Assembly (NCBI GenBank): GCA_002256245.1
Contig: NKIU01000016.1
Coordinates: 1 to 51,335 of the forward strand
DNA from: Pseudorhodobacter sp. PARRP1
Lineage (GTDB): Bacteria; Pseudomonadota; Alphaproteobacteria; Rhodobacterales; Rhodobacteraceae
Length of the DNA: 51,335 nt
Reading direction: 5' to 3'
Of this stretch, positions 1-51,335 are shown piece by piece. Each line of letters starts with the position of its first letter. Position 1 is the first letter of the stretch. The notes under the pieces were generated by a model. It was not told the origin of the DNA and ran no database searches. It worked only from the letters and a program-made list of their open reading frames with translations. The position numbers and the translations under genes are program-made.

Positions 1-1
1 G

Positions 2-88
2 CAATGGCTATGGACTTACAACAACGACCGCCCGAACATGGGCATCGGCGGCATCACACCCGCACAGAAACTGAAAATGGCCGCGTAA
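2..88 (+). CDS. IS3-family transposase (OrfB), C-terminal end only
   Basis: Only the last 28 codons are inside the window, ending in TAA at 86-88. They include WLWTYNNDRPNMGIGG followed by ITPAQKL, the characteristic C-terminus of the DDE integrase-like OrfB of IS3-family insertion sequences. The gene is cut by the window edge, so its integrity cannot be judged. It lies outside the prophage, on the chromosomal side of attL, and is probably an independent IS in the host. Confidence 0.85.
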   Translation, partial: QWLWTYNNDRPNMGIGGITPAQKLKMAA

Positions 89-98
89 GTTCTACGAA

Positions 99-128
99 TG
101 CACCCCGTTAAAATTGGGGGGAATACCA
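99..128. repeat. Probable terminal inverted repeat of the IS3 element
   Basis: About ten bases after the transposase stop lies a C-run/AATTTTA/G-run tract ending in GGGGGGAATACCA, the expected place and composition for the right end of an IS3-family element. The other end is outside the window, so the inverted match and any target duplication cannot be tested. Confidence 0.4.
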
Positions 129-185
129 TATGAAGGACTTCGCGCCCTCTTGCTTCCACAGTGCTTCCATGGGTACTGATAACGC

Positions 186-210
186 AAACGCCGCCCCGGA
201 GGGCGGCGCT
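186..210 (-). terminator. Terminator after the displaced tRNA 3' end
   Basis: An 8-bp perfect G+C stem (189-196 with 201-208) and a 4-base loop are followed, on the minus strand, by TTT. It sits downstream of the tRNA 3' remnant in the minus direction and is probably the original terminator of the chromosomal tRNA-fMet gene before integration. Confidence 0.6.
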
Positions 211-236
211 TAAGCGTTTGATATCGCGTATTTTTT

Positions 237-283
237 TGGTTGCGGGGGCAGGATTTGAACCTGCGGCCTTCAGGTTATGAGCC
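237..283 (-). repeat. attL: 3' half of tRNA-fMet
   Basis: On the minus strand this reads from the anticodon region through the T-arm to a genomically encoded CCA end. The last 17 bases (267-283) are identical to the anticodon arm of the intact tRNA at the right end. The T-stem outer pair is G-C here but A-U in the right copy, a compensated difference. The 5' half is absent, so this is a displaced fragment and not a functional tRNA. Confidence 0.9.
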
Positions 284-423
284 CATGGGAGGGCTAAATC
301 GAATAATCAGCAATCCCAACCACTTACGGCGCAAGCCTTTGTTTCCGCGTGATTTTCACCCTCGCATCCATCAGCATTTGCAGGCATTGACGTGCAAATG
401 CAGCGCAAAGCCCGCAATCGCAG

Positions 424-442
424 GTTGATGTGGTGTTGATGT
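424..442. repeat. Left integrase arm-type repeat
   Basis: GTTGATGTGGTGTTGATGT contains two GTTGATGT units 11 bp apart. The same double unit with one mismatch lies at 51094-51112 near the other end, in the same orientation. Paired copies flanking the two att cores are what arm-type binding sites of a lambda-class tyrosine integrase look like. That function is inferred. Confidence 0.6.
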
Positions 443-494
443 AGCCTGCGCGGACTCACTGGTCGAGTATAAACATTTGCCCCCATCCCGAGCA

Positions 495-1835
495 TCATTT
501 CCGGTGTCCCTCGAGCCCAAGTTCGCTCCACATCCAGCCGAAATCGTACTCGGCAATCGGACCCTCGCCGTGCCCGGCGCTGCGGTTTTCCAGCATCTTG
601 AGCCAGTCGATCACCATCTCGCGCCCCGCCGTCGTCCGCACCGCCTGGCGTGGGGATTTGCCGCCCAAGGCCGGGATCGGTGCATCCAGCGTTTCGCGGT
701 AGTGTTTGTCCAGGTGATCCCGCATCAGCTGGCGCGCGATCTCTGGCGGAATTTCGTCGGGCGCGGCGCCCCGCTCTTCACTCCGTTGGTCAGCCCGCAT
801 CTGATCCACAGTGCGGATTGTGGTCAGGGGTGTCCTCAACAGGTCTCCGGCGGCCGCGCCGATCAACATCTGGATCTTGGCCGCGCGCTCGGCCGAGTTG
901 ACTGTTACCAGCAGCGTCTTGCCCTTCAGTTCCACGGAGCCAAGAACCGTCGCCCCGTCCATCTGGGTGTCCAGCATGATCCCGTCGCCTGCCTTGCCAA
1001 CGCGCCCCTTTCGATTAGCCAGCCAATTCCAGAACTTCGCCCCCTCGGACATAAAGCCTTTCACCCGGTCAAGTCGCTCGGCCACCGCCTTCTGCGTGAC
1101 GCCGCTGGCGAGCGGGTAGCGCAGGTCGTGGAACAGCACATCATCCCCGTCTGAATTCGTGAACTGCGGCTCTGCTGGGGTGAGGGCGTGGTCGATCTCG
1201 ATGAAGAGCCAGGCGGAGGTGAAGATGGGGGCGCAGCCCAGAAGCTGGTCTCGAGTGAGCCGCAGCGCATCGCGCTTCTTCAGCTTCAAGGCATCGCGAA
1301 GCCCAGCAAACAGAAAATCCACTGCCTCGGCACGAAAGGGCAACAGCGCGCCGGAGATGACGTGATGATCGCGCTCGCGCACCACCCGCACGGCGATCCG
1401 GTCCCATTGCTTCAACGTCCGGGTGGCGGATTTCTCGCGCACCGTGATGGGCGCGGCATCTGACAGCAGGTCGCGCAGCACCATCGAGGCGCCGGGCAGA
1501 ACCTCGCTGACCTCATAGAGGCTGACCGGCGCATCCCGCAGGGCTGTGAAATAGGCCCGGTTCAGGACCGTTTCCTTCCAGCCGCGCCGCTTGAGATAGA
1601 GATCGACAACGTTGCCGTCCTCATAGTGCTGGCCGAGGAAATCCTCGAACCCGCAGCCCCAAAGCACGCCCGTCCACTGCTCGCCCAGCAGGTCGCCGAG
1701 ATCGTCCTGATCGATCTCGAATTCTTCCAAGGCAGGCATCAGGTGTTCGGCGACCACATCCTGCATCCGGTCGCGCCAGATGGTTTCCCGGCCGATGAAG
1801 CTCAACAAGCCCGATATGTCATTCCGTTCGCCCAT
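495..1835 (-). CDS. Conserved protein of unknown function
   Basis: The product is 446 aa; its ATG at 1835 follows GAGG at 5-nt spacing. I do not recognise a catalytic domain. Near the C-terminus it has PALGGKSPRQAVRTTAGRE followed by a short acidic tail with YDFGWMWSELGL. This PALGGK-(S/T)PR signature is found in C-terminal domains of SEC-C and MbcA/Xre-associated proteins. The mid part is rich in Trp and Arg (RRGWKE, SATRTLKQWDR). It has high third-position G+C like the phage genes. It is the first gene inside attL and is transcribed toward it, isolated from phage operons, so it is probably cargo. A role in defence or stress is possible but unproven. Confidence 0.75.
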   Translation of the reverse strand: MGERNDISGLLSFIGRETIWRDRMQDVVAEHLMPALEEFEIDQDDLGDLLGEQWTGVLWGCGFEDFLGQHYEDGNVVDLYLKRRGWKETVLNRAYFTALRDAPVSLYEVSEVLPGASMVLRDLLSDAAPITVREKSATRTLKQWDRIAVRVVRERDHHVISGALLPFRAEAVDFLFAGLRDALKLKKRDALRLTRDQLLGCAPIFTSAWLFIEIDHALTPAEPQFTNSDGDDVLFHDLRYPLASGVTQKAVAERLDRVKGFMSEGAKFWNWLANRKGRVGKAGDGIMLDTQMDGATVLGSVELKGKTLLVTVNSAERAAKIQMLIGAAAGDLLRTPLTTIRTVDQMRADQRSEERGAAPDEIPPEIARQLMRDHLDKHYRETLDAPIPALGGKSPRQAVRTTAGREMVIDWLKMLENRSAGHGEGPIAEYDFGWMWSELGLEGHRK

Positions 1836-2218
1836 CGTGCCTCACTGATCCTGCTGCGGGTTCTTTTAGCCTTGATAGCCGCTGCAAGGCCAGAGCGGCG
1901 GAGAAGGACCAGCCGTGGTGACCACCTTCGCCAGTCACGGGAGAAGTCTCGGCGTCGGGCAAAAATTCCGCTTATCCACAGAGCAGTCGCGGCCGCCCTC
2001 TTGCTCCGAATCGAAGCCCATTGCACCATGCACGCATGAGGTGAGCAGCCCTCAACCAAAAGCAAAAACAGGTCCAACAAACAGCACCCATAGATCGGAC
2101 GGCGCAACTGCGCCCAACCGGTGGTGACTTTTTGACAGGTATGACGCGCGAGCCTTTCCGCGCGTGGCAGGCGGTATTCGGCGTCTCCCCTCTCCATTTT
2201 TGCAGGAAAGGGTTATCC
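1836..2218. other. Divergent intergenic region
   Basis: 383 bases separate the divergent genes at 495-1835 and 2219-2818. Open frames on both strands here are short, lack coding-like third-position bias and match nothing I recognise. The region must hold promoters for both flanking genes, but I could not pick convincing -35/-10 pairs. Confidence 0.5.
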
Positions 2219-2818
2219 ATGAACTTGCCACCACGCGTATTTTACACCCTGTCGGACGCCGCCTCGCACTGGAACTGCAATGTGGCCGACGTGGCCGGTT
2301 GGGCGGCCGCAGGCAAGCTGCGGATCACGACCGGGATTGGCCTCGTGCGCTGTGGCGATGCGGTCGTCGCAGGCCAGGTCACAATATCTCCGATGGAGGT
2401 CTTGCCGCTGTTTCGACGCTGTGGAACCGGCCCGGCTGTTGGCACCGTGCGGCGCATCATGGCCCATGACAGCACGGAATGGCAGATCATCACCGATCCC
2501 GCCGCAGGCATTCCGGTCGCGATTGCCGACATGCTGATCCTGGCCGAGGACTTTCACGCCTTTGAGGAAGAGTATGGAATCGTGCGCCGCGCCCCGGCTG
2601 GACCCGGCGCGTCCTCACCGTACAATTGGGAGGGGATGATGGTCGCCCTCGTCGTTCGGATCGTCGAGCAAGGCCTGCCCTCGACCCAAGCCGAGTTGGT
2701 TGCCGAGATGCAGGTGTGGTTCGCGGACCAGTCGGACGGCAAGAAGATGCCTGACAGCCGCAGTATCCGGCGCAGGATCACGCCGATCTGGAGAGCCTTG
2801 AGGCGCGAGGACCCATGA
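2219..2818 (+). CDS. HTH-like small phage protein
   Basis: The product is 199 aa from the ATG at 2219, preceded by AGGAAAGG at suitable spacing; the frame is open upstream but without a better site. The N-terminus (YTLSDAASHWNCNVADVAGWAAAGKLRI) looks like a MerR/excisionase-like helix-turn-helix that reads a single recognition helix. The C-terminal part (about residues 135-199) is basic and helical, with an SIRRRITPIWRAL segment. It lies tail-to-tail with the integrase gene (25-bp gap). Such HTH proteins beside an integrase often control excision or early transcription. The exact role is inferred. Confidence 0.7.
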   Translation: MNLPPRVFYTLSDAASHWNCNVADVAGWAAAGKLRITTGIGLVRCGDAVVAGQVTISPMEVLPLFRRCGTGPAVGTVRRIMAHDSTEWQIITDPAAGIPVAIADMLILAEDFHAFEEEYGIVRRAPAGPGASSPYNWEGMMVALVVRIVEQGLPSTQAELVAEMQVWFADQSDGKKMPDSRSIRRRITPIWRALRREDP

Positions 2819-2843
2819 TGCTGCGGACCCGCGATGGGCCCCA

Positions 2844-4109
2844 TCAGGCGGTTTTGCGGCCGCCCTGATCGTCCGCATCGTGGACCAGCCGAGGCTTTGG
2901 CCGGAAGGCGCTGGCCACCGCGTCGACCCCGGCCCGGAGGGGCGAGTCCATCAGATGGGCATAGCGCTGGGTCGTCTGGGTCTGGCTGTGACCCAGCAGC
3001 TTGCCGATCATCTCCAGTGATGCGCCGCCGCTGACCAGCAATGACGCGAAAGTGTGGCGCAGGTCGTGGATGTGGACATCAACGAGCCCGGTCTCTTTCT
3101 GGATCTTTGCCCAAAACCTTCGCACCTCCTGCACCGGCTGGCCGGGCGTATCGCCGGGGAAGAGCCATGGCGCCCCTTTCGGCACCAACAAAAAGCGCTG
3201 GCGCACGATGGCGGCGGTCTCGTCCGAAATCGGCACACGGTGAACCCGGCGCTGTTTCGTCATCGCAGGCGGCTTCGACCAGCTGAGCTGTTCCAGATTG
3301 AACTGGTCGAACCGGGACTGCCGTACTTCCCCTAACCGGGCGCCGGTCAGCATGCACATCCGGATGATATCTGATGCGCGCCGGTCCTCGGCACCATCCA
3401 GCGCGGCGGCAAGGCTGGCGATTTCTTCCTTGGACAGGAACCGTTCGCGTGGGGTCTCTGTGCGCCGATGGAAGCGTTGGGCGGGATTGTCCTCGCACCA
3501 GCCCCATTGGACAGCCAGAGTGAACATCTTGCGCAGCACCTCCCCGATCCGATTGGCGCGCACCGGCGTGGGCTTCTCACCCTGCAGCTTGCGCGCCCGG
3601 TTGTTGGGCTTTTCCTTGTGGGGGCGTGCCCGGCCCTCGGCAATCTGGGTCAACAGCTTGTCCACATCAGTCTGTGTGATCTCCGTCACCAGCTTCCGCC
3701 CCCAGACCGGGGCTACCATCTTGGCCAGCGCCGATTTCTGGTCCGCAGCACTTCGCGCCGAAAGCTTCGGCAGGTGCTCGGCACAGTACCGTTCGATCAG
3801 ATCGGTCACACGCGGGGCCTCTCGTTTGGTCTCGCGCTGGGCCAAGGGGTCGCCCCCGGCATCAATTTCGCGGCGCAAATCCTTGGCACGCTCCCGTGCG
3901 GCAGACACCGACCATTCCGGCCACCTCCCGAAGGTCATCCGGCGCTGGCGCCCGGCGTGACGGTAGTCCAGCGTGAAAGCGCGGCCACCACCCCGATAGA
4001 TGCAGGCGGCAAAACCGCGAACCTCGGTGTCGAAGATCTGGTAGTCCCGGCCTGTCACAGGCTCGGCCTCGCGGATGACTTTCTCGGTCAGCTTGGTGCG
4101 TTCGGGCAT
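2844..4109 (-). CDS. int: Tyrosine-type site-specific integrase
   Basis: The product is 421 aa if translation starts at the ATG at 4109, which has AAGGA eight bases upstream; an ATG at 4136 is also in frame with a weaker site. N-terminal residues about 1-90 form the DUF4102-like arm-binding domain of P4-type integrases (TLDYRHAGRQRRMTFGRWP). A core-binding SAM-like domain follows, then the catalytic domain with R258 (TGARLGEVR), the hairpin basic segment (MTKQRRVHRVPI), H348 and R351 (HDLRHTF), H374 (GHS) and nucleophile Y383 (TQRYAHL). All catalytic residues are present. It should integrate the element at the tRNA-fMet anticodon arm and excise it together with an excisionase. It lies inside the left end, transcribed toward attL. 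Confidence 0.95.
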   Translation of the reverse strand: MPERTKLTEKVIREAEPVTGRDYQIFDTEVRGFAACIYRGGGRAFTLDYRHAGRQRRMTFGRWPEWSVSAARERAKDLRREIDAGGDPLAQRETKREAPRVTDLIERYCAEHLPKLSARSAADQKSALAKMVAPVWGRKLVTEITQTDVDKLLTQIAEGRARPHKEKPNNRARKLQGEKPTPVRANRIGEVLRKMFTLAVQWGWCEDNPAQRFHRRTETPRERFLSKEEIASLAAALDGAEDRRASDIIRMCMLTGARLGEVRQSRFDQFNLEQLSWSKPPAMTKQRRVHRVPISDETAAIVRQRFLLVPKGAPWLFPGDTPGQPVQEVRRFWAKIQKETGLVDVHIHDLRHTFASLLVSGGASLEMIGKLLGHSQTQTTQRYAHLMDSPLRAGVDAVASAFRPKPRLVHDADDQGGRKTA

Positions 4110-4180
4110 GGGTCCGGTCCTTTTTGCATCCGACATGAGGCGTGGTTTTGCCTCGTTATCAAGTCGAGCATGCGGACCGG

Positions 4181-4245
4181 GGTGGCGGGGAGGCGGAGGG
4201 TGGCATTGAGGATGCCACCTTTGCGCCACCCCTTGTTTTATTGAG
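4181..4245 (-). repeat. Control-region repeat, copy A (inverted)
   Basis: Read on the minus strand, this matches 4548-4612 over about 62 bases with roughly eight differences, sharing CAAT-AAACAAGGGGTGGC and the distal CCACCCTCCGCCTC block. Inside it GGTGGCAT and ATGCCACC face each other across 5 bases, so each copy can also form a hairpin. Confidence 0.7.
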
Positions 4246-4364
4246 TTTTCTGTGAGAACGGGGCTTTGTTTACAGGCGCGGCGGGCAATCACGGCACAGA
4301 GTTTCGCCCGGAATAGCCGCCGAAACCGGGCGACTCACGCGAATGGCTCGCATCGAAACTGCCA

Positions 4365-4425
4365 ATCTCCAATGAAATCAATGGGTGGCGCGGGTGGCGT
4401 GCCGGTTGCCACCCCCTCTTTGCCC
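4365..4425 (+). repeat. Control-region repeat, copy B (partial)
   Basis: It shares ATCTCCAATGAAA and the following GGGTGGC with copy C. It continues into a divergent stretch where GGTGGC and GCCACC again face each other (hairpin potential). The 3' part no longer matches the other copies base by base. Confidence 0.55.
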
Positions 4426-4547
4426 ACGAATGTCGGTGAAACACGGCGAATCCGGCTGTTTGCCGGTGTTCGCAATGTTGAGGGGCATCGGTCTGCCCTT
4501 CCTGCCCCCTGCGTCGCGACCAGCGCCGACCCGCCAAACGCGAAATC

Positions 4548-4612
4548 TCCAATGAAACAAGGGGTGGCACAAAGGCAGCATCCTTTCCGCCACCCTCCGC
4601 CTCGCCGCCACC
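4548..4612 (+). repeat. Control-region repeat, copy C
   Basis: This is the plus-strand partner of copy A, with AATGAAACAAGGGGTGGC at its left edge and CCACCCTCCGCCTCG further right. It ends about 70 bases before the first early gene (ATG 4682), a position that fits an operator or transcript leader. Confidence 0.7.
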
Positions 4613-4681
4613 CCTTCGGCTCTGCGCTCAATGGTCCTTGCAAGCTGCCCCGCCATTCGGGGCCAGAACAGGGAGACACAG

Positions 4682-4939
4682 ATGCCGCATCTCGGATCGA
4701 TGCCAGACCCGAAGGAAAAACCCCGCACCTTGCTGGTCGGCTGGATCAGTCGCCTCGACCTTGCGCTGGAACTCGGCCTGTCGGTCGACACGATGCGCCG
4801 CTGGGAGGCTCAGCGCATCGGGCCGCCCTCGGTGCGTGCCGGGCGCAAGGTCTTCTACCGCCGCGCCGCCGTCGAGGAATGGCTGGAGGACCAGGAACAG
4901 AACGCCCCGCGCCGCCGCCGTTCCGGAGGTCGCCGCTGA
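4682..4939 (+). CDS. MerR/excisionase-like HTH protein
   Basis: The product is 85 aa; ATG 4682 follows GGGAGA. Residues about 22-70 are a single winged HTH of the AlpA/excisionase/MerR-N type: LDLALELGLSVDTMRRWEAQ, then the wing GPPSVRAGRKVFYRRAAVEEWL. The C-terminus is Arg-rich. It is the first gene of the early operon and its TGA overlaps the next ATG by one base (TGATG). It could be the excisionase or an early repressor acting on the inverted repeats just upstream. The choice between these is open. Confidence 0.75.
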   Translation: MPHLGSMPDPKEKPRTLLVGWISRLDLALELGLSVDTMRRWEAQRIGPPSVRAGRKVFYRRAAVEEWLEDQEQNAPRRRRSGGRR

Positions 4940-5178
4940 TGCAGTTGCAACCCCGCCTGTCCACCTGGCCCGCCGACCGGCTGGCCGAGGCCCGCGCCGT
5001 CATCGCGGATATCGCCCATCACAGCGACCACCTGATCCGGCTGGCCTGCAATGTCCTTGCCACCCACGGCACGACGGATGTCGAGCGCAAGGACGCCCGC
5101 GTGTTGCTGGTGGTGATCGACGCGCGCCGTTCGGTGCGTGCCGCCCAGCGCGACGACCAAGGGAGGGCTGGGCTATGA
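4939..5178 (+). CDS. Small early-operon protein, unknown function
   Basis: The product is 79 aa, starting at the ATG that overlaps the upstream stop (TGATG) and ending in a TGA that overlaps the next ATG (ATGA). It is highly helical, with the pattern LAEARAVIADIAHHSDHLIR and a second helix VERKDARVLLVVIDARRSV. There is no recognised domain. Translational coupling on both sides and strong third-position G+C support it as a real gene. Its position between an HTH regulator and a VRR-NUC nuclease suggests a DNA-metabolism or regulatory accessory. Confidence 0.75.
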   Translation: MQLQPRLSTWPADRLAEARAVIADIAHHSDHLIRLACNVLATHGTTDVERKDARVLLVVIDARRSVRAAQRDDQGRAGL

Positions 5179-5567
5179 CGCGCCGCGGCACCCCCGAAGC
5201 CGATCTGCAGCGCGCCGTGGTGCAGGCGCTGCGTTTTGCCCTGCCCCCCACGGCCATCATCCATCACTGCGCCAACGAGGTGACCGAAGCCGGACCTCGC
5301 GGCGCAAAGCGCCAGGCGATCTTGGCCGGCATGGGCGTGCATGCCGGTTTTGCCGATCTGACGGTGATTTGCGATGGGCGGGTCCTGTTTCTGGAACTGA
5401 AGGCGCCCAAGGGCCGCTTGCGCCCGGACCAGGAGGCGTTTCGCGATGCCGTGCTGGCGCAGGGCTTCGGCTGGGCGCTGGTGTGCAGCCTCGACGACGC
5501 GCTGGGCGCTTTGGCCGATCATGGCTTCACCAGCCGTGTCCGCCCCACGCTGAGGGCGGCACCATGA
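5175..5567 (+). CDS. VRR-NUC domain nuclease
   Basis: The product is 130 aa, overlapping its neighbours by ATGA at both ends. It fits the VRR-NUC branch of the PD-(D/E)XK nuclease fold: an N-terminal helix (EADLQRAVVQAL), then GVHAGFADLTVICDGRVLFLELKAPKG, where the Asp of FAD(L) and E-L-K form the metal-binding D...ExK signature, followed by RPDQEAFRDAVLAQGFGWALVCSLDDAL. Single-domain VRR-NUC proteins are common in phage replication modules and are thought to act on branched or recombination intermediates. Length and motif set are complete. Confidence 0.88.
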   Translation: MTRRGTPEADLQRAVVQALRFALPPTAIIHHCANEVTEAGPRGAKRQAILAGMGVHAGFADLTVICDGRVLFLELKAPKGRLRPDQEAFRDAVLAQGFGWALVCSLDDALGALADHGFTSRVRPTLRAAP

Positions 5568-6544
5568 GCCATAAAGCCACCGTCTGGGCCATCCAGCAGC
5601 GCGGGCTGAAACCCGCCACCAAGATCGTTCTCTGGTTCCTTTGCGACCGGCACAACCCCGACTTCGGCTGTTTCCCCACGCAAGCGCGGCTGGCCGACGA
5701 TGCAGAAATGTCGATCTCAGCCCTGAACGAACACCTCGCCCGGCTCGAGGAACTGCGCCTGATACACCGTGTTCGCGTTCACGATCCGCGCACCCACAAG
5801 CGGCAGGCCACACGCTACATCCTGGGGTTCGAGGACGGATTTCCACAAGAGCCAACTCCGGAAACCGGAGACGGCTTTGAAGGAACGGACGAGGAACAAG
5901 GTGACGGCCCAACTCCGGATTCCGGACACGTGAAAAATGGCGAAGCCACCTCCGGATTTTCGGCAAAGCCATCTCCGGATTTTGCCGAAAACCATCTCCG
6001 GAATCCGGAGACTAACCTTGTAAGAGAACCCCTAAGTAAACCCGCAAAGGAGGAGGAGGACGCGCAAGCGCGCGAAGCCGATTTTGATCGGTTTTTCGCA
6101 GAGCTGCTGACTACTCTGGGCTTCGCCGCCAACGCTACCCTGCCCACATGGTGGCAGGGTTGGCCAGCACGGCTCCATGTGCGCCGTTGGCGGGAAGACC
6201 TCGGGCTCTCCGAGGACCGGATCCTCGAGACCGCCACCGATACGCGCAGCGATCATCCCAACCCGCCCGATGGCCCAAAGGCGTTGGACCGGGCCATGGA
6301 ACGTGCCGCCCAGCGCGATGCGATGGCTGCTGCGGATGAAGCGAAGCCTCAGAGGCCAAAGCGGACGAGCAAGCCCGTCCTCGCACCCCGCCCCAGCACG
6401 GACGATCTGGCGGCCTTCTACGCCGAACTGGTCAACTCCGACCGCTACCTGCCGGTCAGCGCAATCAGTAACACCACCCGTGATGCCATGCTGGCCCGTG
6501 GCCTCGTCACGCCCGAACGCCTGCGGTTGCGAGGGGTACGGTGA
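5564..6544 (+). CDS. Replication-initiation-like wHTH protein (lambda O-like position)
   Basis: The product is 326 aa, with an ATGA overlap upstream and a GTGA overlap downstream. Residues about 1-90 form a winged HTH of the kind at the N-terminus of phage replication proteins (WAIQQRGLKPATKIVLWFLCDRHN, then FPTQARLADDAEMSISALNEHLARLEEL). Residues 90-160 are low-complexity linker, Pro/Glu/Gly-rich. The C-terminal half is helical with RRWREDLGLSEDRILETATD. The linker DNA contains five iteron-like repeats (5852-6010), an arrangement like lambda O, whose gene contains the origin. A replication-initiator role is inferred. No DnaB or DnaC-type helicase loader is visible nearby, so host proteins would complete initiation. 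Confidence 0.75.
   Translation: MSHKATVWAIQQRGLKPATKIVLWFLCDRHNPDFGCFPTQARLADDAEMSISALNEHLARLEELRLIHRVRVHDPRTHKRQATRYILGFEDGFPQEPTPETGDGFEGTDEEQGDGPTPDSGHVKNGEATSGFSAKPSPDFAENHLRNPETNLVREPLSKPAKEEEDAQAREADFDRFFAELLTTLGFAANATLPTWWQGWPARLHVRRWREDLGLSEDRILETATDTRSDHPNPPDGPKALDRAMERAAQRDAMAAADEAKPQRPKRTSKPVLAPRPSTDDLAAFYAELVNSDRYLPVSAISNTTRDAMLARGLVTPERLRLRGVR
5852..6010. repeat. Five iteron-like repeats, candidate replication origin
   Basis: Repeats start at 5852, 5909, 5946, 5969 and 5992. Each begins CCA, any base, then CTCCGGA, and most continue with a second CCGG-like half. The last three are spaced exactly 23 bp apart. The repeats fall in all three reading frames (encoding PTPET, PTPDS, TSGF, PSPDF and LRNPE in turn), so they are conserved as DNA and not as peptide. 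A less GC-rich stretch follows at about 6010-6050. They lie inside a replication-like gene. Confidence 0.7.
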
Positions 6545-7714
6545 ATGGCATGGTATTACGTCCCCGAAACGGATTGTCCCTCTGCGCAGGCGGCGGAGGC
6601 TTGGATCTGGGCGTCATGCTCGCCGAGCCCGACTTCCACACCCGCGCCTTCGTCGAATGGGAGGACTGGCCCCGCACCGTACTCATCGCGGCCCAGCGCG
6701 CTGGGTACTTCGCCCCGGCGCCCATCTGGGATGATCTGCGCAGCTTCAATGCCCGATCCTTCCGCAGCGCCTTCGACGTCGTCCTGGCCGGATATCCCTG
6801 CCAGCCCTTCAGCGCGGCCGGGAAACGCGGCGGTGCCGACGATCCTCGCCACCTCTGGCCCGACGTCGCCCGCGTCATCAGGGAATGCAGCCCAGAGTGG
6901 GTCTTCCTCGAAAACGTACCCGGTCATGTCACCCTCGGCCTTGAATCCGTGCTGCGAGAACTTTGGCGCATGGGCTACACGCCTGCGGCGGGTCTGTTCA
7001 GCGCGGCAGAAATCGGCGCGCCACACCAGCGGCTCCGGATCTTCATCCTGGCCCACTCCGATGTGCCTGCATCCCGGCACCGGCAACTACAACGCGGCGG
7101 GCAACTGCGACTTTACGAGGAAGGCCGAGGCTTTGGCGCTGGGCATCAGGAATTGGTCAACACCGAAGGCGACGGACGGCGTGAAGGGTGGCCCGGGCCA
7201 GGCCTATGGCTCGGGAGGAACGCCTCCCCTAGCAGCGCAGGCGGCGCAGTGGCCGACACCGGCCGCGCAAAACTGGAAAGGCAGTTCCGAGGCCAGCATC
7301 ACCCGGGCGGATGGCAAGTCCCGGATGGATATTCTGCACTACCGGGCAGAGCAGGGCTTCACCCGCCCGGACCTGGCGATCACGCCGGATGGGCGGCAAC
7401 CCTCATGTCACGCCCCGATCTCGCGCCCGCTCTGGGCTTCGATGATTGCCTCGCATGGGCGCGTCGTCTCGCGGCGGATCCTGAAGGGCCGGTCGCGGCG
7501 GCGGCTGAACCCTCTGTTCGTCGGCTGGTTGATGCGTTGGCCCATCGGTCACGCGCTCTGCGCCTGCTCGGTAACGGAGTTCACCCTCTGGCAGCAGCGC
7601 ATGCGTGGCGCACTCTCGCAGCTGCCCATGGCCTCCGGCCCGTGGATCTGGCGGCCAACGGACGCAAACCAGCACCCGGCGCAGATGAATTTCCTTGAAG
7701 GATTGCAGCCATGA
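6541..7714 (+). CDS. DNA cytosine-5 methyltransferase, apparent +1 frame switch
   Basis: GTG 6541 overlaps the upstream TGA. In frame 1 the N-terminal half has the C5-MTase motifs: AGGGGLDLGV (AdoMet binding), GYPCQPFSAAG (catalytic Cys), FLENV and PHQRLRIFIL. Near 7042-7060 the coding signal moves to the +1 frame: WPTPMCLHPGTGNYNAAGN, WSTPKATDGVKGG, WPTPAAQNWKG, LNPLFVGWLMRWPIG, then a stop at 7714 overlapping the next gene's ATG (ATGA), as at every other junction of this operon. Third-position G+C also favours frame 2 after about 7060. Frame 1 stays open to 7698 and ends with a LGNGVHPLAAA segment resembling MTase motif X, so the choice is not closed. The likely role is modifying phage DNA against host restriction. 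Confidence 0.7.
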
Positions 7715-8376
7715 GCGTTCAGGGGCGGATCGGGGGCGCGGGCGGCACGAGGATCAAGCGCGCGCTGGGCGTGCAGGCGGCGCTGGAATGGGCATTCCGC
7801 GTGGAACAGGCGCAACTGGAACTGTCGCCAGCAAAGGGCGTAACCGAGGAGGGATTCGGCTTTGGCCTCGAATACGTCCTGCTGCAACGCGCCATGCTTG
7901 GCTGCAAAGTGGATGGCGGGCAGCACAAAATGGGCAGCTACATCCATCCCGACGCCGAAGTGATCGCGGCCACAGTCGCAGTCATGCCCGACTGCCTCTC
8001 CGGCATCCGCATGGCAATTCAGGTGGCCGAACTGGCGCGCGCCGCTTTGACCCCTAACTGGATGCCGGGCGTCGTCCCGCGCTGCGTCCCAATGGAAACC
8101 AAAAAAAACCAGCATGGTGAACGGGCGACAACCATTGTTGTGGGCACCGAGCGGGTGAAGACACGCGGCAAGTGGCGAACGGTCGAGGTGCTGGCTTGCC
8201 CGGTCACGTGGCGACCGCATCCAGAGCAGATTGCCTCCGCGCGGCGCGGGTATGACGATTGGTGGCAGGCGCTGGACTGGGTACGGGATGGGCTGATTGC
8301 TTGCGGGATGTTGCAGGACGTCGAGGTCACTGCCGCTATGCCGAGGGTGCAGCCGTGGCTGCGCCGATGTAGCTGA
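7711..8376 (+). CDS. Early-operon protein, unknown function
   Basis: The product is 221 aa, with its start overlapping the methyltransferase stop (ATGA). I recognise no domain. The sequence has a helical N-terminus with GVQAALEWAFRVEQAQLEL, a Gly-rich middle and a C-terminal YDDWWQALDWVRDGL segment. Codon use and translational coupling make it a real gene of the early operon. It is the last gene before the defence cassette, and an 86-bp gap follows. The call is hypothetical phage protein; being coupled to a methyltransferase is its only functional clue. Confidence 0.75.
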   Translation: MSVQGRIGGAGGTRIKRALGVQAALEWAFRVEQAQLELSPAKGVTEEGFGFGLEYVLLQRAMLGCKVDGGQHKMGSYIHPDAEVIAATVAVMPDCLSGIRMAIQVAELARAALTPNWMPGVVPRCVPMETKKNQHGERATTIVVGTERVKTRGKWRTVEVLACPVTWRPHPEQIASARRGYDDWWQALDWVRDGLIACGMLQDVEVTAAMPRVQPWLRRCS

Positions 8377-8462
8377 AAGCCCTTGAAACACGCTTAATGT
8401 CTAGATTTCAGCTTCTGGCTGAAATACGGTCCTGAAAAGTAGCTCCGGGGGCAGATTTACTA

Positions 8463-10000
<1,538 letters not shown>

Positions 10001-10004
<4 letters not shown>

Positions 10005-11284
10005 TGGCTACTTGGACTTCCACCACCCTCGGCAGCATCTGCAAGTTCCAAGCAGGGGACGGTTTTCCAAAGGATCTGCAAGGTGATGCAGACGGGGAAT
10101 ACCCCGTCGCCAAAGTTAGCGACATGAACCTCGCGGGGAATGAGCTTTTCATCGTCAATGCGAACAATTGGCTATCCAAGAAGGCGGTCGATAAAGCTTT
10201 CAAATTGCATCCGCCGGGTGCGGTCATTTTCGCAAAGATCGGAATAGCGCTCACCTCGAACCGTCGCAGGATACTGGTTCGGCCAACCGTGATCGACAAC
10301 AACATGATGTCTGCAACATGCGCGAAAGACATCGACCCGCGATGGTTCTATTCGCTACTAACTACTCTTGATTTCAACGAGATTTCGTCAGGAAGTGCGC
10401 TACCGTTTCTGACGGTCAGAGATCTATCAAAGATTCCGATCAGCGTCCCACCCCTCCCCGAACAACGCGCAATTGCCACCACCCTCGGGGCGCTGGATGA
10501 CAAGATCGAGCTGAACCGCAAAATGAACGCCACGCTGGATTCCATGGCGCGGGCGCTGTTCCGCGATTGGTTTGTCGATTTCGGCCCAACCCGAGCCAAG
10601 ATGGAGGGCCGCGCCCCCTACCTTTCCTCCGATATCTGGGCCATGTTCCCAGAAAACCTTGACGATGAAGGCAAGCCGGAAGAATGGGAGGTCTCTGCCA
10701 TCGGTCAGGAAGTGAGCGTTGTAGGTGGCTCAACCCCAAGCACGGCAGAAGCTGAATTTTGGGATGGCACACTTAGCTGGGCAACTCCAAAGGACCTGTC
10801 AAACCTGTCAGCTCCGGTCCTTTTGGAAACAAGCCGCAAAATCACCGCTGCCGGACTTGCAAAGATTAGTTCTGGCCTTCTCCCTGTCGGCTCAGTTTTG
10901 CTCTCATCCCGCGCACCAATTGGCTATCTCGCTATCGCCGAAGTGCCGGTTGCAATCAACCAAGGCTTCATCGGTATGGTTTGCGACAAGCGCCTATCGA
11001 ATGCGTTCGTCTGGCTCTGGACGCTAGCGAATATGGACGCAATCCTGTCGAAAGCGAACGGTTCAACGTTCCAAGAAATCAGCAAAGGCAACTTCCGCCC
11101 GCTGCCGGTTATCATAGCGAGCGCAGAAATATTGGCTGCTTTCGATGCTGTTGTGAAACCGCTATACGCGCGGATCGCAAGAAATGAACGCGAATCAAAC
11201 ACCCTAGCCCAAACCCGCGACCTGCTACTTCCACGCCTTATGTCAGGCGAAATCAGCATTTCAGACATCCTGCACGTAGGTTGA
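10001..11284 (+). CDS. hsdS: Type I restriction-modification specificity subunit
   Basis: The product is 427 aa, with two target-recognition domains. The first covers about residues 1-150 and is followed by the conserved helix [25 protein letters not shown] and [15 protein letters not shown]-type spacer. The second TRD runs about 235-375 and the second conserved helix about 375-425 ([34 protein letters not shown]). It determines the bipartite DNA target of the complex. It overlaps hsdM by four bases. TRD sequences vary too much to predict the target by eye. Confidence 0.95.
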
Positions 11285-11292
11285 TTTAAGGT

Positions 11293-12318
11293 ATGGAGTA
11301 TTTCCGTCAGCGTTTTATCGATGAATTGAATGATGAGGGGCCGGTGACCGTCCGGACCTTCGAATGGCCTAGCGTAGACGTGTTAAGCACGATGGCGCCT
11401 GAACTTTACGAAGCACATTTCGTCGATTGGCTCGCCGGGCAAAAACAGAACGCCAAAGACCGCGCGCGAGAGTTTCTTACTCAGAATGGGTGCTTAGACC
11501 GTTTCAATCACTTAAGTGCCCAGTGTCACAACCAACGTGTCCTGCCATTCGTGGGTGCGGGCCTTTCACGTTCATCAGGCTTTCCAATGTGGGGTGATTT
11601 CCTTGCAACATTGACTGCCGACTATCCGGCATGCCGTCCTGACCTTGAATCCCATTTAGCTGCGTGGCGATATGAAGAGGCAGCTCAGCTAATGCTTGAT
11701 CGAATGGGTAAGGATATCTTCGACGAGGCGGTTCAAAGCACGTTCGGCCATAAAGCAAAGGCGATCAATGGCCCGATTCAGCTGCTCCCGTTAGTGTTTG
11801 ATCGCGGGGCGATGACGACAAATTTTGACTACATCTTGGACCGCGTCTACGATCAATCCGGCAAGCGGTTCGATGCGGTGTTTTCGGGTCAATATCTGCG
11901 CGAGGCTCCGCGACGCATCGGTGACAATCCTCATTGTCTTTTGCGTCTCCATGGCGAGGCAGACAGCGGGATTGGGCGTGTGCTGGCACAAACAGAGTAC
12001 GAAGCGAACTATGGTGTTGAAGGCAGCTACCGCGAGGTATTGCGTGCCATTTTGAACGCCAGCAGCTTGCTATTCATGGGCTGCAGCCTGAATGTCGATA
12101 GAACACTCACCGCCTTGATTGAATTGAAACGGGCAGCGGTGGTCGCAAGCCCACGGCACTACGCATTCTTACCTCTAACAGTCGGACTGGACCGAGAAGC
12201 ACGCCGTGCTGAATTGGGCCGCGCTGACATTCACCCGATCTGGTACCCACCGGAAGACCACGATCAGGCGATCGAGGATTTGCTGATTTCATTGATGGAG
12301 GGCGGTTTGCATGATTGA
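11293..12318 (+). CDS. SIR2-like domain protein inside the hsd operon
   Basis: The product is 341 aa. After about 80 residues of unassigned helix it has the SIR2-like core: FVGAGLSRSSGFPMWGDF (NAD-binding GAG at 88-90), TTNFDYILD (175-183, with the Asn expected at the NADase site), RLHGEAD (His 220) and FMGCSLNVDRT (261-271). The family includes NAD-degrading anti-phage effectors. It lies between hsdS (8-bp gap) and hsdR (45-bp gap), all on one strand. This suggests a co-expressed abortive partner, for example responding to failure of the restriction complex. That link is inference. The fold assignment is firm and the catalytic state is likely intact. Confidence 0.85.
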   Translation: MEYFRQRFIDELNDEGPVTVRTFEWPSVDVLSTMAPELYEAHFVDWLAGQKQNAKDRAREFLTQNGCLDRFNHLSAQCHNQRVLPFVGAGLSRSSGFPMWGDFLATLTADYPACRPDLESHLAAWRYEEAAQLMLDRMGKDIFDEAVQSTFGHKAKAINGPIQLLPLVFDRGAMTTNFDYILDRVYDQSGKRFDAVFSGQYLREAPRRIGDNPHCLLRLHGEADSGIGRVLAQTEYEANYGVEGSYREVLRAILNASSLLFMGCSLNVDRTLTALIELKRAAVVASPRHYAFLPLTVGLDREARRAELGRADIHPIWYPPEDHDQAIEDLLISLMEGGLHD

Positions 12319-12363
12319 ACAAGCCCAGTTTTTAAGCATGTTGTTGGCTGAGGGAACGGAGTT

Positions 12364-15300
12364 ATGAGCATTCTGACCGAAGCCGAAGTCGAAGCCGTCC
12401 TACTCGAACACCTCGGGGCGCTGGGATATACCTGCATCAACGACGCGGTGTCGGGCCCGGATGGCCGCGCGCCTGAACGCGAAGCCTATTCTGACACTTT
12501 CCTGCCTGCTCGCCTGCGAGACGCAATCGCCCGGTTGAACAGACAGATCCCCGAAGACGCCCGCGAGGATGCGCTGAGAAGACTGCTCGGCGTCGAGCGC
12601 CCATCGCTGATCGAAGAGAACCGCCGCCTACACCGCGCCATGGTCGAAGGCGTGCCAGTAGAATACCGCGCGGAGGACGGCACGATCCGCGGAGATGCCG
12701 TGCGCCTGATCGACCCAGAAGACATGCAGAACGACTGGCTTGCTATCGCGCAGTTCACCGTGATCGAAAACGGCAATAACCGCCGCCCGGATGTGGTGGT
12801 GTTCCTGAACGGTTTGCCGGTCGGTGTGATCGAGGTGAAGAAGCCTGGCGCGGAAACCGCAACGTTGGGCGCGGCCTTCAACCAGTTGCAGACCTACAAA
12901 GCGCAGATCGGATCACTGTTTCGGGCCAATGCGGTGCTGGTCACGACAGACGGCATCCAAGCGCGCATCGGCTCCCTGACCGCCGACCGTGAGCGTTTCA
13001 TGCCTTGGCGCACGACCGATGGAGCCGATGTGGCCCCAAAGGGCGCACCTGAGATGTCGGTGTTGATCGAAGGGGTTTTCGCCCGTCCACGCTTGTTATC
13101 GCTGTTGCGAGATTTCACCGTCTTTGGCGACACCCCGAGTGGGATCGCCAAGATAATCGCGGGATACCACCAATTCCATGCCGTGAAGCGTGCCGTCGTA
13201 AGCACTGTGGAGGCTAGCCGGTCGCAGGGCGACCGCAAAGCTGGTGTAATCTGGCACACGCAAGGTTCGGGCAAGAGCCTGCTGATGGCATTCTATGCTG
13301 GTCAGCTGGTCCGTGAACCAGAGATGGAAAACCCCACGATCTTGGTGATCACCGACCGCAACGATCTGGACGATCAGCTGTTTGCGACATTTTCGATGTG
13401 CCGCGACCTGATCCGCCAGACCCCAGTGCAGGCCGACAGCCGCGAGGATTTGCAAAAGGTACTGGCGCGGGCTTCAGGCGGCGTCATCTTCACCACCATC
13501 CAGAAGTTCGCCCCAGAAAAGGGTGATGCCTATCCGATGCTGACCGACCGCCGGAATGTGGTCGTGATCGCCGATGAGGCTCACCGCAGCCAATACGGTT
13601 TCAAGGCCCGCATCGAGAAAACCGGGGTCATTGCCTACGGTTTTGCAAAGCACTTGCGCGACGCCCTGCCCAACGCCTCGTTCATTGGTTTCACGGGCAC
13701 TCCCATCGAGGCGACCGATGTCAATACCCCCGCCGTGTTCGGCGAATACATCGATGTCTATGACATCAGCCGCGCGGTAGAGGACGGCGCGACGGTGCCG
13801 ATCTATTACGAAAGCCGTCTGGCCAGGATCGAGTTGCCTGACGCGGAAAAGCCCAAGATTGACGCCGAAATCGAAGAGCTGACCGAGGACGAAGCCGCCA
13901 GCGAGCAGGAACGACTGAAGCGCAAATGGTCGACTGTAGAAGCACTTGTCGGTTCCGAAAAGCGACTGAACATGATCGCCGAAGATCTGGTCGCCCATTT
14001 CGAGGCCCGAGTGCAAGCTATGGAAGGCAAAGCCATGGTCGTTGGAATGAGCCGCCGCATCTGCGTGGATCTGTACAATCAGATCGTTGCTCTGCGACCG
14101 GAATGGCATTCGGACGATGATGCGAGTGGACTGATCAAGGTCGTGATGACTGGCTCTGCCTCGGAGCCAGAAGCCTGGCAGCCCCATATTGGCGGCAAAG
14201 CGCGGCGCGACCTGCTGGCCAAGCGCGCAAAGGATCCAAAAGACTCGCTCAAGCTGGTGATCGTGCGCGACATGTGGCTGACCGGCTTTGACGCCCCGTC
14301 CATGCACACGATGTACATCGACAAGCCGATGCGCGGGCACGGGCTGATGCAGGCCATCGCACGGGTGAACAGGGTGTTCCGCGACAAGCCCGCAGGTCTG
14401 ATTGTTGATTACATCGGCATTGCCCAGAACCTGAAATCCGCGCTGGGCCAGTATTCCAAATCGGACCAGGAACAAGCAGGTATCGACGAGGCCGAGGCGG
14501 CTTCGGCGCTTCTCGAACGACTGGACGTGGTGCGCTCCATGTTCCACGGCTGTGATTATTCTAAGGGCTTGACCGGTACACCGCACCAGCGCCTTGTGGC
14601 TTTGGCAGAGGCGCTCGACTGGATCCTCGCAAGGCAAGACGAAGCGGCGCAGCGGGAAACCGACAAGGATGCCAAAAAAGCAGCGTACCGGCGATATCAG
14701 GACGCAGTGTTGTCGCTGTCCAAGGCCTTTGCGCTCTGTTCGGCCAGCGATATCGCCCGCGAAGTCCGCGACGAAGTTGGCTTCTTTCAGACCGTGCGCG
14801 CCGCGATGGTCAAGGCGTCCGATACCTCTGGTCGATCCTCAGCCGACCGCGAACTTGCCATCCGCCAGATCGTGAACGGTGCAGTTGCCTCGACTGAAAT
14901 CGTGGACATTCTGTCGGCGGCCGGGCTGTCATCCCCAGACATTTCGATCCTATCCGACGAATTCCTAGCCGAAATTGGTCAGATGGAGAAAAAGAACCTC
15001 GCCCTTGAGGCGCTAAAAAAGCTCCTAAACGACGAAATCAGATCGCGCAGCCGGTCAAATGTGATTGAAACACGGAAGTTTTCTGAGCGGCTGGAAGAGG
15101 CGATTTCTCGCTATCACACCAACGCCATCAGTACCGTCGAAGTCCTGCAAGAGCTGATCGCCTTGGCGAAGGAAGTGCGCGAGGCTAGGAACCGGGGCCA
15201 AGAAACCGGGCTGACCCCGGAGGAGATCGCCTTCTACGACGCCTTGGCCGACAATCAGAGCGCCATCGATATCCTCGGCAATGACCAGCTGAAGATCATT

Positions 15301-15495
15301 GCCCATGAATTGCTGAAGGGCCTCAAAGCCAACGTTACCATCGACTGGGCTCATCGCGATAGTGCGCGGGCGCGCTTGCGGGTTCTCGTCAAACGCATCC
15401 TGCGGAAATACGGTTATCCGCCCGATCTGGAGGACGCGGCTGTTCGAGGGGTGTTGGCGCAAGCAGAAGCCTTGCTTTCAGAAATAGCGGCCTGA
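12364..15495 (+). CDS. hsdR: Type I restriction endonuclease/translocase subunit
   Basis: The product is 1043 aa; ATG 12364 follows CGGAG. The N-terminal HSDR_N nuclease domain has RPDVVVF (141-147) and GVIEVKKPG (154-162), the PD...ExK site. The motor has GSGKS (301-305, Walker A), [11 protein letters not shown] (DEAH box), GFTGTPIE (motif III) and [17 protein letters not shown] plus [20 protein letters not shown] (motifs V-VI). The C-terminal helical domain assembles with HsdM/HsdS. All motifs are intact, so restriction should be active. It is separated from its hsdM/hsdS partners by the SIR2-like gene. Confidence 0.96.
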
Positions 15496-15623
15496 CTCCC
15501 GCTGATACCAACATAACTTGGGAATGAATAATGCCTAACGTCCATGAAATTTCCACTCGTTCGGCACGACACTTCGAAAAAATTCTGGTGTTGAACACCC
15601 TCAATAGCAGAGAAATCTAACCG

Positions 15624-16889
15624 ATGAATGATACCGTATTCTGGTCTTGGCAGAACGATCTCCCGCCAAAAACCAATCGAAGCTTCCTTCGCGAGGCAAT
15701 AGCCATTGCAGTCGACCGGGTAAGTGCGGAACTTGATGTAGAGGATGTTGAGCGTGTTGAGCTTGACCATGACACCAAGGCATCGCCGGGCATGGCGGAC
15801 ATCAGCCAGACCATTCTGAACAAAATCGCCAAGGCTGCCGTCATGATCGCTGACGTCACTCCGATTGGCAGAACTGCTGCCGGAAAAGCTATTCCAAATC
15901 CGAACGTGATGGTAGAACTTGGATATGCCCTGCACGCACTCGGATTTGAACGCATCATAGCTATTCTAAACACAGCTGGCGGACATAGCGTGGAGGCACT
16001 ACCCTTCGACATTCGACACAGGCGAATACTGACCTATGAGTTGTCAGACGCTGCGACAAAAGACCAATTCAAAGCAGTACGCGAGAATCTGGTCAAGCAG
16101 CTCACCTTTGCCATTCAACTGAATATCAAGGACGTTCGCGACACGCGCTCTGCGGCAACACCGATTATGGGCGTAAAAAGCGATTCCAAATCTGCGGGCC
16201 TTTGGAATGCGGATTGGCCCGCGACCCATTCGGACGGATTCGGCGAAGTCGCTCGTGTTCGACCTCATGAACTATCGCGTGCTTGGTTGCGGATTATTCC
16301 TGACAACTACCCCAATGGTCGACCAGCCATAACTCAGCTTGACCAGCTTTCAGACAGCGCACGTCTTTGGGCGCCCTACGGCGCAGGGAACGGGGGCAAC
16401 TTTGGCTCCTGCGCCTTTGGTTATGTGACCTATTGGGTTGCGGGCAAGGACGAGGACGGAACGTGCAAGGCTCGAAACCTTGCCGCATTCTTGGAAGAAA
16501 CAGGTGAAGTTTGGATGTCAGATGGTGTCGCACTTACCGAGCACCAGAACCGGACACAGGTTTCCTACGCGCATCTGCTTTCAAGTTGGGCGCGCGGGAT
16601 GGACCAAGGGATGGCCTGCCTTGACGCACTCGGTGCATCAAAGCGCCGACGCGTGGTCATGGGGATTGAGGGCATAGCCGATGCCGTTTGGCACATCCAA
16701 AGTGGTTATCCCCTAGCACGCTCGCGAAAGCCTGACATGGTAATCGATGAAACAGATCGAGAATGGCCACCCGAGCGTCGGCTGCGGTTCTTGCGCAACG
16801 GCTGGAACAAGCTGAGAGATGCATTCAGCATGGAACCGATGAGCGACGAAGATTTTGCAAGGTACCACGAAGTGCGTCGAAGGAGCTAA
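15624..16889 (+). CDS. TIR/deoxyribosyltransferase-like nucleotide-binding protein
   Basis: The product is 421 aa. Residues 1-150 have a Rossmann-like layout: a first strand VFWSWQND, then ADISQTILNKIAKAAVMIADVTP (59-80), then NPNVMVELGYALHALGFERIIAIL (92-115). This order resembles TIR-like and nucleoside 2-deoxyribosyltransferase folds, where the Glu of VELG (98) would be the catalytic acid. Residues about 160-421 are an unassigned C-terminal domain rich in Trp and Arg. The gene starts 128 bp after hsdR on the same strand with a weak ribosome site. Its place between hsdR and another atypical gene suggests a defence effector, perhaps NAD- or nucleotide-consuming. The function is inferred. Confidence 0.7.
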   Translation: MNDTVFWSWQNDLPPKTNRSFLREAIAIAVDRVSAELDVEDVERVELDHDTKASPGMADISQTILNKIAKAAVMIADVTPIGRTAAGKAIPNPNVMVELGYALHALGFERIIAILNTAGGHSVEALPFDIRHRRILTYELSDAATKDQFKAVRENLVKQLTFAIQLNIKDVRDTRSAATPIMGVKSDSKSAGLWNADWPATHSDGFGEVARVRPHELSRAWLRIIPDNYPNGRPAITQLDQLSDSARLWAPYGAGNGGNFGSCAFGYVTYWVAGKDEDGTCKARNLAAFLEETGEVWMSDGVALTEHQNRTQVSYAHLLSSWARGMDQGMACLDALGASKRRRVVMGIEGIADAVWHIQSGYPLARSRKPDMVIDETDREWPPERRLRFLRNGWNKLRDAFSMEPMSDEDFARYHEVRRRS

Positions 16890-17011
16890 GAGGCGGATGC
16901 AATTGGCTCGACGTTCTACGAGTCGTCCTTAGACGGGATACGATGAAAGCGCGCGGCACTGCTACTGAACTTTGACTGAACAACACAGCTTAGAATTGAG
17001 GACGGTTTGGC

Positions 17012-18256
17012 GTGGCAATGACCGGAACAGGAAGAGGTGACGCGGACTTCGGTGGAGCGACGCGGAAGGTGATCCAGGAACGCGCAGCATATCGTTGCGT
17101 CGTACCGGGTTGTGTCGCCATTACGGTCGGACCGGGTGCAGCCGCAAACCAGACCGCTTCGACAGGCACGGCCTGCCATATCTATTCTGCTGCGACGAAT
17201 GGGCCACGAGGTAGAGGTGGATTGTCCGACGAGCAGCTGAGCAGCCCCGAAAATGGAGTCTGGGCATGTGCCACGCACGGTAGGCTCATCGACACCAATG
17301 CCGGAGATGCCTATCCCGCAACGCTTCTCCGTTCTTGGAAAGCACTGCAGGAGGCTCAGATCAAACGCGCGCGCGACGGCCAGCCTACCCACCTAGGCTG
17401 GCTCGATGAGATTAAGGCTGACAAGACGGTCTTGTTCAAGAATGGCTCCGTGCTTAGCCTGGGACAACTGACCTTGATACAGGGTCCGGCCTTGGGGAAG
17501 ACCGCACTTTGCGACTGGATTGCAGCATCGCTAGGTTCCAAGTTATCAGATCGCTGGATTAGCAAAAACTCCCTCATCCTAACATCGCTCACCGCCTTTG
17601 TTCCCGAAAAACGGGTGATTACCGCACGGATCACGGAAGCTGGACTTAGTGCAAAAATTGATGGCGCGGACTGCGCTGAAATCCCAGCGACTGTTGCTTG
17701 CATCTATATTCGTGAAGGCAGTCGCAGTTGGTCGAAAGATGAGGACGACGACGCACTGCTCGGCAGGTTGTTCGCAGTCGATCCTGGTGTAATCCGCCAG
17801 CTCATCTTTGATATCCAAAGGTGCGGAAGCGATTGGGGGCGCGAGATCGCCTTTTATCGCGAGCCGCGCTTGGATGGGCATGACGAGGATGGCGAGGAAA
17901 TCTACTCTACGCACAAGAGTGAATGGGTATTGCGCTTCGGCGGCTCGAAAGGCGTCACAATGCGGGCTTTGTCGGGCAGTGAATCCGCACGGCTACTGAT
18001 AGAATTCGGCGCCGCACTCGCGCGCGAACGGTCGAGCCATATGCCGGCAATATTGCTTCTTGACGGAAGCGAATGGCCATTCGACCGAGTCACAATGGAT
18101 CAATATGGCAAATTCTTATCCACCCAGCCCTTTCAAACGGTGATGACCAAAGTAGGAGGCTGGAGCCCCAAAGATCCGGCTTGCTGGAAGGAGTGGAAGC
18201 GTTACGAACTCCGCAGCGAAGTGGGTAGCGCTGAAATCGTGGAAGTGTGCTGGTAG
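17012..18256 (+). CDS. HNH-like zinc domain fused to P-loop-like domain
   Basis: The product is 414 aa from GTG 17012, preceded by GAGGA. Residues 20-120 match an HNH-like nuclease or degenerate zinc domain: RCVVPGC (C29, C34), TACHI (H56), then GPRGRGGLSDEQLSSPENGVW (N81), C86, H89, LID (D94) and a closing LLRSWK helix. Residues 150-165 have LTLIQGPALGKTAL, a P-loop-like motif that is one residue shorter than the standard Walker A, and AILLLDGSEW later is Walker B-like. An ATPase coupled to a nuclease is a usual plan for phage defence. Third-position bias is weaker than in phage genes, consistent with imported cargo. It is last in the defence cassette. The function is unproven. Confidence 0.65.
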   Translation: MAMTGTGRGDADFGGATRKVIQERAAYRCVVPGCVAITVGPGAAANQTASTGTACHIYSAATNGPRGRGGLSDEQLSSPENGVWACATHGRLIDTNAGDAYPATLLRSWKALQEAQIKRARDGQPTHLGWLDEIKADKTVLFKNGSVLSLGQLTLIQGPALGKTALCDWIAASLGSKLSDRWISKNSLILTSLTAFVPEKRVITARITEAGLSAKIDGADCAEIPATVACIYIREGSRSWSKDEDDDALLGRLFAVDPGVIRQLIFDIQRCGSDWGREIAFYREPRLDGHDEDGEEIYSTHKSEWVLRFGGSKGVTMRALSGSESARLLIEFGAALARERSSHMPAILLLDGSEWPFDRVTMDQYGKFLSTQPFQTVMTKVGGWSPKDPACWKEWKRYELRSEVGSAEIVEVCW

Positions 18257-18429
18257 GGAGTCGACTTTTTCTGCAAACACACGCTACCGCAATCAGAGTC
18301 GCCCGGAGAGCTTTGAACGGCAGCAGCGAGCTGGTAGACACACGCCCCCCTGGCATGGTTCCTCCCCGGCCCTGTTTGTATGCAGGGGGGCGCAGCGCGG
18401 CACTTCGCTAGCGGAAGGCATTTTCACCG

Positions 18430-18597
18430 GGGAATCCAGGCGGAAGCCACCTGCCGGACCAGCTTTGGAAAATCGACTCAGGATCAAAGACTTACGGAAT
18501 CACGATCTGGCCGTGCTGGATTCTTTTGTGGAATCCAGGGAATCCAGTTTGTGGAAGCCACTACGCCGGAAGCCAGCAAGCGGAAGCCACCTGCCGG
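18430..18597. repeat. Interspersed GGAATCCAG / GGAAGCCAC repeats
   Basis: CGGAAGCCACCTGCCGG occurs identically at 18441-18457 and 18581-18597. GGAATCCAG occurs at 18431, 18530 and 18539, the last two in tandem, and shorter GGAAGCCA units occur at 18553 and 18568. The cluster is confined to this intergenic stretch. A protein-binding region (operator or packaging/partition-type site) is possible. Confidence 0.55.
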
Positions 18598-18675
18598 GAA
18601 GTCATTGAATCCGCGTGCATTTTTTTGCTTGACAAAGCTGCTCCTCTTGACCTACCCCTTGATCATTGAAGAATT

Positions 18676-18707
18676 GCGCCCGGAGGATACCCCTCGCGGG
18701 CGCTTTT
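18676..18707 (+). terminator. Rho-independent terminator
   Basis: GCGCCCG (18676-18682) pairs with CGGGCGC (18697-18703), followed by TTTT. It could end transcripts from the defence cassette or act as an attenuator ahead of the ParB-methyltransferase genes, which start 90 bp downstream. Confidence 0.6.
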
Positions 18708-18796
18708 CATTTCCCCACATCGCGGATCCCGATCCTGACGCTGGCCCGATTGGGCGGCGCGCATTGGCATTCCCGCCCTGCCCGAGAGTTCCCCCA

Positions 18797-20056
18797 ATGG
18801 ACCTGGTCTTCGCGCCGAGCCAGATCGAGACCTGGCCGCTCGACCGGCTGCGCCCCTATGCCCGCAACGCCAAGACCCACGGCACGGACCAGGTGGCCAA
18901 GATCGCTACCAGCATGGCGAAGTTCGGCTGGACCGTGCCCTGCATGGTGGCGGACGATGGCGAGCTGATCGCCGGGCACGGCAGGGTTCTGGCCGCTGCC
19001 ATGCTGGGGCTGAAGGATGTGCCGGTGATCCGGCTGAGCCACCTCGACGAAGCCGAGCGCCGAGCGTACCGTATCGCCGACAACAAACTGACTGAGCTCG
19101 GCGAATGGGACGAGGCCATGCTGCGCGACGAAATCGCGGGGCTGTTGGCCGAAGATTTCGACCTGTCGCTGCTGGGGATCGCCGACGAGGATCTGGACGC
19201 CCTGCTGCGCGATCCGGATCAAGCGGAAGGCGGCGCGGTCGAAGGCGAAGATGACATCCCCGAACCGCCGGTCACGCCGGTGTCGGTCGCGGGCGACCTT
19301 TGGCAACTCGGATCGCACAGACTGATTTGCGGCGACAGCACCTCGGCCGAGGTTGTCGGGCGATTGCTCGGCGATGTGAATCCGCTCTTGATGGTGACCG
19401 ACCCGCCCTACGGCGTGGAGTATGATCCCTCCTGGCGCAACCAAGCCGGGGCCGCCAAGACCAAACGCACCGGCAAGGTGCTGAATGATGACAGGGCAGA
19501 TTGGCGGGAGACGTGGGCACTGTTCCCCGGCGACGTGGCCTATGTCTGGCACGGCGCGCTGCATGCCACGACGGTGGCCGAGAGCTTGGTGGCGGCAGGT
19601 TTTGCCGTACGGTCGCAGATCATCTGGGCCAAGGACCGGCTTGTGCTCAGCCGCGGCGACTACCACTGGCAGCATGAACCCTGCTGGTATGCTGTCAAAA
19701 AGACCGGCAAGGGACATTGGGCGGGGGACCGGAAGCAAACCACCCTCTGGCACATTTCCGGCAAGGACCAGGACGCCGCCACGGTCCATGGCACGCAAAA
19801 GCCGGTCGAGTGCATGCGTCGCCCCATGCTGAACAACTCCAGCCCGGGCCAAGCGGTATATGAACCCTTTATGGGATCTGGCACCACGCTGATCGCGGCG
19901 GAAACCACCAGGCGGGTTTGCTTCGGGATCGAGTTGAATCCGGCATACGTCGATGTGGCAATCGAGCGCTGGCAGCAGTTCACCGGCGCGAACGCTATCC
20001 TGGCAGATACCGGCGAGACCTTTGCCGACTTGAAGGCCAAGAGGCTGGCGGCATGA
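18797..20056 (+). CDS. ParB-like nuclease/DNA methyltransferase fusion (N6-adenine type)
   Basis: The product is 419 aa from ATG 18797; the open frame extends upstream but only this start gives the family N-terminus. Residues about 10-100 are a ParB-like domain (LRPYARNAKTHGTDQVAKIA, GELIAGHGR, YRIADNKLTELG). The methyltransferase part has WQLGSHRLICGDS, DPPYGVEYD (202-210, beta-class motif IV) and YEPFMGSGTTLIAAE (AdoMet motif I). It is an orphan methyltransferase with no cognate nuclease, typical of phages, which could protect DNA or modulate host expression. It overlaps the next gene by ATGA. All motifs are intact. Confidence 0.93.
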   Translation: MDLVFAPSQIETWPLDRLRPYARNAKTHGTDQVAKIATSMAKFGWTVPCMVADDGELIAGHGRVLAAAMLGLKDVPVIRLSHLDEAERRAYRIADNKLTELGEWDEAMLRDEIAGLLAEDFDLSLLGIADEDLDALLRDPDQAEGGAVEGEDDIPEPPVTPVSVAGDLWQLGSHRLICGDSTSAEVVGRLLGDVNPLLMVTDPPYGVEYDPSWRNQAGAAKTKRTGKVLNDDRADWRETWALFPGDVAYVWHGALHATTVAESLVAAGFAVRSQIIWAKDRLVLSRGDYHWQHEPCWYAVKKTGKGHWAGDRKQTTLWHISGKDQDAATVHGTQKPVECMRRPMLNNSSPGQAVYEPFMGSGTTLIAAETTRRVCFGIELNPAYVDVAIERWQQFTGANAILADTGETFADLKAKRLAA

Positions 20057-21396
20057 ACGCACCCCTTTCACCCAAGCAGATCGAATACTGGCCGCTCACC
20101 CAGTTGAAGCCCTATGCCCGGAATGCCAAAACCCACGACGCCAATCAGGTGGCCAAGATCGCCGCCAGCATGGCTGAGTTCGGCTGGACAGTTCCGGTAC
20201 TGGTCGCCGCAGACGGCGAATTGATCGCTGGCCACGGCCGCATAATGGCGGCGGCGCATCTAGGACTGGCTGAGGTCCCGGTCATCGTGCTGGGCCATCT
20301 GACCGAAGCCCAGCGCCGGGCTTATCGCGTCGCCGACAACAAGTTGACCGAGTTGGGTGGCTGGGACGATGCCCTGTTGCTGCAGGAATTGCAGGCGCTG
20401 CTGGCCGAGGATTTTGACCTCGGGCTGATCGGGATCCCGGAGGATGTACTGGACGCCCTCCTGAACGCGGGCGACGACGACAGGACGGTGATCGACGACA
20501 ATGAAGCCGATGCCATCCCGGAACCGCCCGCTGAACCGATCACGAGGCCGGGCGACATCTGGGCGCTGGGCAAGCATCGGCTGTGCTGCGGCGATGCCAC
20601 CGATCCGGCCGCCGTCACCAGGCTGATGCAGGGCGAACAAGCCACGCTGATGTTCACCTCGCCGCCCTATGCCCAGCAGCGCGACTACGGGGCGGCGAAG
20701 GAAAAGGTCGGCGATTGGGATGCGCTGATGCAGGGCGTGTTCGCCGCAGCGCCGGTCACAGCGGACGCACAGGTCCTGGTCAACCTCGGCCTCGTGCATC
20801 GCGACAGCGAATGGCAGCCCTATTGGGAAGGATGGGTCGAATGGATGCGCGCCTCTGGCTGGCGACGGTTTGCCTGGTATGTCTGGGATCAGGGGCCGGG
20901 CCTGCCGGGAGATTGGAACGGCCGCCTGGCCCCATCGCACGAGTTCATTTTCCACTTCAACCGCGCGCCGCGCAAACCGCACAAGACCATCCCGTCCAAG
21001 CACGCGGGCGAAACCCTCGGCGGCGGTGGGTTGCGCGGGGCCGACGGCACAGTCCACGCCAAGACCGGCACCGGCAACGCGATCCAAAGCCATCGTATCC
21101 CGGATAGCGTCTTCCGCATTATGCGGCACAAGGGCGGGCTGGGTACAGCCGGATCGCATCCGGCGGTGTTTCCGGTGGCGCTGGTCGAGGCAGTCCTGAC
21201 AGCGTTTTCGGATCCGAGCGATCTGATCTATGAGCCGTTCTGCGGCTCAGGCACCCAAATTGTCGCTGCCGAACGTTCTGGGCGGCACTGCTTTGCGATG
21301 GAACTGGACCCGGTCTATTGCGACGTGGCCGTGCGGCGGTGGGAGATCGCAACGGGGCGGAGTGCGAAGAATTCTTACCGTGATCTGAAGCGCTAG
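20053..21396 (+). CDS. Second ParB-like/DNA methyltransferase fusion (SPPY type)
   Basis: The product is 447 aa, starting at the ATG that overlaps the previous stop. It is a tandem paralogue of its upstream neighbour: the ParB-like N-terminus is closely similar (LKPYARNAKTHDANQVAKIA, GELIAGHGR, YRVADNKLTELG). The methyltransferase domain has TSPPYAQQRDYG instead of DPPY, then YEPFCGSGTQIVAAE. An SPPY motif is typical of N4-cytosine methyltransferases, so the pair probably modifies two different bases or targets. Divergence is concentrated in the middle (about residues 200-370), where the target-recognition region would lie. Confidence 0.93.
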   Translation: MNAPLSPKQIEYWPLTQLKPYARNAKTHDANQVAKIAASMAEFGWTVPVLVAADGELIAGHGRIMAAAHLGLAEVPVIVLGHLTEAQRRAYRVADNKLTELGGWDDALLLQELQALLAEDFDLGLIGIPEDVLDALLNAGDDDRTVIDDNEADAIPEPPAEPITRPGDIWALGKHRLCCGDATDPAAVTRLMQGEQATLMFTSPPYAQQRDYGAAKEKVGDWDALMQGVFAAAPVTADAQVLVNLGLVHRDSEWQPYWEGWVEWMRASGWRRFAWYVWDQGPGLPGDWNGRLAPSHEFIFHFNRAPRKPHKTIPSKHAGETLGGGGLRGADGTVHAKTGTGNAIQSHRIPDSVFRIMRHKGGLGTAGSHPAVFPVALVEAVLTAFSDPSDLIYEPFCGSGTQIVAAERSGRHCFAMELDPVYCDVAVRRWEIATGRSAKNSYRDLKR

Positions 21397-21450
21397 ACTC
21401 GTAAAATGAACCTTGTTCCCCTACATTTTGGGTGTTCTTAGGAGATTGTC

Positions 21451-22065
21451 ATGGGTCGTGGGCGAAAAGAGACGGGCTTCTTTGGTACGGTCTTTGCTGC
21501 TCTGACCGGCGGCACGACGGTACGCCGAACGACAACTTGGACAGGCAAGAAAAAGACGATTGTCACTCATTGGGGAAGCGGAAAAACGAAGGAGTACACC
21601 CACAATGATGGCTTCTTCGGAAACAAGACGACGACCAAGACAACCAAGAACGGTCACGTAGTAGAACGCGGCGAAGTAAAGAAGGGGTTCTTTGGTGGTA
21701 CCTATGAAACCGCCAAGAAGGTGGACGGCACAAAGGTCGAACGCAATTACCGTTCCGGTTTCCTTACAGACTACGTGACGACCAAACAAAGCGGCACATG
21801 CCACGCATGTGATGGCAAAGGAACTTTTTCCAAGCAGTGCAGCGCTTGTGGAGGAGAAGGTCAATTCGCACTTGCAGGGAAATGCTGCGCTAACTGTGCG
21901 GGTACTGGTTTGCTAATCGATGGGCGCGTTTGCCCGGGTTGCCGCGGAGACGGCTGGTGGGAGAAGCCTGGAAGCAGCCTCTGTCGTGCTTGTGACGGGA
22001 GCGGAGTTCACATCGAAACCTGTCGGAAATGCTCAGGCAGCGGCCTATACCACTACCCCCGTTGA
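21451..22065 (+). CDS. CxxCxGxG zinc-repeat protein
   Basis: The product is 204 aa; ATG 21451 follows TAGGAGA. Residues 1-112 are basic and Gly/Thr/Lys-rich, with repeated GFFG (GFFGTVF, GFFGNKT, GFFGGTY). The C-terminal 90 residues hold six DnaJ-type zinc motifs: CHACDGKG, CSACGGEG, CANCAGTG, CPGCRGDG, CRACDGSG and CRKCSGSG. There is no J domain, so it is not a co-chaperone of normal architecture. Its codon use is less GC-biased than its neighbours and it sits between the methyltransferase pair and a block on the opposite strand, suggesting a later insertion. The function is unknown. Confidence 0.75.
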   Translation: MGRGRKETGFFGTVFAALTGGTTVRRTTTWTGKKKTIVTHWGSGKTKEYTHNDGFFGNKTTTKTTKNGHVVERGEVKKGFFGGTYETAKKVDGTKVERNYRSGFLTDYVTTKQSGTCHACDGKGTFSKQCSACGGEGQFALAGKCCANCAGTGLLIDGRVCPGCRGDGWWEKPGSSLCRACDGSGVHIETCRKCSGSGLYHYPR

Positions 22066-22123
22066 TTTTCTGAGAAAAGCAGACCGTCTGCCATTATTGG
22101 AGGCTTTCCTTAGTATTTACGAT

Positions 22124-22660
22124 TCATTTCTCGACTCGATAAACCGTCCCCCTGCCCTCGACCTTCTCGGCGCTTATGGGCAAGCCCAGCTTCTTCTTGA
22201 GTGCACCCGAGATCAATCCTCTGACAGTGTGAGCCAACCACCCAGTGGCAATAACCATCTCGGCGACGGTTGCGCCCTCGGGACGGTGCAGCATAGCGAT
22301 GATCTGCGCCTGCTTGGTTCCGGCGCGTTGGGTGGGCGGCTTCTGGAACGGCGCCTTGGCGGCATGTTCGCGGATGGCCACAACAGTCTCGGCCACCACC
22401 GGCTCGATCCCGATTGCCAGCAAGCCCGCGTCGGTGACCACCAGCGTTGTGCCGTGTCCGTCGCCGGTTTCGCGCCAAAGCGGTTCGCCCCGGCGCAAGT
22501 TGGCGTCGACCTCTTGCAGCCAGCCGCGATCAATCATCTTGGTCACCGCCATTTTGGCCGCCGCACCTGCCAAGCCCTTCGGCAGTGGCAGGGCGATGCT
22601 GTCGGGGCGCTGGGCACCGGCGGTCAGGATGATGGTCTGGGTTTCGGTGAGCTTGGTCAT
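22124..22660 (-). CDS. DUF3489-family protein
   Basis: The product is 178 aa. The N-terminal part (MTKLTETQTIILTAGAQRPD, then LPLPKGLAGAAAKMAVTKMIDRGW) looks like a winged HTH. The C-terminal part is the DUF3489 signature RAGTKQAQIIAMLHRPEGATVAEM, WLAHTVRGLISGALKKKLGL and a final GRGTVYRV wing. Both halves suggest a DNA-binding regulator with two wHTH units. The family is common in alphaproteobacterial phages and mobile elements without known function. It is last in a minus-strand block of five small genes. Confidence 0.85.
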   Translation of the reverse strand: MTKLTETQTIILTAGAQRPDSIALPLPKGLAGAAAKMAVTKMIDRGWLQEVDANLRRGEPLWRETGDGHGTTLVVTDAGLLAIGIEPVVAETVVAIREHAAKAPFQKPPTQRAGTKQAQIIAMLHRPEGATVAEMVIATGWLAHTVRGLISGALKKKLGLPISAEKVEGRGTVYRVEK

Positions 22661-22669
22661 GGCGTTTCC

Positions 22670-22894
22670 CTATTGGTCGTGTGTGGCAAGGAAGGCAGCG
22701 ATGCGCGACAGCAGATCGTTGTGGCCATTCTCATCGGCCCCGAGGATCACATCGCCATCGTCGTCGCGTTCCAGATCGGCAACCTCGCGCAGCAGAACGA
22801 TGGCTTCGTCGCAAGCGGCGATGCGTTCGGCCTCCCATGCGGCGGTGATGGCGTCCTGTGCGATCTGGTGGCGCTGGGCGGGATCAAGCGGCAT
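22670..22894 (-). CDS. Small acidic protein, unknown
   Basis: The product is 74 aa, helical and acidic, with QRHQIAQDAITAAWEAERIA and a DRDDDGDVI-like loop (ERDDDGDVILG). Its start overlaps the 3' end of the gene at 22884-23120 by 11 bases and it ends nine bases before the DUF3489 gene, so the three are probably cotranscribed. I recognise no family. High third-position G+C supports coding. Confidence 0.65.
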   Translation of the reverse strand: MPLDPAQRHQIAQDAITAAWEAERIAACDEAIVLLREVADLERDDDGDVILGADENGHNDLLSRIAAFLATHDQ

Positions 22895-23120
22895 GGCTGG
22901 CCTCCCATTTGGCGAAGTCGTCGGCCATCCCCATGCTTTCGGCGATCTTGCGCAGAATGCCGGGCGACTGGCCCTCCAGCTCCGCGGCGAGTTTCGCCTC
23001 GGCCACGAAGGTTTCGCGCGGCAGATGGTTCAGGGTACCGTAGTGCAGGCGCATGGAGGCTTCGATCCCGGCAGGGTTCAAGTCGGGCGCCAGTTCGTGC
23101 AGCAGAGTTTGGTAGGACAT
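22884..23120 (-). CDS. Small conserved protein, unknown
   Basis: The product is 78 aa from ATG 23120, preceded by GGAGAC in the minus direction. It starts MSYQTLLHELAPDLNPAGIE and contains LPRETFVAEAKLAAELEGQ and a helical C-terminus ending in WEASHAA. The frame is open further upstream, but that part crosses a strong hairpin and has no start with a ribosome site. It lies in the minus-strand block of small phage proteins. No function is assigned. Confidence 0.65.
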   Translation of the reverse strand: MSYQTLLHELAPDLNPAGIEASMRLHYGTLNHLPRETFVAEAKLAAELEGQSPGILRKIAESMGMADDFAKWEASHAA

Positions 23121-23167
23121 GGTGTCTCCGTTCTTTCGGGCGCGCGGGTTGCGTCCCCTCCTACGCA

Positions 23168-23195
23168 AACAAGCCCCGCCATCGCGGGGCTTGTT
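23168..23195 (-). terminator. Strong hairpin inside the minus-strand block
   Basis: A perfect 12-bp inverted repeat (AACAAGCCCCGC with GCGGGGCTTGTT, 4-base loop) lies after the stop of the 23210-23440 gene in the minus direction and before the next gene. It has only a short T tract on the minus strand, so it may be a terminator, an attenuator or an mRNA-stabilising hairpin that tunes expression of the three downstream genes. Confidence 0.6.
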
Positions 23196-23209
23196 CGGGG
23201 CGCTTCGGA

Positions 23210-23440
23210 TCAATCGGCGCATTCGCCCTCGCTAAAGGCGATGTCTGTCATCTCGCGCAGCAGGCTCGCGTAGCGTTGCAAATCTCCGACATGGCCCCAG
23301 TGGATCTCGTCAGGGTTGGCATGGAAGTGGTCGTCACGCAGGCCTTTCAGGCGCTCAAGTCGGGCGTCGATTTCGGCCTTGGCGGCCACGAAAGCGGCGA
23401 GAGCTTTGTCGTTGGTGGCGGAGGTGCTGCGGGTGGTCAT
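23210..23440 (-). CDS. Small coiled-coil-like protein, unknown
   Basis: The product is 76 aa. The first half is a charged helix (DKALAAFVAAKAEIDARLERLKGLRDDHF) with heptad-like spacing, the second contains HWGHVGDLQRYASLLREMTDIAF. It starts 15 bases after the stop of the DUF6900 gene, with AGGAGAA in a good position (minus strand). No family is recognised. It belongs to the same operon. Confidence 0.65.
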   Translation of the reverse strand: MTTRSTSATNDKALAAFVAAKAEIDARLERLKGLRDDHFHANPDEIHWGHVGDLQRYASLLREMTDIAFSEGECAD

Positions 23441-23455
23441 GGCGTGTTCTCCTGC

Positions 23456-23650
23456 TCAGCGTGTTGCGGCTTGGCCAGCGGCGAAGGCCGCTTCCAGCGC
23501 GGCGCGGATCGACCAGACCGCCACATCGTGGAAGTCGAGGCCGTCGCTGTTGCGGGTTTCCAGCGTCTCCAGGAAGAAGTGCTTGGCGGCGATTTCCAGC
23601 AGCAGGGCCTCGCTGGCGGCTTTGGCGGGGGTTGAGGTCTTGGCGGCCAT
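23456..23650 (-). CDS. DUF6900-like small protein
   Basis: The product is 64 aa; ATG 23650 is preceded by GAAGGAC at nine bases, while the longer frame upstream has no coding character and runs under the next gene. After a short Ala/Thr-rich start it carries the DUF6900 signature: LLLEIAAKHFFLETLETRNSD, DGLDFHDVAVWSIRAALEAAF. The family is found in phages and plasmids and has no known function. It is the first gene of the minus-strand block, so its promoter should lie at 23651-23768, facing the terminase promoter. Confidence 0.75.
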   Translation of the reverse strand: MAAKTSTPAKAASEALLLEIAAKHFFLETLETRNSDGLDFHDVAVWSIRAALEAAFAAGQAATR

Positions 23651-23731
23651 GGCCTGATCGTCCTTCGGTGAGTTGCATCGTTTTCCTGCAACCAGAATCG
23701 CTCTTGTCCGGAGTGTAATCAACTGAATAAC

Positions 23732-23748
23732 AAGCAATTTCATTGCTT
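23732..23748. promoter_or_regulatory. Operator-like palindrome between divergent operons
   Basis: AAGCAAT-TTC-ATTGCTT is a perfect 7-bp inverted repeat in the 118-bp gap between the minus-strand small-gene block and the terminase genes. TTGTCC (from 23704) and ATAACA after a 17-base spacer could be a plus-strand promoter overlapping it. This fits a shared operator controlling late-gene expression. No regulator is tied to it from sequence alone. Confidence 0.45.
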
Positions 23749-23768
23749 TAGGCGGGGTTTCGGACCGA

Positions 23769-24308
23769 ATGGACGGCATGAGCGAGCGGGAATACTCCAG
23801 CCATTCGGGGCTGTCGCGCGGAGCGATCCAGAAGGCCCGCAAGGCCGGGCGGCTGGTGGTTTTCGGCGATGGGACAATCAATGCGGCGGCGTCAGATGCG
23901 CGCCGGTCCGAGATGACGGACCCTGATCAACAGCGGCGCAGCACGAGTGGCGGCGACAGTGGCTTTTCGGGGCCCGCCGACAGTTCGTCCTATCTGAAAG
24001 CCCGCACCGCGCTGACCGTCTACCAAGCTCAGGAACGCCAGCTGGCGATCCAGAAGAAGAAGGGCACGCTGGTCGACCGGGCGCGCGCGGAGGCGCTGGT
24101 GTTCCGCCTGGCGCGGCAGGAACGGGATGTCTGGGTGACATGGCCCGCCCGGGTGGCGGCGCTGATGGCGGCCGAAGTGGCAGCGGAGGTGGAGAAACAG
24201 ACCAACAAACCGGTGATGATCGAGGCCGCGATCCTGCAAAGGGTGCTGGAAACCCATGTCAGAGAACAGCTCGCAGCCCTCGCAGACCTCCGAGTCTCCC
24301 TGGGGTGA
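23769..24308 (+). CDS. Terminase small subunit (Nu1-like)
   Basis: The product is 179 aa; a second in-frame ATG at 23778 is an alternative start. The N-terminal HTH (SEREYSSHSGLSRGAIQKARKAGRLVVF) is the Nu1/terminase small-subunit type that binds the packaging site. The middle is a variable linker, and the C-terminal helix (YQAQERQLAIQKKKGTLVDRA, then RQERDVWVTWPARVAALMAAEV) fits oligomerisation and large-subunit contact. It overlaps the large-subunit gene by 53 bp in another frame, an unusually long overlap for this genome. It starts the late structural operon. Confidence 0.88.
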   Translation: MDGMSEREYSSHSGLSRGAIQKARKAGRLVVFGDGTINAAASDARRSEMTDPDQQRRSTSGGDSGFSGPADSSSYLKARTALTVYQAQERQLAIQKKKGTLVDRARAEALVFRLARQERDVWVTWPARVAALMAAEVAAEVEKQTNKPVMIEAAILQRVLETHVREQLAALADLRVSLG

Positions 24309-26283
24309 TGACGACGATCTGACTGCCGACCTCGACCTTGGCTTTGACGGCGCGGAAGATATCCTGCGAACCTGGCGCCGGGGGATACGACCCGATCCGG
24401 ACCTGACGGTGTCGGAATGGGCTGACCAGCATCGCTGGCTGTCCTCGCGTGCCAGCGCCGAACCCGGGCGGTATCGCACGGCCCGCACACCCTATCTGCG
24501 CGAGATCATGGATGCGCTGTCGCCCCGCCACCCGGCCCAGCGCATCTCGTTCATGAAGGCCGCACAGGTCGGCGCGACGGAAGCGGGCAACAACTGGATC
24601 GGCTTTGTCATCCATCACGCGCCGGGGCCGATGCTGGCGGTGTTGCCGACGGTCGAAATGGCCAAGCGCACTTCGCGCGGGCGGCTTGATCCGCTGATCG
24701 CGGACAGTCCTGCCTTGCGCGAACGGGTCAATCCGGCTCGGTCGCGAGATGCTGGCAACTCAATGCTGTCCAAGGAATTCCCGGGTGGCATCCTGGTGCT
24801 GACCGGTGCGAACTCGGCCACCGGCCTGCGGTCGATGCCTGCACGCTATATTTTTCTGGACGAGGTCGATGCCTATCCGGCCTCGGCCGACGAGGAAGGC
24901 GATCCGGTCACGTTGGCCGAAGCGCGGACCACGACTTTCTCGCACCGACGCAAAGTGTTCATGGTCTCGACTCCGACGATCCGGGGCCTGAGCCGGATCG
25001 AGCGTGAGTTTGAAGCCAGCGATCAACGCCGTTACTTCGTGCCCTGCCCGCATTGTGGGGCGATGCAATGGCTGCAATTCGACCGCCTGCGCTGGGCGAA
25101 GGGCCAGCCAGAAACGGCGGCCTATGCCTGCAATGGATGCGAGAAGCCCATCGCGGAGCATCACAAGACCCAGATGTTGGAGCGGGGCGAATGGCGGCCG
25201 ACTGCTGTTTCGGTCGATCCGCATTCCATCGGTTTCCATATCTCGGCGCTCTATTCGCCTATGGGATGGAAAAGCTGGGCCCAGATCGCGCGGGACTGGC
25301 TGGCCGCCCAAGGCTCCGACGAGATGCTGCGCGCCGCCCGCAACACCCTGCTGGGCGAGACATGGGTTGAAAGCGGCGACGCGCCGGAATGGCAGCGCCT
25401 GGCAGATCGTCGCGAGGTCTTTGCCGGGACCGTGCCGCACTTGGGGCTGTTCCTGACCGCCGGGGCTGATGTGCAGAAGGATCGGATCGAGGTCGACGTC
25501 TGGGCCTGGGGCCGGGGTTTGGAATCCTGGCTGGTCGAGCACATCGTCATTGCGGGTGGGCCAGAAGATCCTGCCGCCTGGGACAAGTTGACCGCACTTC
25601 TCGGTCGGACATGGACCCACGAAAGCGGTGCGGTCATGCAACTGTCCAAACTCGCCATCGACACTGGCTATGAGGCCCCAGCAGTTTATGCTTGGTCGCG
25701 GGCCGCAGGTTACGCGCAGGTGACCCCAATCAAGGGTGTGGAAAGCTTCAACCGCTCTACGCCAGTGTCAGGGCCGACCTTTGTCGACGCCACCATCGGC
25801 GGCAAACGTCTGCGCCGGGGCGCGCGTCTCTGGACCATCGCGGTCTCCACCTTCAAGGCGGAAACCTATCGCTTCTTGCGGTTGGAAAGGCCGAGCGATG
25901 AAGATCGAGCGCTGGGCGTCTGCGACGCGGCTGGCACCATGCACCTGCCCGCATGGGCTGACACCGAATGGCTGAAGCAGCTGGTTGCCGAGCAGATGGT
26001 GACGGTCCGCAACAAGCGCGGCTTTGGCCATCAGGAATGGCAGAAGATGCGCGAACGCAACGAGGCGCTCGACTGTCGGGTCTATGCCCGCGCCGCGCCA
26101 TGGATCCTCGGCGCTGACCGCTGGGACGAGGCGACCTGGCGGTCGCTGGAATCCCAGGCTGGAGTGGAAACCAAGGTGATAGCCGCGCCCGAGGTGGTGG
26201 AACCGACCGCCCCCACGGCTGGCACCGTACTCACACCGCGCCGCCGCCGTTCTGGCGCGGTGACCCCGAAATACATGAGGTAG
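24256..26283 (+). CDS. Terminase large subunit, lambda GpA family
   Basis: The product is 675 aa, typical of GpA. It has the family N-terminus LTVSEWADQHRWLS, an adenine-binding/Walker A-like segment FMKAAQVGATEAGNN, Walker B ARYIFLDEVDAYP with the catalytic Glu, and FMVSTPTIRGLSRIE (coupling motif). A zinc-ribbon-like VPCPHCGAMQ...CNGCEKPI pair lies mid-protein, as in many GpA proteins. The C-terminal nuclease domain has GADVQKDRIEVDVWAWG and RVYARAAPWIL. It packages DNA at cos-type sites. All motor motifs are intact. Confidence 0.95.
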   Translation: MSENSSQPSQTSESPWGDDDDLTADLDLGFDGAEDILRTWRRGIRPDPDLTVSEWADQHRWLSSRASAEPGRYRTARTPYLREIMDALSPRHPAQRISFMKAAQVGATEAGNNWIGFVIHHAPGPMLAVLPTVEMAKRTSRGRLDPLIADSPALRERVNPARSRDAGNSMLSKEFPGGILVLTGANSATGLRSMPARYIFLDEVDAYPASADEEGDPVTLAEARTTTFSHRRKVFMVSTPTIRGLSRIEREFEASDQRRYFVPCPHCGAMQWLQFDRLRWAKGQPETAAYACNGCEKPIAEHHKTQMLERGEWRPTAVSVDPHSIGFHISALYSPMGWKSWAQIARDWLAAQGSDEMLRAARNTLLGETWVESGDAPEWQRLADRREVFAGTVPHLGLFLTAGADVQKDRIEVDVWAWGRGLESWLVEHIVIAGGPEDPAAWDKLTALLGRTWTHESGAVMQLSKLAIDTGYEAPAVYAWSRAAGYAQVTPIKGVESFNRSTPVSGPTFVDATIGGKRLRRGARLWTIAVSTFKAETYRFLRLERPSDEDRALGVCDAAGTMHLPAWADTEWLKQLVAEQMVTVRNKRGFGHQEWQKMRERNEALDCRVYARAAPWILGADRWDEATWRSLESQAGVETKVIAAPEVVEPTAPTAGTVLTPRRRRSGAVTPKYMR

Positions 26284-26288
26284 CGACA

Positions 26289-26504
26289 ATGACTCTGGCA
26301 GAAATGCAGGCGCTGCTCAGCGCCCTTCTGGGCATGCGCTTTGGCGGCGTCCGGTCAATCACCTACGACGGCCGCCAGATCAGCTATGGCTCGGACGCAG
26401 AACTGGCGACAGCGATCTTCGATCTCGAGCGCCGGATCGCGGCCGCCGACACCACCGGCACGCGGTCGCGAGTGTCGCGGGCCTTCGCCAGCAAGGATCT
26501 TTGA
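26289..26504 (+). CDS. Head-tail connector, gpW-like
   Basis: The product is 71 aa. Its small size, position between terminase and portal, and sequence (MTLAEMQALLSALLGMRFG, VRSITYDGRQISYG, LATAIFDLERRIAAAD) match the gpW family, which attaches to the portal ring after packaging so the tail can join. It ends two bases before the portal ATG. Confidence 0.85.
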   Translation: MTLAEMQALLSALLGMRFGGVRSITYDGRQISYGSDAELATAIFDLERRIAAADTTGTRSRVSRAFASKDL

Positions 26505-26506
26505 TC

Positions 26507-28027
26507 ATGAACCAGACCAATTGGCGGGCGCGGGTTGGCGCTTGGGTCGGCGGGTTTGGCGTGCCGGGCGGGTTCGATGCCGCCTCCGGCCAGCGCAGGC
26601 TAAAAGGCTTCACCACCTCCCGCGCCCACGTGAATGCGCTGATCGCCGCGTCCGGCCCGGAGATGAACGCCCGGGCACGCTGGCTGGTCAGGAACAACGG
26701 CTATGCCGCGAACGCCATCGAAAGCTGGGCGGCCAATACCGTGGGAGACGGCATCAGCCCCAATTCCACCATCGCCCAAGCCGCTCGCAAGGGTGCGGTG
26801 CAGCGGCTGTGGCTGGCTTGGACCGATGATGCGGACGCCGAGGGGATGACCGATTTCTATGGGTTGCAGCGCCGTGCCGCCCGCGAGGTCTTCATGACCG
26901 GGGAGGTGTTTCTACGTTTCCGGTCGCGCCGCCCGGAGGATGGACTGGTCGTGCCCCTGCAGATCCAGATGCTGCCGTCGGAAATGCTGCCCCTCAATCA
27001 CAACGCTGTCGACGGCAACAGCAATGTCATCCGTCAGGGCATCGAGTTCGACCGGGTCGGGCGCCGCGTCGCCTTCCACTTCCTGCGCCGTCACCCGGGC
27101 GACAGCACTGATCCGGGGCTATCTGGCGAAACCGTCCGCGTTCCGGCCTCCGAGGTCTTGCACATCATTGACCCTGTGGAGGCGGGGCAATTGCGCGGCG
27201 TCTCACGCTTCGCACCTGCCATCGTGAAGCTGTTTCTGCTCGATCAATATGACGACGCGGAGCTTGACCGCAAAAAGGTCGCGGCGATGTATGCGATGTT
27301 CGTGACTTCGCCCGCCCCGGACAACCCGCTCGCCCCGCCAGACGACGAATATGAAGTGGCCCCCGGCCAGGTCGTACGGCTCGATCCCGGCGAGGATGTG
27401 ACCGTCAGCGCCCCGGCAGATTCAGGGTCCACCTACGAGCCGTTCCAGTACCGCACTCTGCTGCAAATCTCGGCGGCGCTGGGCATCCCTTATGGGTATC
27501 TCAGCAACGACGGAGCCAAGGGCAACTTCTCGAACTCGCGGCTGTCGCTGATCGAATTCCGCCGCCGCGTCTCGGCCTGGCAGCATTCGGTGATGGTATT
27601 CCAGATGTGCCGCCCGGTCTGGGCACGGTTCATGGACACGGCGGTGTTGGCCGGGGCTTTGAAACTGCCGGGCTATGATCGTCGCCGCGCCGAATATCTC
27701 GCCTGCAACTGGCTGCCGACCAAATGGGATTGGGTCGATCCCTTGAAGGATGCCAATGCCGAAATTGCCCAGATCGAAGCCGGGCTGAAATCGCGCACCC
27801 AAGCCATCGCCGAACGCGGCTATGACGCCGAACAGGTCGACGCGGAAATTGCCCGCGAGCGTGACCGGGAACGCAGGCTGGGCCTCGACTTCCGCCGTCC
27901 GGGATCGCCCGCGCAGGCACCGGGCGGCAGCGATCCGAACGCAGATCCAAATGCCACTGACCAGAACGCGCAGGATCAGAATGCGCCGGATCCCAACCAG
28001 GACCCGACCCAAGACACTGCCCCATAG
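26507..28027 (+). CDS. Portal protein, lambda gpB family
   Basis: The product is 506 aa from ATG 26507; AAGGA lies 11 bases upstream, and a TTG six bases earlier is less likely. It has conserved portal features: RARWLVRNNGYAANAIESWAANTVGDGI, the crown/stem region with LLDQYDDAELDRKKVAAMYAMFVTSP, and LQISAALGIPYGYLSND with the FSNSRLSLIEFRRR segment. The last 40 residues are an unusual Asp/Asn/Gln/Pro repeat tail (DPNADPNATDQNAQDQN), probably disordered. It forms the dodecameric DNA channel. Confidence 0.95.
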   Translation: MNQTNWRARVGAWVGGFGVPGGFDAASGQRRLKGFTTSRAHVNALIAASGPEMNARARWLVRNNGYAANAIESWAANTVGDGISPNSTIAQAARKGAVQRLWLAWTDDADAEGMTDFYGLQRRAAREVFMTGEVFLRFRSRRPEDGLVVPLQIQMLPSEMLPLNHNAVDGNSNVIRQGIEFDRVGRRVAFHFLRRHPGDSTDPGLSGETVRVPASEVLHIIDPVEAGQLRGVSRFAPAIVKLFLLDQYDDAELDRKKVAAMYAMFVTSPAPDNPLAPPDDEYEVAPGQVVRLDPGEDVTVSAPADSGSTYEPFQYRTLLQISAALGIPYGYLSNDGAKGNFSNSRLSLIEFRRRVSAWQHSVMVFQMCRPVWARFMDTAVLAGALKLPGYDRRRAEYLACNWLPTKWDWVDPLKDANAEIAQIEAGLKSRTQAIAERGYDAEQVDAEIARERDRERRLGLDFRRPGSPAQAPGGSDPNADPNATDQNAQDQNAPDPNQDPTQDTAP

Positions 28028-28035
28028 GAGGCGAG

Positions 28036-29418
28036 ATGATGTTTCATGCGCAGATCGCCCAGCGCGCCTTCAACACCCCGCTGCTGGTCGAGCCGTCAAA
28101 GGCCATGGCGTTTCTGTCCGGGCTTGGGCCACGCATCACCGGGAGGCAGCTGCGGCTGGCCGGGATTGAGGTGCCGCCGGAAGATATGGCCCAAGCGGCG
28201 CTGCCCGCACGGGCGGGGATCCTGATCAATTGTGTCGCCGAACAATATCAGCAGGATGGCCAGACGCCGTTCGCAATGGCCGATGGCGTCGCAGTGATCG
28301 AAGTATCGGGTGTGCTGGTGCATCGCGGGGCGTGGATCGGGCAATCGTCTGGGCAAACGTCCTATGAAGGCATCGGTGCACAGATTGCCGCTGCCGCTTC
28401 GAACCCCGCCGTGCGTGGCATCGCGCTGGAGATCGACAGCTTTGGCGGCGAGGTCGCGGGCGTGTTCGACTTGGCCGATGCCATTCGGGCGGCTCGGTCT
28501 GCAAAACCCGTTTGGGCCTTCGTCGCAGAACATGCCTTCTCAGCGGGCTACGCGCTGGCTTCCCAAGCGGACCGGATCATCCTGCCCCGCACCGGCGCTG
28601 TCGGCAGCATCGGTGTCGTCGTCATGCACGCCGACCTCAGCGGCCACCTGTCGGATTCAGGTGTGACCGTCACGCTGATCCATTCCGGCGCGCACAAGGT
28701 CGACGGCAATCCTTACGCGCCGCTGCCCGATCCGGTGCGGGCGCGCATCCAAGGAGAAATCGACAGCATCCGCACCCTTTTCGCTCAGACCGTCGCCGCC
28801 GGTCGTGGCCGCAGTCTCTCGGCAGAGGCGGCGCTGGCCACCGAGGCCGAGTGCTATCGCGGCGCAGAGGCCGTGGCGACCGGGCTGGCCGATGAAGTCT
28901 CCGACCCGGCTTCGGCCTTTGCCGCCTTCGCTGATGTCGTGAACCGGCGCGGCCTTGCCCGCAGCGCTGGGCCCGGTCGCTCCCCGCAATCTCAAATGTC
29001 CAAGGAGAAGATGATGAAACCGAACGTGTCCACCACATCTGAGGCCCCCGATCCTGAAACCGGTGGGGATCCGGCGCCTGTCGCTCCGCCCGCGCCCGCT
29101 CCGGTGGTGGCGCCCGCCCCGGCTCCGGCCAGCGACGGCGAGGCCGCCGCATTTGCCGCCTCCATGGCACGCGCCGAGGCCGCCGAACTGGCCACAATCG
29201 GCGCGCAGGCGGCCCGGCTGGGCGTGATCATCGACGTGGCCGAAGCCGTGCAAAAGGGCATCCAACCCGACGCGCTGCGCGCCTCCGTCCTGAACCAGCT
29301 GGCCGCGCGAGGCGATGCAGCCGCCATCACCGTGGTGCCGCCGCCGAAATCTGCCGCCCCGGAAAGCCCGCTCCTGGCCGCCGTCAAGCGCGCAGCCAGC
29401 GCAGCGAAACCAGCGTAA
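28036..29418 (+). CDS. Head maturation protease, S49 family (gpC-like)
   Basis: The product is 460 aa. Residues about 80-290 are an SppA/S49 peptidase domain: IALEIDSFGGEVAG (oxyanion), FVAEHAFSAGYALASQAD with Ser169 as nucleophile, GSIGVVVMHADLS, and HSGAHKVDGNPYAPL with Lys221 as general base. Residues 325-460 are a Pro/Ala-rich, helical scaffold-like region. The plan is that of lambda gpC, which contains the Nu3 scaffold as its C-terminal part. It starts eight bases after the portal stop with AGGAGG in place. Confidence 0.93.
   Translation: MMFHAQIAQRAFNTPLLVEPSKAMAFLSGLGPRITGRQLRLAGIEVPPEDMAQAALPARAGILINCVAEQYQQDGQTPFAMADGVAVIEVSGVLVHRGAWIGQSSGQTSYEGIGAQIAAAASNPAVRGIALEIDSFGGEVAGVFDLADAIRAARSAKPVWAFVAEHAFSAGYALASQADRIILPRTGAVGSIGVVVMHADLSGHLSDSGVTVTLIHSGAHKVDGNPYAPLPDPVRARIQGEIDSIRTLFAQTVAAGRGRSLSAEAALATEAECYRGAEAVATGLADEVSDPASAFAAFADVVNRRGLARSAGPGRSPQSQMSKEKMMKPNVSTTSEAPDPETGGDPAPVAPPAPAPVVAPAPAPASDGEAAAFAASMARAEAAELATIGAQAARLGVIIDVAEAVQKGIQPDALRASVLNQLAARGDAAAITVVPPPKSAAPESPLLAAVKRAASAAKPA
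29014..29418 (+). CDS. Nested scaffold protein (Nu3-like), internal start
   Basis: Inside the protease gene, in frame, AAGGAG at 29002-29007 precedes tandem ATGs at 29011 and 29014; the second has better spacing. This would give a separate 134-aa product: a Pro/Ala-rich linker followed by helical ASMARAEAAELATIGAQAARL and an Ala-rich end. Lambda makes its Nu3 scaffold the same way, from an internal start in gene C. The site is seen directly; use of it is inferred. Confidence 0.6.
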   Translation: MKPNVSTTSEAPDPETGGDPAPVAPPAPAPVVAPAPAPASDGEAAAFAASMARAEAAELATIGAQAARLGVIIDVAEAVQKGIQPDALRASVLNQLAARGDAAAITVVPPPKSAAPESPLLAAVKRAASAAKPA

Positions 29419-29444
29419 ACCCCAACCCGCAAAGGATGTGAACC

Positions 29445-29825
29445 ATGCCCACGCTGACCCAAGCGCCCTCGCAGGGCGATGTCGTCAAAATCCAGTTCGA
29501 CCCGAACTACACCAACGAGGCGATCACGCTTCTGCTCGGCACCAATTACAAGGCCGGGTCCGTGCTGGGCAAGATCACCGCCAGCGGCAAATACAAGCTG
29601 GCGACCGCCGCCGGGGCCGATGGCGCGCAGATTGCGGCGGCCGTTCTGTTGAACCCGGTCGATGCCACACTCGCCGATGCCACCGGCATCATTCTGGCAC
29701 GCGGCCCGGCTGTCGTGTCCAAGGCCGCGTTGGTCTTTGACGCATCCGTCAACACCGCGCCTCTGACCGCCACCAAATGGGCTGAACTGACCACCGTCGG
29801 CATCGTGCCGCGCACCAGCGCCTGA
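29445..29825 (+). CDS. Head decoration protein, gpD-like
   Basis: The product is 126 aa, the expected size for lambda D-family decoration proteins that trim the three-fold axes of the capsid. It shows the family pattern of a disordered N-terminus (TQAPSQGDVVK) followed by a beta-rich core: GSVLGKITASGKYKLAT, IAAAVLLNPVDATLAD, ARGPAVVSKAALVF and a closing KWAELTTVGIVPR. It lies between the protease/scaffold and the major capsid, as in lambda. Confidence 0.9.
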   Translation: MPTLTQAPSQGDVVKIQFDPNYTNEAITLLLGTNYKAGSVLGKITASGKYKLATAAGADGAQIAAAVLLNPVDATLADATGIILARGPAVVSKAALVFDASVNTAPLTATKWAELTTVGIVPRTSA

Positions 29826-29891
29826 TCTGGAGCGACGGCCTAAGCCGCCACGCCGGACCATTCCTCGCTCAACCCTTTCCCGGAGACAAAC

Positions 29892-30914
29892 ATGAACGCC
29901 ATCATCCGCAACCCGTTCGACGCGGGCGGCTATTCGCTTGCCGAAATGACCCAAGCCATCAACATCCTGCCCAATCTCTACACCCGTCTGGGCGAGATCG
30001 GTCTTTTCTCCTTCGAGGGCATCACCCAGCGTTCCGTCATCATCGAGCAACTCGACGGTGCGCTGAACGTCCTGCCTTCGGTGCCCTTGGGTGCGCCGTC
30101 GACCTTGGCCACCCGGCAGGGCCGGAGCATGCGGTCCTTCGGCCTGCCGTGGATCCCGCATGACGATGTGATCCTCGCCTCGGACATTCAGGGCGTGCCT
30201 GCCTTTGGCGGTGCCGAGAACGAACAGCTGGCCACGGTGATGCTGCGCAAGCTGACCCTGATGCGGAGGAAACACGCCCAGACCCGCGAATATATGGAGA
30301 TGAACGCGCTCCGCGGCATCGTGAAGGACGGCGCTGGCACCACGCTCTACAACTACTTCACCGAATTTGGCCTTGCGCAGATCTCGGTGGACTTCGTCTT
30401 GGGCACCGCCACCACGAACGTCCAAGGCAAGGTCCGCGACACGATCCGGGCCGTGGAAGACAACCTTCTGGGGGAGTCCATGATCAGCGTCTATGCCCTC
30501 GTCAGCCCGGAGTTCTTCGACAAGCTGATCGGCCACGCCCTGACACAGGACGCCTACAAGTTCTACTCGGCCACCGGAGCGCAGCCCCTGCGCCAAGATG
30601 TGCGGCGCGCCTTCCCCTTCGCGGGGATCCTGTTCGAGGAATACCGGGGTGCCGTCACCCTCTCGACCGGCACGGCCGAACGGTTGATCCCGGCTGGCGA
30701 AGGCATCGCCTTCCCGATCGGCACCATCGACACCTTCACCACCTATGGCGGCCCGGCCAACCAGATCAGCCTCGCCAACACCATCGGTCTGCCGCTCTAT
30801 GCCCGCCAGCTGATGGACGACAAGGATCGCTGGATCAACATCCTGACCGAGGCCTCGATCCTGCCGGTCAACAAGCGGCCACGCACCGCGATCCGCCTGT
30901 TCAGTTCCAACTGA
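29892..30914 (+). CDS. Major capsid protein, gpE family
   Basis: The product is 340 aa, matching lambda gpE length. Family features include the N-terminal FDAGGYSLAEMTQAINILPN, GLFSFEGITQRSVIIEQLDG, RSMRSFGLPWIPHDDVILASDIQG, EYMEMNALRGIVKDG and the C-terminal PLYARQLMDDKDRWINILTEASILP. It follows the decoration gene by 66 bp with GGAGA upstream, consistent with strong independent translation. Confidence 0.95.
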   Translation: MNAIIRNPFDAGGYSLAEMTQAINILPNLYTRLGEIGLFSFEGITQRSVIIEQLDGALNVLPSVPLGAPSTLATRQGRSMRSFGLPWIPHDDVILASDIQGVPAFGGAENEQLATVMLRKLTLMRRKHAQTREYMEMNALRGIVKDGAGTTLYNYFTEFGLAQISVDFVLGTATTNVQGKVRDTIRAVEDNLLGESMISVYALVSPEFFDKLIGHALTQDAYKFYSATGAQPLRQDVRRAFPFAGILFEEYRGAVTLSTGTAERLIPAGEGIAFPIGTIDTFTTYGGPANQISLANTIGLPLYARQLMDDKDRWINILTEASILPVNKRPRTAIRLFSSN

Positions 30915-30928
30915 ACGGGGACAACGAC

Positions 30929-31243
30929 ATGAACGCCTTCGCCACCGCCATGAACGTGATCTTCGCAGACCAAAACATGGCGGTGGATGCCCTCTGGTTC
31001 GCGGGCGGCGCCGGTCCCGGCGTCGTCGTCCGGGTCATCCGCAAATCTCCGGATGAGATCACACCCTTCGGCGCTGGGCGCATCCTGTCGGAAACCACCA
31101 TGCTCGACGCCCGTATCGTCGACATGCCAACCCCGGCGCCGGGCGATTTGATCCGGGTCGGGCTGGAGGACTTCATCCTTCAAGGCGAACCCAAACTCGA
31201 CCGCGAAAGGCTGATCTGGACATTGAACACGAGGCCAGCATGA
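30929..31243 (+). CDS. Head-tail joining protein, FII-like
   Basis: The product is 104 aa. The position after the capsid gene and the beta-rich sequence (VIRKSPDEITPFGAGRILSE, DARIVDMPTPAPGDLIRVG, DFILQGEPKLDRERLIWTL) fit the gpFII/Gifsy-2-type head-tail joining family found in lambda-like alphaproteobacterial phages. It overlaps the next gene by ATGA. Confidence 0.75.
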   Translation: MNAFATAMNVIFADQNMAVDALWFAGGAGPGVVVRVIRKSPDEITPFGAGRILSETTMLDARIVDMPTPAPGDLIRVGLEDFILQGEPKLDRERLIWTLNTRPA

Positions 31244-31875
31244 AGATCGACGTAAGCTTCACCTCCGACCTCATAGCCCTGATGCGCGCCGAGGTAGCGG
31301 CGGGGCAGAAGGCCGTTTCGGTCACCATGGCACAAGCCGGGACCAGCCTCAAATCCGCCTGGCGGGCGCAGATCACCGGCGCGGGTTTGGGCCAACGGCT
31401 CGCCAACACCATCCGGTCGCAGACCTATCCGAAGGGCCGCAACAGTCTGGATGCCGCCGCCCTTGTCTGGTCCAACGCGCCGATAATCATCGGCGCGCAT
31501 GACACCGGCCCCTTGATCCGCTCGGGCAGTGGCTTCTGGCTCGCCATTCCGCTGCCCGCCGCTGGCAAGGCGCAGGGAGGCAAACGCATCACGCCGGGCA
31601 TGTGGGAGCAAAAGACTGGCCTGCGCCTGCGCTTCGTCTATCGCAGCCGGGGGCCGAGCCTGCTGGTGGCCGATGCGGCGCGGCTGAACACGCGTGGGCA
31701 GGCAGCCGTTTCCAAGTCGAAAACCGGGAGGGGTCAGGTGACGGCACCGATCTTCCTGCTGGTGCGGCAGGTGAAACTGCCGAAACGGCTTGATCTGGCG
31801 AGGGATGCCGAACGTGCACAGGCCGGAGTGCCCGGGATGATAGTTACGAACTGGGTGGAAGATTTAGTTGGCTGA
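31240..31875 (+). CDS. Tail-completion-like protein (DUF6441-type, gpZ position)
   Basis: The product is 211 aa. The N-terminal helix with KAVSVTMAQAGTSLKSAWRAQI, a conserved ANTIRSQTYP and the C-terminal FVYRSRGPSLLVADAARLN fit the DUF6441 family of phage proteins. It lies where lambda encodes Z, the minor tail protein that completes the tail end before head joining. Its TGA overlaps an ATG that begins a vestigial MTSKR frame (31875), just before the DAC-like insertion. Confidence 0.75.
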   Translation: MKIDVSFTSDLIALMRAEVAAGQKAVSVTMAQAGTSLKSAWRAQITGAGLGQRLANTIRSQTYPKGRNSLDAAALVWSNAPIIIGAHDTGPLIRSGSGFWLAIPLPAAGKAQGGKRITPGMWEQKTGLRLRFVYRSRGPSLLVADAARLNTRGQAAVSKSKTGRGQVTAPIFLLVRQVKLPKRLDLARDAERAQAGVPGMIVTNWVEDLVG

Positions 31876-31999
31876 TGACTTCTAAGCGGACCGAGTTTGC
31901 GTTTGCCGAATCCGATTCAGTATCAGATTTCAAGCGCTCCGGATCGCGCAAACAATCACTAGGACCGAACATGCCAAGTAGACAAAACCACCGAAAAAA
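31876..31999. other. Left border of the DAC-like insertion
   Basis: This stretch begins with the vestigial ATG and codons for MTSKR that overlap the upstream stop, then loses coding similarity and becomes AT-rich. It marks the left junction of inserted DNA. No gene is supported here; the open frame to 32105 is biased like the insertion and not like a phage gene. Confidence 0.5.
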
Positions 32000-33172
32000 T
32001 TACAGAATAAACGACTCGGCATTCTTTATCGAAACAACAGAGCCATGCTTATCAGACCAAAACTGCCAAGTTATTGGGCCGTCCTCTGAAACTGTAATTA
32101 CGTGAGACTTTCGCATGTCATATGCGAATTGAGAGGACGATTGGTGACGCATACCGCCGACCTCACTAATTGGCTTCAAAGAGAGATTGTCGTGCAGTCG
32201 CCAGCTCGAGTCCGTTACAGAAACTTTTGAGATCAAGTTGCTTGAATCACGCGGCCTTAGCTTCGCCCCAAAAGCCAAAATATTGAAATCCTTGTCCAAA
32301 ATCGTCGCACCATCAACTCTTGACGCTGTCGCTATATCATTCACTAGGTTGGAGCTTCTAAATTTCACTATCTTGTTTTTGAAGCGAGACAGTCTGTTAT
32401 TTGAAGCGTGGCCACTTGTAGTTATATTGAACTTACTTCCTTTAGAGGTGGCTAAACGCCAGTCCGTGTCTACTGCCAGAATAACTATAGCCCCCCGCTG
32501 ATATAAATATATCCTCTTTAATATTTCGCTGAACGCTCGCAGCCGGAACTCCAGAGAATCTGCGGCAAGCCCTGCATTGAACACCCTCCAATCGGAATGC
32601 TCGTAAACTCGAAGAAAATTCGGCAACCAGAGCGTTCTCGTTCGCGTCAAGAACGCTATTCTATCAATGAGGTCCTTGTTAAAACTAAAATCGACAGAAA
32701 GGGTGCCCGGGCGCAGCGATGACAGAACAAAAGTCGGCCGACTAGTATCTCCTACGCCAATGATCCTGAACTCACCGGATACGATCGAAACTAAGATTGC
32801 TTTTCGCGTAGGCAAGATAGCAGGAGCCAATTTAGATATTGTCTTAGGATCAAGAGTTAATGGCATCTCAAATCGGTCGATAAAATCTGGGTGACAGAGA
32901 TGGTCTGGATGGTACTTGACCACAAAAGGAAACGATCTTCCTTCATCTTGTTCCAAAGAACCCAGAAAAGCCGCCTGTATTGCCGAGCCCACAAGAGGGC
33001 TTTTTAGGAGTTTGTCCTCACTACAACCCTTCATCTTCTTCAATATCTGCGCTTCACACGCGTCGATGATTTCTGGGTTGGCCCGTAAGAATTCTTCCTC
33101 CAGCACCCTTCCAAATTTCCAGAAATCTTCTGAGAAATCGATTTCGGATGTACCTTCTTTTGATCGGCTCAT
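32000..33172 (-). CDS. DAC/DisA-like domain protein (moron), possible cyclic-dinucleotide role
   Basis: The product is 390 aa from ATG 33172, preceded by GGAG; a longer frame upstream has no ribosome site. Residues about 1-190 are unassigned. From about 200 the pattern fits the diadenylate-cyclase fold: LRAFSEILKRIYLYQRGAIVI, then DGA (287-289) with TILDKDFNILAFGAKL, then GGMRHQSSSQFA (RH at 342-343) and VITVSEDGPI. DisA uses DGA and RHR motifs to bind ATP; here RHR is RHQ, so the activity could be altered or sensory, as in DAC-related domains of bacterial conflict systems. The gene is AT-rich and antisense to the tail operon, typical of a moron. Confidence 0.7.
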   Translation of the reverse strand: MSRSKEGTSEIDFSEDFWKFGRVLEEEFLRANPEIIDACEAQILKKMKGCSEDKLLKSPLVGSAIQAAFLGSLEQDEGRSFPFVVKYHPDHLCHPDFIDRFEMPLTLDPKTISKLAPAILPTRKAILVSIVSGEFRIIGVGDTSRPTFVLSSLRPGTLSVDFSFNKDLIDRIAFLTRTRTLWLPNFLRVYEHSDWRVFNAGLAADSLEFRLRAFSEILKRIYLYQRGAIVILAVDTDWRLATSKGSKFNITTSGHASNNRLSRFKNKIVKFRSSNLVNDIATASRVDGATILDKDFNILAFGAKLRPRDSSNLISKVSVTDSSWRLHDNLSLKPISEVGGMRHQSSSQFAYDMRKSHVITVSEDGPITWQFWSDKHGSVVSIKNAESFIL

Positions 33173-33372
33173 CTTTGCTCCAGAATGTGGACCACCATAG
33201 GCCTCGTATGGGCCTTTGGGACAATTTTCATAGTAGCAAGAACTCTCCGTCCTACAATATTGTTCTAGTCGCCCGTTCTGCCCGATTGATCCGGACCCTT
33301 GCCACAAGTCCGAGCAATGAGAAAGTTGGGATCACTGCGGTCGTTGGCTAGCCATCAAGTTTGGAATGACCA
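33173..33372. other. Right border of the DAC-like insertion
   Basis: 200 bases lie between the insertion's start codon and the tail gene. The segment must contain the minus-strand promoter of the DAC-like gene. No clear -35/-10 pair could be chosen. The frame of the DAC-like gene is open through most of it but has no coding signature. Confidence 0.45.
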
Positions 33373-33795
33373 ATGACAAGTAAACGCGAGACCATCCTTG
33401 CCACCCTTCACGCGCGGTTGCAGACCCTTCCCGCCCCAGTGCTGCGCGGAGAGGTGCTGCCAGAACGCATTCCGGCCACTGGCATGATCATTCTGCGCGA
33501 TGGCAAACCGGGCGAGCCGGAGGTGACGCTGTCGCCGCTGACCTATTTCTACGAGCACCGGGCCGAGCTGGAGGTGGTGATCCAGGCAGGGACAGGTCGC
33601 GACGCCCTGTTCGATGCACTAGCCGCGTCTGTCGGAGCAGTGCTGGCGGCCGATCGCACGTTGGGCGGCCTCTGCGACTGGGTCGAAGCGGAGGCACCCG
33701 AACCGGTTGATCTGCCCATCGAAGGAGCGGCGGCGCTGAAAGCCGCCGTGATCGTCGTCATCCTGCATTACGCGACCGGCGACACGCTGGTCTGA
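33373..33795 (+). CDS. Tail terminator-like protein (gpU position)
   Basis: The product is 140 aa. The pattern (ETILATLHARLQTLPAPVLRGEVLPERIPATGMIILRDG, then EHRAELEVVIQAG, RDALFDALAASVGAVL and VEAEAPEPVD) matches the small phage proteins in the gpU position that cap the tail tube and set tail length; they are often misnamed acyl-CoA transferases. It starts MTSKRE, the same five residues as the vestigial frame at 31875. It is flanked on both sides by minus-strand insertions. Confidence 0.8.
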   Translation: MTSKRETILATLHARLQTLPAPVLRGEVLPERIPATGMIILRDGKPGEPEVTLSPLTYFYEHRAELEVVIQAGTGRDALFDALAASVGAVLAADRTLGGLCDWVEAEAPEPVDLPIEGAAALKAAVIVVILHYATGDTLV

Positions 33796-33804
33796 GACAC
33801 GAAA

Positions 33805-34230
33805 TCAGCAGGTTTGGTAGTAATCGCGGGAGTAACGGCAGTATTCCGTCGCCACGCCCATGCGGATCATTTCCGCTGCAATGTCGCGCCCATCCGGCAG
33901 GAAACACTGGGCAACGATGCGGTGGTACCGGTCGATATCGCGAACCTGGCACTCAAGCGTCTTCCCGCTGACCAAACCGCGCATGGCGCGCGTGGCCTCA
34001 GTGCCGCCCACCTGTTTGCGCTCCGGCGCATCCAGACCCCAGACACGGATTGCGGGGTCGAGCCCCGACAGATGGAAGGTATCGCCGTCCGTGACGCGGC
34101 TGACCTTTCCCGAAACAGAACTGGTCTCTGCGGCAAGGGGCCTCGCAAGAACCATGCTCACGGCCATCAGGAAGACGGGCGCGATGCGTCGGCCGAAGCA
34201 AAGTGAGGCGACGAGGAATTCTCTGATCAT
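33805..34230 (-). CDS. Secreted SNase-like nuclease (moron)
   Basis: The product is about 141 aa from ATG 34230 (ATG 34233 is equivalent); AAAGG lies just upstream. It starts with a signal peptide (REFLVASLCFGRRIAPVFLMA, then MVLARPLAAETSS). The mature part is a staphylococcal-nuclease-like fold: KVSRVTDGDTFHLSGL, RVWGLDAPERKQVGG, then CQVRDIDRYHRIVAQCFL, ending at MGVATEYCRYS. The Asp, Glu and Arg positions of the family active site appear present. It lies antisense between the tail-terminator and tail-tube genes. An exported nuclease could degrade incoming DNA in the periplasm (superinfection exclusion); this is inference. Confidence 0.85.
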   Translation of the reverse strand: MIREFLVASLCFGRRIAPVFLMAVSMVLARPLAAETSSVSGKVSRVTDGDTFHLSGLDPAIRVWGLDAPERKQVGGTEATRAMRGLVSGKTLECQVRDIDRYHRIVAQCFLPDGRDIAAEMIRMGVATEYCRYSRDYYQTC

Positions 34231-34300
34231 CATCAGACCTTTAATCATCATGGCGGCGTTGGCAACCCGCTGAAGTTCCACTTTTTTGCAGGAGAAAGAC

Positions 34301-35572
34301 ATGGCACGTGCGCAAGGAGCGCGGGCGCAGATGGCGCTTGCGTTCGAGACTGTTTACGGCACCCCACCAGGGGCCGGTTTCACCCAAATGCCCTTCATCA
34401 CCTCATCACTTGCAGCCGAACAGCCGCTGCTGGCCTCGGAGCTGCTGGGCTATGGCCGCGATCCCCGCGCGCCCTTGCTGGATGCGATCACCACGGATGG
34501 CGATGTGGAAGTGCCTATCGACGCGGTGGGCTTCGGCTTCTGGCTGAAGGCAGCGTTCGGGGCTCCGACCACGGCTGGCGCGGTGGCCGCAACGGGAGCG
34601 ATCACGTTTTCGGTCCAGCCCGCCGTCAACTCGACGCTGACGATCAACGGGACCCTGTTCACCTTCGTGGCCTCGGGTGCTGTCGGCAACCAGGTCAACA
34701 TCGGTGCCAACCTGGCGGCGACCATGACGGCGCTGGCCGTGGTGCTGAACGCCAGCGTCGTCGCCGGGGTGCTGCTAGCCACCTACACCGGCACGGCGAC
34801 GGCGCTGACCATGGTGTTCGACGTCCTCGGCACCACGGGGAACACCTTCACACTGGCGGCGTCGATCTCGCCCGCGTCCAATGGCACCGTATCGGCAGCG
34901 ACCCTGACCGGCGGGTTGAACGCCCACACGTTCATGTCAGGCAGTTGGACCCTGCCTAGCATGTCCATCGAAGTCGGCATGCCGGAAGTACCGCGCTTCG
35001 CCATGTATTCTGGCTGCGTGCTGGACTCCCTCTCGTGGCAAATGGAGCGATCTGGCATTCTTGGTGCCAAGGCCATGCTGGTCGCACAGGGCGAGACCAT
35101 CGCAGCAGCGACCGCCGCTGGAACACTCGCAGCCATCGCCCTGAAGCGCTTCGGCCACTTCAACGGGGCGATCAAACGGGATGGCGTGGCGCTGGGCAAC
35201 ATCGTCTCCGCCGACCTGACCTATGCCAACAACCTCGACCGGATCGAGACGATCCGCTCGGATGCCAAGATCGACGGGGCGGACCCCACCATCGCTGCCC
35301 TGACCGGCAAGATTGAGGTGCGCTTCGCCGACACCACCCTTCTGACGCAAGCAATCAACGGCACCGCTGCGGCTTTGGAGTTCAGCTATGTGCTGGGCAG
35401 CGGCGAGAGCCTGACGCTCACCGCGCATGCGGTCTATCTGCCTCGCCCGCGTATCGAGATCAAAGGCCCGAAAGGCGTGCAGGCGTCCTTCGATTGGCAA
35501 GCCGCATTGGCCACGAGCCCGGCGCGGATGTGCACCGTAGTGCTGGTCAACAACTTGGCAGGATACCCATGA
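34301..35572 (+). CDS. Tail tube protein (gpV-like)
   Basis: The product is 423 aa from ATG 34301 with GGAG upstream; a TTG at 34286 is also open but less likely. The N- and C-terminal parts carry the tail-tube layout (AQMALAFETVYGTPPGAGFTQMPF, then FNGAIKRDGVALGNIVSADLTY and VYLPRPRIEIKGPKGVQ). The middle (about 85-220) is an inserted Ala/Thr/Val-rich beta domain (FSVQPAVNSTLTINGTLFTF), resembling Ig-like additions on phage tubes. The length exceeds a minimal tube because of it. It overlaps the next gene by ATGA. Confidence 0.85.
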   Translation: MARAQGARAQMALAFETVYGTPPGAGFTQMPFITSSLAAEQPLLASELLGYGRDPRAPLLDAITTDGDVEVPIDAVGFGFWLKAAFGAPTTAGAVAATGAITFSVQPAVNSTLTINGTLFTFVASGAVGNQVNIGANLAATMTALAVVLNASVVAGVLLATYTGTATALTMVFDVLGTTGNTFTLAASISPASNGTVSAATLTGGLNAHTFMSGSWTLPSMSIEVGMPEVPRFAMYSGCVLDSLSWQMERSGILGAKAMLVAQGETIAAATAAGTLAAIALKRFGHFNGAIKRDGVALGNIVSADLTYANNLDRIETIRSDAKIDGADPTIAALTGKIEVRFADTTLLTQAINGTAAALEFSYVLGSGESLTLTAHAVYLPRPRIEIKGPKGVQASFDWQAALATSPARMCTVVLVNNLAGYP

Positions 35573-36006
35573 TCCGGATCAATCTCTCTCCCGAACCTCA
35601 ATGGCTCGACCTTGGCCACGGCGTGCGGCTGCAGCTGCTGCCGCTAACCACCGCGCTGATGGTGGCCACCCGCTCCGACACAGTCGTGCAGGATTTGGCC
35701 GCCGATGCCAGCAACGACACACGCGCGGCGGTGTTCGCCGCAGCCCTTGCTCGGCGTGCAGTGGTCGATTGGGAAGGTGTGGGTGACGAAGATGGCAATG
35801 TGCTGCCAGCGACACCTGAAGGCATCGACGCCCTCCTGTCGCTCTGGCCGATTTTTGAGGCGTTCAACCTGCTGTACGTCAGCCAAGGCATGCTGCTGGA
35901 CGCGGAAAAAAACGGCTCTGCGCCCTCGCCGACTGGCACTTCAGTGGGGGCGACAGCTACTGCCATGCCTGTGAAACGCAGTGCCCGGAGTGCCCCGCGC
36001 GCTTGA
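35569..36006 (+). CDS. Tail assembly chaperone (gpG-like), zero-frame product
   Basis: The product is 145 aa from ATG 35569 (ATGA overlap). Residues 1-115 have coding-like codon use: RINLSPEPQWLDLGHGVRLQL, LIVATRSD-like LMVATRSDTVVQDLA, ALARRAVVDWEGVGDEDGNVLP and LWPIFEAFNLLYVSQGMLLDAEK. Residues after 115 lose third-position bias and end at TGA 36004-36006, so this is probably the short product. At 35907-35913 a slippery heptamer allows a -1 shift into the downstream frame, giving the longer chaperone. It assists tape-measure folding and tail assembly. Confidence 0.8.
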   Translation: MIRINLSPEPQWLDLGHGVRLQLLPLTTALMVATRSDTVVQDLAADASNDTRAAVFAAALARRAVVDWEGVGDEDGNVLPATPEGIDALLSLWPIFEAFNLLYVSQGMLLDAEKNGSAPSPTGTSVGATATAMPVKRSARSAPRA

Positions 36007-36233
36007 ACCAGCCGCTCAGCCTCGACGGCTGGCAAGTCTGGGATCTGGTCGGCCGTCTGGGTGGCCAGGTGCGCGTGGCGGGAAAAGCGGTTCTGGGCTG
36101 GGACATGGGTGCAGCCATGGCGCTGGCCCAAGCCCTCGGGCTGAACCCGATGGTGGTGGCGGAACTGCTTCCGAAGCTGGAGGCGGTCATGGTCCGCCGC
36201 ATCAATGAAAAGATCGGAGAGACTGATGGCTGA
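35569..36233 (+). CDS. Tail assembly chaperone fusion (gpGT-like) via -1 frameshift
   Basis: The predicted product is 221 aa: residues 1-115 of the zero-frame protein, then the -1 frame from 35913 to TGA at 36233. The extension begins RLCALADWHFSGGDSYCHACE and continues TQCPECPARL (four Cys that could bind zinc), then SLDGWQVWDLVGRLGGQVRV and LGLNPMVVAELLPKLEAVMVRRINEK. The 36003-36233 segment could otherwise be read as a separate gene from TTG 36003, but the Cys-rich part upstream would then be lost although it is clearly coding-biased. The fusion should bind the tape measure. Its stop overlaps the tape-measure start region. Confidence 0.72.
35907..35913 (+). other. Programmed -1 frameshift site
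   Basis: The zero-frame codons GAA AAA AAC contain the heptamer A AAA AAC, a canonical slippery sequence. After a -1 slip the next codons read CGG CTC TGC and stay open to 36233 with very high third-position G+C. In the zero frame the bias collapses exactly after this point. Lambda gene G/T uses the same strategy. Confidence 0.75.
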
Positions 36234-38649
36234 AAAGCGCGTTTCAGTCCGCCTCGCGGCGGTCGGCGGCAAACAAGTGCGGGCGGAACTGGAAGGTGTC
36301 GGTGACGCCGGGGTCAAGGGTTTCGGCCGCATGTCAAAAGAAGCCGAAATTGCCAATGCCAGGCTTGCCGCGTTTTCAACTCGGGTGAAGATCGCGGCGG
36401 CGGTGGCCGTGGCAGCAGCTGCGGCGGCTGGGATCGCGATGATCCGCTCGGGGCTGGAGACCATCGACGCACAGGCCAATCTGGCGCAATCGCTGGGCAC
36501 CACCACCCGCAGCATCCAGGTGCTGACGTTTGCAGGCGACCTGGCTGGGGTCTCGATGGAGGAAATCGCCGCCGCCACCAAGAAACTGACGCTGAAACTG
36601 TCTGATGCGGCGGGTGGCACCGGCACAGCGGTCGAAGCGCTGCAGCGGTTGCACCTGACGGCCACCGATCTGCAAGCCCTGCCCCTCGACGAGCGCATCG
36701 TGGCCATTCAGGATGCGCTGGCGAAATTTGTGCCACCTGCTGAGAGGGCTGCTGTGGCCTCGGCGCTCTTGGGTGACAAGGCCGCGCTGGCCTTCAGCCG
36801 GATCGACAGCGCAACGCTGCGCCAGGCATCGCAGGACATCACTGACTTCGGCGTAGCGGTGTCGGATCAGGATGCCGATCAGATCAGGACGGCCGGTGAT
36901 GCCATTGATCGGCTCGGTCTGGTCTGGCTCGGTCTGACCAACCAGCTGACCGTCGCGGTCGCCCCTGCGCTGGAAACGGTGGCGAATGCGCTGGCCGATG
37001 CCACACGGGCGGGCGGCATCTTCCAGATCAGCATCGCTTTTCTCGGGGACCATATCGGCGAGATTGCCAGCATCGCCGGGGCCTTTGCCACCTTCTTCGC
37101 AGGGCGATTTGTCATCGCGCTGGGTGCTGCAGCGCTGGGCGTCAGCGGGTTTTCCCTGTCCCTCACCGTTTTGAAAGGGGCCCTGATCCGCACCGGCATC
37201 GGCGCGCTGATCGTCGGCGCAGGGGAACTGGCCTATCAGTTCTCCAAGCTGGTCGAGGGCGCTGGCGGCTTTGGCGCAGCCCTTGGCCTCCTGTCTGATC
37301 TCGCCAGCGAGGTCTGGGATCGGATCGGACTGGGCGTGGATGCGGTGGTCGCCAGCTTGCAAGCCAGCTGGTCTGGCATCACCGCAACCATCGCCGATGC
37401 GATGCAGGGCGCGCTGGTGGCGGTGGTGGGCTTTGGCAATTCCGCGACCGGCGTGTTCCAGGGAGCCTACGATGCGATGAAGGCAATCTGGGGAGCATTG
37501 CCATCCGCCATCGGCGACTTCGCCTTCCAGGCAGCGAACGGGTTGATCAGCGGCGTCGAGGCGATGCTGAACGGCGTGGTCACCCGGATCAACACCTTCA
37601 TCTCCGGCCTGAATGCGGCGCTCGACATGCTGCCCGACTGGGCCACCGGCGAGGGTGGCATCCAGATCGGCACCCTCGATCCGGTAACGCTCGGCCGGGT
37701 TGGCAATCCGTTTGAAGGGGCTGCGACCGCAGCCGGGGCCGCCGCAGCGGATGCGTTTCAGGCGGCGATGGGCAAGACCTACCTCGAAACGCCCGACCTC
37801 GGCCTTGGCACGATAGCGAGCGACGCCAAGGCGAATGCGGCCGCCTACTCGGAGGCCGCTGGCATGCTGGCCGACGCCGCCACAAGGCCTCTGTCCAGCT
37901 GGCAGGCACTGCAGGATGCAATGACCAAGGCCGGGACTGATGGCGCTGCAGCACTTGATGGCGCAACAACTGCAGCCGATGGCACGACCGATGCGCTTAA
38001 CGCTGCGGGGACTGCCGCCGGTGGTGCCGGGGCGGCGGGCAAAGCGGCCGCCGAGGCTGCGGCAACCGGCTGGTCGGCGGTCACTGCAGCTTTGGCAGAC
38101 TATGCGTCCAAGGCCCGCGATATCGGCACCGATGTTGGCCAGACGCTGGTCGGGGCCTTCCAGTCCGCCGAAGACGCCGTGGCCAATTTCGTCAAAACCG
38201 GCAAGCTCAGCTTTGGCGACCTCGTCACCTCGATCCTGGCCGATCTGGCGAAGCTGGCCGCGCGCAAGTTCATCCTCGGGCCGATTGCCAGCGCTCTGGA
38301 TAGCGTGCTGGGACAGTTCGGTAGTGGCGGGCTATTTGGCGCGGCGGTGCATCATGCTGGTGGCATTGTGGGCAGCATCGCCCCGATGCGCACGGTGCCT
38401 GTCATGGCTTTCGCCGGGGCACCCCGGATGCATTCGGGCGGCTTTGCCGGGCTGCGTCCCGACGAAGTGCCCGCCATCCTGCAAAAGGGCGAGCGCGTGC
38501 TCTCGCGCCGGGAAACCGCAGGCTACGGCGCGGGCGGCCCCGTTACTGTGAACATCCAGACCCGTGATGCCGAAAGCTTCCGCCAGTCTCGCACGCAAGT
38601 GGCATCGGATATCGCCCGCGCCGTGTCGCTGGGTCGGAGGGGAATGTAG
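36226..38649 (+). CDS. Tail tape measure protein
   Basis: The product is 807 aa from ATG 36226 with GGAGA upstream. The N-terminus (KRVSVRLAAVGGKQVRAELEGVG) and the following helical segments with IQVLTFAGDLAGVSMEEIAAATKKL fit lambdoid tape measures. Long hydrophobic Gly/Ala-rich helices lie around 60-80 and 270-340. The C-terminal SFGDLVTSILADLAKLAARKFIL and GGIVGSIAPMRTVPVMAFAG region is the conserved lambda-H-like end. Length is set to tail length. It follows the chaperone fusion directly, as expected. Confidence 0.92.
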   Translation: MAEKRVSVRLAAVGGKQVRAELEGVGDAGVKGFGRMSKEAEIANARLAAFSTRVKIAAAVAVAAAAAAGIAMIRSGLETIDAQANLAQSLGTTTRSIQVLTFAGDLAGVSMEEIAAATKKLTLKLSDAAGGTGTAVEALQRLHLTATDLQALPLDERIVAIQDALAKFVPPAERAAVASALLGDKAALAFSRIDSATLRQASQDITDFGVAVSDQDADQIRTAGDAIDRLGLVWLGLTNQLTVAVAPALETVANALADATRAGGIFQISIAFLGDHIGEIASIAGAFATFFAGRFVIALGAAALGVSGFSLSLTVLKGALIRTGIGALIVGAGELAYQFSKLVEGAGGFGAALGLLSDLASEVWDRIGLGVDAVVASLQASWSGITATIADAMQGALVAVVGFGNSATGVFQGAYDAMKAIWGALPSAIGDFAFQAANGLISGVEAMLNGVVTRINTFISGLNAALDMLPDWATGEGGIQIGTLDPVTLGRVGNPFEGAATAAGAAAADAFQAAMGKTYLETPDLGLGTIASDAKANAAAYSEAAGMLADAATRPLSSWQALQDAMTKAGTDGAAALDGATTAADGTTDALNAAGTAAGGAGAAGKAAAEAAATGWSAVTAALADYASKARDIGTDVGQTLVGAFQSAEDAVANFVKTGKLSFGDLVTSILADLAKLAARKFILGPIASALDSVLGQFGSGGLFGAAVHHAGGIVGSIAPMRTVPVMAFAGAPRMHSGGFAGLRPDEVPAILQKGERVLSRRETAGYGAGGPVTVNIQTRDAESFRQSRTQVASDIARAVSLGRRGM

Positions 38650-39275
38650 TGGCGTTTCATGAGGTGCGCTTCCCCGACAACATCAGCCGGGGTGCGCGGG
38701 GCGGGCCGGAGCGGCGCACGCAAGTGGTGGAACTGGCAAGCGGCGACGAAGAGCGCAACGCCAGCTGGCTCAACTCGCGCCGCCGCTATGACGTGGCCTA
38801 TGGTATCAGACGCGCCGATGATCTCGCCGCCGTGGTGGCCTTTTTTGAGGCGCGCAATGGGCGGCTCTTTGGCTTCCGCTTCAAGGATTGGGCGGATTAC
38901 AAGTCCAGCCTGCCGTCGCAGGCAATCACCCCGACAGACCAGCAGATCGGCACCGGAACCGGGAGCCTGAAGACCTTCCAGCTGGCCAAACGTTACACCT
39001 CCGGGGCGCAGACTTGGGTCAGAAACGTCGCCAAGCCGGTCACTGGCACAGTTCGCGTGGCGCTGGGCACCGTCGAGCAGATGTCGGGCTGGACGCTGGA
39101 TGCCACAACCGGCGTCGTCACCTTCATCACCGCCCCTGGCAGCGGCGTCATCATCCGGGCCGGGTTTGAATTCGATGTGCCGGTCCGGTTCGACAGCGAC
39201 AGCCTCGACGTCACGCTGGATGTCGAGCGGCTCGGGTCAATCACCTCCATCCCTCTCGTGGAAATCCGCAAATGA
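38649..39275 (+). CDS. DUF2460 (TIGR02217) distal tail protein, GTA-like
   Basis: The product is 208 aa from GTG 38649, which overlaps the tape-measure TAG by one base. The family pattern is clear: FHEVRFPDNISRGARGGPERR, RRRYDVAYGIRRADDLAAVVAFFEARNGRLFGFRFKDW, KTFQLAKRY and VEIRK at the end. In the Rhodobacter capsulatus gene-transfer agent the homologous gene (g12-type) encodes the distal tail component joining tube and baseplate hub. It begins the GTA-like block of four genes in the same order as in GTA. Confidence 0.93.
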   Translation: MAFHEVRFPDNISRGARGGPERRTQVVELASGDEERNASWLNSRRRYDVAYGIRRADDLAAVVAFFEARNGRLFGFRFKDWADYKSSLPSQAITPTDQQIGTGTGSLKTFQLAKRYTSGAQTWVRNVAKPVTGTVRVALGTVEQMSGWTLDATTGVVTFITAPGSGVIIRAGFEFDVPVRFDSDSLDVTLDVERLGSITSIPLVEIRK

Positions 39276-40156
39276 AAGCCCTGTCCTCCGCGCTTCAAGC
39301 CCATCTCGACGAGGGCACCACCACCCTGTCTTGGTGCTGGCGGATCACCCGGGCAGACGGGGTGACACTGGGCTTCACCGATCATGACCAGATCCTGACC
39401 TTCGATGGCTCCGATTTTGAACCGGAAAGCGGGTTTGCGGCTTCAGAAGTCAGGTCTGGTTCTGACCTTTCGGTCGATGCGCAGGATGCCGAGGGCGTGC
39501 TGACCTCCGACCGGATCACGGAGACCGACATCGTGGATGGGCGGTGGGATGCGGCACAGGTCGAGCTTTGGCGGGTGAACTGGGCCGATACCAGCCAGCG
39601 GGTGCTGATGCGGCTTGGTGCCGTGGGTCAAATCCGGCGCGGGCGCATGGCTTTTGTTGCCGAGGTCCGCAGCCTGGCGCATGTGTTGGGCCAGACGGTC
39701 GGCCGCGCCTATCAGGCCAGTTGCGACGCGACGCTGGGCGATGCGCGCTGTGGCGTCGATCTGGAAGCCCCGGCGTTTAAAGCCAGCGGTGCCGTGCAGG
39801 CGCTGGTCCGGGATCGGGGGTTTGTGGCCTCTGGTCTCGGGGCCTTTGCGACCGGCTGGTTTGCGGCGGGCACGGTGCAATGGACCAGCGGCTCAAATGC
39901 CGGGCGCCGCACTGAAGTGATGATGCATGAGGTTGTCGACACTGAAGTGGCGATCACCCTGATGGAAGTGCCAGTCCGGGCGCTGGCCACCGGCGACGCG
40001 TTTGTCATCCGCGCTGGCTGCGACAAGCGGTTGGAGACGTGCCGCGACCGCTTTGCCAATGCGCTGAACTTTCGCGGGTTTCCGAACATTCCGGGTCAGG
40101 ATGCGGTGCTGCGCTATGCGTCTTCCGGGGATGCCAACCAAGGGGTGGTGCTGTGA
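39272..40156 (+). CDS. DUF2163 (TIGR02218) tail hub protein, GTA-like
   Basis: The product is 294 aa, overlapping both neighbours by four bases. The family signatures are WCWRITRADGVTLGFTDHD, GFAASEVRSGSDLSVDAQD, ITETDIVDGRWDAAQVELWRVNW, and the Cys-containing CDATLGDARCGVDL and CDKRLETCRDRFANALNFRGFPNIPG. The four Cys in the two latter segments match the iron-sulfur-like hub proteins of this family in GTA particles. It is in canonical order before the NlpC/P60 gene. Confidence 0.93.
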   Translation: MKALSSALQAHLDEGTTTLSWCWRITRADGVTLGFTDHDQILTFDGSDFEPESGFAASEVRSGSDLSVDAQDAEGVLTSDRITETDIVDGRWDAAQVELWRVNWADTSQRVLMRLGAVGQIRRGRMAFVAEVRSLAHVLGQTVGRAYQASCDATLGDARCGVDLEAPAFKASGAVQALVRDRGFVASGLGAFATGWFAAGTVQWTSGSNAGRRTEVMMHEVVDTEVAITLMEVPVRALATGDAFVIRAGCDKRLETCRDRFANALNFRGFPNIPGQDAVLRYASSGDANQGVVL

Positions 40157-40608
40157 GGGTCGCGGGCCCAGAGGCTGTCATTGCCGCAGCACGTCTTTGG
40201 CTTGGCACGCCCTACCACGACCAGGCCAGCTTGCGCGGGGTTGGCTGCGATTGCCTTGGCCTCGCGCGTGGCGTCTGGCGCGATCTGGTCGGGGCCGAGC
40301 CGCAGGCGATCCCGCCTTACAGCCGGGATTGGGGCGAGACGGGCGTGCGTGAGGTTCTTGCTGAAGGCGCCCGGGCCATGATGATCGAGATTCCCGTGGC
40401 ACAGATCGGCCCCGGCACGCTGGTCCTCTTCCGCATGGCCCCGCGCGCCATCGCCAAGCATGTCGGCATCCTGACGGCCCCGGACCGCTTCATCCATGCC
40501 TACGACCGGCTGGGCGTGATCGAAGAGGCGCTGACCACAAACTGGACGCGGCGCATCGCCTTTGTCTTCCACTTTCCCGGCCCCAACCTTTCAGCAGAAA
40601 AGACCTGA
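40153..40608 (+). CDS. NlpC/P60 peptidase, tail-associated, GTA-like
   Basis: The product is 151 aa from GTG 40153 (GTGA overlap). The catalytic Cys is in GVGCDCLGLARGVWRD and the His in AKHVGILTAPDRFIHA, followed by EEALTTNWTRRIAFVFHFP. The N-terminal WLGTPYHDQASLRG is a family hallmark. As a structural cell-wall peptidase on the tail tip it should cleave peptidoglycan cross-links during DNA entry. Confidence 0.93.
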   Translation: MRVAGPEAVIAAARLWLGTPYHDQASLRGVGCDCLGLARGVWRDLVGAEPQAIPPYSRDWGETGVREVLAEGARAMMIEIPVAQIGPGTLVLFRMAPRAIAKHVGILTAPDRFIHAYDRLGVIEEALTTNWTRRIAFVFHFPGPNLSAEKT

Positions 40609-40611
40609 CCC

Positions 40612-43600
40612 ATGGCCTCTCTTGTTCTGGGGGCAGTCGGCTCGGCCATCGGGGCCGGGTTTGGCGGCACAATCCTCGGCCTTTCCGGTGCGGCGATCGG
40701 CGGCATGATCGGCTCATCCATCGGATCGGTGATCGATTCCGCGCTGGTGGCATCACTGTCGCCCGGCCAGCGCATCGAGGGTGCGCGGCTCGACAGTCTG
40801 CGCATCACATCGGCAACCGAAGGCACGGTGATCTCGCGCCTCTTTGGCCGGATGCGGCTTGGCGGCAATATCATCTGGGCCACGGATTTCACCGAAGAGG
40901 TCAACACCACCAGTTCAGGCGGCAAGGGTGGCGGGCCGAAGGTCACCACCACCGAATACCTCTATTCCGCCTCCTTCGCGGTCGGGCTCACCGAGGGACC
41001 CATCACCGGCATCGGGCGCATCTGGGCGGATGGCAAACCGATGGACATGACCGGCGTGACCTGGCGCTGGTATCCCGGATCGGAAACTCAAGGGACCGAT
41101 CCCTTCATTGCCGCCAAGATGGGCGCAACCAGGACCCCAGCCTATCGCGGCCTGGCCTATGTGGTCTTCGAGACCCTCGCCCTGACCGCCTTTGGCAACC
41201 GGATCCCGCAACTGTCCTTCGAGATCTTCGCGCCCCTGGCCGATGCTGACACCGCCGAGGGTCTTGTGCGCGCGGTCACCATGATCCCGGCCTCAGGCGA
41301 GTTCGCCTATGCCACCTCGGTGGTCACGAAGACCGATGCCGGATCGAGTTCCGCCGAAAACGTCAACGCAGTCACGGACACACCGGATCTGGACGTTTCC
41401 CTCGACCGGCTGGAGGCCCTGGCCCCGGCAGTGGCCAGCGTCAGCTTGGTGGTGGCCTGGTTCGGCAATGATCTGCGTGTTGGCAATTGCACCATGCGCC
41501 CCAAAGTCGAGGTCGCTGCCAAGACCACAGTGCCTGTCTGGTCGGTCAATGGTGTGACCCGGGCCGCAGCGCCGGTGATAAGTCAGGTCGACGGCAAGCC
41601 AGTCTATGGCGGAACACCGGCCGATTTCTCGGTGGTGGAAGCCATTCAAGCGATCAAGGCGCGCGGGATGCGGGTCACGTTTTATCCGTTCCTGATGATG
41701 GACGTCCCACCCGGCAACACCCTGCCGAACCCTTGGTCGGACAATGCAGCCGGTGTCGGTCAGGCCGCCCTGCCGTGGCGCGGCCGGATCACCTGCTCTC
41801 CGGCGGCGGGCTTTGTTGGAACCGTCGACAAGACAGGCACAGCCGCCACACAGGTGTCAGCATTTTTCGGCGCCGCCAACTCGGCCAACTTCGCGGTGTC
41901 GGGCACCGCAGTGACTTGGACCGGCGGAACGGACTGGGGCTTTCGCCGGATGATCCTGCATTATGCACATCTCTGTGCCGCAGCAGGTGGCGTCGATGCT
42001 TTCCTGATCGGGTCCGAGATGGTCGGCCTTACGACGATCCGCAGCGGGGCATCCACCTATCCGGCGGTGACGGCCCTGAAGGCGCTGGCGGCAGATGTGC
42101 GCGCCATTCTTGGGGCGGGGACCAAGATCGGATATGCTGGCGACTGGTCCGAATATTTCGGTCACCACCCGGGCGATGGCACCGGCGATGTCTATTTCCA
42201 CCTCGACCCGCTCTGGTCGGACAGCAACATCGATTTCATCGGCATCGACAACTACATGCCGGTCTCCGATTGGCGTGACGGGTTTGACCACCTCGACGCC
42301 GCGCTGGCGCCCGCAATCTACGACCGCGTCTATCTGCAATCCAACATCGCAGGCGGCGAGGGATTCGACTGGTTTTACGCCAGCTCCTCCGACCGCGATG
42401 GCCAAGTCCGGACACCAATCACCGATGGCGCCTATGGCAAGCCATGGGTTTTCCGCTTCAAGGATCTGCGCGCCTGGTGGTCAAATGCCCACTACAATCG
42501 CCCCGGTGGGGTGGAAAGCGGCGGCCAGACCGCTTGGGTGCCGCAATCCAAACCCTTCTGGTTCACCGAACTGGGCTGTCCCGCCGTGGACCGCGGCACC
42601 AACCAGCCCAACGTCTTCTTCGACCCGAAGTCGTCCGAGAGTGAGGTGCCCTACCATTCGCGCGGCTGGCGCGATGACGCGATCCAGCGCGCCTATCTGG
42701 AGGCGACCTTCGGCTTCTGGGGCGATGTCGCACAGAATCCGATCTCCAGCCTTTACGGCGCATCCATGGTCAGCGTGGCCAATTGCGCCGTATGGACCTG
42801 GGATGCCCGGCCCTATCCGTTCTTCCCTCAAGCCAGTGATATCTGGTCGGACGGGCCGAACTGGCGGCTTGGCCATTGGCTGACTGGGCGGCTGGGGGCG
42901 GTATCTCTGGCAGCACTTGTCCGCCACCTCTGCCTGCGCGCTGGGCTGGTGGAGGACCGGATCGATGTTGCGGGCCTTTGGTGTGCGGTCGAAGGCTATG
43001 TCATCACCGCGCTCGAAAGCCCGCGCGCCTCGATCAGCATGCTGGCCCAGCACTTCGGCTTCGACGCTGTCGAAAGAGAAGGTCGCATCCGGTTCATCAT
43101 GCGCGGCAACGGTGTCGTGGCGACAATTTCCCCTGACACCATGGTGGCCGCGTCTGGGCCGGGCGAGGTAATGGAACTGACGAGGGGTCAGGAGACCGAG
43201 CTTCCGCAAGCCCTGAAGTGGCAACTGGCCCGGGCGGATGCCGATTATGATGCCGTCCTCGTCGAGGCGCAGCGCATCACCGTTTCTGCCACCCGCGTGG
43301 CCTCGGAATCCTTCGCTGTGGCGGTGCCACCCGAGGAGGCCGAGCGCCGTTGCCGCCGCGCGCTGATGGAGACATGGGCCGGACGTGAAAGTGCAGTGTT
43401 CAAACTGCCGCCTTCGCGGCTGGCGCTGGATCCCTGCGATGTGGTCCAGCTTGACCACGATGGCCGCTTGACCCAGTTTCGCCTGATCTCCGTCGGCGAC
43501 AATGGCATTCGCAGCATCGAAGCGCGGCGCCAGGATCGCGCGGTCTATGACCTGCCGCCCGGAACCGCCCGCGCCGCCAGCCTGTCGCGTCCGGTCAGCT

Positions 43601-44562
43601 TCGGCGTTCCGGAGGTGCTGTTCCTCGATCTGCCGCAACTGAGCGACAGCACCCCGGCCCACCAGCCCCTGATCGCCGCCGATGCCCAGCCCTGGCCCGG
43701 CACCTTGGCCGTGTTCCGCAGCCCGGCGCTGGATGGCTTTACACTGCTGACCACCTCCAGCCAGAGAGCGAAGATCGGGGTGTTGGCGGCGGATTTCTAT
43801 GCCGGGCCCGTCTCGCGCTTCGACTTGGGCAACGCCCTGCTGGTCGATCTTGCCAGCGGCGTACTGCAGAGCGTGACGGACGTCGCCCTCTTTGCCGGGG
43901 CCAATGTTCTTGCCGTGGAGGCCGCGCCCGGCATTTGGGAGATTGTTCAGACCGGGTCAGCCGAGTTGATCGCTGCCGGTCGCTATCGCCTGACCCGCCT
44001 CTTGCGCGGCCAGCGCGGCACGGAAACGGCGATGGGTAACCCGGCGCTGTCCGGGTCCCGCGTGGTGATCCTCGACACTTCCGTTGCTGTCCTGCCGGTG
44101 GCACAGTCCGACATTGGCTTGCCGTGGAACTGGCGCATCGGCCCGGCCTCGCGTCCGGTCAGTGATGCGAGCTATGCGGCCAGCACCTTCGCGCCTTCCG
44201 GAACCGGGCTTCGGCCCTTCTCGGCCTGTCAGGTCGTGCAACCGTGGCGGACCGCCCGCAGCCCGGGCGATCTGACAATAAGCTGGATCCGCCGGTCGCG
44301 TGCGCTGGCGGCCGACAGTTGGGAGGCGGCAGAGGTGCCGCTGGCAGAGGACAGCGAAGCCTATGTGGTAGAAATCCTCGATGGCGCAACCGTCAAGCGG
44401 ACCCTTTCCACCGCGGCCACCAGCACCCTCTACACCGCAGCTCAGCAGGTGACCGATTGGGGTGCGCCGCTCGGCCCCGGCAACAGCCTCGACATCCGCA
44501 TCTATCAGCTCTCCGCCCTGATCGGGCGCGGTGCGGTGCGATCCGTCACCCTCGCCTTCTGA
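40612..44562 (+). CDS. GTA TIM-barrel-like tail/baseplate megaprotein
   Basis: The product is 1316 aa, usual for the g15-type protein. A Gly-rich hydrophobic N-terminus (LVLGAVGSAIGAGFGGTILG) is followed by a beta-rich hub part, then the TIM-barrel-like glycoside hydrolase domain about 350-760 (RMILHYAHLCAAAGGVDAFLIGSEM, FIGIDNYMPVSDWRDG, KPFWFTELGCPAVDRG), and a C-terminal phage tail-protein domain about 870-1250. It forms the baseplate and probably carries receptor or glycan-degrading activity. It is the last of the GTA-ordered genes. Confidence 0.95.
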   Translation: MASLVLGAVGSAIGAGFGGTILGLSGAAIGGMIGSSIGSVIDSALVASLSPGQRIEGARLDSLRITSATEGTVISRLFGRMRLGGNIIWATDFTEEVNTTSSGGKGGGPKVTTTEYLYSASFAVGLTEGPITGIGRIWADGKPMDMTGVTWRWYPGSETQGTDPFIAAKMGATRTPAYRGLAYVVFETLALTAFGNRIPQLSFEIFAPLADADTAEGLVRAVTMIPASGEFAYATSVVTKTDAGSSSAENVNAVTDTPDLDVSLDRLEALAPAVASVSLVVAWFGNDLRVGNCTMRPKVEVAAKTTVPVWSVNGVTRAAAPVISQVDGKPVYGGTPADFSVVEAIQAIKARGMRVTFYPFLMMDVPPGNTLPNPWSDNAAGVGQAALPWRGRITCSPAAGFVGTVDKTGTAATQVSAFFGAANSANFAVSGTAVTWTGGTDWGFRRMILHYAHLCAAAGGVDAFLIGSEMVGLTTIRSGASTYPAVTALKALAADVRAILGAGTKIGYAGDWSEYFGHHPGDGTGDVYFHLDPLWSDSNIDFIGIDNYMPVSDWRDGFDHLDAALAPAIYDRVYLQSNIAGGEGFDWFYASSSDRDGQVRTPITDGAYGKPWVFRFKDLRAWWSNAHYNRPGGVESGGQTAWVPQSKPFWFTELGCPAVDRGTNQPNVFFDPKSSESEVPYHSRGWRDDAIQRAYLEATFGFWGDVAQNPISSLYGASMVSVANCAVWTWDARPYPFFPQASDIWSDGPNWRLGHWLTGRLGAVSLAALVRHLCLRAGLVEDRIDVAGLWCAVEGYVITALESPRASISMLAQHFGFDAVEREGRIRFIMRGNGVVATISPDTMVAASGPGEVMELTRGQETELPQALKWQLARADADYDAVLVEAQRITVSATRVASESFAVAVPPEEAERRCRRALMETWAGRESAVFKLPPSRLALDPCDVVQLDHDGRLTQFRLISVGDNGIRSIEARRQDRAVYDLPPGTARAASLSRPVSFGVPEVLFLDLPQLSDSTPAHQPLIAADAQPWPGTLAVFRSPALDGFTLLTTSSQRAKIGVLAADFYAGPVSRFDLGNALLVDLASGVLQSVTDVALFAGANVLAVEAAPGIWEIVQTGSAELIAAGRYRLTRLLRGQRGTETAMGNPALSGSRVVILDTSVAVLPVAQSDIGLPWNWRIGPASRPVSDASYAASTFAPSGTGLRPFSACQVVQPWRTARSPGDLTISWIRRSRALAADSWEAAEVPLAEDSEAYVVEILDGATVKRTLSTAATSTLYTAAQQVTDWGAPLGPGNSLDIRIYQLSALIGRGAVRSVTLAF

Positions 44563-44587
44563 AGGCAGTCCCCGGAAAGACGAAGAA

Positions 44588-46039
44588 ATGTCCGATCTCT
44601 CCCCGCACCTGCTGCTGCCTTACATCTTGGCAGCGCAGGCCCAGAAACATGTCACCCACAACGAGGCGTTGCGTCTTTTGGACGCCGTGGTCCAGCTCTC
44701 CGTGCTGGACCGGGATCTGACGACCCCGCCCGGCTCCCCCATCGATGGGGATCGCTACATCGTGGCCTCGGGGGGGACCGGCCTTTGGGCCGGTTGGGAT
44801 CTGAACGTGACCACTTGGGTCGATGGCGTCTGGATGCGTCTGGTGCCGCGCCCCGGCTGGCTGGCATGGATCGCCGACGAAGCCACTGTCGCCGTGTGGA
44901 CCGGGACAATCTGGAAGCTGGTCGGCGTGCCGCAGGATGTGTCGGATGCGATCTTCAGCCTGGTGAATGATGCCGATCCGACGAAACGGGCGCTCTTCTC
45001 GCTATCGGGTATCACGACGGCCACAACCCGGACCTTCACTCTGCCCAACACTTCCAGCGAATTGGCGATCCTTGCCGGGACGCAGACCTTCACCGGCAAC
45101 AAGACCTTTTCCGGCACTTTGACCGCATCTGCCGCGACGGCCACTATCGGCACATCCGCCGCCACTTCGACTTATGGGATGGGGACCGGGACCACGACCA
45201 CGGGCGTCACCAAGACCGTGAACCTCGGCACCGGCGGCGCGTCCGGATCGAACACTTTCGTCAACATCGGTTCGGCCACTTCGGGCGCCAGTGGCACGAC
45301 GGTGGTGAACACGCCGACGGTCACCTTCGCCAATGCGGTTACGGCGGTCGGGATGCCACAGGCCAATCTCACAGCCCAGTTGCTCGGCCTCGGTGGGGCC
45401 ACGGCAGACGCCACCAACCGTTTGTCGGTGAACGCACCCGCCGTGCTCTTGAACAATTCCGGCGCCGGGATCGAGGTGACGGTCAACAAGGCCGCAGCAG
45501 GCAACGATGCCGCCTTTGCCTTCAAGACCGGGTTCTCGGCGCGGGCGCTGATCGGCTTGCTGGGGAGCGACGACTTCAGCTTCAAGGTCAGTCCCGATGG
45601 TTCGACCTGGAACACCGGCCTAACCATGGATCGAACCACCGGCCGTCCAACGATGCCGCAGGGCGCCATTCTGGGCGGCTTGGCGGCTGATCCTTCCGGC
45701 CGCGCCGATGGCTGGATCTGGTTCAACACGACCGCACAGCGCCTGCGGGCGCGGGCGGATGGGGTGGATTTCAACTTGGGGCCGCTGACGGGAGTGGGGC
45801 AATTGGCTGTGGCCGATAACGCGCTGGAGGCCTCGTCCGTGATTTCCGCTCCCGGTGTGGCCCCGACCTCCATCATCACCGTCTCGCTCGCCCCATCGCT
45901 TGATGCTGACGAGAACAGCCCGGACCTGCTCGACCTCATCACCCTTTGGGCCGAGGCGGGAACCGACCAGATCACCCTCAATGCAACCTTTTCCGACCCA
46001 ACCTCGGGTGCGGTCAAAATCAACTGGAGTGCAAACTGA
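44588..46039 (+). CDS. DUF2793 tail-fibre-like protein
   Basis: The product is 483 aa from ATG 44588. The first 110 residues are the DUF2793 domain: LSPHLLLPYILAAQAQKHVTHNEALRLLDAVVQLSV, then PIDGDRYIVASGGTGLWAGWD and WLAWIADEATVAVWTG. Residues about 150-260 are Thr/Gly/Ser repeats (ATIGTSAATSTYGMGTGTTT), typical of fibre shafts. The C-terminus has a beta-rich head-like part. It probably forms a side or tip fibre acting in host recognition. It overlaps the next gene by one base. Confidence 0.85.
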   Translation: MSDLSPHLLLPYILAAQAQKHVTHNEALRLLDAVVQLSVLDRDLTTPPGSPIDGDRYIVASGGTGLWAGWDLNVTTWVDGVWMRLVPRPGWLAWIADEATVAVWTGTIWKLVGVPQDVSDAIFSLVNDADPTKRALFSLSGITTATTRTFTLPNTSSELAILAGTQTFTGNKTFSGTLTASAATATIGTSAATSTYGMGTGTTTTGVTKTVNLGTGGASGSNTFVNIGSATSGASGTTVVNTPTVTFANAVTAVGMPQANLTAQLLGLGGATADATNRLSVNAPAVLLNNSGAGIEVTVNKAAAGNDAAFAFKTGFSARALIGLLGSDDFSFKVSPDGSTWNTGLTMDRTTGRPTMPQGAILGGLAADPSGRADGWIWFNTTAQRLRARADGVDFNLGPLTGVGQLAVADNALEASSVISAPGVAPTSIITVSLAPSLDADENSPDLLDLITLWAEAGTDQITLNATFSDPTSGAVKINWSAN

Positions 46040-46785
46040 TGGCCAAACTGTCCCGTGACCTCTCTTCCGGCACCCTGCATCCTCGGGAGAACATTTCAGG
46101 GGCCGGTGCGCTGGGCGCGCTGAACGCCGAGATCGTGATCAATGCCGATGGCGCTTCCACCGTCTCCCTCGACCTGCGCGGCACCTTCAGCCTGACGGTT
46201 GAGGTTGCTGGTTCGGTCGATGGCACCAACTGGACCCTGCTGGCGGTGCGGTCCATTTCGGGCGGCACCTACCTGGCTGCCGTCACTGGCGCCGCAGCGG
46301 GCGCGTGGGTGGCGGCCTGTGCCGGGTTTGCCAAAATCCGGGCACGGGTGACCGCCTATACCTCGGGTGCTGCCACAGCGACGCTGCTGGCGGCGACCGG
46401 GCTTCTCGACGACCGTCTGCTGGGGGAAGTGTCCTCCAACGCCGCCACGATCACCGCTGCCCTGAGCACGGCGGCAACACTGACCCTGACCGCTCCGGGC
46501 GCTGGCCTGCGCCACTATATCACCGGCTTGCGCATCGAGCGGCATGCGGCAGCGCTCCTCACGGCGGGCACAACGCCGGTGGTGATCACGACGACCAACC
46601 TCCCCGGCGCGCTGGCGTTCTCCATCCCGATGGAGGCGGCAGCGCAGGGCAGCGTCTATGAGAAATCCATCGATCCGGCACGCGCGATCATGGCGTCGGC
46701 CCAGAACACTGCCACCACCATCGTCGCTCCCCTGACCACCAGCGTGATCTGGCGGCTCAGCGCGACCTTCTATGTGGCCCCGTGA
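46039..46785 (+). CDS. Tail-fibre-associated protein, unknown fold
   Basis: The product is 248 aa from the ATG overlapping the previous stop. The N-terminus (SRDLSSGTLHPRENISGAGA) is followed by beta-rich segments with AEIVINADGASTVSLDLRGTFS and LTVEVAGSVDGTNWTLLAVR, resembling carbohydrate-binding or jelly-roll-like phage tail domains. The C-terminal half is beta-rich with VVITTTNLPGALAFSIPM. The context puts it in the adsorption apparatus. No family is named with confidence. Confidence 0.7.
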   Translation: MAKLSRDLSSGTLHPRENISGAGALGALNAEIVINADGASTVSLDLRGTFSLTVEVAGSVDGTNWTLLAVRSISGGTYLAAVTGAAAGAWVAACAGFAKIRARVTAYTSGAATATLLAATGLLDDRLLGEVSSNAATITAALSTAATLTLTAPGAGLRHYITGLRIERHAAALLTAGTTPVVITTTNLPGALAFSIPMEAAAQGSVYEKSIDPARAIMASAQNTATTIVAPLTTSVIWRLSATFYVAP

Positions 46786-46830
46786 AAACGGTTCGCCGCC
46801 TCCCTCTCCTCAATATCTGAAAGCCCCATC

Positions 46831-47139
46831 ATGACCGAACCACCGACCTTCCTTGAAGGTGTAGCCCAAGCCTTCCGCGATCACGGCCTGACCGCCGCGA
46901 TCACCGCCCTGATGGGTGGCAGTCTCGCCATAGCAGCCACCGTGACCCGCAAAGCCTTCACCAACGAGGCCGTGTTGGAACGCCTGGAACACGAACTTGC
47001 CGCCGAACGCGACCGCTTCGACAAGCAGCGCGCAGAGGACCGCAAGGCCGACGCTGACCGGCTGGAGCGCATCGAGACTGACATCCGCGCCATGCGGGAT
47101 CTTATGTTCGAGGCCTTCCAGCGCAGCCGGGCCGACTGA
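46831..47139 (+). CDS. Membrane-anchored small protein, holin or spanin-like
   Basis: The product is 102 aa. An N-terminal hydrophobic segment (TAAITALMGGSLAIAATVT, about 21-39) is followed by a charged coiled coil (EAVLERLEHELAAERDRFDKQ, then RLERIETDIRAMRDLM). One helix in the membrane plus a coiled coil in the lysis region could be a spanin-like or holin-regulating protein. It is followed by a terminator before the endolysin gene. Confidence 0.6.
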   Translation: MTEPPTFLEGVAQAFRDHGLTAAITALMGGSLAIAATVTRKAFTNEAVLERLEHELAAERDRFDKQRAEDRKADADRLERIETDIRAMRDLMFEAFQRSRAD

Positions 47140-47169
47140 CGTGAAACACACCATCCTGATCCACCCCAG

Positions 47170-47192
47170 CCCGCCCTCACGGCGGGTTTTTT
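47170..47192 (+). terminator. Rho-independent terminator before endolysin
   Basis: CCCGCC (47170-47175) pairs with GGCGGG (47181-47186) across a 5-base loop, followed by TTTTTT. It sits between the small membrane protein and the endolysin gene and probably limits lysis-gene expression from the tail operon. Confidence 0.75.
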
Positions 47193-47224
47193 GTTGCTCG
47201 GCAGCGAGCAGAAGGAGCCATCCT

Positions 47225-47878
47225 ATGAACACCGACCCAATCGACGCCATCCGCCTGATCCAGAGTGGCCTCGACAGTCTCGGCCACACCCCCGGCGCCA
47301 TCGATGGCAAATGGGGTGTCAGGACCGCACGCGCACTGAAGCAGCTGATTGCTGCCAACGGCCGCGCAGCATCCGTCGCACCGCAGGGCCCGTTGCCGTG
47401 GATCACCGAAGCCAAAACTGCGCTGGGCCGCAACGAAGCCCGCGATCGGTCCTGGCTGATGGATTGGCTGAAGCGCGATGGCCGCAGCCTGGGCGACCCG
47501 GGCAAGAACCCTTGGTGCGGTGATTTCGTAGAAACCTGCATCCGCATGGGTCTGCCCGATGAACTCCTGCTCGGAGCGCTGGGCACCAATCCCTATTGGG
47601 CCCGCAATTGGCTGCTCTTCGGGCAAGCGGTGCAGCCGGTCCCCGGCGCGGTGCTGATCTTCGAACGCGGTTCTGGCGGCCATGTCGGCTTTGCCGTCGG
47701 CCAGGATGACACGCATTTCTACGTGCTGGGCGGCAACCAGTCCGACGCCGTCACCATCACCCGCATCGCCAAGTCCCGCCTCCTTGGCGCGCGCTGGCCC
47801 GCCACCTTCCCAACCCGGATGCAGCGCCTGCCTACCATGCGACCGGGCGAGTTCCTTTCCGCCACAAATGAAATCTGA
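47225..47878 (+). CDS. Endolysin, TIGR02594/CHAP-like with peptidoglycan-binding domain
   Basis: The product is 217 aa from ATG 47225 with AAGGAG eight bases upstream. Residues about 5-45 are a PG-binding-1-like repeat (IRLIQSGLDSLGHTPGAIDGK, then WGVRTARALKQLI). Residues about 60-200 match the TIGR02594 CHAP-like amidase/peptidase family: NPWCGDFVETCIRMG with the catalytic Cys, PVPGAVLIFERGSGGHVGFAVG with the His, and VLGGNQSDAV. It should cut peptidoglycan at lysis. It has no signal peptide, so it depends on a holin. Confidence 0.9.
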   Translation: MNTDPIDAIRLIQSGLDSLGHTPGAIDGKWGVRTARALKQLIAANGRAASVAPQGPLPWITEAKTALGRNEARDRSWLMDWLKRDGRSLGDPGKNPWCGDFVETCIRMGLPDELLLGALGTNPYWARNWLLFGQAVQPVPGAVLIFERGSGGHVGFAVGQDDTHFYVLGGNQSDAVTITRIAKSRLLGARWPATFPTRMQRLPTMRPGEFLSATNEI

Positions 47879-47891
47879 ACTGGAGAACACC

Positions 47892-48059
47892 ATGCTGAAA
47901 CCTGCAATTCTCGCCCTCATCCGCCAAATCCTGACCGTCGCTGGCACCGCGCTGGTCGCCAAAGGTCTTGTCCAAGCCTCCGATGTCGAACCGGTCATCG
48001 GTGCGCTGCTGACCATCGGATCGGCGGTCTGGTCGGTAGCAGACAAACGGCGGAGGTGA
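47892..48059 (+). CDS. Small holin-like protein (Pam3 gp28-type)
   Basis: The product is 55 aa from ATG 47892 with GGAGA upstream. The sequence LKPAILALIRQILTVAGTALVA, VQASDVEPVIGALLTIGSAVWSVADKRRR gives two hydrophobic helices with a short polar turn and a basic C-terminus, the layout of Pam3 gp28-type putative holins, which are often the last gene of alphaproteobacterial phage late operons. It follows the endolysin by 13 bases. Confidence 0.8.
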   Translation: MLKPAILALIRQILTVAGTALVAKGLVQASDVEPVIGALLTIGSAVWSVADKRRR

Positions 48060-48215
48060 CTAGTTTGATCAGGGAGGCAACCGGCCGAGCGCTGCGCTTT
48101 GAACCGTCAAACATTCCTCGCACAGTTACTTCGACGTTGCCCCCAAGACGGCATCTTCATTCATTAGGAACATGCGGCGCAACGAGACTCAGCTCAGATG
48201 CGAGCAACAAAGCTA
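48060..48215. other. Gap between lysis genes and CBASS-like locus
   Basis: 156 bases lie between the convergent holin and E2-like genes. No open frame with coding character is present and no clear terminator hairpin was found. It is the junction between the phage late operon and the right-end cargo. Confidence 0.45.
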
Positions 48216-48902
48216 TTAGCTAGGTTGATCCTTGGGCAGGCCCTCCAACATTCGTCGCGCCATGTTTGGGCTCACTCGGCCCGCCATGGCGCGCACCTGT
48301 TCGAGGTGGCATTTCCTGAGCCGTCTGCCGCTGCCACAAGGGCAGACATGGTGGCCCTTGTGATGCTCCCTCGCCAACACTGCTAGATGGTCTCGTACCA
48401 AATCAAGCCTCGGGGCAACGCCTAGGACGTCAGCGAAGGCCTCGACCACTCCTTGAATGCCATGTGAACGCTGTCCGTACGGCCAGTCGGCGTGCATCTC
48501 GAAATAAGTCTGACTCTCAAAGTAGGATTGGAGCGGGCTGCTCATGAAATCTGCCACGGTGTGCGACGGTGCGCAGATCAACCATTCTTCCCAGACACCC
48601 AGGCAGCAGTTCCCGTCCTTTGGGAATACATGGCGGTCAGCAGTGCGCGGCACTCGTGAGGCCACCTCCCAAACCAAGGGCTCGACGTTCGGAAAGCCCG
48701 GCAAGAACACCAGCAGGACGTCATAGACGTCGAACCACGCCCCGGTCGGTCCCACTAGAAGCTTACCCTCGACGACAATCATGTCCTTGTGGACACGCGC
48801 CGCAAGCTCGGGTTGCTCGACCACGATGTAGGCCAGCACCTCATTCAAGATGTCGTTTAGGCGATCAATGATGCCTACAGCAGGCGGTGTTACCTTGCCC
48901 AC
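48216..48902 (-). CDS. E2/UBC-fold protein with SEC-C motif, CBASS-associated
   Basis: The product is 228 aa. Residues about 40-115 fit a bacterial E2-like fold: GAWFDVYDVLLVFLPGFPNVEPLVWEV, RVPRTADRHVFPKDGNCCLG, where the His and the Cys99/100 pair lie as in E2 active sites. The C-terminus has a SEC-C metal motif, CPCGSGRRLRKCH (187-199). It overlaps the CD-NTase gene by 13 bp. In type II CBASS loci, E2-like proteins attach to and prime the CD-NTase; here no E1 or JAB gene is present, as in short type II systems. The SEC-C extension is unusual. Role by analogy. Confidence 0.75.
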   Translation of the reverse strand: MGKVTPPAVGIIDRLNDILNEVLAYIVVEQPELAARVHKDMIVVEGKLLVGPTGAWFDVYDVLLVFLPGFPNVEPLVWEVASRVPRTADRHVFPKDGNCCLGVWEEWLICAPSHTVADFMSSPLQSYFESQTYFEMHADWPYGQRSHGIQGVVEAFADVLGVAPRLDLVRDHLAVLAREHHKGHHVCPCGSGRRLRKCHLEQVRAMAGRVSPNMARRMLEGLPKDQPS

Positions 48903-49975
48903 GGCTGAGATGCGCCGCCCGCGCCTTGACGTGCATCGACTGCCGACTGCAGGCGCTCGGCCCGCTCTGACTGAGCCATTGCCGCCACCGCCGACGAAAT
49001 TAGCGCTGGCGCTGCCAGTCCAGCCGCCTTCACCTCGGGGGCGCGCATTCCGTTTGATGTATTCGCCTCGTCGAAGAAGCTGTGGCGGAACACCTTCTTC
49101 CAGGCCTTTCTTGCTTCGGCGGGTGTGCTGTTGTCACCGATTGCAGCAAGCGCCGCCACCGCATCCTTTGCCGCGTCGGCAAGGCGCCGAACCCTATCCA
49201 CGTCACGGTCGCCAGAAACCACAACGCCGTTCGCGCTCACCGGCAGTTGTTCGGACCGACGCGAGAGAGCAACAAGGGTCTGGTAGATCGATTCGTCGTC
49301 GCGCCCGTCAGCCGGTACATAACATTCGACGGCAAGGGCGGTCGCGACAAGTCCAGCCGGAAACTTCAGGCCCGTTCGAAATGCGTGGACCTTGGCAAAG
49401 TACTTTACCAGTCTGGTGACGCGGCGAAGCTGATAGCTTCCTTCGGTTTCGGGGCTGAGTGTGCGCACACGCTCGTGGAACCAAGCGTTGATCGCCAGCG
49501 GATCAGACGCCACCCATTCATCGCTGATTGCAATCTCGTAGCTGTATCTGTCGCCATTTAGTTTTCGGCGGAAAACCGGGAAATCACACTGGTAGCCGTC
49601 GGCGTACTCTACCCTAACACATTTGGGCTTCGCCTCGGGGGCGTACTTGAGGTTCGTCGCATTTCTGGCGATTGCGTCTCTCACCCAGCCCTTAGTTGTG
49701 CGTGGCGTCAGAGTGTCGTCGGCGTTGAATACCACGCCCATGTCAATGTCATACTGGCTGTCTTCGTTGCCCTCTGGGGGATGCGTCATCGTCTTCATGG
49801 CGTTGCCGCCTTGGTTGATCGTTTCGACCAATGCCGGCTTGCCCATCTCTGCAAGGCCAGCGACGATCCTGTCGCAGTTGAGGTCCCTCCGACGGGTCAT
49901 GTCACCCCTCTGGACCTCAGACAGGCGAACGCGGTCGCGGTGAAACTTGGAAACTTCGGCCGAAAAATCATACAT
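48890..49975 (-). CDS. CD-NTase (cGAS/DncV-like nucleotidyltransferase)
   Basis: The product is 361 aa from ATG 49975; a GTG nine bases earlier is possible. It starts MYDFSAEVSKFHRDRV, as DncV-like proteins do. The nucleotidyltransferase site is QGGNAMKTMT (55-64), YDIDMGVVF with D76 and D78, and CDFPVF with D131. SEQ-like helical segments follow (NAWFHERVRTLSPETEG, LRRVTRLVKYFAKVHAF). It should make a cyclic oligonucleotide upon phage infection and activate the effector encoded divergently. The C-terminal 40 residues are Ala-rich and end beside the E2-like gene, which it overlaps. Confidence 0.9.
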   Translation of the reverse strand: MYDFSAEVSKFHRDRVRLSEVQRGDMTRRRDLNCDRIVAGLAEMGKPALVETINQGGNAMKTMTHPPEGNEDSQYDIDMGVVFNADDTLTPRTTKGWVRDAIARNATNLKYAPEAKPKCVRVEYADGYQCDFPVFRRKLNGDRYSYEIAISDEWVASDPLAINAWFHERVRTLSPETEGSYQLRRVTRLVKYFAKVHAFRTGLKFPAGLVATALAVECYVPADGRDDESIYQTLVALSRRSEQLPVSANGVVVSGDRDVDRVRRLADAAKDAVAALAAIGDNSTPAEARKAWKKVFRHSFFDEANTSNGMRAPEVKAAGLAAPALISSAVAAMAQSERAERLQSAVDARQGAGGASQPWAR

Positions 49976-50066
49976 CTTGCGCACCCAGCAGAATCAAAGT
50001 CTAAAGGTGGGGGAATGCGATGGATCGTGCAAGGGGCAAGGCCGAAAAAGAATCGGGGAACGAAAT

Positions 50067-50819
50067 ATGTATCCGTTGCTGCCATGGAAGCTCATCTCGA
50101 CCGCGCTAGGTGCCGCCATCGCTTTGGCGGTCTATGCCGACGACCTGGCGAAAATGATCGGTTATTCGCTGCCTGAGAGCCTGGTGGTCCGATACCTCCC
50201 CTTGGCAATCCTGACATTCGTTGGGCTATTCTTTGGCCCGACTGGGTATTGGTCGCCTTGGCGCATCGTTTGGCGGACCGTTCCACCCCTCAATGGGTGG
50301 GCGTTTCCAGACTTGAACGGTGTCTGGGTTGGCAGAACCAAGTCGAACTGGCCAATAATTGAGAAAGCCTACGATGCTGCAACGTCCCATCGTTCGGTCA
50401 CCGAAGCCGAACTGTATGGCATACCGCTCAAGGAAGACGCGATTGCGGTCTCAATCAGATGTTCCCTGTTTACGCTGAAGATCAAGGTCGCCACATCAGC
50501 CACAGACGGCGAGTCCCATTCCATTGCGGCACGACCCAGCCGCGACTCGTTGACAGGTTGCTTGCATGTGATCAACGTTTATCGGCAATCTGTTCCCGAT
50601 CCGGCCAGGACGGACGAGCCTGTCCATCTTGGGGCGGCCGACTTGAAAGTTGATCCAGAAGAGCCGGAGCAGATAAGCGGCGAGTACTGGACGCGGCGAG
50701 TGTGGCGGACCGGAAAGAACACTGCTGGCAAGATCGAACTGCGACGGTTGCCGAGTGAGCAGTTGAATGGAAGGACGCTTCGTCAGTTTGCTGCGAACGA
50801 GAAGAAGCGTATTTCGTGA
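50067..50819 (+). CDS. Two-TM beta-rich effector (Cap15-like)
   Basis: The product is 250 aa from ATG 50067 with GGGGAA upstream. Two hydrophobic helices lie at about 7-24 and 40-58 (LISTALGAAIALAVYAD and LPLAILTFVGLFFGP), followed by a soluble beta-rich domain beginning LNGWAFPDLNGVWVGRTKSNW. The Gly-x-Trp-x-Gly start of a small beta-barrel is characteristic of Cap15/S-2TM-beta effectors that bind cyclic nucleotides and disrupt the inner membrane. It is transcribed divergently from the CD-NTase and E2-like genes with a 91-bp gap, where most CBASS operons are collinear. Confidence 0.82.
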   Translation: MYPLLPWKLISTALGAAIALAVYADDLAKMIGYSLPESLVVRYLPLAILTFVGLFFGPTGYWSPWRIVWRTVPPLNGWAFPDLNGVWVGRTKSNWPIIEKAYDAATSHRSVTEAELYGIPLKEDAIAVSIRCSLFTLKIKVATSATDGESHSIAARPSRDSLTGCLHVINVYRQSVPDPARTDEPVHLGAADLKVDPEEPEQISGEYWTRRVWRTGKNTAGKIELRRLPSEQLNGRTLRQFAANEKKRIS

Positions 50820-51093
50820 TACAACGCCTTCTGCCCAATCATGGTCCTCGCCGTAGAAGGCAGCGAACAGCGCCCGCTCGGTGGTGCCATGGTCGCCCTC
50901 AACGTTGATTACGTTCAACTGCGGCGAAGCTGCCGGTCAGGATGGTCATCGTGAAGGGCGCGGAACTCGATCATGGCGCGATGCTGCCACAGGGATTTCG
51001 GTCGGCCCAGTCTCAAATCGCTCGTTGCCGCAAAATTGGAAATCTCGCCAAGCGATTGATTTCGCAGCACTCTTGTAGCGCGACTCTTCAAAC
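50820..51093. other. Right-end spacer with possible gene remnant
   Basis: 274 bases lie between the effector gene and the right arm-type site. On the minus strand, a TTG-started frame from about 50918 (LNVINVEGDHGTTERALFAA, then FYGEDHDW) has good third-position bias for some 30 codons and then runs antisense under the effector gene. It may be the 5' remnant of a gene cut by the CBASS insertion. Nothing else is seen. Confidence 0.3.
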
Positions 51094-51112
51094 GTTGATG
51101 TGGCGTTGATGT
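51094..51112. repeat. Right integrase arm-type repeat
   Basis: GTTGATGTGGCGTTGATGT matches the left copy (424-442) at 18 of 19 positions and in the same orientation. It lies 97 bp from the right core; the left copy is 141 bp from its core. It is a candidate P'-arm binding site for the integrase. Confidence 0.6.
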
Positions 51113-51128
51113 GTTTTGCACAAGCAGA

Positions 51129-51151
51129 AACCCGACTGTTTAGGTCGGGTT
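51129..51151 (-). terminator. tRNA-fMet terminator supplied by the element
   Basis: An 8-bp perfect stem (AACCCGAC with GTCGGGTT) with a 7-base loop lies downstream of the intact tRNA on the minus strand, followed by TT. The flanks between it and the tRNA resemble the left-end flank (shared TTTGATATCG), but the stem is different, showing it came with the element. Confidence 0.75.
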
Positions 51152-51178
51152 CTAAGTATTTGATATCGTTGTTAGATT

Positions 51179-51255
<77 letters not shown>

Positions 51256-51335
51256 ACGGTTGTTCCCGTTTGTTGGGTTGGGAACGAGTTTCAGCGCGAT
51301 TTGCTGATGTTATTGGTATCGTATTGAGAGATTGT

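Follow-up and report, generated by a model that had tools for sequence, protein, structure and literature searches.

What is an AT-rich gene with motifs of diadenylate cyclases (DACs) doing on the opposite strand of a prophage tail operon, and what might it give to the lysogen? The window, by which we mean the whole 51,335-nucleotide stretch that was analysed, corresponds to a complete contig of the assembly, and the gene within it is real, intact and highly divergent, lies in a prophage cargo slot, and encodes a DACNV domain followed by a DAC domain, the latter with the predicted fold and the conserved active-site residues of DACs. Our best reading, which we hold at roughly even chances, is that it encodes a sensor-gated cyclic-dinucleotide synthase of the prophage, carried as defence-type cargo.

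A divergent DACNV-DAC protein encoded in a prophage

The gene starts with an ATG at 33172, with a ribosome-binding-like GGAG just 5′ of it, and stops at 32000, the frame being intact over 390 codons. Its GC content is 45.4%, against 65% in the genes on either side, which bears out its original description as an AT-rich minus-strand gene amid tail genes. A consensus scan, whose reach does not extend beyond sigma-70-like promoters, found no such site on the minus strand of 31600–34500, and no partner effector gene adjoins the gene. Its parts are as follows:

32000–33172, minus strand: DACNV-DAC gene, 390 residues (ORF list, Pfam, predicted fold, GGAG upstream)
32753–32992, minus strand: DACNV domain, a probable sensor, residues 61–140 (Pfam PF21751)
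32024–32563, minus strand: DAC domain, about residues 204–383, limits set by eye from the model (fold matches to DisA and CdaA)
32306–32314, minus strand: DGA motif, residues 287–289 (translation, alignment)
32138–32155, minus strand: GMRHQS motif, residues 340–345, inside GGMRHQSS at 339–346 (translation, alignment)
32081–32089, minus strand: SED motif, residues 362–364, inside VSEDG at 361–365 (translation, alignment)

The three motifs on which the original prediction was built, DGA, GGMRHQSS and VSEDG, are thus where it had placed them. Its statement that the N-terminal domain is unassigned does not hold, as this part contains the known Pfam domain DACNV, with a score of 34.5 bits (cut-off 27). 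The profile search that had been proposed therefore came out positive for DACNV but negative for DAC, since PF02457 reaches only 20.2 bits (residues 267–313; cut-off 27); the same model also stays below threshold in two scanned DACNV relatives, at 16.1 and 21.2 bits. As for the features of DAC membership, DGA is present, and the full RHR is absent, with RHQ in its place and the R-H retained. Neither PADLOC nor NCBIfam contains a family that matches the 390-residue protein, and PHROGs returned a single family of unknown function at E 0.14. DACNV has siblings with names such as DACNG, DACNH and the like; its description is reportedly owed to Burroughs in 2015 or Galperin in 2023, and the name DACNV was absent from the literature that we searched.

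A structure model was predicted from a 45-row alignment (pLDDT 77.5, pTM 0.76; residues 1–25 and 253–272 below 50) and searched by fold against the PDB. All of the best 50 matches listed are diadenylate cyclases (DisA, CdaA, DacA and CdaM), and the 14 of these at E ≤0.001 are all DisA, the best at 1.3e-4. Target-normalised TM scores reach 0.62, while query-normalised scores are 0.28 at most, a low value that arises because the DAC half alone matches. A sequence search of the PDB with the protein gave no match, a search with the profile of the A3 alignment of relatives (see below) gave one diadenylate cyclase without significance (E 0.99), and a fold search of BFVD gave zero matches at E ≤0.001. 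The DAC-like fold that had been predicted is thereby supported, and a chance match of the motifs is ruled out by the DACNV score together with the predicted DisA/CdaA-type fold.

Conservation of the active site among relatives

A scan of genome contigs yielded 49 DACNV-DAC relatives, from Acidobacteria, Gemmatimonadetes, Desulfobulbaceae and kin, Bacteroidetes and others. Alignment A3 holds 44 of these 49 loci, two (L034 and L068) having been dropped by a motif filter and three (L058, L059 and L076) as short; another search gave 27 relatives, of which 18 went into alignment A1. The filters used in picking relatives required DG and RH, and for the 49-locus set also S/T/A/C-x-D/E-G, so the counts that follow lean toward conservation. 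D287, G288, A289, G340, R342, H343, S362 and D364 are invariant in all 44 A3 relatives, and the two loci that failed the filter still keep DGA, RH and S-x-D. The active-site Asp, Arg-His, Ser and acidic residue are therefore kept in 46/46 relatives examined, 44 of them motif-filtered. The two results named beforehand as counting against the prediction, a model with no DAC fold and relatives in which DGA and RH are not conserved, did not occur.

According to PMC7288161, DGA and RHR occur in every known DAC class, and both are important in catalysis. For the ATP site of CdaA the same paper names the side chains of Leu31, Asp71, Thr102, Arg103, His104, Ser122 and Glu124; the third residue of RHR is not among the ten ATP-site residues listed there. 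By motif rather than by superposition, D287, R342, H343, S362 and D364 correspond to Asp71, Arg103, His104, Ser122 and Glu124 of that list. Four of the seven side chains are unchanged in the window protein, with Asp replacing Glu124, Ile replacing Leu31 and Met replacing Thr102. At residue 363 the protein has the Glu of classical SEE motifs, a position at which DACNV relatives have Gln.

The RHQ had been presented as a departure from the enzyme motif. In A3 the residue after RH is L in 25, Q in 11, R in 4, I in 3 and M in 1 of the 44 relatives, so that Q is the second commonest, and in the separate set of 27 relatives it is N, S, T, A or G, with R in L002 alone (the same sequence as L078 of A3). 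Since the third residue varies among relatives, RHQ is ordinary in the DACNV-DAC family, and we rejected it as the mark of a special enzyme.

Other positions set the protein further apart. Near-invariant residues are replaced at R222 (Y; R in 41/44), H224 (Y; H in 43/44), A285 (R; A in 44/44) and T341 (M; T in 42/44), identity to the A3 relatives is 17–25%, and the tree branch is 3.69 against a median of 0.3. The sister in the tree, L038, is unsure (80/72), the tree program warning of long-branch attraction and of unusual composition. Near the DACNV-DAC gene of L038, on the opposite strand at 5829–9173, lies a TPR-CHAT protein. The very long branch and the substitutions at near-invariant positions mean that enzyme activity may be lost or changed.

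Compared with the chromosomal DACNV-DAC proteins (PF21751 plus PF02457), the window protein has the same two domains in the same order, a similar length, and DGA, RHx and S-x-D; it differs in its low identity, its very long branch, Glu at 363, the loss of R222 and H224, and its prophage setting. It shares with DisA, CdaA, CdaM and DacA the predicted fold and, by motif, most of the ATP-binding residues, but has RHQ for RHR, SED for SEE, Met for Thr102, and a DACNV domain in front.

These differences leave room for a DAC domain that binds a nucleotide and makes no signal, the protein being a receptor or a decoy. Such a binder would fit the replaced conserved residues next to the GALI-like strand, the change at T341, the RHQ, the long branch and the DAC score below cut-off. 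However, the ribose- and phosphate-binding residues are kept by motif except for Thr102, and Glu at 363 agrees with the classical SEE where relatives have Gln; we consider a binder unlikely.

A variable cargo slot in the tail region

The gene stands alone between two phage genes:

31240–31875, plus strand: left flanking phage gene, phrog_6367 (PHROGs)
31876–33372, no strand: cargo insert between the two phage genes (empty relatives of the junction)
33373–33795, plus strand: right flanking gene, tail terminator, phrog_4204 (PHROGs)

Across 81 related places the slot is filled in 57, empty in 14 and unread in 10. Among 50 IMG/VR relatives of the left flanking gene, 33 are filled, 12 have the two genes abutting and 5 are unread; in the ten empty viral junctions printed, the stop and start of the flanking genes share one base. 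The filled viral slots (n = 33) have inserts of 654–2439 bases. The remaining 31 distinct places, in genomes of the bacterial family, comprise 24 filled, 2 empty and 5 unread; these 31 are the places looked at among the matches, with twice-fetched places counted once and the window's own excluded. One of the two empty places, L170, belongs to a sister copy of the tail genes in the window's own genome, and its flanking proteins are 91% and 86% identical to those of the window. The comparison of empty with filled slots upholds the prediction of a single-gene prophage moron, and the DACNV-DAC gene is absent from close relatives, foreign in composition and on the opposite strand.

The genome holds two more tail-gene sets, probably prophages, on G000:C27 near 198799 (L171) and 238597 (L170); the L171 slot carries a 2-kb insert. 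Another small slot follows the tail terminator and precedes the tail gene after it (33805–34302, minus strand); it holds a staphylococcal-nuclease homologue that recurs in 1/50 viral loci (L090, 81% identical). Immediately left of the insert, at 31875–31889, the start of a short ORF, MTSKR, resembles the tail-terminator start at 33373 in other codons, and is perhaps a remnant of an older junction.

The cargo is highly varied. The 57 filled places gave 69 insert sequences, 12 places being represented by two each; the sequences fall into 36 nucleotide clusters, GC is below that of the surroundings in 69/69, and none of the 69 resembles the DAC insert. We scanned 59 ORFs of at least 90 residues from the 33 filled viral slots, with at most 25 families listed per scan. 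PADLOC matched pVip (viperin; 8.6e-82), AbiEi, AbiEii, UzuA twice and RmrA, in addition to three weak mad1 matches; pVip in L100, AbiE in L108 and UzuA in L131 were assigned from their sequences. When ten cargo proteins were scanned singly, 6/10 had no PADLOC family, and a seventh, from L120, had only a partial match, to PD-T4-5 in a separate PADLOC scan. With that match counted, six other viral slots (five kinds) hold PADLOC-matching genes. Among the Pfam families listed, ParE occurs in four, ParD in two and PIN in two, while cargo of a non-defence kind includes LysR, HxlR, globin and cupin genes and genes for peptidoglycan-binding proteins. We read the slot as a hypervariable mixed cargo site with a visible share of defence and toxin–antitoxin genes. 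It resembles the defence hotspots of P2 and P4 phages (PMC9122126) in being a fixed phage locus with exchangeable antiviral genes, but the phage group is different and so is the position, which here lies between the phrog_6367 gene and the tail terminator. Among the literature matches listed, which include PMC9122126 and PMC12429752, this slot was not recognisable in the text available.

PF21751 was found in 2/385 genomes of the class and in 44/398 of a phylum sample, the window's own genome included; its one match in that genome is the DACNV-DAC gene. The 390-residue protein matched its own genome only, among 390 genomes of the order and 15 of the genus. PF02457 has matches in 7/385 class genomes, 6 of them above cut-off. 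It has none in the window's own genome at E 0.001, although the same search was positive in 11/14 control genomes; since it misses the window gene itself, an equally divergent second DAC could be missed too. One weak DAC match elsewhere in the class (L139) was set aside, being below cut-off and without significant similarity to the window protein (E 0.68).

In phages and plasmids, tblastn with the window protein and with its relative L002 found nothing, and neither did IMG/VR scans with the protein, with A2 and with A3, which work by short peptide patterns plus a comparison with the divergent window protein and could miss distant viral members. A phage-borne DACNV-DAC therefore looks new in these collections, and no phage-borne DAC was evident in the titles and opening lines of abstracts found in a literature search on prophage- or phage-encoded diadenylate cyclases and c-di-AMP.

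We also scanned neighbours of the chromosomal relatives (104 of 181 ORFs, picked by length, some of which may not be genes). Among the best 25 of 130 families, FtsH-type (4/104) and AcrB-type (3/104) proteins are the commonest, and no defence family occurs in at least two of the 104. These neighbours, together with the regulators and globins in other slots, would suit a moron of host fitness, in which a cyclic dinucleotide tunes how the lysogen copes with osmotic, envelope or other stress and has no bearing on phages. Against this stand the PADLOC-matching genes in the six other viral slots, and the lack of a DAC-model match in the host genome at E 0.001, which makes a ready-made c-di-AMP response doubtful even though a divergent DAC would escape that search. 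A host-fitness role is decidedly improbable on this balance, and an exclusion or defence role is plausible from the slot's other cargo.

The CBASS genes of the prophage and the proposed function

The element is a prophage of ~51 kb with an integrase (2844–4292), terminase, portal, major head protein and tape measure; 11 of the 15 phage records that match its left flanking gene are Rhodobacter phages, at ~50% identity, which makes a Rhodobacter-like host likely. As had been claimed, it also carries CBASS genes, a CD-NTase and a Cap15-type receptor, which lie 15.7 kb from the DACNV-DAC gene and, like it, between the two copies of a 17-bp repeat:

267–283, plus strand: 17-bp repeat, left candidate attachment site (repeat search)
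51209–51225, plus strand: 17-bp repeat in tRNA-Met (51179–51255), right candidate attachment site (repeat search)
48890–49984, minus strand: CBASS CD-NTase (PADLOC Cyclase 1e-88; Pfam DncV-like; PDB 7ljo CD-NTase 4.3e-14)
49947–50819, plus strand: Cap15-type cyclic-dinucleotide receptor (Pfam PF18153, 39.2 bits, cut-off 31.2)
48216–48902, minus strand: SEC-C protein next to the CD-NTase; by eye it may be E2-like (SEC-C motif)

The GG...DID motif of the CD-NTase was seen by eye, and a stricter pattern search found none. The Cap15-type protein, which probably starts at residue 41, has two hydrophobic stretches. The CD-NTase occurs in one of 198 genomes of the bacterial family, its own, and none was found in viral contigs.

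Elsewhere in the window, 8463–18256 holds type I restriction–modification genes interspersed with a SIR2-like (ThsA-like) gene. After these come a gene with a weak TIR-like match and an HNH gene that is related, over about its first 125 residues only, to SAVED-HNH effectors. At 18380–21396 one type II methyltransferase model, PDLC03229, is matched by two adjoining genes, a duplication or a pair.

The gene had been put forward as a possibly undescribed exclusion or defence factor, but a DAC in phage defence is already on record: PMC13092281 reports DS-2, composed of a phospholipase, a cGAS and a DAC, in which defence is lost on mutating either of two predicted catalytic DAC residues. According to that paper, no DAC had been validated in phage defence before DS-2, 15/30 DAC homologues lie beside CBASS, and Galperin 2023 is cited for the DAC–CBASS link. 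Like DS-2 as described there, the element in the window combines a DAC-type protein and a CD-NTase; it differs in that the DAC is alone, outside the CBASS operon and 15.7 kb from the CD-NTase, where a Cap15-type receptor replaces the phospholipase. The original interpretation as a whole is thus partly supported.

A coupling of the DACNV-DAC protein to the CBASS genes of the same prophage is possible. In its plainest form, the protein would be a second cyclase whose product acts with the CD-NTase and the Cap15-type receptor, as in DS-2. The presence of all three in one element and the precedents of DAC with CBASS in PMC13092281 speak for such a split CBASS, but the modules are far apart and in different places, the CD-NTase is confined to its own genome among the 198 of the family, and no CD-NTase family occurs in at least two of the 104 neighbour proteins of relatives (best 25 of 130 families). 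We regard it as very unlikely. A more elaborate form borrows from Panoptes (PMC12657218), in which a constitutive cyclic dinucleotide restrains a Cap15-like effector. Like OptSE, the window's genome has a cyclic-dinucleotide synthase (here putative) and a Cap15-like receptor; unlike the window gene, OptS is an mCpol domain in an operon with OptE, and the listed PDB matches of the window model are DACs, with no mCpol assignment. It would take something close to a leap to propose a two-cyclase immune circuit in trans, in which the DACNV-DAC dinucleotide primes or, Panoptes-like, restrains the Cap15-type membrane receptor beside the CD-NTase, the receptor being triggered when a phage depletes or degrades cyclic dinucleotides.

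That the gene is a passenger passing through with no selected function is hardly credible, for while the lower GC of 69/69 inserts suggests a steady foreign inflow and the tree branch is long, the frame is intact over 390 codons and the catalytic residues are kept.

We return to the sensor-gated synthase carried as defence-type cargo. Weighing against it are the replaced near-invariant residues, the very long branch, RHQ where PMC7288161 has RHR, the DAC score below cut-off, the absence of a recurrent defence family among the listed neighbours of chromosomal relatives, the non-defence cargo in other slots, and the lack of an adjoining effector gene or of a sigma-70-like site. The prophage would carry the DACNV-DAC gene, antisense to its tail operon, as a lysogenic-conversion (moron) gene. 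We infer that in the lysogen the N-terminal DACNV domain would receive a sensor input, arising from infection or stress, and would gate the C-terminal DAC domain; that catalysis there would join two ATP, or a related NTP, into a cyclic dinucleotide; and that this product, through a receptor, would act as a signal that harms competing phages, the outcome being defence.

The slot is a practical lead, as one recognisable site with 36 insert clusters and some known defence genes. The protein itself, a free-standing prophage DACNV-DAC in a genome without a DAC-model match, would provide a clean setting for the input of the DACNV domain, the product of the enzyme and the reader of that product.
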